Below are positions 1 through 35,596 of a stretch of DNA of 35,596 nucleotides, one piece after another (position 1 is the first letter of the stretch; every line of letters starts with the position of its first letter). The stretch comes from Desulfomonilaceae bacterium. Its GTDB lineage: Bacteria > Desulfobacterota > Desulfomonilia > Desulfomonilales > Desulfomonilaceae. Under the pieces are notes generated by a model. It was not told the DNA's origin. It did no database searches and saw nothing but the letters and a program-made list of their open reading frames with translations. A program made the position numbers and the translations under genes. The stretch covers positions 76,762-112,357 of the forward strand of contig JAVHLK010000004.1 in the NCBI GenBank assembly GCA_031082285.1. Direction: 5' to 3'.

Positions 1-990
1 ACTCTGGAATTGGACGAGATTCTGAACGTGGTTCTCGAGAGTTCAATTGACACGTTGGGTGGAAAGGCTGCATGTCTGTTTCTTGCCGATGAAGAGAAGG
101 ACGTGTTCGTTCCGGTGGCCCAGCGAGGGCTGTCCGAAAGTTACCTGCACGCAAGACCAATGCGTGCGAAAAAAGTCGTGGATGAAATCCTGCAAGGAGG
201 CCACCTGTCCATCTACGACGCGGGGACCGATCCTCGACTGGAAAATCACGAAGAGAAGAAGGCCGAAGGGATTGCTTCGATATTGGTCGTTCCGGTCATT
301 ACCGCCGGCAAGACGATCGGCGTCTTATCACTGTATACCGGAGCCAAACGGGAGTTTACCGCAGACGAGATCGAATTTCAGGCGGCATTGGCTGAACAAG
401 GGGCAATGGCCATTGAGCGGGCACGACTGTTCGAGCGGATCAACCGGAACATGGAGTTCTTTTACGATCTCGCCTCGACAATCAATTCGAGTTTGGACAT
501 CAAGAAGATTCTCCACATCCTTACGGCGGACATTGCGGATACTCTTGGTCTGAAGGGAGTTGACATTCGTCTGTGGAACAAGGAGACGGGCACCCTCGAC
601 ATCGTTGCGAGCTACGCACTCAGCGAGGAATTCCTCAACAAAGGGCCCGTGTCCGCGGAGAAGGCCGTGACCCGTCAGGTACTCAACGGGGAAACGGTGG
701 TCATCAAAGATATTGCTACGGATGAGCGTGTCCAGTACCGCGATCAATCCGTCAAGGAAGGTATCGCGTCCATGCTCATCGTACCCGTCCGGGCCGGGGA
801 TGAAGTCATCGGCACTATGGGCCTGTGCAGCGGCGTTCGACAGGGGTTTCCGGAAGAAACGATTAAGCTGGCCAATGCGCTGGCGAACCAAGGCGGTCTT
901 GCCATTCAAAATGCATCCTTGTACCTGATGCTTCAGGAGGACAAGAAGAGCTTGGAACAGGATATTTGGAGTCACCGGTCCTGGTTCTGA
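1..990 (+). CDS. Double-GAF domain sensor protein (5' end outside window)
   Basis: The reading frame is open to the left edge, so the true start lies upstream. The visible part carries two GAF domains, at about residues 5-140 and 150-310 of the visible protein. Each has the pattern of a helix ending in a LDEIL or LDIKKIL-type motif, a central IRLW or FLAD strand, and a late segment with IPVRAGDEVIG or VPVITAGKTIG followed by a glycine-rich strand. GAF domains bind small ligands or mediate signalling dimers. No kinase, GGDEF or output domain follows; the protein ends shortly after the second GAF with a coiled segment and an aromatic tail (SHRSWF). It may be a stand-alone sensor or the C-terminus of a longer protein. 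The family call is firm; ligand and partner are unknown. Confidence 0.85.
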   Translation, partial: TLELDEILNVVLESSIDTLGGKAACLFLADEEKDVFVPVAQRGLSESYLHARPMRAKKVVDEILQGGHLSIYDAGTDPRLENHEEKKAEGIASILVVPVITAGKTIGVLSLYTGAKREFTADEIEFQAALAEQGAMAIERARLFERINRNMEFFYDLASTINSSLDIKKILHILTADIADTLGLKGVDIRLWNKETGTLDIVASYALSEEFLNKGPVSAEKAVTRQVLNGETVVIKDIATDERVQYRDQSVKEGIASMLIVPVRAGDEVIGTMGLCSGVRQGFPEETIKLANALANQGGLAIQNASLYLMLQEDKKSLEQDIWSHRSWF

Positions 991-1291
991 TGATGAGTCT
1001 ACGGGTTCGTTCACGGCAACCCTGCCCGAACCGATCCGGGCACCGGGATGAATTGCCGGAGAGAGGCGAGGCCCGTCCTGCCGGATGGAACGGTTTCCCG
1101 TACCCGGCGTGTCGTGGGGTGTTCCGGGCATCGGTGACCGAATGTGGGACACGGAGTACCACCTCATAGAGGCAGCGTGGAACCGAGTGCCCGGCAACGG
1201 GTTCGCCGGTTGACGCGGGTCTTGCGCAATGAGTGCTTCGTGAAGTAAACAACCGTATCACCGCCAACCGCGCGATATTGAGGATATCGGC
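991..1291. other. Intergenic region upstream of cfa
   Basis: These 301 bases separate the GAF gene from cfa. I see no convincing reading frame, no RNA gene and no clear sigma-70 promoter. GAGGA seven bases before the ATG at 1292 is a plausible ribosome binding site for cfa. The cfa promoter probably lies here but I cannot place it. Confidence 0.4.
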
Positions 1292-2404
1292 ATGGTCGAT
1301 CATCGGAGCTTTGTCGGCGATCTGCTCTCCCAATGCGGCATCACGATAAACGGATCCAACCCCTGGGATATTCATGTCCATGACGATCGCTTCTATACCC
1401 GTGTGCTTCGTCATAAGAATTTGGGGCTTGGGGAAGCGTACATGGATGGATGGTGGGATTGCGACCATGTGGATGAATTCATATGTCGCATCCTAAAGGC
1501 CAATCTGGACTCACGCGTCGTGGGGAGCCCCAAGCTTCTCTTACGAATGTTGCCGAGCTTGTTGTTCAACAGACAATCTAAACCGAGGTCTCGACAGGTT
1601 GCCGAGCGGCATTATGATGTCGGCAACGACCTGTTCATGTCGTTTCTTGACCCCTACAACCAGTACAGTTGTGCGTACTTTAAAGGAACGGACGACCTGA
1701 ACCGGGCTCAGTGCAACAAGCTCGACCTTATCGCGAAGAAGCTGGAACTCCGACCAACCGACCATGTCTTGGACATAGGCTTCGGCTGGGGAGGATTGGC
1801 CAAGTACATTGCTGAAAAATACCACTGCACGGTCACCGGAATAAACATCTCTCACGAACAGATCAGTTTCGCAAAGGAGTACTGTAAAGACCTGCCTATT
1901 CGCATCCTTCACTGCGATTATCGTGATGTAGAGGACACGTTCGACAAGATTGTGTCCGTAGGCATGTTCGAACATGTAGGCCGCAAGAACTATGCCGAGT
2001 TCATGCGGGTCGCTCATCGATGCCTTCGCGACAAAGGGATCTTCCTCCTGCACACCATAGGCAACAATGAGTCCCAGCTGGACTCGGACCCTTGGATCAC
2101 CAAGTACATATTCCCCAATGGAATGCTGCCCGGTCTCGCTCAAATCAGTAAGGCAATTGAGGGGCTGTTCGTCTTGGAAGATCTCCACAACCTCGGACCG
2201 CATTACGACAAGACGCTTATGGCTTGGGACCGGAAATTTCGGAAGTCTTGGCCGGCTCTCAAGAACGCCTACGACGAGCGTTTCAAGCGCATGTGGGAAT
2301 ACTATTTGCTCTCATGTGCCGGAGCATTCCGGGCGCGCAGCATTCAGTTGTGGCAACTCGTCCTGACCAAGTATGGAACGCCCCAACCGACATGCAGATA
2401 CTGA
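1292..2404 (+). CDS. cfa: Cyclopropane-fatty-acyl-phospholipid synthase
   Basis: This enzyme transfers the methylene carbon of S-adenosylmethionine to the double bond of unsaturated acyl chains in membrane phospholipids, giving cyclopropane fatty acids. The 370 residues match the usual family length (about 380). Visible landmarks are the N-terminal lipid-binding region with LGLGEAYMDGWW, the RHYDVGNDL motif near residue 108, the SAM-binding loop VLDIGFGWGGLAKY, VGMFEHVGRKNY (catalytic Glu and His region) and the C-terminal GAFRARSIQLWQ motif. The start is ATG 1292 with GAGGA seven bases upstream. It is transcribed alone and converges on the Sia-type operon that ends at 2499. The product acts at the inner face of the cytoplasmic membrane and is normally tied to stress or stationary phase. 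The call is secure. Confidence 0.96.
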   Translation: MVDHRSFVGDLLSQCGITINGSNPWDIHVHDDRFYTRVLRHKNLGLGEAYMDGWWDCDHVDEFICRILKANLDSRVVGSPKLLLRMLPSLLFNRQSKPRSRQVAERHYDVGNDLFMSFLDPYNQYSCAYFKGTDDLNRAQCNKLDLIAKKLELRPTDHVLDIGFGWGGLAKYIAEKYHCTVTGINISHEQISFAKEYCKDLPIRILHCDYRDVEDTFDKIVSVGMFEHVGRKNYAEFMRVAHRCLRDKGIFLLHTIGNNESQLDSDPWITKYIFPNGMLPGLAQISKAIEGLFVLEDLHNLGPHYDKTLMAWDRKFRKSWPALKNAYDERFKRMWEYYLLSCAGAFRARSIQLWQLVLTKYGTPQPTCRY

Positions 2405-2498
2405 ACGGGAGGAGCGTTCGGATCGGCACATGACCTGGGACGGTTTCAGCCGTGGCCTGACGTTCCGTCCGCCCCGTACGTCCTTTTTCGTGTGTGGA

Positions 2499-2888
2499 CT
2501 ATCGGTCTTGGATTTTGACAAGATTGAAGGATACGAACTCCAAGTCTTCCATGAACTCCTCACCCAGTTCCAGAGCGGTCTCGTCGTCCTCGTCATAGCG
2601 CCAGTTCACGTGCACCGTGTGTCCGTTGCGCGCGGCCTGTTCCAGAATGTCAAAAAGAACGAGAAAGGCTTTCGAACTGCTGCTGTTCAGATAGATGATA
2701 TCGAGATTTACCTCCGTGGGCGCGGTCTGAGTTGACGCAAAGTATTTCTTGAGCCACTCAAATACCGGAGCGAAAAACTCGGAGGCATTTTCGGGATAAG
2801 ACTTGCCCTTGATTTCCAGAATCCTATTTTCAGCGTCGAAGCATATCCATGGACTGGACTTGGTCGCTTCCACGATGAGATTATCCAT
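2499..2888 (-). CDS. siaC: SiaC-family (DUF1987) partner-switch protein
   Basis: The 129-residue protein matches the SiaC/DUF1987 family. In Pseudomonas aeruginosa, SiaC is phosphorylated by SiaB and dephosphorylated by the PP2C phosphatase SiaA, and its unphosphorylated form activates the diguanylate cyclase SiaD. The family's phosphoacceptor region is visible as YLNSSSSKAFL, residues 66-76, with Ser69 where the Pseudomonas protein has Thr. An amphipathic helix follows (LFDILEQAARNGH), then the strand VNWRYDEDDE. The ATG at 2888 is preceded by GAGGAGG. It is the last gene of the 9017-2499 operon, 214 bases after the phosphatase gene, so it may also have its own promoter. SiaB, phosphatase and cyclase partners in the same operon make the assignment strong. 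Confidence 0.88.
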   Translation of the reverse strand: MDNLIVEATKSSPWICFDAENRILEIKGKSYPENASEFFAPVFEWLKKYFASTQTAPTEVNLDIIYLNSSSSKAFLVLFDILEQAARNGHTVHVNWRYDEDDETALELGEEFMEDLEFVSFNLVKIQDR

Positions 2889-3102
2889 AATGCGGGCCTC
2901 CTCACGTCAGTCGCGCCATGTGTTGAACGGCGCCCCTCCGGCCTGTTGAGAAAATACCTTCCTCCGTCGGCGGATCGGGGGAGTGGTCGAATCAACGAGT
3001 CTCACGCGTGACTTCGGCCATATACCGAGGCACGCAAAGAAACTCTGCACCAAAGACGAGCGTCCCGGTGGGACCTCCTCGCAAATGCCCTGAAAACCTC
3101 GC

Positions 3103-4254
3103 TCACACGACGAATCCTACGACGGTCATGTCATCGAGTTGGACTTCCTTGCCACGATATTCGGCGATCTCTTGTTCCAGGATCGACTTCTGTCGGCTCA
3201 TCGGCTCTTCATGAATCTCCCGGAGCAGCCTCGTGAAGGCACGTCGCCCAAAGGATAATCCTTTCGGGCCTCCGATTTGGTCCGTGATGCCGTCGGTGTT
3301 CATGTAAAACCGCATTGAAGGATCCAGCCGGATCGAATGATTCGTAAACCGGTACTCCGGATCGGATGACCTGTAACCGATGCTCTGTTTGTCTCCCTTC
3401 ATTTCATGAATTTCACCGTGCAGGGAGTAGTACAATCGAATCCCTGCACCGGCGAACGTCAGAAGGCCTTTGGCCTGGTCCACACGGCACAAGCCCAGAT
3501 CCAATCCGTCATTGGATTTTGCTTCGGGACTCTGCTGGTTGAGAGATCTTCGCATTAGATTGTTCAATTCATGCAGAACCAGAGCAGGGTCGTCGTGTCC
3601 CACATCCTGGAGCACGCGGCTCAGTGAAGACCCCGCGATCATGGTCATCATGCCTCCCGGCACGCCGTGGCCCGTGCAATCCATGACGGAGATCAAGAAG
3701 CCGTCATTGAGGGACCGGAAAAAGAAAAGATCTCCGCTCACAATGTCCTTCGGGTTCCAGATGAAGAAGAAATCCCCAAGTTCGGCACCCATTTCTTCCG
3801 TATCGGGAAGAAAGGAAAGCTGTATGGTGCGTGCATACCTCATGCTCGCCATAATCTTTGAGTTGGCTTCCTTCAATGCGTGTTCGGCCCGTTTCTTTTC
3901 TTTCAACGAGTCGATCATGGAATTAAACGCTTCGGAGAACTCCCCCAGGAAATCGACTCGTTGGCTGAGATCCCCTTTGGCAACCTGCTGTGTCTGCCAG
4001 GTAAGGTGCCTCAGGTTGGAGTGCAACTGTTTGTACGGAGAAATCAAGAGATTGCGCGGGGGCACGTGAACGTCAAGGTTGCCCTGTCCGAGTGCGGTTA
4101 CAAAATCATGTGCATCGGCAAATGCCTCGATAAGGGAATTCGTCACCCGACAGAGCTGAGCCATGTCGTCGTCATCGCCTGCCGCGGGGACTATGGGAGA
4201 AGGTACCTCCCCATGGAGCAGACGGTCGAGTGCATCACGGATTTCGCCTATCAT
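3103..4254 (-). CDS. PP2C/SpoIIE-type serine phosphatase, SiaA-like
   Basis: The 383-residue protein has an N-terminal helical region, a HAMP-like segment (about residues 75-120, KGDLSQRVDFLGEFSEAFN) and a C-terminal PP2C/SpoIIE domain. Metal-binding motifs are intact: VSGDLFFF, DCTGHGVPGGMM, NTDGITDQ and LDDMT. It should remove phosphate from Ser or Thr of a regulatory protein, most likely the neighbouring SiaC. Unlike Pseudomonas SiaA, I see no membrane segments or periplasmic sensor, so this version appears cytoplasmic and must take its input from another protein, perhaps the operon's hybrid kinase or V4R protein. It starts at ATG 4254, 24 bases after the V4R gene. Phosphatase activity is well supported; SiaC as substrate is inferred from operon content. 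Confidence 0.9.
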   Translation of the reverse strand: MIGEIRDALDRLLHGEVPSPIVPAAGDDDDMAQLCRVTNSLIEAFADAHDFVTALGQGNLDVHVPPRNLLISPYKQLHSNLRHLTWQTQQVAKGDLSQRVDFLGEFSEAFNSMIDSLKEKKRAEHALKEANSKIMASMRYARTIQLSFLPDTEEMGAELGDFFFIWNPKDIVSGDLFFFRSLNDGFLISVMDCTGHGVPGGMMTMIAGSSLSRVLQDVGHDDPALVLHELNNLMRRSLNQQSPEAKSNDGLDLGLCRVDQAKGLLTFAGAGIRLYYSLHGEIHEMKGDKQSIGYRSSDPEYRFTNHSIRLDPSMRFYMNTDGITDQIGGPKGLSFGRRAFTRLLREIHEEPMSRQKSILEQEIAEYRGKEVQLDDMTVVGFVV

Positions 4255-4278
4255 ACCGGCCTCTGCGCAGTTTCGCAG

Positions 4279-4812
4279 CTATTGAGATTCCTTCAACCGG
4301 GCGGAGAACCTGCACGTCCTGTCGCCGGTAGCCCAGCAATCTATTTCCTTAACGACAAACTGCTTGTTCGTATAGGTCTCGAGTATCCCCTCAATGAAGC
4401 CTTCGTCATACTCGCAAACCGTTTCACCCTTCATAGGAAGTCCCGAGCAGTCCAAGTCTTCCGACACCGTCAGGACGAACTCCATCGTATCAATGTCGGC
4501 CTTTTCGATTCTTAGAATTCCGACGCCCAACGTCTTGAGCTTTTCTTGGAGCGAAGCAATGAATTTCCCGAACTCGAGGTTGGTGTCCAACATGTTCTTG
4601 CAGAATTCCGTGCCGGCAAGCTTGCCCGCCAGTATAAGCACTATTTTTGCTTCTTCGGCGCTATACTTGGCGGCCAAGACGTCTCGCATCGTATACTGCA
4701 TGAGTCGATAGACGGCCACCGAGGTTTGATTCCCGAGGTTCGGTCGTCCTTTCTGTATATCTCCAAGATCTTTCCACTGGAATCGGTACGCGGTACGTTC
4801 GCCTTCAGACAT
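4279..4812 (-). CDS. V4R (4-vinyl reductase) domain sensor protein
   Basis: The start is ATG 4812, chosen because GGAGGAGG lies just upstream; an in-frame ATG at 4833 has no such site. The 177-residue product is a single V4R-type domain. The C-terminal cysteine pattern typical of this fold is present: DLDCSG, ETVCEYDEG, EIDCWATGDRTC. These cysteines usually bind zinc or a small hydrophobic ligand, and V4R domains act as ligand sensors or protein-protein adaptors beside signalling proteins. It sits between the receiver-GGDEF protein and the phosphatase, so it probably feeds a signal into the SiaC switch. Ligand and partner cannot be told from sequence. Confidence 0.82.
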   Translation of the reverse strand: MSEGERTAYRFQWKDLGDIQKGRPNLGNQTSVAVYRLMQYTMRDVLAAKYSAEEAKIVLILAGKLAGTEFCKNMLDTNLEFGKFIASLQEKLKTLGVGILRIEKADIDTMEFVLTVSEDLDCSGLPMKGETVCEYDEGFIEGILETYTNKQFVVKEIDCWATGDRTCRFSARLKESQ

Positions 4813-4944
4813 GACGGTCCTCCTCCGAAACATTGCAGCCCCGCACAGTCACGTGCAAGTACTCGATCGCGGCGCTCGATCGTCCGCCGCGGTCTAAAGT
4901 TACCACTTTCTCGCCTTCAAAAACAGATCCCAAAGCGAATTATC

Positions 4945-5937
4945 TCAGCGGTACGTGTAGCCGCCCGTAGTTCCTTGACGCCGGTCGAGAAACAGGTTAC
5001 TGCCCGGAATCGCTTTGGCCATTTTCTTGGCCTCCGCGCATGCAGAAGCCACTTCAAGGCAATGGTCCCATTTGTTCGGTGCGACATGTACTCCCGCCAT
5101 GCTCAGGGACACCAGGGGGAAACGGTGCTTTCGTCCTTGTCGATCGGTGATGACGATGCCGTTCCGTTCCTTTGCCTCTCCTTCATAGAACGCACCGATT
5201 CCTCCGTCGAATTTCTTGACGATTTCTTCACCCAAAGCCTGAGCCTGGTCGGACTGAACAATGAGCACAAAGTCATCTCCGCCGATGTGACCGAGAAACC
5301 CCTCGGAACGGCACACCGTATCGAGCGCGTTTCTCAGTACCGTCGCGGTGAATTGAATGAGTTGATCGCCTGCAGAAAAGCCGTACCGGTCGTTGTACGC
5401 CTTGAAATTGTCAAGATCGCAATAAATCACTGTGCGGGCGTCGCCCCGTTTGATTGCTTCCTGAATTCTCTTTGCTATGGTGTTGTTTCCCGGAAGCTGT
5501 GTCAAAGGATTCGCGTCAAGGGCAAGCTCCCGGAGACGGTCAAGCTCCACCAACGCTTCATGCAGCCGAACGTGTGTCCGCACCCTGGCAAGGAGCTCCG
5601 CGGGGTTGACCGGTTTGGTGATATAATCTACCCCGCCTGCCTCGAAGCCCTGAAGCACGTCCTGTGTAGTCGTTCGAGCGGTGATGAACAGGACCGGAAT
5701 GTCCGCGGTTCGTGTGTCCTCTTTGAGCCTTCGGCACAAGGCGAATCCGTCCATCTCGGGCATCATGACGTCGAGCAGGAAGATGTCCGGGGTCGTCTCT
5801 TCTACGATCTCCAACGCTTCACGTGCGTTTTCCGCTGCAAGCACTTCATACCCCGCGGCTCCGAGGGTTCGGAGCAGGACTGCGAGGTTATCCGGCATGT
5901 CGTCCACCACGAGCACCGTACGTTGCCGATCGATCAT
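4945..5937 (-). CDS. Response regulator with GGDEF (diguanylate cyclase) output
   Basis: Residues 1-125 are a CheY-like receiver with the acidic pair VVDDMPDN, phosphoacceptor Asp in FLLDVMMPEMDG, FITAR and the conserved Lys in YITKPVNP. Residues about 140-300 are a GGDEF domain with LTQLPGN, YCDLDNFKAYNDRYG and the active-site variant GGDDF (GHIGGDDFVLI), compatible with c-di-GMP synthesis. The inhibitory I-site RxxD is not kept; the four residues there read RSEG. The gene starts by ATGA overlap with the stop of the hybrid kinase gene, so the two are translationally coupled and the kinase is the natural phosphodonor. In a Sia-type operon it takes the place of the cyclase SiaD, but with a receiver domain in front. 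Confidence 0.9.
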   Translation of the reverse strand: MIDRQRTVLVVDDMPDNLAVLLRTLGAAGYEVLAAENAREALEIVEETTPDIFLLDVMMPEMDGFALCRRLKEDTRTADIPVLFITARTTTQDVLQGFEAGGVDYITKPVNPAELLARVRTHVRLHEALVELDRLRELALDANPLTQLPGNNTIAKRIQEAIKRGDARTVIYCDLDNFKAYNDRYGFSAGDQLIQFTATVLRNALDTVCRSEGFLGHIGGDDFVLIVQSDQAQALGEEIVKKFDGGIGAFYEGEAKERNGIVITDRQGRKHRFPLVSLSMAGVHVAPNKWDHCLEVASACAEAKKMAKAIPGSNLFLDRRQGTTGGYTYR

Positions 5938-8411
5938 CCTTCCACCTCCGCGGACTCGATCAGCCTTTCAACGGCGGCCCTCATACCCTGAAGATCCCCT
6001 TGCTTGACCTTCCTTCCAACTTCATTGGCAGCTGCGGCAACGTGATGTCGGCCATGGCTGTTCGCCGCCTCAGCCAGGGTTGCAGCAAGCTCCATGATCT
6101 GTGTGAGGCTTCGTCTCCGGACCGCGGAGGTGAGGTTCCGGACGAGTTCCTCGATCCGACCGGAAGGGTCCCTATCGGTCGGCCTGCCTGCCGACGGAGC
6201 CCGCGAATCCTCGTCGCCTACCGACGCGGCGGGTGTCGTGTCCTCCTCGTCTTGCCCGGGCGATTCTTTGAGCCTGGAAGCCGAATTTTGATCCCGGCAA
6301 TGCTTGGAGACGATTTCTTGTAAGGTCTTGCCACCGATCGGTTTTGTAATGTAGTCGTCCATGCCGGCTTCAAGGCATCGTTCACGATCTCCTTTCATGG
6401 CCGATCCGGTCAACGCAACAATCGGGACGGCAAACCCTTCGGCTCTCAGTGCCCGGGCGGCATCCAATCCGCTCATCTTCGGCAGCCGTATGTCCATGAG
6501 GACCAGATCGAATATGCCGCTTCGTGCCATTTGAACCGCACTGTCACCATCTTCCGCGATATGCGTTTCATGTCCCATCCGGGAAAGCATCAAGCCGGTC
6601 ATTTTTTGACTCACCGGATTGTCCTCGGCAAGCAGAACGCGCAAACCGGCAATCGACGATCTATCACGTGTTCTTCCGGCCGCGCTCCGGGTCTCCGCGT
6701 TGCCACGATGAAGGGCTTTGCGTATCGTGGAGACAAGCACACGTCTGCGAACCGGTTTGACCAAGCGTCCTTCGAACAGGTCCGCCGTGATCTCGCCGGA
6801 TCTTGCGGCAGAAGAGTAGCGACTGAGGGCCACCATAGGGGGGCGAGAGTCGGAATGCTCCTTGAGAACCCTCTCCGCAAATCCCCGCCCGTCCATGATC
6901 GGCATCTGCATCTCTACGATGACCAGGTCAACACTTCGGGAACTCAGAAGATCGAGGCCTTCTTGACCGGTTCCCGTCCACAGGCACTCCATGCCCGTCT
7001 CTCGGACCATGTCTTGCAGAATTCGTGAGGACCTCGCGTCGTCACCCACTATCAACACGGTCTTTCCCTGAAACTCGTCGACGGGGACCGGCTCCTGTTC
7101 AACTAAGCCTTGAGATCCGAGCGTCTTGAGCCATACGTGAAACGCAAACGTGGAGCCCTCACCCAATCGACTGCTCACCGAAATGTCTCCCCCCATGAGC
7201 CGAACCAGACGTCTGCTGATGGCTAGTCCCAGTCCCGTACCGCCTTGCTTGCGGGCACTGGTTCCATCCACCTGAGAAAACAGATCGAACACCGATTCCT
7301 GTGCACTCAGTGGGATGCCGGGACCCGTATCGTGAATGTTCACCTCAATCCGAATCTGCTCGTCCGTCCGGGCGACCGTGCGCGCGGTCGTGAGGATCTC
7401 TCCATGATCGGTGAATTTGATCGCATTGCTCATCAAGTTGGTCAGGACCTGTTGTAGGCGAGTGGGATCGCCCATCACCTGTTGCGGGACGTCCTTGATA
7501 TCGCAGAGTATCTGAACACCTTTCTTTTCGGCCCATGGACGGTGCAGCTCGCTTACCTCGAAGATGAGGTTTTCCAGACTGAAGGGGATGTGGTCAAGTT
7601 CGATCTTGTCCGCTTCTATCTTGGATAAGTCAAGAATATCATTGATGAGGACAAGGAGCGTGTCCCCACAGCGCTTTATTGAGTCAAGGGCATCGCGCTG
7701 CTCATCGGTCAGTTCTTCTTCCAGCAATATTTCCGTAAACCCCGAAATGGCATTCAACGGTGTCCGCATTTCGTGACTCATGGTGGCAAGAAACCTGCTC
7801 TTCGCATGATCGGCCGCTTCCGCCGCTTCCCGGGCCTGCATGAGCTCGGTTACGTCCACAACGGACACAATGCCGCCGACGATTTCTCCGGACGAGCCCT
7901 TCACGGGAGCTGCGTTTCCGAGCGCGCTGACGATCCGACCCTCCTTGCCCATGATGGAACATTCCCTCGAAAAGACCGGTTCGGACGGGCAGCAAGGAAA
8001 AGCCGAGGAGGCGTCTTCCGACGCGGGCATGAACAGATCGGAAAAGGCTTTTCCCACGAGTTCTTGTTTGGAAAAACCCGTCATGGAACACAGAGCGTCG
8101 CTGACTCGGTCGATCACATGGTTGGAATCTACGGTAAATATCCCTGTGGCAGCCGTTGTCAGCAGTTGAGCCTGAAGCCGGTTTGCCCCTCTGAGTTCCT
8201 CGTTCAGACGGTTCAGATCCTTTTGCATCAGATCGCCGATGTTCACAAGACGCCTGGTCTGAACAAGGAGCTTCTTGTAACTACCGAGAAGCTTTTCATA
8301 AGGCAGCGAAGCCACCGCTTCCCGGAACCGACCCGAGGAAAGGTGCTCCATTGCCTCTCGGATTGTCTCTTCTTCTTGTAGAAAAAGAGCGTCACCTCCA
8401 TCGGTCATCAT
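5934..8411 (-). CDS. Hybrid sensor histidine kinase (PAS-HisKA-HATPase-REC-REC)
   Basis: This 825-residue soluble kinase has a PAS domain (about 80-195), HisKA with FLATMSHEMRTPLNA (His213), HATPase_c with the N box (LMSNAIKFT), DTGPGIP and GGTGLGLAISR, then two receivers (about 449-565 and 590-705). The second receiver is canonical (LLAEDN, LMDIRLPKMSG with Asp640). In the first, the phosphoacceptor position is Glu500 (VIVEMQMPIMDG) while the Lys in VKPV is kept, so it probably cannot be phosphorylated and may mimic the phosphorylated state. The helical tail, residues 750-825, is a possible degenerate HPt module without the usual phospho-His motif. There are no membrane segments, so sensing is likely internal. 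It is coupled by ATGA overlap to the receiver-GGDEF gene and lies 54 bases after the SiaB gene. Confidence 0.93.
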   Translation of the reverse strand: MMTDGGDALFLQEEETIREAMEHLSSGRFREAVASLPYEKLLGSYKKLLVQTRRLVNIGDLMQKDLNRLNEELRGANRLQAQLLTTAATGIFTVDSNHVIDRVSDALCSMTGFSKQELVGKAFSDLFMPASEDASSAFPCCPSEPVFSRECSIMGKEGRIVSALGNAAPVKGSSGEIVGGIVSVVDVTELMQAREAAEAADHAKSRFLATMSHEMRTPLNAISGFTEILLEEELTDEQRDALDSIKRCGDTLLVLINDILDLSKIEADKIELDHIPFSLENLIFEVSELHRPWAEKKGVQILCDIKDVPQQVMGDPTRLQQVLTNLMSNAIKFTDHGEILTTARTVARTDEQIRIEVNIHDTGPGIPLSAQESVFDLFSQVDGTSARKQGGTGLGLAISRRLVRLMGGDISVSSRLGEGSTFAFHVWLKTLGSQGLVEQEPVPVDEFQGKTVLIVGDDARSSRILQDMVRETGMECLWTGTGQEGLDLLSSRSVDLVIVEMQMPIMDGRGFAERVLKEHSDSRPPMVALSRYSSAARSGEITADLFEGRLVKPVRRRVLVSTIRKALHRGNAETRSAAGRTRDRSSIAGLRVLLAEDNPVSQKMTGLMLSRMGHETHIAEDGDSAVQMARSGIFDLVLMDIRLPKMSGLDAARALRAEGFAVPIVALTGSAMKGDRERCLEAGMDDYITKPIGGKTLQEIVSKHCRDQNSASRLKESPGQDEEDTTPAASVGDEDSRAPSAGRPTDRDPSGRIEELVRNLTSAVRRRSLTQIMELAATLAEAANSHGRHHVAAAANEVGRKVKQGDLQGMRAAVERLIESAEVEG

Positions 8412-8465
8412 TGGGCCTCCGGTCTATTTTCAGACCTATCAAATTCCGCATTCAGCGTCCCTAAT

Positions 8466-9017
8466 TCAAATGATTGTGGTCAGTGAAAAAAAAGATCTCT
8501 CATCGTTCACCCGCGTGATGTCAAAATCAAGCGGTTCGCTCGCCTTACGGGCCATCTCGATGAACCCCAGTCCCGAGCCTTTCCCCGTACCGACGGATCT
8601 TGCCGTCTTGCGTCGTTCCTTGAAGTGGGCCTTAAGTTGTTGCTTGTCCATGGACTGCAATTCCCGCAACGTCCGACTCAATTCCTCGGACCTTTCATTT
8701 TCAATGTAGTTTCCGCACCGCACGTAAAACCGCCCGTCTTCAATCCCCACGAGGATGATGCCGAAACGGAGTTCCTCGGAATCGTCACTCTCAACTTTGA
8801 TTATTTCGGCAGAGTGACTGACAATGTTTTGCATCTGTTCGACGAAGATCGGAAACACTTTGCCTATGACACTGATTTCGTGACCCTCGATCTCCATTCT
8901 GTGCCATAAGGTCTCCCCTATGCCCTCGACGATACTCTGCGACGCGGATCCGCAGAAACAGAAGATGATCCCCTCTTTGGTCAGATTCTTGTACAGGTCA
9001 AACATATTGAGTTCCAT
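8466..9017 (-). CDS. siaB: SiaB-family protein kinase
   Basis: This 183-residue protein belongs to the SiaB family, the partner-switch kinase that phosphorylates SiaC. Recognisable elements are the N-terminal IIFCFCGSAS, a central FVEQMQNIVSHSAEI helix that plays the N-box role of a GHKL-like fold, and the late glycine-rich GTGKGSGLGFIEMARK (about residues 142-157), followed by the FFSLTTII strand. It is the first gene of the operon. GGAGG lies 10 bases before ATG 9017. With SiaC and the PP2C phosphatase downstream, the complete kinase, phosphatase and substrate triad is present in one operon. Confidence 0.87.
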   Translation of the reverse strand: MELNMFDLYKNLTKEGIIFCFCGSASQSIVEGIGETLWHRMEIEGHEISVIGKVFPIFVEQMQNIVSHSAEIIKVESDDSEELRFGIILVGIEDGRFYVRCGNYIENERSEELSRTLRELQSMDKQQLKAHFKERRKTARSVGTGKGSGLGFIEMARKASEPLDFDITRVNDERSFFSLTTII

Positions 9018-10009
9018 GTCCCGTTATCCTCCGAGAAGCGTCATAAGGGAAAACCGTCAACAAATGCCCTTGGTTACCGATTACCCGCGTTCATTAAGGA
9101 CACTCGCGTAGATCGGCACGGCTCGAGTGGTCCGCTCACTGGATTGTTTCAGATTAGTCCGTCGGGCGCCGAAAAGTCAAGATGGCAAGCCACTCAATTT
9201 TCAAATGAATTCGTGCTCGTTCCAAGATCTCTTTGGCTTTCCACGGCATCGGGTCGGCGTCGGCCACTGCCTATCCGCCCACCGGGACTCTTCAATGAGT
9301 TGTGGTGCTTAGAGCAATAGCCAAGAATTTCTGTTCGAGATTCACGTGTCTGTCGTTCCCGGCCCCCCCGGGCCCCTTTGGTCACAGGGGGAGCAAGGGG
9401 GATCTCTTTTCTTGAAGCCTGGGAACCAGACCCTGAGTATCTCTCGTTTCTTCCAACACGTGTTGTCTACCGCCGGCCCGCACGTTAAATCTTCACAGAG
9501 TTTTTTCGACTACTCGATACCCCCAATAATTGCGAGTACCGAGGCCATGTGCAAGCCCTCCGCGATGCGGCCGCTGCCTGAACGGCAATTTTTCTTGGTG
9601 AATTTCAAGAATTCCATGATATGATGGCTACCGTGACGGCATCGAATCATCTTCCTTTTCAGCAGCGCACCACGGAACAAACGAGCGGGTGCGCGGAGCT
9701 GTCATTCTTCGTTGACCATTATACGAAGACATTATGCGGTGCGGAAGAATGGAAGTCGGGAACTTCGATTGGACCTTCTCTGAAGCGCCCATCTCTCGAG
9801 CGTTTGAGTATTCCGCTTTGTCTTCCTCAAAGCCCGCGTCACTGACGGAACCGAACTTCTGCGGAATAAATCACGACCCGTGGTCTCGGGTCATCTGTAC
9901 TCCACTGAGTCGTAACCGGAAAAGAACACGAGACATTAAAGAGGGAGTCGTGAAGGGGCAGTCCTTCGCGATAAGGGACAAGCTACAGCCTTAAGGAAGG
10001 AGTAAAGCG
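9018..10009. other. Long non-coding interval between divergent siaB and cstA
   Basis: About 990 bases separate the divergent siaB and cstA genes. The short open frames here have no family resemblance and no ribosome binding site, and I regard none as a gene. The interval must hold the promoters of both operons. Visible structure: a G/C-run block at 9361-9401; a weak hairpin (TGCC/GGCA) followed by five T at about 9575-9594; and an inverted repeat with 6-base arms GACCCG (9875-9880) and CGGGTC (9887-9892), about 120 bases before cstA, which could be an operator or leader hairpin. No tRNA or recognised riboswitch is visible. A small RNA is possible but unsupported. Confidence 0.4.
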
Positions 10010-11674
10010 ATGAGTTCCGTCGTGGTGTTCGTCTTCTGGGCAGTAATCATTATCGTTGGTTACTTCCTCTACTCGAAATGGGTTGACACAACCATATTCC
10101 GGTCGGATTCAAAGCGGGCCACTCCGGCAAAGATGTACATGGACGGGGTGGATTTCATGCCGGCAAACAAGAATATCCTCTACGGTTTCCAGCTCAACTC
10201 GATCGCCGGCGCGGCTCCAATCATCGGACCCATCATAGCCCTCCAGTGGGGATGGCTTCCCGCCGTGCTGTGGCTGGGGTTTGGGGTGCTCTTCATTGGC
10301 TGGGTCCAGGACTACACGAGTTGCATGATGTCGGTCAGAAGTGACGGAGACACCTTTGGGGCCCTGAGCTATCGACTGATCTCTCCTCGTGCACGGTTGA
10401 TTCTCCTTACGTTCGTCTATTTCTATCTGTTGTTGATCGCCGCGGCCTTCGGCAATGTCATCTCGAAACTGCTCAGTACCAAGGCGGTATTGCCTTTCCC
10501 GATGCTTGTGATTGTGGCCGTGAGTCTGCTGGTGGGGCAGATGATCTACCGATGGAGAGTGAACATTCTCATCACCACGGTCGTCGCCGTTGCAGCCATC
10601 TTCATCGGCATCGGATTGGGCGGGTATATTCAGATTCCCGGGTCTTTCACGGCAATGCTCATCGCGCTGCTGATTTTCGGATATTTCAGCTCGATCCTCC
10701 CGGTGTGGCGTTTCATCCAACCATTCAACTACGCTTCGGTCTATGTGGTGTACGGCGGCATCATCGCCGGCGTTGTCGGGCTTCTCATCGCGCACAAGCC
10801 CATAACCTTGCCCGCGTACACGAGCTTTTCGATCGGTATGGGACCGCTGTGGCCGCTACTCTTTGTCACCATCGCGTGCGGGGCTATTTCGGGCTGGCAC
10901 AGCCTGGTTTCCAGCACGGGGACCTCCCGCCAGATCGAGAACGAAGTGGACGTGCGGCCCGTTACCGGGGGGGCCATGTTTGCCGAATTCACCATTGCCA
11001 TTATCGCGGTAGTGATTTGCGCGACGGCCTTTGCGGATTCATCTCAGTACATAGCCACGGCCCTCAAGAATCCTGCAGGGGTCTTTACGACAGGGCTTGC
11101 CAGCGCCATGGCCACCATCGGGATTCCGGCTTCTTATGGAGGCGCGTACGCGGGCTGCATGATCCTCATCCTCGCAATGACCGTGGTGAATCTCGTTTTC
11201 CGGTTCATGAAGGTAGCGACGGCCGAGCTCCTGGGAGACCACATCGGCGTGGCCAAGAACCCTCATGTGGCCACCATCGTCGCGGCAGTGCTGGCCTTCA
11301 TCCTCATCCAAACGGGGACCTTCACTCATGTGTGGGTACTCTTTGGAGGCTCGAATCAGCTCATGGCAGGGTTGGCGCTCCTGCTCGTTACGTTATTCCT
11401 CGCGTCAAAGGCACAGAGTTACACCTTCGTGGCCCTTCCCATGCTGTTCATGTATATAACGACGGTCGCGGCGTTGGTTTACAAGTCGGTTGAGTTGCTG
11501 AGCAAAGTAATCATGGGTACGGTTGCGGGAACGGTACTCATCGGCAACCTTATCGCCGGTTTGATCGGAGTGGTGCTCGTCATCTGCGCGTTGATCTTGG
11601 CATGGGACGGGTATAAGGCGTTCAAGAAGTACACAGCGGAAAAAGTGAAGGGCGCGGTCAAGACCCCTGCATAG
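10010..11674 (+). CDS. cstA: Carbon-starvation CstA-family transporter
   Basis: This is a 554-residue polytopic membrane protein of the CstA family, which imports pyruvate or peptides in the bacteria studied. It has about 15 hydrophobic segments. Family landmarks include the N-terminal YSKWVDTTIF, VDFMPANKNILYGFQ, SIAGAAPIIGP, WVQDYTSCMMSVRSDG, the SGWHSLVSSTGTSRQI loop and WVLFGGSNQLMAG. It is of the shorter family type (E. coli CstA is about 700 residues). The start ATG has a strong AAGGAAGGAG site. It begins the + strand cluster with two small proteins and two ArsA-like ATPases, although a stem-loop at 11691-11726 separates it from them. The family is secure; the substrate is not known. 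Confidence 0.94.
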   Translation: MSSVVVFVFWAVIIIVGYFLYSKWVDTTIFRSDSKRATPAKMYMDGVDFMPANKNILYGFQLNSIAGAAPIIGPIIALQWGWLPAVLWLGFGVLFIGWVQDYTSCMMSVRSDGDTFGALSYRLISPRARLILLTFVYFYLLLIAAAFGNVISKLLSTKAVLPFPMLVIVAVSLLVGQMIYRWRVNILITTVVAVAAIFIGIGLGGYIQIPGSFTAMLIALLIFGYFSSILPVWRFIQPFNYASVYVVYGGIIAGVVGLLIAHKPITLPAYTSFSIGMGPLWPLLFVTIACGAISGWHSLVSSTGTSRQIENEVDVRPVTGGAMFAEFTIAIIAVVICATAFADSSQYIATALKNPAGVFTTGLASAMATIGIPASYGGAYAGCMILILAMTVVNLVFRFMKVATAELLGDHIGVAKNPHVATIVAAVLAFILIQTGTFTHVWVLFGGSNQLMAGLALLLVTLFLASKAQSYTFVALPMLFMYITTVAALVYKSVELLSKVIMGTVAGTVLIGNLIAGLIGVVLVICALILAWDGYKAFKKYTAEKVKGAVKTPA

Positions 11675-11690
11675 GGATCGCAAACGCGAG

Positions 11691-11726
11691 CTTACCGGGT
11701 TCCGGACTCCATCGGAACCCGGTAAG
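11691..11726 (+). terminator. Perfect 14-bp stem-loop after cstA
   Basis: The arms 11691-11704 (CTTACCGGGTTCCG) and 11713-11726 are exact reverse complements around an 8-base loop. The structure begins 17 bases after the cstA stop. No T run follows, so it is not a standard intrinsic terminator. It may instead be a partial terminator or an RNA processing or stability element that sets different expression for cstA and the downstream small-protein/ATPase genes. Confidence 0.6.
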
Positions 11727-11743
11727 TCGAAGGGAGCTCCGGA

Positions 11744-12037
11744 GTGAAAAACCCGTGTAATGCGGAAAGTGTGAGAAACTCGATTCGAAAAGGGTGGAGG
11801 TCTCTCAAGGACTTCTTGTACGGGTTCTTCCTTTACGGCATGGTTCAGGAGGTGGAAGGCAGAAGGCGGCAACGCGAAAGCGCTTTTTTCCTGTTGGTGA
11901 TGGGGGATCTGGTAGGCTTGCCGATTTTCCCTTGTTACTACAGATTTCGCCTTCTGCCCTACTGTATCGCTAAGCTTGGACCGTGGAAACGGAACACGCT
12001 CAGGCCCAAGGACCTATTCAGCAACGTGTCGGACTAG
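11744..12037 (+). CDS. Small protein, paralogue 1, of the CstA-ArsA cluster
   Basis: This is a 97-residue protein of unknown function. It starts at GTG 11744, chosen for the GGGAGCTCCGGAG region upstream. One hydrophobic stretch (about residues 46-62, AFFLLVMGDLVGLPIF) could be a membrane helix or hairpin. It is clearly paralogous to the next gene: both share an early F-x-YG-x-H/x-GM region, then MGDxxGxPIxPxYYxxRLLP, then WKRxxLRxKD. The two genes are 6 bases apart and are followed by two ArsA-like ATPases. I know no named family for it. A role as membrane partner or client of the ATPases is inference from gene order. Confidence 0.8.
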   Translation: MKNPCNAESVRNSIRKGWRSLKDFLYGFFLYGMVQEVEGRRRQRESAFFLLVMGDLVGLPIFPCYYRFRLLPYCIAKLGPWKRNTLRPKDLFSNVSD

Positions 12038-12043
12038 AGGTTT

Positions 12044-12328
12044 ATGATGACCGAGAAGAAACAAAAGAAGAAGAAGAGAGGCGGAATTGTCGGCTTCTTT
12101 CAAGACTTCACGTACGGTATGGCCACCCATGGAATGGCGCGTCACGCGGTGAAGACCCGTTCCAGCATGGAGCATCTCTTCATACTGATTACCATGGGCG
12201 ACATGCTCGGAGTACCGATTCTTCCGCCGTACTACTCTCTGAGGCTTCTCCCCCATGTGGTTCCCCAGATAACGACCTGGAAGCGGAGAATGTTGCGGGA
12301 AAAGGACTTCGTGGATTCACTCTACTAA
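12044..12328 (+). CDS. Small protein, paralogue 2, of the CstA-ArsA cluster
   Basis: This is a 94-residue protein. It starts at ATG 12044 after AGAGG; a second ATG follows directly. The N-terminus is very basic (KKQKKKKRGG), then comes YGMATHGMARH and one hydrophobic stretch, HLFILITMGDMLGVPILP (about 46-63), followed by PYYSLRLLPHVVP and WKRRMLREKDF. It shares the MGDxxGxPIxPxYYxxRLLP core and WKRxxLRxKD tail with the preceding protein, so the pair arose by duplication. The basic N-terminus suggests it stays inside the cell with the hydrophobic part in the membrane. The function is unknown. Its tight linkage to two ArsA-like ATPases suggests the two pairs work together. Confidence 0.85.
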   Translation: MMTEKKQKKKKRGGIVGFFQDFTYGMATHGMARHAVKTRSSMEHLFILITMGDMLGVPILPPYYSLRLLPHVVPQITTWKRRMLREKDFVDSLY

Positions 12329-12397
12329 TCGGGGGCTCGCAAACCCTATCCATCTCGACCGGGCATGCCCCGGTCCATCGTAAGGAGGATCCCCGCC

Positions 12398-13381
12398 ATG
12401 GGACTGGCAGAGCGTCTGCTCGGGTCACCGGAGAAACAGTTCATCATGTACGGCGGCAAAGGAGGGCTTGGGAAGACTACGTTCTCAGCCGCCACCGCCT
12501 ATTATCTGGCCAACAAGGGGAAGCGCGTGCTCGTGTTCTCCGTCGATCCCCAGGCATCGCTGAGCGATATATTCGAGCGGGACATTTTTGGCCAAGGCAA
12601 CGTCGAAATAGCACCGAATCTCTTTGCATGCGAGGTGGATGCCGATCGGAGAATAGCCGAGTACCAGCAAGAGATCCGTCAAAAAATCATGGACATGTAC
12701 GGGATGGCTAAGGTCCCGGATGAAATTGAGAGCTACATTGCGGCGTCTTCCGCGGAACCCGCAATGGAGGAGAGCGCAATATTCGATGCAGTGGTCGACA
12801 TCGTAGTGGAAGGCGGCTTTGATTACTACATCTACGATCTCGTGCCGTTGGGACATGCGCTCTACTACCTGAGCATGGGATCGATATATGACGCGTGGCT
12901 GAATAAGATCACCGGACTCAGGGAGCAAATGCGGGAATACGACGAGGTCATCGCCACCATGCAAAGCGATGATGAAATCTCCGAGGACAAGATCTATGAA
13001 GAGCTCGTGTACATCAAGAACCGGATCGGAACTGCATCACAGATCATGACCGATCCTCAAAGGACTTCCTTTTATTTCGTTCTCACACCTGAGGAGATGA
13101 TCATCAATGACACGCGGAAGGCTGCCGATCTCTTCGGCAAATTCGGCGTCCCCATGTCCGGCTACATTGTGAACCGGGTCATTCCGGTGGAAGAGCTTAC
13201 GGGCGACCTGCCGTCTTATCTCCGGAATCGGGTCGAAATGCAGGTGGGATGCCTTGACAACATAAGGAAGATCTTCGGCAAGGACGTATTGGGCTATGTC
13301 CCCGAATTCGACAACGAAGTCAAGGGAATGGACGCGATCAGGCGTATGGCGGAAACTATGTTCGGGGAGAAGCTGACATGA
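12398..13381 (+). CDS. ArsA/Get3-like ATPase, paralogue 1
   Basis: The start is ATG 12398, eight bases after TAAGGAGGA; an ATG at 12365 in frame lacks a site. The 327-residue product is a deviant-Walker P-loop ATPase of the ArsA/Get3 (TRC40) group. The P-loop GGKGGLGKTTFS (residues 19-30) has the signature Lys21. Switch I reads SVDPQASLSD with Asp50 kept, the residue equivalent to Get3 Asp57. The Switch II motif, DTAPTGH in the family, is altered to DLVPLGH (147-153). There is no CxxC zinc motif, so dimerisation differs from eukaryotic Get3. The gene overlaps the next one by ATGA, so both ATPases should be made together, probably as a heterodimer. Client proteins are unknown. Anion export is possible but no ArsB or ArsD is nearby. 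Confidence 0.88.
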   Translation: MGLAERLLGSPEKQFIMYGGKGGLGKTTFSAATAYYLANKGKRVLVFSVDPQASLSDIFERDIFGQGNVEIAPNLFACEVDADRRIAEYQQEIRQKIMDMYGMAKVPDEIESYIAASSAEPAMEESAIFDAVVDIVVEGGFDYYIYDLVPLGHALYYLSMGSIYDAWLNKITGLREQMREYDEVIATMQSDDEISEDKIYEELVYIKNRIGTASQIMTDPQRTSFYFVLTPEEMIINDTRKAADLFGKFGVPMSGYIVNRVIPVEELTGDLPSYLRNRVEMQVGCLDNIRKIFGKDVLGYVPEFDNEVKGMDAIRRMAETMFGEKLT

Positions 13382-14361
13382 ATACCAACATGCAGGACTT
13401 TTTAGAGACTCGACCCACTCTCCGGTACGTTTATTTCGGAGGCAAAGGAGGGGTCGGCAAGACGGTAATGGCCGGAGCCACGGCACTCTGGTTTGCTCAA
13501 CAAGGCAAGAAAACGCTCCTGGCATCCACTAACCCCGTGCACAGCCTTTCCAATCTACTGGACCAGAACGTGTTCGGTAAGGCAACGGAAGTCGATCAGG
13601 GCTACGGCCTTTATGCACTTGAAATCGACACTCGAGAGACAATCGAACGGTCCAAAACCGAAATCCGGGAGAAAGTCAACTGGTTCTTGAAATTTGCCGA
13701 CATCCCGACCAAGGCTGAGGATTTCGTCGAGTCCGCCACCATGAACCCGGCTTTCGAGGAATCGGCCATGTTCGAGAACATGATCGACCTCATCATGGAC
13801 GACAAGTACGAGGTCTATGTATTCGACACGGCTCCCACGGCAAATGCTCGCAGGCTTCTCGGCATGTCGCAGGTCTACGGTCTCTGGGTGGACAAGATGC
13901 TCCAGAGTCGCAAAGAAGCCCGAGACACGAGAATCAGTCTCTCTTTTCGTAAGAAAAAGGAGGAAGAGCAGGAAGACCCGCTCTTGACATACCTGTCATC
14001 CTTTCGCGATCGAATCGAGCGCATGAGGGTACTGCTTACCGACGATTCCAAGACCGCCTTTTTCTTCGTCACGTTGCTGGAATCGCTACCCATCGCGGTC
14101 ATCAAACGGTTTATCGGCTGGTTCCACGATTTCGGGATTCCCATCGGCGGAGTCGTCGTCAACCAGGTCATCGACGACTCACAGCTTGATGAAAATACCA
14201 CTCAGTTCGTTTTGAACAGAGTTCAGATGCAGAAGAAGTATCTTGAGGAAGCCCAACAGAGTTTTGAGCGAATTCTCGGAATGGTCCCCCTTATGGAGAA
14301 GGAAGTCAGGGGAGTCCCCATGATTGCCAGGGTCGCGTCAAACCTCTTTCCCGGCATTTGA
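13378..14361 (+). CDS. ArsA/Get3-like ATPase, paralogue 2 (Switch I Asp to Asn)
   Basis: This 327-residue protein is the same length as its upstream paralogue and is translationally coupled to it (ATGA overlap). The P-loop GGKGGVGKTVMAG is intact with signature Lys23. Switch I reads STNPVHSLSN: Asn52 (codon AAC, 13531-13533) replaces the family Asp, the position whose Asn mutant in yeast Get3 is the known hydrolysis-deficient form. Switch II is closer to canonical than in the partner (DTAPTANARR, 150-159). A charged insert (RKKKEEEQEDP, about 195) and a conserved C-terminal VQMQKKYLEEAQQSF helix, which resembles the Get3 region KMQKKYLDQ, are visible. Probably a slow or silent ATPase subunit that pairs with paralogue 1. 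Confidence 0.88.
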   Translation: MNTNMQDFLETRPTLRYVYFGGKGGVGKTVMAGATALWFAQQGKKTLLASTNPVHSLSNLLDQNVFGKATEVDQGYGLYALEIDTRETIERSKTEIREKVNWFLKFADIPTKAEDFVESATMNPAFEESAMFENMIDLIMDDKYEVYVFDTAPTANARRLLGMSQVYGLWVDKMLQSRKEARDTRISLSFRKKKEEEQEDPLLTYLSSFRDRIERMRVLLTDDSKTAFFFVTLLESLPIAVIKRFIGWFHDFGIPIGGVVVNQVIDDSQLDENTTQFVLNRVQMQKKYLEEAQQSFERILGMVPLMEKEVRGVPMIARVASNLFPGI

Positions 14362-14603
14362 TGCGGGGTCTCGCTTCGAGTCTCTCGTGACCGTTCACGG
14401 GGCCGAGGACTCATTCCACACATTCGGATCGCACGGCCTCGCACAAAACCGGAGCCGTACGGCCGCCGAGGGACGCGGGTCGGTCTTCTTCCCCCCGCTT
14501 CCCGGCTCTCCTCGGGCCGATGTGCATCATGGCGGGGTTGTTGGGGTTCCTCAAGGCGCGGAACCGGAATGACGGGCTCATTACCGATTGTTCCCGGCGA
14601 GCG
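14362..14603. other. Convergent intergenic region
   Basis: These 242 bases lie between the second ATPase gene and the convergent thioredoxin-fold gene. I see no gene. It is GC-rich with no strong terminator that I can place. Confidence 0.35.
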
Positions 14604-15008
14604 TCAGGAACCGTTTCGACTTCCACCCGTGTCCGAAAGCTCCCGCAACCGTTCGTCGATCAAAGATTGCAGAGTATCCGCGTCCCATCCCGCGCAGGTT
14701 CGAGTTTTGTCCACGATGAATGCCGGCAGTTTGAAAACCCCGTGCCGAATTTGCTTCCACAGTCCCAGAGGGGACTGGGCGTCGATGAGCGTGATGCGAA
14801 TGCGATGTTTGTACAAACGGTCGATCTCCTGAATCCAATCCGCAATGCGAGCCCCGGATTCCTTCCAGTGTTCCGGGTACTCTTCGCACGATGAATGATG
14901 AAGCTTTTCCTGCAATCCCAACCGGTTCGTTACCAACCCGCACCCGCGGCACCCAAAACCGAGGCTGGACAGCATGGGCGCGACGATTTCTACAACAATG
15001 GGGGTCAT
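14604..15008 (-). CDS. Small thioredoxin-fold-like protein with CxxC
   Basis: The start is ATG 15008 because AAGGAA lies seven bases upstream; an ATG 21 bases earlier is less well placed. The 134 residues hold a CRGC motif (20-23) after a first strand, further cysteines at 41 and 105, a central charged helix (WIQEIDRLYKHRI), the strand ITLIDAQS, and KLPAFIVD (93-100), which looks like the cis-Pro strand of thioredoxin-fold proteins. The order CxxC, then LPxF/VxD, then a C-terminal helix supports a thioredoxin-like redox or metal-handling role, but the distance from the CxxC to the cis-Pro is that of a divergent family. It converges on the ATPase operon and is not co-transcribed with it. Confidence 0.65.
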   Translation of the reverse strand: MTPIVVEIVAPMLSSLGFGCRGCGLVTNRLGLQEKLHHSSCEEYPEHWKESGARIADWIQEIDRLYKHRIRITLIDAQSPLGLWKQIRHGVFKLPAFIVDKTRTCAGWDADTLQSLIDERLRELSDTGGSRNGS

Positions 15009-15390
15009 CACAGTGTTCCTTTCCCGCATCCCGCCACGGCACTTTCCGCACCTAAGAGACGCGTGCCGGTCCCGAAGCCGCGCGATGAATATCGATCATA
15101 ATCATCCGCGTTGCAAATACAGAGCGTTTCCATATAAGCCTTACCCCGCTCGCTCGGGCCTCCGACATTATTCTCAGTCAATATAATCACGAATTCTCCG
15201 TACGCACGTTCTCCAACGAACGGAACGCGACCATTCAGTCTCTCGGGGGGGAACTCAAGGACCGATGTGTTGGTGCGCCCCCGGGCTTGAATCGGAGGGC
15301 GCAATTTCGTCGACTTGACCGTGCAAGAAGAGAGATTGTTTTCCCGCGTTCTGCGCGGGACTCGGCACCTCGGAAAGACATGGTAGAGGT
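15009..15390. other. Non-coding region upstream of the thioredoxin-fold gene
   Basis: No convincing gene. The stretch 15095-15200 is noticeably richer in A and T than its surroundings and probably holds the promoter of the 15008 gene, but I cannot assign -35 and -10 boxes with confidence. A short GC hairpin (CCCG/CGGG) lies near 15147. Confidence 0.35.
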
Positions 15391-15530
15391 CGTCATAGCG
15401 GGCGAAGCGAAGCAATCTCAGGTCGTAGGGTCCCGCGGAACGCGGGATGCCCGCCGTCTCCCCGGCGAAGGCCGGGGTCCAGATAAAGAAGCCTGGATCC
15501 CGGCCTTCGCCGGGACGACGGGTGGGCCTG
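15391..15530. repeat. Cluster of dispersed palindromic repeats
   Basis: Three adjacent elements are seen. First, 15391-15420 has the GCGGGCGAAGCGAAGCAATC signature of a widespread dispersed repeat. Second, 15431-15447 is a perfect hairpin (TCCCGCG, loop GAA, CGCGGGA). Third, 15461-15482 and 15493-15514 are 22-base arms with one mismatch around a 10-base spacer (left arm core CCCGGCGAAGGCCGGGG). The 18-base string at 15450-15467 recurs exactly at 34461-34478, and the second hairpin recurs in inverse orientation at 34376-34392. Translated, this repeat gives the familiar spurious RRRPGSR...DPGLRRGDG peptide. REP-like intergenic elements are the best description. Confidence 0.85.
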
Positions 15531-15952
15531 TGTGCTGGTCTCGGCCTCGCTAATGCCTGGAACCCGCGACCGTATTTGAGAAACGGGGCACTGAGTAAAA
15601 GGGTTGAGGTTTTGGCTGTAGTACGATAGGGTGATGCGTAGCACGATTGCTTCGACCGCTTGGTCAAGCCGGTACGCTGCATTGAGCATCGCGACGGTCA
15701 TTGTTCTTTGAATTGCCTGCTCCCGGTCGGCAATCCTAGTACGCACCGACAATGACTCCGCGTTGAAGGGCACTGAAGCTGTTCTCCGCGATCAGACAGG
15801 GAGGTTGGACATCGGGTCGGCAAGAGGGTCCGTAGAGCCTACAGAGACGTCACATCACCGCCCACGCCCGCGATATTCGCGGCCGAGGGGCCTCATTCGT
15901 CTCCACAGGAGGCCCCGGCCGCCGCCGGTCCATGCCTCGGTGCACCGTCGCG
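15531..15952. other. Non-coding region beyond the repeat patch
   Basis: About 420 bases with no supported gene. A minus-strand frame starting near 15773 has a plausible-looking first 60 codons but runs straight into the repeat elements, has no ribosome binding site that I can see and resembles no family; it could be a decayed gene fragment. Confidence 0.35.
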
Positions 15953-16210
15953 TCAATGACCGTGGTCGTGAGCCTCGGTCTCATGAGCTGCGTGAACGTG
16001 GTCGTGCCGGCCGTGGTCGCCCGAGTGATCGTGGTCATGAATCACCGCGTCGAGATGCTCGTGCTCATGTTTGTGCTCATGCCGATGCTCGTGGTCATGC
16101 GCGTGCGTGTGCTCGTGGCTGTGGACGGAGTCTCCGTGCGCATGTTCGTGAGAATGGGTGTGAGAGTGTGTATGCGCATGCAGATGCTCATGTTCATGGT
16201 CGCCGTACAT
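15953..16210 (-). CDS. Histidine-rich metal-binding protein (34 His in 85 residues)
   Basis: The 85-residue protein is 40% histidine, mostly in alternating His-x pairs (HEHEHLHAHTHSHTHSHEH), with Asp and Glu between. There is no cysteine and no signal peptide, so it is cytoplasmic. The ATG at 16210 is preceded by AGGAGA at normal spacing, which supports a real gene despite the low complexity. Proteins of this make-up, such as Helicobacter Hpn, or His-rich tails of HypB and SlyD, store or deliver nickel, and sometimes zinc or cobalt. No hydrogenase, urease or metal transporter lies in the window. A candidate promoter (16265-16293) and an inverted repeat (16308-16334) lie upstream. Metal binding is well grounded; nickel specifically is inference. 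Confidence 0.82.
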   Translation of the reverse strand: MYGDHEHEHLHAHTHSHTHSHEHAHGDSVHSHEHTHAHDHEHRHEHKHEHEHLDAVIHDHDHSGDHGRHDHVHAAHETEAHDHGH

Positions 16211-16264
16211 CGGTGTCTCCTTTCATCGAGGGCGCAATTTGAGTTCCAGGTCTCTCTTACATAC

Positions 16265-16293
16265 ACGCTAAGGCACCATCGCGAGATTGTCAA
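16265..16293 (-). promoter_or_regulatory. Candidate sigma-70 promoter of the His-rich gene
   Basis: On the minus strand, a consensus -35 TTGACA (16288-16293) is followed after 17 bases by TAGCGT (16265-16270), a weak -10. It lies 55 bases before the ATG at 16210. The -35 is a perfect match and the spacing is ideal; the -10 is poor, as in regulated promoters. Confidence 0.45.
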
Positions 16294-16307
16294 CAAATTG
16301 GCATGGT

Positions 16308-16334
16308 TATGTCAGACGTGGTACACGCGGCATA
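16308..16334. promoter_or_regulatory. NikR-like inverted repeat upstream of the His-rich gene
   Basis: TATGTC (16308-16313) and GGCATA (16329-16334) form imperfect inverted half-sites just upstream of the candidate promoter. They resemble NikR operators (GTATGA-N16-TCATAC), but the distance between the TATG and CATA cores is 19 bases, not 18, so the match is only suggestive. Confidence 0.25.
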
Positions 16335-16705
16335 CATTTCGGTCGGAGGGTCGTGACTTATGCCATGCATTCTTCGTAAGGACGCCTCTCGCCGGCCGGA
16401 GCGCGCATCCAATTGAAGGGGGTTCCGCGAGACTGAGGCCCTCCGGAATTAGAGGATCGGAAGGGAATCAGAGGCACCTGGTGTCCGGTTACGCTGTGGA
16501 TACGGAATAGGTAATCGGCGAGGGGTAGTGCTGGAAACGCCTGGAGCTGTGTCGTTCCCGAGAAGATCCGCCGGCCCTTTGAGGGCGTGGAGTTTCGGGG
16601 CTCCCTTTGACGGCTGGAAAGCAGACTCGGACACCGGCTACGGTACAGGGTCGGCCCCATAACCCGGGATCGTCCCGCATCAGACGGGTGAAGAGGAGAA
16701 TAGGT
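16335..16705. other. Non-coding region between the His-rich and RHH-like genes
   Basis: About 370 bases between divergent genes. I see no gene or strong repeat. It should contain the promoter of the 16706 gene. Confidence 0.35.
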
Positions 16706-16948
16706 ATGAAGGATACGCCGGCTTTCACGCGGCCCCCGCTTCCTCCCCGGGAGACGGCGCGCACTCGTCGGGCGTTGCCGGTTCGGATCGACGCGGGGCT
16801 GGTCTCGGCCTTTCACGAGACCCGCAAGCGTCTTGGACTGGGACAAAGCGAGATGATGGAGATAATTTTGTGGAACGCGCTGGACAAACCGCCGTTGAGT
16901 TTCGAGCCCGAATACGCGGAGAAGATCAAACCCGAGCGGTCCTCATAA
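16706..16948 (+). CDS. Small ribbon-helix-helix-like protein
   Basis: The start is ATG 16706 with AGAGGAGA upstream, giving 80 residues. After a proline-rich N-terminus, residues 25-62 read as strand (RALPVRID), helix (AGLVSAFHETRKRLGL), helix (GQSEMMEIILWNALD), which is the order of a ribbon-helix-helix DNA-binding domain, with the short basic strand expected to enter the major groove. NikR and CopG-type regulators share this fold. It lacks a C-terminal metal-binding ACT domain, so it is not NikR. It might regulate itself or the divergent His-rich gene. The fold is a pattern-based inference; the target is unknown. Confidence 0.6.
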   Translation: MKDTPAFTRPPLPPRETARTRRALPVRIDAGLVSAFHETRKRLGLGQSEMMEIILWNALDKPPLSFEPEYAEKIKPERSS

Positions 16949-16980
16949 AGGACAATCCGGGCAACCGACGCTCCGAAGAG

Positions 16981-17385
16981 TCACCGAAGATCCCGACGGA
17001 AAGAGGCCCATGCGATCTCGTTTTCCCAGATTTTGACCTGCATGGCGCCGAGGTTGGGTGCATTGATTCGATCGGCCATGCCATGCCACAAGATACGGGA
17101 GAAGTTCTCGATGCTCGGATTGAGCCCCTCAAATTCGGGCAATTCATTGAGGACCTTGTCCTTGAACCGACCGACGATCTCTTCCAGAGCCGTCTCCACA
17201 TCAGCGATATCGACCAGATATCCGTGCCTATCCAGCATCTCGCCTTCCAAGATGAGCTCCACATCGTAATGGTGAGCATGGAGTTGGTTCTCAACGCCCC
17301 AGTTTCCTCCGACGAGGTAATGACGCGCGATGAAGTTCCTCTGCACGGCAACGCGGTACAAGGATGGATGTCCGACGGTGCTCAT
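16981..17385 (-). CDS. 6-pyruvoyl-tetrahydropterin synthase family enzyme, PTPS-III-like
   Basis: This 134-residue enzyme belongs to the PTPS/QueD family, which acts on dihydroneopterin triphosphate. The zinc ligands are visible as His22 (FIARHYL) and His36/His38 (LHAHHYDV). The late motifs PSIENFS and VKIWEN carry the pterin-binding glutamates. The catalytic Cys of the CxxxHGH motif is replaced by Glu32 (ENQLHAH; codon 17290-17292). This Cys-to-Glu change is the hallmark of PTPS-III proteins, which make 6-hydroxymethyl-dihydropterin and can replace FolB in folate synthesis. It follows the PA14-module gene by 39 bases with AGGAGG before its ATG. Family certain; a folate rather than queuosine role is inferred from Glu32. 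Confidence 0.9.
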   Translation of the reverse strand: MSTVGHPSLYRVAVQRNFIARHYLVGGNWGVENQLHAHHYDVELILEGEMLDRHGYLVDIADVETALEEIVGRFKDKVLNELPEFEGLNPSIENFSRILWHGMADRINAPNLGAMQVKIWENEIAWASFRRDLR

Positions 17386-17424
17386 AGTCCCTCCTGATGG
17401 GAGCGCGACACCATGCGGCGTGCA

Positions 17425-19287
17425 TCAATTAAATGCAAAGATCTTCTCTTCTCCTCCGGGAGGAGTTATGAACAATTGCAGGCCGTTTGGTCCGGTGGTC
17501 TGAAAGTAGTCGAGAAACATCTCATGGCTTCCGGCTTTGAGGTCCATCTTTCCGGACTCTTCGTTAACCTTGCCTACTCCCTCAGCGTTGATGACCACCT
17601 TCTTTCCTATGATGAGACGTGAGCCGTCCCTCGACACGACTCGGAACCCGTACGTGCCCGACTCTTGCTCTGAAAGAGAGAATTTTACATAGAATCTCAA
17701 CCCCAGCCACCGTTCACGCTGAGGAACGCCCGGAAACGTGGTGGACCCCCTGTCCACCGGGTAGTCCACGGCCTTGGTAAAAAACATACCTGATGGAGAC
17801 ATTTTGTTGAAATTGGGGAGTTTTTTTGTTCCAGGTTTGAGAAAGTAGACAAACGCGGGAATGAGGCTCAGTTTACCGCTGTCGCCTGCATACCCGGTCA
17901 GCGTGCGCGAGGGAGCAAATACCTCTTCCTCTTTTTCCGGTTGGGTGACGAAGAGTTCCAAGCGGGGCTCTCCCTTTTCGTGGAAATAATCCACTCCCAG
18001 GGGATAACTTCCCTCCTGAAGGAATGCCCATCCGAGCTTGCCTTCGGCTCCTTCCTTCGCTCCCTCGGCCACCTCGACGATCGTGTCCTTGCCTATGGTC
18101 AGTTTCGCATAATTATCCGTCGCGAGTCTAAAGGCAAAGACGCCTGCGCCCTCCACATTGAAGAAGCCCTGGTATCTTATTCCTACCATGTTGGCTCGTG
18201 CCGGCAAGCCTTCAAAGCCTTTATCCCCGGAGATGCTCAAATCGGGGGCTATGAGACGGCCGATCGGGCTCAGGCGGCTGAAGTCCGGGCCTTCGGGGTA
18301 CGACCCTTTTGGGATGAAGTACACCTGTCCCCAAAGCACATCGTACGGTTTTTCCGGCTCTTTCCATCCTGCAAGCCCCTTGCTGATGGAGAAGACCTGC
18401 TCAGGACCTACCGGCGGCTGAACGAAAAGCTTCAGCATCGGAGATCCCTTGGAATTGAAACTATCCACTATAAGGGTATGGACCCCTTCGGCCAGGTGAA
18501 CATAGCCGGTCTTCGACGAAACCTCATGGATTCCGTCGTTTTCGATAAGGGTCTTGTCGTCTATGTGCATGCGAGAGCCGTCTTTGGACTGCAGCCGCCA
18601 TCTGAAGATGCCCTCTCCGGAGACGAGGAAGACTCCCACAAATCGGAGTCCCATACCGTCCGTATCTTCGGGCAGCCCGACCAGGGAGGCTTCGGTCTTT
18701 CCCGGTTCGATATCGATTCTGTCGGCCGTGAGCGTGGTCTGCGGACGAAACGCGCTAAAATCCGGCAATGCTTGCACATTTTCCGGGAGCTTGTATACAT
18801 TCACGGAAAAGGTGCCTCTTCCTCCGGGAAGTGCTGCGGGCAATGGTCCCGTGACGGGCCTTCCCACAACATCCGAAGGCGCCTCGGTCCTTTTCGGGCC
18901 TTCCGGTGCCCTCCCCGGACCTCGGGGTGGGACGACGCGCTCTTCATCAGGCCGGCGAGCCTCGGGATCCTTCTGAATGAAAGGGCTTGATGAAGGCGGA
19001 AGTCCCGGCAGTTCTTCGTCGGTGGGAGTTTCTCCGGGCAAGATGGTGCCGGGTTCCCGTTCGGCCGCCGGCGTCGGAGGCCGGCCCGGCGGTTCGTCTC
19101 GATCTACCGGGGCCGATTCTACGTCAAAGGCTTCTATCTCGCCTGCAGGGAATTTCAGCGGCACCTTTTGAGTCGATCCGTCTTTTTTCTTGATGATGAG
19201 ATAGTCGTCGCCCAACCCGGGACCAACAGCGCCGAACATGGCGACAAGCAATGCCGCTGCGAGAACCTTCAGAAAGGATATTTTCAT
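17425..19287 (-). CDS. Secreted protein with three PA14-like modules
   Basis: This 620-residue protein opens with a Sec signal peptide (residues 1-27, hydrophobic LKVLAAALLVAMFGAVG). A short basic segment and a long Pro/Glu/Arg-rich linker (about 50-155) follow. Three repeated modules fill the rest, at about 160-300, 310-455 and 470-615. Each begins with a V-Y-x-L/I-P or VYFLKPG strand and LPDFS, LPNFN or PDFSR, contains LRFVGVF, IRYQGFF or LRFYVKF, then GxFxxRLxSxDGSRxxIxxK, and ends in KLFVQPP, ELFVTQP or LFITPP. This is the PA14 beta-barrel pattern, usually a carbohydrate-binding or adhesive module. A surface or periplasmic binding role is likely. GGTGAGG precedes ATG 19287. Confidence 0.8.
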   Translation of the reverse strand: MKISFLKVLAAALLVAMFGAVGPGLGDDYLIIKKKDGSTQKVPLKFPAGEIEAFDVESAPVDRDEPPGRPPTPAAEREPGTILPGETPTDEELPGLPPSSSPFIQKDPEARRPDEERVVPPRGPGRAPEGPKRTEAPSDVVGRPVTGPLPAALPGGRGTFSVNVYKLPENVQALPDFSAFRPQTTLTADRIDIEPGKTEASLVGLPEDTDGMGLRFVGVFLVSGEGIFRWRLQSKDGSRMHIDDKTLIENDGIHEVSSKTGYVHLAEGVHTLIVDSFNSKGSPMLKLFVQPPVGPEQVFSISKGLAGWKEPEKPYDVLWGQVYFIPKGSYPEGPDFSRLSPIGRLIAPDLSISGDKGFEGLPARANMVGIRYQGFFNVEGAGVFAFRLATDNYAKLTIGKDTIVEVAEGAKEGAEGKLGWAFLQEGSYPLGVDYFHEKGEPRLELFVTQPEKEEEVFAPSRTLTGYAGDSGKLSLIPAFVYFLKPGTKKLPNFNKMSPSGMFFTKAVDYPVDRGSTTFPGVPQRERWLGLRFYVKFSLSEQESGTYGFRVVSRDGSRLIIGKKVVINAEGVGKVNEESGKMDLKAGSHEMFLDYFQTTGPNGLQLFITPPGGEEKIFAFN

Positions 19288-19328
19288 CTGCTCACCTCAC
19301 CCCCATCATACCGGAGGCCCGAGTCCAT
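19284..19328 (-). promoter_or_regulatory. 14-codon leader reading frame overlapping the PA14 gene start
   Basis: A 12-base string containing the site and start (GGTGAGCAGATG) is present twice, once at the PA14 gene start and once 41 bases upstream. The upstream copy opens a 14-codon frame that stops by TGA overlapping the ATG of the PA14 gene (ATGA). It could be a translationally coupled leader peptide or a chance result of a short duplication. Confidence 0.35.
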
Positions 19329-19510
19329 CTGCTCACCGACCTATCTGATCGACAAACGTTCCATCTCCGTTGTATCCAAGAGATCCGGTTTTCGGGCGAA
19401 AGGACCTGACTTTACTCAGGAAATCCGCCTCATACCGTGTTGCGGCGCGTTTTGTCCTTGATGGCTTATCGGTATAACTTCCGTTTATCATAGCATTTTG
19501 TCCGGAACCG
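19329..19510. other. Short interval between the small secreted gene and the PA14 gene
   Basis: No gene seen. A weak hairpin (CCTGA/TCAGG, 6-base loop) lies near 19406-19421. A promoter for the PA14 gene could lie here, or the genes may be read through from 21267. Confidence 0.3.
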
Positions 19511-19750
19511 TCAAGCTTCGTCGCTGCGATACACCAAGCCGTACGTCCCGCCGAGCGTATCGACCGGTTGGACAAGCTCCCGAAACTCGGATGTGTCTCT
19601 TTGAACCGGGCGACGGGAGGTGCCCGTGCGATCCGCGGTCCAGCTCGCCCGTACTATCGTACTCGGCGACATGACTGCCTGAGACGGATCGGCGGCCGCG
19701 GATGCCGAGAGGCTCCCCAGGGCAAGACATATCATTCCATACCGGATCAT
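19511..19750 (-). CDS. Small secreted protein coupled to the membrane protein gene
   Basis: The ATG at 19750 overlaps the stop of the upstream membrane protein gene (ATGA), which favours this start over the upstream GTG at 19786. The 79 residues begin with a signal peptide (MIRYGMICLALGSLSASAAA, cleavage expected after the last Ala). The mature part is about 58 residues, polar and without cysteines or a known domain. Product location is the periplasm or beyond. The function is unknown; translational coupling suggests it works with the membrane protein. Confidence 0.6.
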   Translation of the reverse strand: MIRYGMICLALGSLSASAAADPSQAVMSPSTIVRASWTADRTGTSRRPVQRDTSEFRELVQPVDTLGGTYGLVYRSDEA

Positions 19751-21267
19751 CGGCACGCACTTGACGGAACGGCAGTTTCCGGACACACGTCCGGTGGGAT
19801 GCCGATTTCCGCCTCCCCTGCAGCTATGATTTGTTGCTCCTCGTCATCGTCAATGTCTGCTTCGGGTTTCCACGACGAGGGATACCGTTCGAGGAAATTA
19901 ACCTGAAAAGGAAGGTACTTGAGCCTTCCCACATCCTTTGCCAGCCGAGCGGAGGTCTCCAGACCCACCAATTCCCGGAACCCGCCGGGAGTTATGGACT
20001 CGGAGATTCCCTCCGCGGAGAAATACCGCACGTTGAAAGCGCCTGAACTTAACGGGTTGAAGAGCCTCTCCGGAGATACGATTCCCTTTAAGTCCGGAAG
20101 CACGTCCCGTGTAAAGTCGCCTTTGGCTTCCACATACACGAGGCTCGATCGAAATCGGTATATGGCCATGAGCGAACGTGCCTGCTCGATGAAACTCTTG
20201 CCGATGAGGATCAGGGAAACGTTCAGTATGATGTCGACGATCAGGCTTAGGAGGTATAGTCGAAAGAAGTCTTCGTATCCCACGGAGAATGCGGGATACT
20301 GCATCAGGAGAATCTGGAGAAATCCCACAAGGATCATGACCGATCCAAGGAGCAGGCTTATGAGTGCGGCCGGTCGGGAGGAGGTCTTCACGTACTCGGG
20401 GAAACTCTCGATGAGCGTTCCGATGAGCGTTTCCCGATCGTTGCATTCAACCGGTCGCGACCTGGATACCCGATTCGAGAAACCCTTGCGGGCAAAAATC
20501 TTCGACCCCTCTTCCAGGATAGCGAAAAAGACCGACGGATGCCCCTTGCCTTCGACGATCATCGAATCCATTTCCCGGCCGGCCCCGGGCTTCCTGAGAG
20601 GGACAAGACTCAGCGTGATAAAGAACTTGAGAATACAGGCCACAATGAGAAGGTTGTAAAACGGCATTGGTGATGGAACGACGTACCCGCTGCCGACGCC
20701 TATCGCGGTAAGGTACGGCGGTACGAGTTCGAGCAACTTGAATACAAAATGGATGATAATGCCCAAAGCAACGGCCTTCCAAATAAAGCGGACATTGCGT
20801 CTGACAATTTCCCCCGGAATTTCGGCAACATATCTGGCATTGGACCACAACCTCCCGAGGATGAAGAATACAAGCGACGGACTCCGTTCATAGGATCGAA
20901 GCCTGCCTTCCTTCAGACCGAGCGATACGTTTTCGGGCCGATAGTAGTCACCTGGAACACGCAGCAGAACCCTCAGCCGAGACATCTCCCTCATACCGCC
21001 GAACACCCAATTCAAACCGACGATCAATCCTGCCAGAGCCGCTACGGTAGTGATGAACGTTCCCAGAATAAAGGGCACATAGGAAAGGATAAACTCGTTC
21101 ACCTCTTCGGGGAGCCGTAAGGGGAAGAACTCTCTGAGTTCGTAGATGCGACTCAACGAACCCAACGAAACCAGAACACCCAATGTTGTGAGAATAACAC
21201 CGTAGAGGAACGTGTGATTGGGCAACTTCACCGTGTCACTGGATCTGCCTGAGAGAAACGAGAGCAT
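19747..21267 (-). CDS. Polytopic membrane protein of unknown function
   Basis: This 506-residue protein is not recognised. Hydrophobic segments lie at about residues 20-40, 63-92, 163-187, 205-230, 301-325 and 340-363, so about six membrane helices. A soluble domain of about 60 residues lies between the fourth and fifth (VFFAILEEGSKIFARKGFS), and a cytoplasmic C-terminal domain of about 130 residues ends in an acidic DDDEEQQ tail. A good promoter candidate lies at 21296-21324 and GGGGTGAG precedes the ATG. It is the first gene of a group with the small secreted protein (overlapping) and the PA14-module protein, so together they may form a cell-surface assembly. Confidence 0.8.
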   Translation of the reverse strand: MLSFLSGRSSDTVKLPNHTFLYGVILTTLGVLVSLGSLSRIYELREFFPLRLPEEVNEFILSYVPFILGTFITTVAALAGLIVGLNWVFGGMREMSRLRVLLRVPGDYYRPENVSLGLKEGRLRSYERSPSLVFFILGRLWSNARYVAEIPGEIVRRNVRFIWKAVALGIIIHFVFKLLELVPPYLTAIGVGSGYVVPSPMPFYNLLIVACILKFFITLSLVPLRKPGAGREMDSMIVEGKGHPSVFFAILEEGSKIFARKGFSNRVSRSRPVECNDRETLIGTLIESFPEYVKTSSRPAALISLLLGSVMILVGFLQILLMQYPAFSVGYEDFFRLYLLSLIVDIILNVSLILIGKSFIEQARSLMAIYRFRSSLVYVEAKGDFTRDVLPDLKGIVSPERLFNPLSSGAFNVRYFSAEGISESITPGGFRELVGLETSARLAKDVGRLKYLPFQVNFLERYPSSWKPEADIDDDEEQQIIAAGEAEIGIPPDVCPETAVPSSACR

Positions 21268-21295
21268 ACCTCACCCCGGATCAAGATCTGCGGGA

Positions 21296-21324
21296 TGAAT
21301 ATCAAAGATAATATACCATGTCAA
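21296..21324 (-). promoter_or_regulatory. Candidate sigma-70 promoter of the membrane protein gene
   Basis: On the minus strand a perfect -35 TTGACA (21319-21324) is followed after exactly 17 bases by TATTCA (21296-21301). It lies 28 bases before the ATG at 21267 inside a conspicuously A/T-rich patch (21298-21375), in contrast with the GC-rich neighbours. Confidence 0.5.
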
Positions 21325-21557
21325 ACAAAAGGTTAGCTCTCATAGCTCAACTTCTAGATTATATTTTCGGGCGAGATTATGGATTGAGGGACCCCTCCTG
21401 GGAAGCAGGCGGCAAAAGGCGCACGGGGGGAAGACACGGAACCTGACGTGACCGCGGACGAAGCGTGCTTCCCGGTTCTGTCCGTGCCTCGGTGACGGGA
21501 TACGTCCTCCGGCTTCATTCATTCCGCAGAGTCCTCGGCGCAGGCCACGCCGGCCCG
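21325..21557. other. Spacer after the large electron-transfer cluster
   Basis: No gene seen. The part next to 21325 is A/T-rich promoter-upstream DNA; the rest is GC-rich and probably carries the 3' end of the respiratory transcript, but I cannot point to a strong terminator. Confidence 0.35.
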
Positions 21558-23846
21558 TCACGCCTTTTCAATCCTTACGCGGACGGCTCCCTTGAGGGGC
21601 GCCATGTCCGCGGGGTTGACTCCTGCCCCTCGGGTGACGTCGGGCTCGGTGGTAACTCCATTCACTGTATGCGGCGCAACCCCGGATTCGCGGTATCCGA
21701 ACCCCCTCGCCAACGCGACCACGCCCGGTCGTATGCCGGGCACGAGCTGGGCGGTGCACGTAAGACGGGTCTTGCCGTCCAGGGACGTCACCGTCACCTT
21801 GTCTCCCCGGCCGATACCGTGCCTGCGTGCATCGCCGACGTTGACGAGCAGCGGGTTTTCGGGAAGCACCTCCAGCAACCACTGATTAAGACCGGAATCC
21901 GGGGATCTGTGAAACGGAAGGGTGTACGCCATGAGAATGAGCGCGTCTTCGGGAGCAGCCTCATGAGCCGAATAGACCGCAAAGCTCCCTTCTGGCAAAC
22001 GGAAGGCCTCACTTGGAGCGGTCTTGACCGCGCGCCGCGCCTTTGGTTCTCCGAAGAAACCGCCTCGCGCAAGGGCTCGGGCGACATCCTTCTCTGAATC
22101 GGACACGGGGAATCCGGCCTGACGCATTGCTCCCAAGACCGCGGGAACGGCCTTTTCATAGTATCCCCATGCGTTTCTCATTCCGTTGGGGGACTCCTCG
22201 CCGAAGCCGGGTATCTTCAGCGCGGACGCGGTCTCGATGAGTATCTCCTCCATGGGCTTCGTGTCGGGGAGAATGGGAAAATAGCGACCGGTTTTTCGGT
22301 CGAACCCGCCGACGGCCGGACTTCTCAATCCGATCCCGGGGGGCGTTGTCGAGGCCGGCAATTCACAGATGTCCCATCGCTCCAGATACGTGGTGTCCGG
22401 CAGGATATAATCGGCCAACGCCGCGGTTTCGGTAATCTCCGTCGATATGGCGATCAACAGCGGGACGCCGGTTCGGTCTTTCAAGTACGGCACGGCTTGA
22501 TAAGAAGCATCGTACACGGGATCGGTTCGCCAAATAATCAGGGCCTTGGCTGCATCGTCCAAGCCTTTCGGGCTCCAGTCCATGCTCAAGTCTATGGGAA
22601 GTCGTTTTTCGGCCTGCTCGAGAAACTCGTCATTTCTTGCCGTCAATCCTCCGGACCCGGGCGCGGATCCCACGATCCGATTGAGGCTGAAGATTGCCGT
22701 CGCAGCCTCCAGGCCGTTCGGTTGCGACAGAATCCCTCTCCCGGCGATGACCGCCGATCTCTCTGCCTCTTGCGCGAGCATGCCGGCCAACCTCAGCGGA
22801 ATGTCCGACGAGATCCCGCACGGCTCAATGAGACCTTCCACCGTTCGGCCGGCGATCAGGGACTCCACGGCATTCCGAGGAACTCGTAACGCTTCGGCAT
22901 GATTGTCCAGAAGGGCCTTCATGATTGCAAGCGCCAGGTTGATGTCCGTTCCGGGAACCACCGGGACCCAAAGATCGGACTTGGATGCCGACGTTGAAAG
23001 CCTTGGGTCCACCACGGCCCATCGCAGGCGGCCCGAGATTCGTGCATCGCTGATTTGCCGTGCAAGGGATACCAAAGGGGTACCCGAATCCAGTGGCGCG
23101 TCCCCAAAGCTCAACAGCAGTCTCACCCGAGCGTAATCGGTGTCCACGATTCCCGTACCCCGTCCGAAAACCGTTTCTGCAGCCATGACGCCGATTTGAT
23201 CGGTGAGGTGGGCTTTGTCCCGGGCGAGGGACGCACCGGGAAATGCAGACAAGAACATCCTGATCGCGTTGAGCGATCCCCAGTCCGCGGCGCCTGCCAG
23301 AAAGCTCAGACGTTCGCCGGAGTCTTTGATGCTCTCGAGCCCATCGACATGTCCTTCACCGAAGAGATTCCCGCCCTTGGTAATTTCTCCCAGAGCCTCG
23401 CTCCAGGTGACGGCCTTCCACTTCCTCGAGCCGCGGGGGCCTACTCTCTTGAGCGGTTTGGCAACTCTGAAAGGATTGTACAGGGTCTGAATACCGCTCC
23501 CACCCACTGCACACACCGATGCCCCGACCGCGGCCGCGTCCTCCAAGGGGGTGGAAAAAGGCAGAGGGGACCGGACCGAAACAGGATTGAACGGACTTCC
23601 GCCGATCTTGACGACCGACCCTTGGGCCACCCGACAGCAAATGCCGCAATTCCCCGGGCACAGGGCGCAGACCGTGTAGACATTGTCGATACCGGGGAGG
23701 GTCTCGATGGGGTCGACCCCGGGAGCCCCCTTGATGTACTCCGGCACCGGGCCTGATTCATGAAACAGGGTGCACCCCGCGAAGAGGGATACACCTCCCA
23801 TCAGGGCCGCGGTACGGATAAATTCTCTTCGGGTAACGTCGGTCAT
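21558..23846 (-). CDS. Tat-exported molybdopterin-oxidoreductase-family subunit, no Mo-ligand Cys
   Basis: The 762-residue protein begins with a Tat signal (TRREFIRTAALMGG) that also has a lipobox-like LFAGC (Cys25). The N-terminal [4Fe-4S] motif is CALCPGNC with Cys60, 63, 67 and the fourth Cys112. MopB-domain segments (LSFGDAPLD, WAVVDPRLS, VPVVPGTDINLALA) and a C-terminal MopD-type barrel (VNVGDARRHGIGRGDKVTV) follow. No Cys occurs between residue 112 and about 345, so the usual Cys ligand to Mo is absent and no obvious substitute is seen. Silent MopB subunits of this kind occur in Qrc and alternative complex III. With the FeS and NrfD genes upstream it forms a CISM-type complex on the periplasmic face. 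It is the last gene of the cluster. Confidence 0.88.
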   Translation of the reverse strand: MTDVTRREFIRTAALMGGVSLFAGCTLFHESGPVPEYIKGAPGVDPIETLPGIDNVYTVCALCPGNCGICCRVAQGSVVKIGGSPFNPVSVRSPLPFSTPLEDAAAVGASVCAVGGSGIQTLYNPFRVAKPLKRVGPRGSRKWKAVTWSEALGEITKGGNLFGEGHVDGLESIKDSGERLSFLAGAADWGSLNAIRMFLSAFPGASLARDKAHLTDQIGVMAAETVFGRGTGIVDTDYARVRLLLSFGDAPLDSGTPLVSLARQISDARISGRLRWAVVDPRLSTSASKSDLWVPVVPGTDINLALAIMKALLDNHAEALRVPRNAVESLIAGRTVEGLIEPCGISSDIPLRLAGMLAQEAERSAVIAGRGILSQPNGLEAATAIFSLNRIVGSAPGSGGLTARNDEFLEQAEKRLPIDLSMDWSPKGLDDAAKALIIWRTDPVYDASYQAVPYLKDRTGVPLLIAISTEITETAALADYILPDTTYLERWDICELPASTTPPGIGLRSPAVGGFDRKTGRYFPILPDTKPMEEILIETASALKIPGFGEESPNGMRNAWGYYEKAVPAVLGAMRQAGFPVSDSEKDVARALARGGFFGEPKARRAVKTAPSEAFRLPEGSFAVYSAHEAAPEDALILMAYTLPFHRSPDSGLNQWLLEVLPENPLLVNVGDARRHGIGRGDKVTVTSLDGKTRLTCTAQLVPGIRPGVVALARGFGYRESGVAPHTVNGVTTEPDVTRGAGVNPADMAPLKGAVRVRIEKA

Positions 23847-23867
23847 ATGTTTCCCAGCTTCGGTTTC

Positions 23868-24758
23868 TCAGCTCAGTGGTATGTCGAAACCAATATAGAC
23901 AACGGAGTACCGCATGAGGAAAACCCCGCAGATGATCAGCAACGATGCGACATACAGCCAGGCCCGTCGTTGTTTTGTCCACGGCGACACCAAGAGAGCC
24001 AGCGGCACGAGCATGCCGCACAGAATCTCGCCGTAGACGTAGAGCTTTTCATGCAATGCGAACCATATGGACGCAATGCCGTCCGCGGTGGAAACCATGA
24101 GAGTGAGCCAGAAGCAGCCGTTCCAGAACAAGTCCGTGAGGAGAATTCCCACCATCATGAGCCGCAGGCTCCTGAAGAGTTCAGGGTCGAGCTTTTCCTT
24201 ACGGTACCGGTCCATGATGAGCGCGACGACCAGGAGAAGCGCGATTCCCGACAACAGGGCCGAGGTAAGGAAGAAGCCGGGCATAAGCGCGGAATGCCAC
24301 CAGGCCCGCGCTCGTACCAGAGCAAAAGCAAAACCGGTATAGGCATGGACGAATATGGCCAACGGCACGGTGATCATGCCCAGTATTCGGGTGATTCGGT
24401 CATTCTTGACGAAGATGTAATAGATGTAGATCAGGTTGGCTATGGGATACGCCGTGAGCAGCCAGGAACCATAGGAGAGGGCCGACGTCCTGTTGAAGTA
24501 CTCCGGCACGAGCGTGTGCCAGAATCGAAGCGGTTGATGCAGGTCGAGAATCAGGCAAGCCGGCGCCAACAGCAGCAGCAGAAACGATATGATGGCCGCG
24601 GGCAGGGCCATGGGCTTGAAGCGTTTGATGCCGAAGACCGTGGAGAGAGTTGACAGGATGAACGACCCCGCGGAGAGGCCGGTAAAATAGAAATACAGAG
24701 GAATGTAGACCTTCCAGGGGATTTCGTGAGGCACGTTGTAGAGCACGGAAGCTTCCAT
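23868..24758 (-). CDS. NrfD/PsrC-type membrane quinone-interacting subunit
   Basis: This 296-residue integral membrane protein has eight predicted helices and belongs to the NrfD/PsrC family. Landmarks are the first helix YFYFTGLSAGSFI, ACLILDLHQPLRFWH after the second helix and YTGFAFA later, which together form the quinone or quinol pocket in family members. It carries electrons between the membrane quinone pool and the Fe-S subunit; no heme is expected. The gene starts immediately after the stop of the FeS-subunit gene and is followed after 21 bases by the MopB gene, so the three genes form one complex. Confidence 0.92.
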   Translation of the reverse strand: MEASVLYNVPHEIPWKVYIPLYFYFTGLSAGSFILSTLSTVFGIKRFKPMALPAAIISFLLLLLAPACLILDLHQPLRFWHTLVPEYFNRTSALSYGSWLLTAYPIANLIYIYYIFVKNDRITRILGMITVPLAIFVHAYTGFAFALVRARAWWHSALMPGFFLTSALLSGIALLLVVALIMDRYRKEKLDPELFRSLRLMMVGILLTDLFWNGCFWLTLMVSTADGIASIWFALHEKLYVYGEILCGMLVPLALLVSPWTKQRRAWLYVASLLIICGVFLMRYSVVYIGFDIPLS

Positions 24759-25451
24759 TTATCGGCCTTTTTTCCAGTACGATGCGTCGGGACTCGGAAT
24801 ATGCCTATGATAGTCGAGTATGGCTTCCTTGAAGTCGTCGGAATACTGTATTCGACCTTTGAGCGAATGATCCGCTTCCACGTAGAAGACCTTCGGCCGC
24901 GTTCCCAGCTCGGGCTTTAGTACGGTGGTCCCCACTGAGGCCAGCTCCCGGCGTATCTCCGATGCGGGATCGTCAAGGTCTCCGAAGACAAGTGCGCCGG
25001 TTATGCAGACATCCACGCATGCCGGCTTAAGCCCCGAATCTATGCGTGCCACGCAGAAATCGCATTTATCCGCGGTACTCCGAATCGGGTTGAAGAAACG
25101 TGCGTCGTACGGACACGCTGCGATACACATTCCGCAGCCGATGCACTTGCCGTAGTACATGATCACTATTCCGTCCTCTTCTCGTCGGACCGTGGCCTGC
25201 ACCGGACAGACCTGCACGCAGGGAGCAACATCGCACTGGTTGCAGAGCCGACGAAGAAAGAAGTTGCCCGCGTTGGGGAAAGCCCCTTTTTGAAGCCCTT
25301 TTACCCATGACCGCCAGTATCCGAGCGGGACGTTGTTCTCACTCTTGCAGGCAATAGTGCAGCTGTGGCACCCGATGCAGCGTCGCTGATCGACGAGCAT
25401 TCCCCACCTTTTTGGAGCGGGTTTCTCCGAAGAAGGCTTAGGGTCTTTCAC
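24759..25451 (-). CDS. Four-cluster [4Fe-4S] electron-transfer subunit (PsrB/NrfC/DmsB type)
   Basis: The 230-residue protein has the classic four-cluster ferredoxin pattern: CIGCHSCTIAC, CNQCDVAPCVQVCP, CIGCGMCIAACP and CDFCVARIDSGLKPACVDVC. It passes electrons between the NrfD-type subunit and a catalytic or cytochrome partner. It has no signal peptide; exported family members usually travel with a Tat-bearing partner, here the MopB protein, so a periplasmic location is possible but not shown. It is immediately followed by the NrfD gene and preceded, 86 bases upstream, by the triheme cytochrome gene. Confidence 0.93.
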   Translation of the reverse strand: MKDPKPSSEKPAPKRWGMLVDQRRCIGCHSCTIACKSENNVPLGYWRSWVKGLQKGAFPNAGNFFLRRLCNQCDVAPCVQVCPVQATVRREEDGIVIMYYGKCIGCGMCIAACPYDARFFNPIRSTADKCDFCVARIDSGLKPACVDVCITGALVFGDLDDPASEIRRELASVGTTVLKPELGTRPKVFYVEADHSLKGRIQYSDDFKEAILDYHRHIPSPDASYWKKGR

Positions 25452-25536
25452 GAAATGAACCTTTCATTGTTCGCGGTGCTTATCCATGGACGGAGGCGGA
25501 GCCCGGGAACGAGATATCTGTTCGCTCAGTCCAGAG

Positions 25537-26076
25537 TTACTTGGCCTTGTGACACTCCAGACAACTCATTCGGCTGAACGATTCCTTGCCGTCATGACAG
25601 GTGCCGGTCGCACAGGCGGCACATGCCCTCGGGACCTCATACGTGACGAGTGCGGCCTCGTCCTCTTGAAGACTCCCGTGTACGTACAGAGTCGACGTCT
25701 CGATGCCGATTCGCACCTTCTTGGCGGGCGAATCACGCAACGCGCGCAGCACGTAGGTTCCATAGGTCTGTGTTGCAAAGATCCTGTCATGACAGGTCTT
25801 GCAGTCTTTGTATTTTCCGTCGTCAAACCACATGTGCGTATAGTGACGGAACACCACGGGGCCTGGAGATCCTTTGGCCTCGTACGTGATGCTCCCGCCT
25901 CCGAAGACTCCGGAAAACCCAAGGAAAGCGAACAGGACCCCGGTGCCTACAAGAACCGTCAGAATGATGCCCCATGCTGCGGCCTGTACGCGCCAGTACG
26001 GCGCAGGATCCCGCAGACTGACAATATAGTCCTTGACTGGGGCACGCATTCCGGCCTTTTTGGTGTGCAGAGTCAT
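25537..26076 (-). CDS. Membrane-anchored triheme cytochrome c (c7/c3-like)
   Basis: The start is ATG 26076, preceded by GGAGAAG; it overlaps the end of the flavoprotein gene. The 179-residue product has one N-terminal membrane helix (about residues 35-58, WGIILTVLVGTGVLFAFLG) and a periplasmic domain with three c-heme sites: CKTCH (92-96), an expanded CATGTCH (Cys155-Cys160-His161, CX4CH) and CLECH (172-176). VVFRHYTHMWF supplies distal histidines, as in class III cytochromes. CX4CH is typical of tetraheme c3 relatives in sulfate reducers. It plays the cytochrome role that QrcA has in Qrc, linking the complex to soluble periplasmic cytochromes or accepting electrons from the seven-heme protein. 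Confidence 0.85.
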   Translation of the reverse strand: MTLHTKKAGMRAPVKDYIVSLRDPAPYWRVQAAAWGIILTVLVGTGVLFAFLGFSGVFGGGSITYEAKGSPGPVVFRHYTHMWFDDGKYKDCKTCHDRIFATQTYGTYVLRALRDSPAKKVRIGIETSTLYVHGSLQEDEAALVTYEVPRACAACATGTCHDGKESFSRMSCLECHKAK

Positions 26077-26111
26077 TCTTCTCCAACGGTGTCCGGGCAG
26101 GGAGTTCCGGG

Positions 26112-27791
26112 CTACCTCAAGGTACCCACGTACGTGGTGGTCCATTGCCTCTTGCGGACTTCCGGGTTGCCATAGTCGGGCAGTACCATGGGCGAGACCC
26201 GATCGGTGTCGATTCCCGCCTCTTCCAACTCCTTGTGATATTTCCTGACGTGATCGACCGAGAGTTTTCCCACGTCGCCTCTCTCTCGGGCAAACTTACC
26301 GGCACTTTCTCCCGCAAGCCTGCCGAACACGGTAATATCCAGAAGCGAATTGCCCATGAGCCTGTTTGCTCCGTGCACTCCGCCGCCTACCTCGCCCGCC
26401 GCATAGAAGCCGGGCACTACAGTGGAACCGTCGGACTCGTAGGCGAGTCCCCCGTTCTGATAGTGCAACGTGGGGTAAATAAGCATGGGCACCTTTGAGA
26501 TATCGATCTCGTATCGCTTGAACAGGATGTACTTGGCCGGGAACTCTCTCTCAACGGTTCCTTCACCCTCGAGCAGGTCTATCATGGGCGAGTCCAGCCA
26601 GACCCCGAACTTCCCGGGCTGTCCCGGCACCGGGACTCCTTTGCCTACCTTGGTACACTCGCGAATGATGCTCGCTGATTCGATGTCCCGCGGCTCGCGC
26701 TCGAACACGAATTGCTCGCCGTCTATGTTTACGAGGTTTGCCCCCGCGCCGCGGACCTTCTCCGTGATCAGCAATCCCTCCGCCTGCTCCGGAAATACCG
26801 CACCGGTGGGGTGGTACTGCGTGGCATGGAGGAAACGAACCCCCACACCCAATCGGTACCCCATGACAAGGCCGTCCCCCGTCGCTCCATAGTGATTGGT
26901 GGTCATGAATTTCTGAACATGAAGTCTGCCCGAACCGCCCGTTGCCATCACGACGGCCTTGGCCTTCACCAGGAAATATTCTTCCGTTTCCAGGTTGTAG
27001 AGAACCGCGCCGGAGCACATGCCGTTGTCGTCCATCAGCAATTCCACCGCGGGAGAAAACTCCAACACGCCGATGTCTTTGATTCGGTTACGTGTTTCAT
27101 CTCTCAGGGTTCTCATGATTTCAGCGCCGGTCATGTCCCCTGCATAGTGCATCCGTTTACGGCAGGTTCCGGCTCCGTGCAATGTGAAAAGCTTTCCATC
27201 AGGCCGTTTGTTGAACATGCACCCGAGCTGTTCGAGCCAGCCGATGGCCTTGGGTGCTTCGGTGACCATGGTTTTGACCAGTTCGGGATCGTTTTCGAAA
27301 TGACCTCCGCCCATGACGTCCAGGTAATGGTAATAGGGAGAATCCTTCCATCCCTTGGTAGCGGCTTGCATTCCGCCTTCGGCCATCATGGTGTTTGCGT
27401 CGCCGTGACGGAGTTTGGTTGCGATGATCACCTTGGCCCCCAGCTCCTGGGCGATCAAGGCCGCCGCGGTGCCTGCTCCGCCGCCGCCGATGACCAGAAC
27501 ATCCGTCTCATAGTGGACTTCTTCGAGATGGATCGAGTCGGGGTCCACTCGGCTCCTGGACTCGAATGCATCGGCAAACTCCTGCGCCAGGGCATAACCC
27601 TTGCTCGGGCCGACTCTCAATTCTCTGAGGGCATCGGGTCGAAAATCCGGATGGTACTTCTCAAGCCTGTCCCTCCGTTCGTCCAGCGTGAGGGCTTGAA
27701 ATTCAATCCCGGCCTTTTTCCTCTCCACTCTCGCGGGTCTTGTCTTGTCTACCTTCTTGATAAGTTCCATCAAGTCTGGGGTGTATCCCAT
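26112..27791 (-). CDS. SdhA/FrdA-like FAD flavoprotein
   Basis: The start is ATG 27791 with GGAGGC upstream; 559 residues. The FAD-binding GGGGAGTAAA (102-111) comes after an unusual N-terminal extension of about 90 residues. Fumarate reductase/succinate dehydrogenase landmarks follow: MAEGGMQAA, HYAGDMTGAEIMRTL, TQYHPTG, LLITEKVRGAGANLVN (Arg347 in the catalytic position), HYQNGGL and the C-terminal VHGANRLMGNSLLD. The FAD-linking His of SdhA is Asn133 here (ANTMMAEGG), so FAD is probably bound non-covalently. No signal peptide is present, so it is cytoplasmic. It follows the Fe-S subunit gene. Fumarate reduction or succinate oxidation is the first guess, but related flavoproteins reduce other unsaturated acids. 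Confidence 0.9.
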   Translation of the reverse strand: MGYTPDLMELIKKVDKTRPARVERKKAGIEFQALTLDERRDRLEKYHPDFRPDALRELRVGPSKGYALAQEFADAFESRSRVDPDSIHLEEVHYETDVLVIGGGGAGTAAALIAQELGAKVIIATKLRHGDANTMMAEGGMQAATKGWKDSPYYHYLDVMGGGHFENDPELVKTMVTEAPKAIGWLEQLGCMFNKRPDGKLFTLHGAGTCRKRMHYAGDMTGAEIMRTLRDETRNRIKDIGVLEFSPAVELLMDDNGMCSGAVLYNLETEEYFLVKAKAVVMATGGSGRLHVQKFMTTNHYGATGDGLVMGYRLGVGVRFLHATQYHPTGAVFPEQAEGLLITEKVRGAGANLVNIDGEQFVFEREPRDIESASIIRECTKVGKGVPVPGQPGKFGVWLDSPMIDLLEGEGTVEREFPAKYILFKRYEIDISKVPMLIYPTLHYQNGGLAYESDGSTVVPGFYAAGEVGGGVHGANRLMGNSLLDITVFGRLAGESAGKFARERGDVGKLSVDHVRKYHKELEEAGIDTDRVSPMVLPDYGNPEVRKRQWTTTYVGTLR

Positions 27792-27849
27792 AACTGCCTC
27801 CGGTCTTGCGGAAATCAGCGTGTCTTTCCGGTTTGTGCAGAGGTTTCCT

Positions 27850-28632
27850 CTAGAGAAACTGCTTGATCTCCGGCTCCCACATTTCGTCCGCGGTGTGGGG
27901 TTCCATTTCCCGTTCCACATAGAGCTTACGCAACGTCTCCATGTCCGCAGTCATGAGCTTCTTGAGAGGCTCCTCGTATCGCCCCGATTCTATCCTTTGA
28001 ATCATGTCTTGAAGATGCTCCGCACGGGGCTTGACGTGGCGGCCGGTGATCCGCCGGGTCATGATGCCGATATTGTACTGACCGAGTTCCGCGGGGCATC
28101 GCGACGCGCAGATGCCGCACATGACGCAGGGGAACGACAAATCCGCAGCCTTCTCGATCTCCCCTCTGAGCGCCGCGGATATGTACTCCATGACGGGTAT
28201 GTCCATCGGGCACGATTTGGTGCATGTGTTGCATCCCATGCACTTGGCCAGCTCAGGATAGTATTTCAGCAGGGTTTGTGCGTCGGGCTTCAATTCCTCG
28301 AGATCGTAGACCGCTCTGTTGGCGGGAAAGAAGGGAACCATGGCCAAGTACATGTTGGGCTTTACAATGGTCTGACACGCGAGTCCTACGTGGATCTTCG
28401 CACTGCCCGGCATGCGATACACCGTCGCACACGCGCCGCAAATGCCGCCACGGCAACCGCATCCGCGAATCAGCTGGTAACCCGCGAACTCGAATGCCTT
28501 TTGAATGGTTAAGGTGCTGGGAACATTGTACCTCTTCCCCATGATGAATATGGGAACGAGGTCCGTACGCCCGGCCCCTTCCACCGAAGCCGCTTCGGCC
28601 CCTCGGAGTTCCGCTTGTTCAGCCGTCGACAT
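27850..28632 (-). CDS. SdhB/FrdB-like iron-sulfur subunit
   Basis: In this 260-residue protein, residues 25-95 form a [2Fe-2S] ferredoxin domain with Cys60, Cys65, Cys68 and Cys86 (CRGGICGAC). Residues 125-190 hold two Cys quartets, CMGCNTCTKSC (131-141) and CVMCGICASRC (169-179), so two [4Fe-4S] clusters, where SdhB and FrdB normally have one [4Fe-4S] and one [3Fe-4S]. A charged C-terminal region of about 70 residues follows. It should shuttle electrons between the SdhA-like flavoprotein and a membrane partner. No SdhC/D-type cytochrome b subunit is encoded nearby; the tail-anchored ferredoxin just upstream may take that place. Confidence 0.9.
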   Translation of the reverse strand: MSTAEQAELRGAEAASVEGAGRTDLVPIFIMGKRYNVPSTLTIQKAFEFAGYQLIRGCGCRGGICGACATVYRMPGSAKIHVGLACQTIVKPNMYLAMVPFFPANRAVYDLEELKPDAQTLLKYYPELAKCMGCNTCTKSCPMDIPVMEYISAALRGEIEKAADLSFPCVMCGICASRCPAELGQYNIGIMTRRITGRHVKPRAEHLQDMIQRIESGRYEEPLKKLMTADMETLRKLYVEREMEPHTADEMWEPEIKQFL

Positions 28633-28679
28633 GATCTGAAATCCTTTCTTGGTCCGTGATCACGATGGTTTCTCCAGAG

Positions 28680-29159
28680 TCACCTGGCGATGAAGATGCC
28701 GATCACCACTCCAAGGATGAGAGCTACGATTGCCATGAAATAGTTGTCCAGGGAGGTTATCCTTGGCGCCGGCTCTATGGTTTCGGGTACGACTTCGTCG
28801 ACGATGTAATCCTTGTATGCGGTGTCCACCTGAGGACAGGCCAACACGCATGAGTAGCACTGCTCGCAATCCTCTCCCACGCAGGCTTCAAGCGCGAAAG
28901 AGGTGCGCTGTTCGGTCTTTTCAAACCGAGCGGGGTCCTTTCGAAGCACGGGGCAAGAGTCGATGCAGTTTCCGCACGCAAGACAGCCCTTGTCTCCGGT
29001 GACGTCCGAATCGGGATCGAGTATGTAGAGTCGGTGATACGGCTCCATCCCCTTTGAAAGGAGTCGAAAACGTGCCACCGGCGGCTCCTTTTGGCTGAGT
29101 ATATAGTCCGCAATCTCTTTGTTCGGTTTGTCCTTGGTCTGGTCCCTGGTCGTGGGCAT
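28680..29159 (-). CDS. Tail-anchored two-cluster ferredoxin-like protein
   Basis: This is a 159-residue protein with two [4Fe-4S] motifs, CLACGNCIDSC (59-69) and CEQCYSCVLAC (98-108, with an extra Cys93). A single C-terminal hydrophobic helix (about 139-157, NYFMAIVALILGVVIGIFI) ends two residues before the stop. That is the layout of a tail-anchored protein with the clusters in the cytoplasm. GGAGATAGGGG precedes the ATG. It lies directly upstream of the SdhB-like and SdhA-like genes and probably docks that pair to the membrane and to the quinone-linked parts of the cluster. Tail-anchored proteins are the clients of Get3-type ATPases in eukaryotes; a link to the ArsA-like pair at 12398-14361 is only speculation. 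Confidence 0.85.
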   Translation of the reverse strand: MPTTRDQTKDKPNKEIADYILSQKEPPVARFRLLSKGMEPYHRLYILDPDSDVTGDKGCLACGNCIDSCPVLRKDPARFEKTEQRTSFALEACVGEDCEQCYSCVLACPQVDTAYKDYIVDEVVPETIEPAPRITSLDNYFMAIVALILGVVIGIFIAR

Positions 29160-29333
29160 GCTGCGTACCCCTATCTCCTCGGTTCCGGCACCAATCTTTC
29201 ACGATTGTGACGGCTTCGCCTCTCCGTTCATCGCAGAGATGTCCGCGGGGACGTCCTTGCGACCAACCCGAGGCAATCTCGTTTCGCCGGTATCTCCTAT
29301 TGTATGTGTGAAATCGACCACTTCACACTCCTG
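29160..29333. other. Spacer inside the electron-transfer cluster
   Basis: A 174-base gap between the seven-heme cytochrome gene and the tail-anchored ferredoxin gene, the second-longest gap in the cluster. No gene is seen. It could hold an internal promoter or processing site for the downstream half. Confidence 0.3.
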
Positions 29334-30350
29334 TTATCGTGTCGCGGGGACACGCGCGGCCAACGTCTCCGAAGACGTCCGTTCACGTTGCGTGGACTCG
29401 CGGCCTCGTTGCATCGACCCCCGACGGATGGGATCTTCCGTTGCCACCCCGTACGGCGATCGGCTTTGCTCGCGCGCTTCCCGGGTCATTGCCCCCCCGC
29501 GCTTCTTTCTGTGCTGCTCGAAGTACTCCTTTGTCATGAGTGGGTGGCATTTCGAGCAGTCGTCGAAATTGGTGCCGTCCTGACAGTCCGCCAAGAATAT
29601 CCTTGTCTTGTAATGAATCTTCCCGTTGTGGCATTTGCGGCACGCTTTTTCCGCGGGGAACGCGATCATCCAGCGCGGATTCCGGGCCAGTTCGGTCCAG
29701 GTCTTTGTTCGAGCCTGTGCAAACTCGTCCTCGGGCATGGGAAAGATACGATCCCCGCGATACGCGTGCGATGCCCTGCTGTGACAGGAATCGCACGCAA
29801 GATGGTTCACTTCCGTGTACGTCACGGTCCTGTCCGCTTCCACAGAGTCGGGTTGCTTATACCGCTCGTGACACTTGGCGCACGTATCGTCTCGTGCAAT
29901 CACATGTTTGCGATGATCCATGCGAAGACCGATTTTCTTGAGTTCTCCAGGCAAATCCTTTTGATACACCGTTTGGCGTTTGACCGCGGCCAGGTGACAA
30001 TAGTTGCAGTTCTCCGTCGGGATGCGAGTAGCGCTGAAGATGCCCGTGACTTCGGGTCTTCTTGGATCGATTTGCGGCACCAGATAGGTCACCACATGGA
30101 GCAGGCCTCGCAACTTAGACATGGGGGTATTGGCCGGGCTGCCTTCAATGTGACAATCGGCACACGCGATGAGTTCGTGGGCGAATCCTTTCTTTTCAGC
30201 CTTCAGTTTCCCGGTCATCCAGCGAGCGAAGGATGCCTCTTGAACATGGCATGCCATGCAGGCCGCGCTCTGAACCGAAACCTCCGCCGCAGCCGCGACG
30301 ATCAACAGCACGGCGGCCGCGGCGATTATGTACACGAAACCGCGTCGCAT
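29334..30350 (-). CDS. Seven-heme membrane-anchored cytochrome c, NapC/NrfH-like N-terminus
   Basis: This 338-residue protein has an N-terminal membrane anchor or uncleaved signal (residues 5-24, rich in Ala, Val and Leu). Seven CxxCH heme sites follow, at Cys31, Cys63, Cys115, Cys157, Cys186, Cys237 and Cys265. The early CMACHVQEASFARWM and HELIACADCHI resemble the NapC/NrfH/NirT quinol-dehydrogenase family; NrfH has four hemes, so the protein looks extended by three. It is periplasmic and probably takes electrons from quinol or passes them between complexes. The ATG overlaps the stop of the FMN/Fe-S gene (TGATG), so the two are coupled. The last 50 residues are Arg/Ser-rich without hemes. 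Confidence 0.88.
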   Translation of the reverse strand: MRRGFVYIIAAAAVLLIVAAAAEVSVQSAACMACHVQEASFARWMTGKLKAEKKGFAHELIACADCHIEGSPANTPMSKLRGLLHVVTYLVPQIDPRRPEVTGIFSATRIPTENCNYCHLAAVKRQTVYQKDLPGELKKIGLRMDHRKHVIARDDTCAKCHERYKQPDSVEADRTVTYTEVNHLACDSCHSRASHAYRGDRIFPMPEDEFAQARTKTWTELARNPRWMIAFPAEKACRKCHNGKIHYKTRIFLADCQDGTNFDDCSKCHPLMTKEYFEQHRKKRGGAMTREAREQSRSPYGVATEDPIRRGSMQRGRESTQRERTSSETLAARVPATR

Positions 30351-31378
30351 CAGGCGGTGTCCTCCCGCGCTTCAAGTCGCTCCTGTTGCTTCCGTTTGCG
30401 GGCCGCCTGGAACGCGGCGGATATCACCAGGGGGCCTGAATTGCCGATGGGGCACTTGGCCGCGCATCTACCGCATCCTACACAGTACTTGGACAATTCC
30501 ATTACCCTCTCGTAATCGCCCAGACGTGTAAGCAGCACGAGCCCCATGGGCATCTGAACCCCTTCGACCTCCTTGACGGGACACGCGCCCACACACGAGG
30601 CGCAGTTGTAACAGTTGATGGACCGTCCCGTACCCGGCGTGAGCATGGACTGAAGCGTATATTCAAAGACGATGAAAGCCGCGAACAGGATGGCCAATGC
30701 ATTGAGGGTCACCCTGCCGGGAGCGGTTCCGATGACCGAGCTTAGATAAACTTCTGAAAACACATTGTACCGAGGGAAATCCGGAATGCCTTTGGATAAT
30801 GCGGATTCAACCGCATTGGCGTATCCGGTCAGGGTTTCCGGGGCCCCGCGATACATGCCGGGCTGTTCGGGACGCTCCAGCCTTCCCTTTTCCAGAAGTT
30901 CCTTCTTGTACACGGCCACTTCGTTGTCCCGCACCGAGATGAGATCCGGATATTTCAGCATTTCAATGCCCACGATGCGATGGTTTTTGACCTCCACCCG
31001 CACCTCGATCGGCCCTCTGAAACCCTGACCTCGACCCACGTACGTGCCGTCCGTAACCTGCGAGATTCCATCGCCCCACGGTCTCTTCGTCAGGCGAGCC
31101 TCATCCGTTTCCACGACGTTGACCCGTGCAACTCCGTACCCGACCACGAGCAACGCGAGCACCGCGGCGAGATAAAAGACCTTGGGACTACCGTAGCGCC
31201 GGAAGTCTCTCGTCCACATGACGCCGAGTGTGACGAGCAGGACGCAAAGCAGTATGAACCGGCTCGACGGAAACATCGCGGCCGTCAGCAGCAGGTAGAA
31301 CGTCAGGCGTACGCCTCTCGTATTGACCGCCTCCCAGAGAGTGCCTTTAGGATCTCGATAGAGCCTTGACCACGTCAT
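30350..31378 (-). CDS. NosR/RnfG-like FMN-binding, [4Fe-4S] membrane protein
   Basis: This 342-residue protein has two or three N-terminal membrane helices (about 24-52 and 66-86). An FMN_bind-like domain (108-197) begins DGTYVGRGQGFRGPIEV. The usual flavin attachment motif S-G-A-T-x-T appears as A-P-E-T-L-T (179-184), so the attachment Thr182 is kept but the context is changed. Another helix (224-245) and a C-terminal pair of [4Fe-4S] motifs, CYNCASCVGAC (256-266) and CVGCGRCAAKC (299-309), follow. The layout matches NosR- or CprC-type proteins that move electrons from quinol across the membrane. The Fe-S module is paralogous to that of the upstream 182-residue protein (shared GDYxR spacing). 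The coding regions overlap by 32 bases. Confidence 0.85.
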   Translation of the reverse strand: MTWSRLYRDPKGTLWEAVNTRGVRLTFYLLLTAAMFPSSRFILLCVLLVTLGVMWTRDFRRYGSPKVFYLAAVLALLVVGYGVARVNVVETDEARLTKRPWGDGISQVTDGTYVGRGQGFRGPIEVRVEVKNHRIVGIEMLKYPDLISVRDNEVAVYKKELLEKGRLERPEQPGMYRGAPETLTGYANAVESALSKGIPDFPRYNVFSEVYLSSVIGTAPGRVTLNALAILFAAFIVFEYTLQSMLTPGTGRSINCYNCASCVGACPVKEVEGVQMPMGLVLLTRLGDYERVMELSKYCVGCGRCAAKCPIGNSGPLVISAAFQAARKRKQQERLEAREDTA

Positions 31379-31895
31379 CGATAAATTCCTTACCGATCAA
31401 CCCCTCTGCAAGTCCCTTGTCCAGGGAGCTGCGCGGAATGATTCCCTTTGCCATTGCCTCGCGAGTGTCTTGCTGCATGGTTCCGAACATTTCGGGAAGC
31501 GGGAGATACTGCACGCAATAGCTCTGGCAATTCCCGCATCGTATGCACTTGAGCCCGCCGTTGCGGATGAAACGGTCATAGTCGCCGACGCGTCCGGCCA
31601 CAGCGAGTTCGGCCTGAAACGCAATGCCTACGGGGCAACGGTCTTGAGTGGCGTAGCATGCCCGGCATTCGTAACAATAAATCGTGGCCGCGTTTCCGCG
31701 CAGAACCGGTTTGACCACGGTCGCCAAGAGTGCCCCGACGATCCCGAAAAGCGCCACCCTGTCCAGGTTACGTGTCCAACCGCGATCCTTCAGATTGGTG
31801 AAGAACTGGTACCGGTGGATTCCGGGCAACACCATGGGTTGGGTCGTATCGTCCCTTTTGTGTTTCGTGGTGTCGGGGTTGTCTTTGTCTGCCAT
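31347..31895 (-). CDS. Membrane-bound two-cluster [4Fe-4S] protein
   Basis: The start is ATG 31895 (MADKDN); an in-frame extension upstream has a composition unlike a protein and overlaps the neighbouring gene. The 182 residues have a hydrophilic N-terminus, one helix (about 47-64, VALFGIVGALLATVV) and two cluster motifs, CYECRACYATQDRC (74-87, unusual spacing to the fourth Cys) and CIRCGNCQSYC (117-127). The region between the motifs (GRVGDYDRFIRNG) matches that of the FMN/Fe-S protein encoded next (TRLGDYERVMELS), so these are paralogous modules. Probably an electron-wire partner of the NosR-like protein. Confidence 0.85.
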   Translation of the reverse strand: MADKDNPDTTKHKRDDTTQPMVLPGIHRYQFFTNLKDRGWTRNLDRVALFGIVGALLATVVKPVLRGNAATIYCYECRACYATQDRCPVGIAFQAELAVAGRVGDYDRFIRNGGLKCIRCGNCQSYCVQYLPLPEMFGTMQQDTREAMAKGIIPRSSLDKGLAEGLIGKEFIDDVVKALSRS

Positions 31896-31921
31896 AATCG
31901 TGATGTCCCGTACCGTTCGAC

Positions 31922-32110
31922 CTAATGCGGAAGCATGGCCGACATGAGCAAGCCGGCGATCAGGCCTCCTACCGCTCCCTGGACCAACTCTCTGGGAGAA
32001 TTCATGTCCATGGCGTAGGCAATGATGACGCCTGAGAGAGTTCCCACAAACAGGAATATGAACCATGTCAACAAGAGAGCCTCGATTCCGCGTTCCTGCG
32101 GGCGAAACAC
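31922..32110 (-). CDS. 62-residue membrane protein matching the permease C-terminus
   Basis: This is a small protein with two membrane helices, probably starting at GTG 32110. Its residues 20-62 (GTLSGVIIAYA, then LVQGAVGGLIAGLLMSAM) align with residues 508-550 of the permease encoded directly upstream (GALSGGILAFA, then ILQGIAGGLIAALLIALM). It looks like a detached copy of the permease's terminal hairpin that may pack against it. The ribosome binding site is weak, but homology to the neighbour supports a real gene. Confidence 0.7.
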   Translation of the reverse strand: MFRPQERGIEALLLTWFIFLFVGTLSGVIIAYAMDMNSPRELVQGAVGGLIAGLLMSAMLPH

Positions 32111-32150
32111 GATCGCTTCAACTGTACGCGTGCCATGACGGGTGCTCCCA

Positions 32151-33851
32151 TCAGATTTCAGGGCCGCTCAACGTTGCGGTCATGCGTCTTGAAAGCGTCC
32201 GCGGCACCATGAGCGCAATGAGGAGAGCGGCGATCAGCCCCCCTGCAATCCCTTGCAGGATGGCGGAGGTGTTCTGCTCGAAGAGCGCAAAAGCAAGGAT
32301 TCCGCCGGACAGGGCCCCTGCCAGGAGAAATCCGACGAGTTGAATGAGGAAGTTCCTCGATGTATCGGTTCCGAAAAGGCGACTTCCGTAGAGAATGAAC
32401 GCGATATTGACCACGGCGATTACCAGAGCAAACTCTGCGATGGTCACTATGTCTCTGACGAAGTTCTCATTTGACGGATCGAACACCGAGAGGTTCAGGA
32501 ACTTCATGTAGATCGCGGCCAACGGTGCCATAATCGCCATGGAGGCGAAGGTGTATGCGCCCTTGATGAACCCCGTCTCCGCCCTCATGGTTCCCTCGCC
32601 CATCATACCCCCGCCGCCGAGGGGAGACGGCCCGCACGAAGTCGTTGCGTTGATGATGTATGCGGCCATCACAATGGCCAGCTGAGGCCAGTCGAGAAAT
32701 CCGAACTTGGCCGGGCCGAACAGGTACAGTACGGGGACGAGCGCGGCGGTCAGGATCCGTGCGCAGGAAAGGGGCAGGATCGTCTGGAACTGCACGAATA
32801 TTGCCAGCATCCCGGCGACTCCGAGGAAGGGCACCGCGACGAGACTGTTGAGGATCACTCCCAGTGCATCGAAACCTCCCGTAGCCGCCAGAGCCCCGGC
32901 TGCAAGGAACCCGGCCGCCATGGCCGTGACGGGAAGGAGGATTATGCCTTCCATCAGGTCGGTCAGGCGTATTCGACAGACAACGATCATTAACAAGGCG
33001 CCCACGACCAGCACCGACTGAACGGGCATCTTCCCGAAAGGCTGAAAAATGGCGGTCAAAAGGGACGCCACAAAGATGACCAACGCCAGGTAGCCTTCCA
33101 GGGGAGCGTCGATCTCGGGCTCTTTTCCGGCGCTCACCGCGGTTAGAGGAGCATCCCGTAACGCCACGTCGTCCGGATACAGCCTCTGGCTCACGAATTT
33201 CAAAAACAGCGCGACTATCGCGGTTCCCAGCATCAGAGAAAACGCTTGAGGGGCCCTCAAAATCCCTTCGGAAGCCGTTGCGAAGAAACTCCCGAGAAAG
33301 CCTTCGCCAATCTGTCCGACTCCGCCGATGGGTGACGGCCCGCACGATCCCATGGCGTTGCGGGTAAAAGCCCCAATCAATACGATGAGCTGGGTCCTGG
33401 TGAGAATGCCCAGCCCTCCCTCGAAGCCGAATGTGAACAGCAACGGCAACAGTGCGGCCGCGAGGATTCGTCCACAAGGCAGAGAACTGATGACGGGAAG
33501 ATTGATGAGGATGACCAGAGTCCCCACAAGGCCGATGGGACTTCTTCGCAGGTACTGGAGAAGGACCTTGAGTGCTTCGAAGCCGCCGGAAGCTTTCAAG
33601 CCTCCGGCAAGAAAGAGACCGGTGAGCAACGCGGTTATGGGATGGAGGATAATGCCGCCCAGGAACTCGTTGGGCATGAGCATCACCGCTTCCCAGCCTG
33701 AATACGCGTAGCGGAATCCCGCGCCGACGATAAGACAGAGCAGAGTCGAGAACACCAGCACGGTTTGCACCGGCGTACGAATGTACCCGAAGAGCGTCAG
33801 GAGCATCAGGCCCAAGAAGATGGTCAGGGTTATGTATCCAAGGATCTCCAC
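32151..33851 (-). CDS. Internally duplicated polytopic permease
   Basis: This is a 566-residue membrane protein with about 14 helices. Two halves repeat the same signatures: GGIILHPITALLTG with KASGGFEAL (65-93) against EGIILLPVTAMAAG with AATGGFDAL (301-330); LPCGRILAAAL (124-134) against LSCARILTAAL (361-371); and SCGPSPIGGVGQIGEG (169-184) against SCGPSPLGGGGMMGEG (405-420). Ser/Gly/Pro-rich half-helix motifs facing each other in two repeats are typical of secondary transporters of the ion-transporter superfamily. A C-terminal hairpin (490-550) is copied in the next gene. Starts at GTG 33851. The context suggests it moves the flavoprotein's substrate, or an ion used for coupling. I do not recognise the exact family. 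Confidence 0.85.
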   Translation of the reverse strand: MEILGYITLTIFLGLMLLTLFGYIRTPVQTVLVFSTLLCLIVGAGFRYAYSGWEAVMLMPNEFLGGIILHPITALLTGLFLAGGLKASGGFEALKVLLQYLRRSPIGLVGTLVILINLPVISSLPCGRILAAALLPLLFTFGFEGGLGILTRTQLIVLIGAFTRNAMGSCGPSPIGGVGQIGEGFLGSFFATASEGILRAPQAFSLMLGTAIVALFLKFVSQRLYPDDVALRDAPLTAVSAGKEPEIDAPLEGYLALVIFVASLLTAIFQPFGKMPVQSVLVVGALLMIVVCRIRLTDLMEGIILLPVTAMAAGFLAAGALAATGGFDALGVILNSLVAVPFLGVAGMLAIFVQFQTILPLSCARILTAALVPVLYLFGPAKFGFLDWPQLAIVMAAYIINATTSCGPSPLGGGGMMGEGTMRAETGFIKGAYTFASMAIMAPLAAIYMKFLNLSVFDPSNENFVRDIVTIAEFALVIAVVNIAFILYGSRLFGTDTSRNFLIQLVGFLLAGALSGGILAFALFEQNTSAILQGIAGGLIAALLIALMVPRTLSRRMTATLSGPEI

Positions 33852-34013
33852 TCAGTGTTCTCCGGATGTGGAACCGTGTTCTACCAGGCCGTTTGGTGCA
33901 CCGGGCATGGCCGGGGGCCGTGCCGGCAGTCCTTCGGCGCTGCCGGTATCCCGACGAACCCTCTTCCCACTTCTTCGTTTCATCGAAGATATGAACGTCG
34001 ACGTCAGTCGCAT
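33852..34013 (-). CDS. Possible 53-residue coupling frame
   Basis: An ATG at 34013 overlaps the stop of the upstream 108-residue gene, and the frame ends directly before the GTG start of the permease gene, so it would couple the two. The product is basic, then Pro/Ala-rich, with no domain. It may be real or only an open frame between two genes. Confidence 0.3.
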   Translation of the reverse strand: MRLTSTFISSMKRRSGKRVRRDTGSAEGLPARPPAMPGAPNGLVEHGSTSGEH

Positions 34014-34330
34014 GTTGCCCCCATCTTGCCGCAACGCGTGCCTCGAACCCAAGGCAAGTCGACGACGTACCCGTCCCGAGAGTCGGACACCCTCACTACA
34101 TCTCCTATGTTCAGCCGCCCCAAGCATGCCGTGCAACAGTTCAACCTGGCCGTAACCTCATCGCCGCCTTCGAGCCGGACTCTTACCGTCATAACCGGAA
34201 GGGGCACCGGCCCTATGGAGCATTCATCGGCGCTCGTGATCACTCCTCGGAGGCCGCGGCGAGCCCGATAGATCTCCGCAACGACGAAGACACACACAAG
34301 AAACAGAAGAGTTGCGTGTTCGAGATTCAT
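34004..34330 (-). CDS. Small membrane-anchored protein with beta-rich domain
   Basis: The 108 residues have one N-terminal helix (about 5-18, HATLLFLVCVFVVAE), then a strand-rich part (VPLPVMTVRVRLEGGDEVTARL) and GDVVRVSDSRDGYVVDLP, which looks like a small barrel of the OB or NfeD kind. Cysteines cluster at CCTAC (65-69) and twice near the C-terminus, so a metal or redox site is possible. A weak GAGAAAG precedes ATG 34330. The family is not recognised. It is placed at the head of the permease and redox genes. Confidence 0.6.
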   Translation of the reverse strand: MNLEHATLLFLVCVFVVAEIYRARRGLRGVITSADECSIGPVPLPVMTVRVRLEGGDEVTARLNCCTACLGRLNIGDVVRVSDSRDGYVVDLPWVRGTRCGKMGATCD

Positions 34331-34371
34331 TCTTTCTCGTTCGAGGGCTTGTGCCCGGTTATTTCATAGGA

Positions 34372-34496
34372 GGCGTCCCGCGTTCCGCGGGACCGACTCG
34401 CATTCCCAGGCAGAGCCCGGGAACGAGGCAATTCAGCCCATTCACTTTCGTGCACCGCTGCCCGCCGTCTCCCCGGCGGAGGCCGAGGGGGGCCAG
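34372..34496. repeat. Second copy of the dispersed palindromic repeat group
   Basis: In the gap between the NHL gene and the 108-residue gene lie the hairpin TCCCGCG/CGCGGGA (34376-34392), another imperfect hairpin containing GAGCCCGGGAACGAG (34413-34427, also found at 25499-25513) and the 18-base string at 34461-34478 identical to 15450-15467. The element sits inside the electron-transfer cluster and may reduce or process its transcript. Confidence 0.75.
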
Positions 34497-34524
34497 GAAA
34501 AAGCGCTTCACCATGTCATATCCG

Positions 34525-35484
34525 TTACGGCGCATTCTCATTATTCCTCGTCAGGATCTGGATGCGCCGGTTTCCGTTGTCGGCAACGTAAATCTTGTCG
34601 TCACGACAGACAATGCCGGTAGGATTGAGGAACTCAAGAGGACCCGAGCCTTGCTTGCCCACAACGGAGGCAAGTTTTCCGCTCCGGTCGAATTCCTGAA
34701 CCCTGTGATTACCCGTGTCCGCTATCCACACATGTTCCCGAGCGTCCAGTCCCATGCCCTGGGGCATATTGAGGCGACCGGGTTCGCTGCCTACGCCGCC
34801 ACCGAAATCTCCCTTGAACCGGTAGTCTACGTCGAACACCTTGATCAGACCGTGCTTGCCGTCCAAGACCAGGATGTCGCCGTCCGATCTCGCGACACAC
34901 GCGGTAGGAAGACGAAACTGGTCTTTGGCATCTCCCAGGTCTCCGATGATTGCAATGAGTTCGAAGTCTTGAAAAATCTGTACGCGGTGGTTGCGGGTGT
35001 CGGCCACGAGGAGCCGTCCCGTGGGATCTATCGTGATTCCTTGCGGCGTGGCAAAGGAGCCGCCTATGGACCCGATGGATCCGATAACGCGCAGGATCGA
35101 GCCCGTCGCGTCGAAAACCTGCACACGACAATTGTTGGAATCCACCACGTAGATCCGGTCGTCGGTATCCACTGCCACGCCCTTGGGGAAGTTGAGATAC
35201 CCCGGTGCCGAACCCGGTTTTCCGAATGTGGCCGTAACGTTGTTGGAGGGGTCCACTCTGACAATTCTGTACGAGGGCGGATCCGACACAAGCAGGTTCC
35301 CGGAAGAATCAAAAGCCACGGCGAAAGGGCCCCGATACCCGACATCTCCTGAGGCTGCACCCTGTGCTTCGGACTGCTCGGAAAACCTCCGCGCGGCTGA
35401 ACCGGTCCTTGCAAGCGGAATCATGCCGAGCAGAGAGAACACCCCTACAGCGCCGACCGATCTGATAAAATCACGCCTGTCCAT
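34525..35484 (-). CDS. Tat-exported NHL-repeat beta-propeller protein
   Basis: The start ATG 35484 is chosen because it puts the twin-arginine motif (RRDFIRSVGAVG) at the very N-terminus; a GTG 39 bases upstream is an alternative. The 319 residues hold a Tat signal (about 1-32) and six NHL repeats with the recurring pattern PxGIxxDxxxRxxVADxxNxRVQxF (for example VADTRNHRVQIF, IADTGNHRVQEF, VADNGNRRIQIL). NHL propellers bind proteins or small ligands. Tat export suggests folding or cofactor loading before export, or co-export. It is the first gene of the electron-transfer cluster, behind the palindrome at 35531-35549. A scaffold for periplasmic redox proteins is plausible. Confidence 0.88.
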   Translation of the reverse strand: MDRRDFIRSVGAVGVFSLLGMIPLARTGSAARRFSEQSEAQGAASGDVGYRGPFAVAFDSSGNLLVSDPPSYRIVRVDPSNNVTATFGKPGSAPGYLNFPKGVAVDTDDRIYVVDSNNCRVQVFDATGSILRVIGSIGSIGGSFATPQGITIDPTGRLLVADTRNHRVQIFQDFELIAIIGDLGDAKDQFRLPTACVARSDGDILVLDGKHGLIKVFDVDYRFKGDFGGGVGSEPGRLNMPQGMGLDAREHVWIADTGNHRVQEFDRSGKLASVVGKQGSGPLEFLNPTGIVCRDDKIYVADNGNRRIQILTRNNENAP

Positions 35485-35530
35485 GGCGTTTCTTGACTCC
35501 GAAATCGTCAGCCCTAGGTACACGATTCCC

Positions 35531-35549
35531 GAAATACGTGCGGTATTTC
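35531..35549. promoter_or_regulatory. Perfect palindrome upstream of the electron-transfer cluster
   Basis: GAAATAC (35531-35537) and GTATTTC (35543-35549) are exact inverted repeats with a 5-base spacer, 47 bases before the ATG at 35484. Size and place fit a dimeric repressor or activator site controlling the cluster. It does not match the FNR or CRP consensus. The promoter boxes would lie further right, partly outside the window. Confidence 0.55.
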
Positions 35550-35596
35550 AGGTCTTTTGATGTAATCCGGTTGTTTCTATAAAGCGACGGGAACGG

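Follow-up and report, generated by a model that had tools for sequence, protein, structure and literature searches.

The window, a stretch of 35,596 nucleotides from a Desulfomonilaceae bacterium, contains a six-gene operon on the minus strand (9017-2499) in which the genes run head to tail. Domains were assigned with Pfam and NCBIfam. In order of transcription the operon encodes SiaB, a hybrid histidine kinase, a REC-GGDEF protein, a V4R protein, a HAMP-PP2C phosphatase and SiaC. The first gene, siaB (8466-9017), encodes a 183-residue member of the Ser/Thr switch kinase family (DUF6272, 134.5 bits; NCBIfam SiaB_fam_kinase, 179.8 bits against a cut-off of 85). The second (5934-8411) encodes the 825-residue hybrid histidine kinase, whose Pfam domains PAS-HisKA-HATPase-REC-REC are preceded by an N-terminal stalk and followed by an Hpt-like tail lacking the His. 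The stop codon of the kinase gene lies inside the start of the gene for the 330-residue REC-GGDEF response regulator (4945-5937; Pfam), forming a 4-bp ATGA overlap. Such an overlap between genes usually means coupled translation. The remaining genes encode a V4R sensor protein of 184 residues (4279-4833; 60.1 bits, cut-off 31), a soluble HAMP-PP2C (SpoIIE) phosphatase of 383 residues (3103-4254; SpoIIE, 72.1 bits) and SiaC, of 129 residues (2499-2888; PF09345, 153.9 bits, cut-off 24.5). The source genome has this single siaC. Its downstream neighbor, a cyclopropane-fatty-acid synthase-like gene on the plus strand (1292-2404), is convergent. A scan for promoters and terminators within the operon gave no credible one, the matches being at chance level. 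No membrane segment was found in any of the six proteins (highest 19-residue Kyte-Doolittle mean, 1.31), all of which look soluble from their sequences.

These assignments bear out the gene content given in a preliminary description of this DNA. The SiaB kinase, PP2C phosphatase, SiaC and GGDEF protein do occur together, as six ORFs with the expected domains. The phosphatase was said to lack a membrane sensor, and its hydropathy gives no membrane segment. The cyclase was said to carry a receiver domain, and Pfam finds a REC with the phospho-acceptor position, Asp56, present. The hybrid histidine kinase and V4R genes, described as additions to the Sia set, were both confirmed by domain search. 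Three details needed correction: the first REC of the kinase is degenerate (Glu500), the kinase tail resembles an Hpt that lacks the His, and the cyclase has a GGDDF motif and no I-site.

Glu60 and Asn64 of SiaB are kept in all 76 aligned SiaB sequences, Glu60 being the assumed counterpart of the predicted catalytic Glu61 of Pseudomonas aeruginosa SiaB. Ser69 of SiaC, the predicted phosphorylation site, aligns with P. aeruginosa Thr68 and lies in an NSS triplet flanked by N68 and S70. SiaC also keeps the SiaD-facing surface residues Y31, Y66, D80, L108, E111 and D115, with two changes from the P. aeruginosa surface, R103 to Thr and I71 to Ser. The metal-binding motifs of the phosphatase (SGDLF, DCTGHG, TDGITD and DDMTVV) are intact. 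A SiaC with Ser69, a SiaB-family kinase with its Glu and a PP2C with its metal motifs would together make up a SiaABC-type partner switch. The NCBIfam equivalog cut-offs are missed by all three proteins (SiaA, 251 versus 700; SiaB, 125 versus 225; SiaC, 121 versus 150), and the operon is thus a Sia-type system rather than a SiaABCD orthologue. Nor does it encode a GGDEF protein with a stalk, which would correspond to SiaD; the stalk sits on the kinase and the REC-GGDEF protein has none.

The V4R protein has cysteines at C140, C166 and C174, with the spacing of 26 and 8 seen in the DmpR zinc site, and E163 between them. The Glu precedes the second Cys by 3 residues in this protein and by 5 in the published DmpR numbering. 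C129, C140, E163, C166 and C174 are kept in nine of nine aligned V4R proteins. The Cys-Glu-Cys-Cys set of the zinc-type V4R domains (DmpR/MopR) is therefore present in sequence, as a predicted metal site. The AlphaFold model is weak (51.5); a fold search placed V4R, MopR, PoxR, DmpR and TRAPP near the top, which lends some support. Going by the modeled fold, aromatic compounds might be guessed as ligands.

Seven of the 18 family genomes, among them the source genome, encode homologues of the V4R protein, at 54-68% identity. In these the next gene, or in one case the V4R gene itself, encodes an N-terminus like residues 1-170 of the phosphatase. In a phylum-wide sample the HAMP module is found in the neighboring same-strand gene at 23 of 30 V4R loci, including the operon, where it is linked to a histidine kinase, GGDEF or PP2C domain or to no recognized domain. 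V4R with a HAMP-PP2C recurs at two loci (L020 and L022). Because the V4R gene adjoins a HAMP module at so many loci, the V4R-HAMP pair looks like an exchangeable soluble receptor. Direct support comes from a natural fusion of V4R to the HAMP module in a 472-residue protein (L115:1018-2436). Given these recurrences, the V4R protein is more likely an input to the phosphatase HAMP domain than a sensor placed at the cyclase.

SiaC of P. aeruginosa binds two repeats along the SiaD stalk helix, and S82, D83 and Q86 of SiaD touch the T68 region of SiaC. The two docking motifs in the PDB sequence of SiaD, RLERIARISDGFQSMAREQ and RLEKVARISDRYQQMMRDL, follow the pattern VxxISDxxQ on the stalk helix. Only one counterpart is present among the six operon proteins, RRLVNIGDLMQKDLNRL, at residues 53-69 of the hybrid histidine kinase. 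It lies within a predicted SiaC-docking stalk (residues 37-87; 8151-8303, minus strand) recognized by motif and HMM. Its core, LVNIGDLMQKDL (residues 55-66; 8214-8249, minus strand), matches the SiaD motif and fits the stalk core found near siaC, [VIL]xx[IVM][SG]DxxQxxL, the SiaD contact residues appearing as I-G-D-x-x-Q. A stalk HMM matches the kinase with E=4.9e-17. An HMM trained solely on GGDEF-effector stalks (21 stalks, all of ORFs assigned to the GGDEF class) matches it with E=2.8e-14 and also matches at least 10 other histidine kinases, a PP2C and class III cyclases. The likeness to SiaD emerges only through the motif or a family HMM; phmmer with the kinase N-terminus alone against the PDB set did not retrieve SiaD. 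Three points count against docking. Two SiaD contact residues are lost in the kinase (R80 to Asn57 and R84 to Leu61), SiaC has Thr for R103, and three genes separate the kinase gene from siaC. Taken together, the sequence evidence makes it quite probable that the kinase is the direct partner of SiaC.

The kinase has His213 in HisKA and, besides Glu500 in the phospho-Asp position of the first REC, Asp640 in the second. Its C-terminal 90 or so residues were considered as an Hpt domain and rejected, since the Pfam match is not significant (E=0.08) and the His is absent.

Proteins of the SiaC family (DUF1987) occur widely among bacteria. The association of the stalk with siaC was examined in 92 sequences: the window, 11 regions of related genomes and a further 80 loci that a siaC-alignment scan of the GTDB collection yielded. 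The pattern [VILMFA]xx[IVLMF][SAGCT]DxxQxx[LMI] matched 45 of the 173 non-shadow ORFs that lie on the siaC strand no more than 1 kb from the gene, against 12 of 993 others (Fisher p=4e-29); with shuffled proteins there were 5.1 matches in 1,345. With the stalk HMM, which was partly trained on these loci, the counts were 57 of 173 and 13 of 993.

The stalk was also searched genome-wide using an alignment, A2, from which the operon kinase was left out, in 297 genomes of the phylum that were searched for siaC as well. It was found in five genomes (G000, G102, G042, G098 and G254), each of which has siaC, and the 291 siaC-negative genomes gave no match. The sixth siaC-positive genome (G036) has a siaC match of only 24 bits and no stalk match. 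By our own calculation, which ignores relatedness, random placement would give this pattern with a chance of about 3e-10. A2 holds stalks from three of the five positive genomes, which has no bearing on the lack of matches elsewhere. In the source genome the single stalk match is the operon kinase. Twenty siaC-positive genomes of other groups have 39 siaC genes and 28 stalk matches, and a comparison of coordinates places 26 of the 28 within about 3.5 kb of a siaC. In siaC-positive genomes, stalk proteins far from any siaC (G318:C110:238171, G327:C73:11513 and G098:C1:2729721) are possible remote SiaC effectors.

At the level of loci, a stalk protein is encoded in the operon at 61 of 91 siaC loci, a few duplicate contigs among them. 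At the other 30 no recognizable stalk neighbor is present; either the association has exceptions or the effector is encoded elsewhere, and SiaC may have other docking modes. When coevolution with the stalk S/G was compared, SiaC position 68 was Ser in nearly all SiaC-stalk pairs. The siaC contig of a Desulfomonile MAG of the same family (G307:C584, 3,346 bp) is apparently the same as locus L024.

Across the 91 loci the stalk appears to mark the neighboring effector whatever its catalytic domain, be it GGDEF, histidine kinase, class III cyclase, HD or PP2C. GGDEF proteins are the commonest recognized stalk effectors (25 of 65), followed by 14 histidine kinases, the operon kinase included, and one PP2C. 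Pfam searches on a sample of the others identified class III nucleotide cyclases, HD_5 hydrolases, a HisKA_2 kinase and a HATPase-CheX protein. At L021/L024, from a relative, a stalk-PAS-HisKA-HATPase-REC-REC kinase with the layout of the operon kinase is encoded directly after siaC. In L035 and L040 (Gallionellaceae) siaB, siaC and a stalk kinase gene are followed directly by a gene for a REC-HD-GYP regulator. A Desulfobacterales locus (L047) has the same arrangement with an extra siaB after siaC. The motifs of these regulators are HHExxDGxGYP or HHExxNGxGYP. A kinase followed by a REC c-di-GMP enzyme thus recurs with the opposite enzymatic sign.

Other stalk proteins have less familiar architectures. 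One locus (L049:5991-8984) encodes a 997-residue stalk-HisKA-HATPase-REC-REC-Hpt-SiaB fusion, with a histidine kinase and a switch kinase on one polypeptide, followed by siaC and then a stalk-GGDEF gene. Stalk proteins of 716-719 residues are encoded after siaC at seven loci (L034, L055, L060, L075, L087, L088 and L089) from Campylobacterales, Gammaproteobacteria and others, and in most of them two single-REC proteins come next. These proteins, of which the one from L034 has HATPase and CheX domains, may represent another type of SiaC effector. Class III adenylate/guanylate cyclases with a stalk adjoin siaC at L038, L084, L070 and L053, and the L053 protein carries a GGDEF domain as well.

The REC-GGDEF protein of the operon has GGDDF at residues 219-223, which does not fit the cyclase motif [G/A/S]G[D/E]E[F/Y], and lacks the RxxD of the I-site. 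Its base-selecting position has the canonical guanine-selecting Asp. The Ser of YGFSAGD was considered as the selectivity residue and rejected, the position nine residues after PleD N335 being Asp. The single-sequence AlphaFold model has a pLDDT of 36.5. GGDDF enzymes are mostly untested. One, GSU1937, is active as a cGAMP synthase and another, PA3258, was reported to be without effect; cyclase activity of the operon protein is uncertain from its sequence.

At E<=1e-45 matches to the REC-GGDEF protein occur in 44 of 297 phylum genomes, counting the source genome, and among the six siaC-positive phylum genomes the source genome is the only one on this list. The relatives share 33-42% identity, in most cases along almost the entire protein; all that were aligned have GGDDF and the stalk is absent. 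In the 17 other family genomes no relative was found at E<=1e-40. From these sequences the REC-GGDEF protein looks like a recruited response regulator. The REC-GGDDF family (operon 4945-5937 and L120-L130) lacks the I-site, has a divergent C-terminal half and is widespread in the phylum; no published work on it was found.

A signaling chain can be proposed from these features. The cytoplasmic V4R protein would bind a small molecule and act on the N-terminal HAMP module of the PP2C. The phosphatase would remove, and SiaB would add, a phosphate on Ser69 of SiaC. Unphosphorylated SiaC would then bind the coiled coil of the kinase stalk and reset the kinase, much as it acts on SiaD in P. aeruginosa, from which this polarity is taken by analogy. 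The kinase would in turn phosphorylate, or stop phosphorylating, Asp56 of the co-translated REC-GGDEF protein and change the cyclic-dinucleotide output. We infer the binding and phosphotransfer steps, the sign of the effect and the cyclase activity, and regard the chain as a whole, from V4R through HAMP-PP2C and SiaC (opposed by SiaB) to the stalk kinase and the REC-GGDEF protein, as reasonably probable. The route of phosphotransfer from the kinase to the REC-GGDEF protein is uncertain, given the degenerate first REC and the lack of an intact Hpt.

The preliminary description had Ser/Thr partner switching and a His-Asp phosphorelay meeting at the cyclase, with SiaC binding the cyclase. The joining of the two is plausible. 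Their convergence, in which SiaC would bind the REC-GGDEF protein directly while the kinase phosphorylates it, has precedent in the activation of a GGDEF enzyme by SiaC in P. aeruginosa and in the predominance of GGDEF among recognized stalk effectors. Yet with filters off and a threshold as loose as E<=10 the stalk HMMs give no match in the REC-GGDEF protein, the relatives of this protein are response regulators from genomes mostly without siaC, and the one stalk of the source genome is on the kinase. Binding of SiaC to the cyclase is thus probably wrong and convergence quite improbable. A partner switch and a phosphorelay in series are more likely, because the operon kinase bears the stalk and because L021/L024 encodes a kinase of this architecture immediately downstream of siaC. 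The suggested survey for the same six-gene order did not find the exact order elsewhere; its half-modules do recur, V4R with HAMP-PP2C at the two loci given above and siaC with a stalk kinase (14 effector proteins, 91 loci).

Alternatively the operon could hold two circuits, one in which SiaB, the PP2C and SiaC control the kinase, and a REC-GGDEF protein that either takes its input chiefly from a different kinase or serves as a non-catalytic GGDDF receptor. The lack of close REC-GGDEF relatives in the other 17 family genomes, a kinase without an intact Hpt, the GGDDF motif and the missing I-site are all in keeping with such a split. The 4-bp overlap of the two genes argues against it, as do the three loci (L035, L040 and L047) where a stalk kinase likewise directly precedes a REC c-di-GMP regulator, and we consider two circuits unlikely. 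The nature of the product is a separate matter. A deltaproteobacterial lineage and the GGDDF motif shared with the cGAMP synthase GSU1937 would suit a Hypr GGDEF enzyme making 3',3'-cGAMP. However, at the position of PleD Asp344 and GacA Ser348 (N335+9), where a Hypr enzyme would have Ser or Thr, the operon protein and its homologues have Asp, and a search of the source genome, run without a positive control, did not find a GEMM-I riboswitch; a Hypr enzyme is very improbable indeed. The preferred reading remains the serial chain that ends at the REC-GGDEF protein.

The operon shares with SiaABCD of P. aeruginosa the PP2C/SiaB/SiaC switch, the NSS/NTS phosphorylation site, the effector stalk motif and a c-di-GMP-type output. 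It differs in that the stalk effector is a hybrid histidine kinase with one stalk motif, versus two in SiaD, and the cyclase is a separate REC protein. Its phosphatase is soluble with a V4R partner, whereas SiaABCD has a membrane sensor. The HptB-HsbR-HsbA-HsbD system of P. aeruginosa likewise combines a phosphorelay, a PP2C/kinase partner switch and a diguanylate cyclase. There the phosphorelay protein HptB controls the phosphatase HsbR; in the operon the order is predicted to be reversed, the partner switch controlling the histidine kinase. HsbA, moreover, is a STAS protein and not of the SiaC family. REC-GGDEF regulators of the PleD/WspR type have the same REC with a phospho-Asp and GGDEF output, but the operon protein has GGDDF, has lost the I-site, is divergent in the C-terminal half of its GGDEF domain and shares its operon with a SiaC switch. 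The V4R fold and zinc-site cysteine spacing are those of DmpR, MopR and PoxR, in which V4R is a domain of a sigma-54 activator; the operon V4R stands alone beside HAMP-bearing enzymes.

In the open-access papers retrieved, SiaD is the sole effector shown to be under SiaC control, and neither SiaC control of a histidine kinase nor a general stalk docking motif was found there. DUF1987 proteins have been proposed to modulate adjacent proteins (eLife 2021), and the stalk motif makes this proposal testable with single point mutations. We lean slightly toward the view that SiaC proteins are general plug-in controllers, acting through a portable stalk on diguanylate cyclases, histidine kinases, class III cyclases, HD hydrolases and PP2Cs, and that in this operon a switch driven by a portable V4R-HAMP receptor commands a histidine kinase, the reverse of HptB-HsbR-HsbA. 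Were the stalk to prove a general docking element, sequence could reveal the partners of many SiaC proteins, and Ser/Thr partner switches would directly command histidine kinases and other signaling enzymes.

Elsewhere in the window, translations indicate two further gene groups. On the plus strand (11744-14361) two small similar ORFs are followed by two tandem ArsA/Get3-like ATPase genes. On the minus strand (21558-33851) a respiratory cluster encodes a molybdopterin oxidoreductase, an NrfD-like membrane protein, 4Fe-4S proteins, a fumarate-reductase-like flavoprotein, FMN-binding proteins and haem-motif (CxxCH) proteins.
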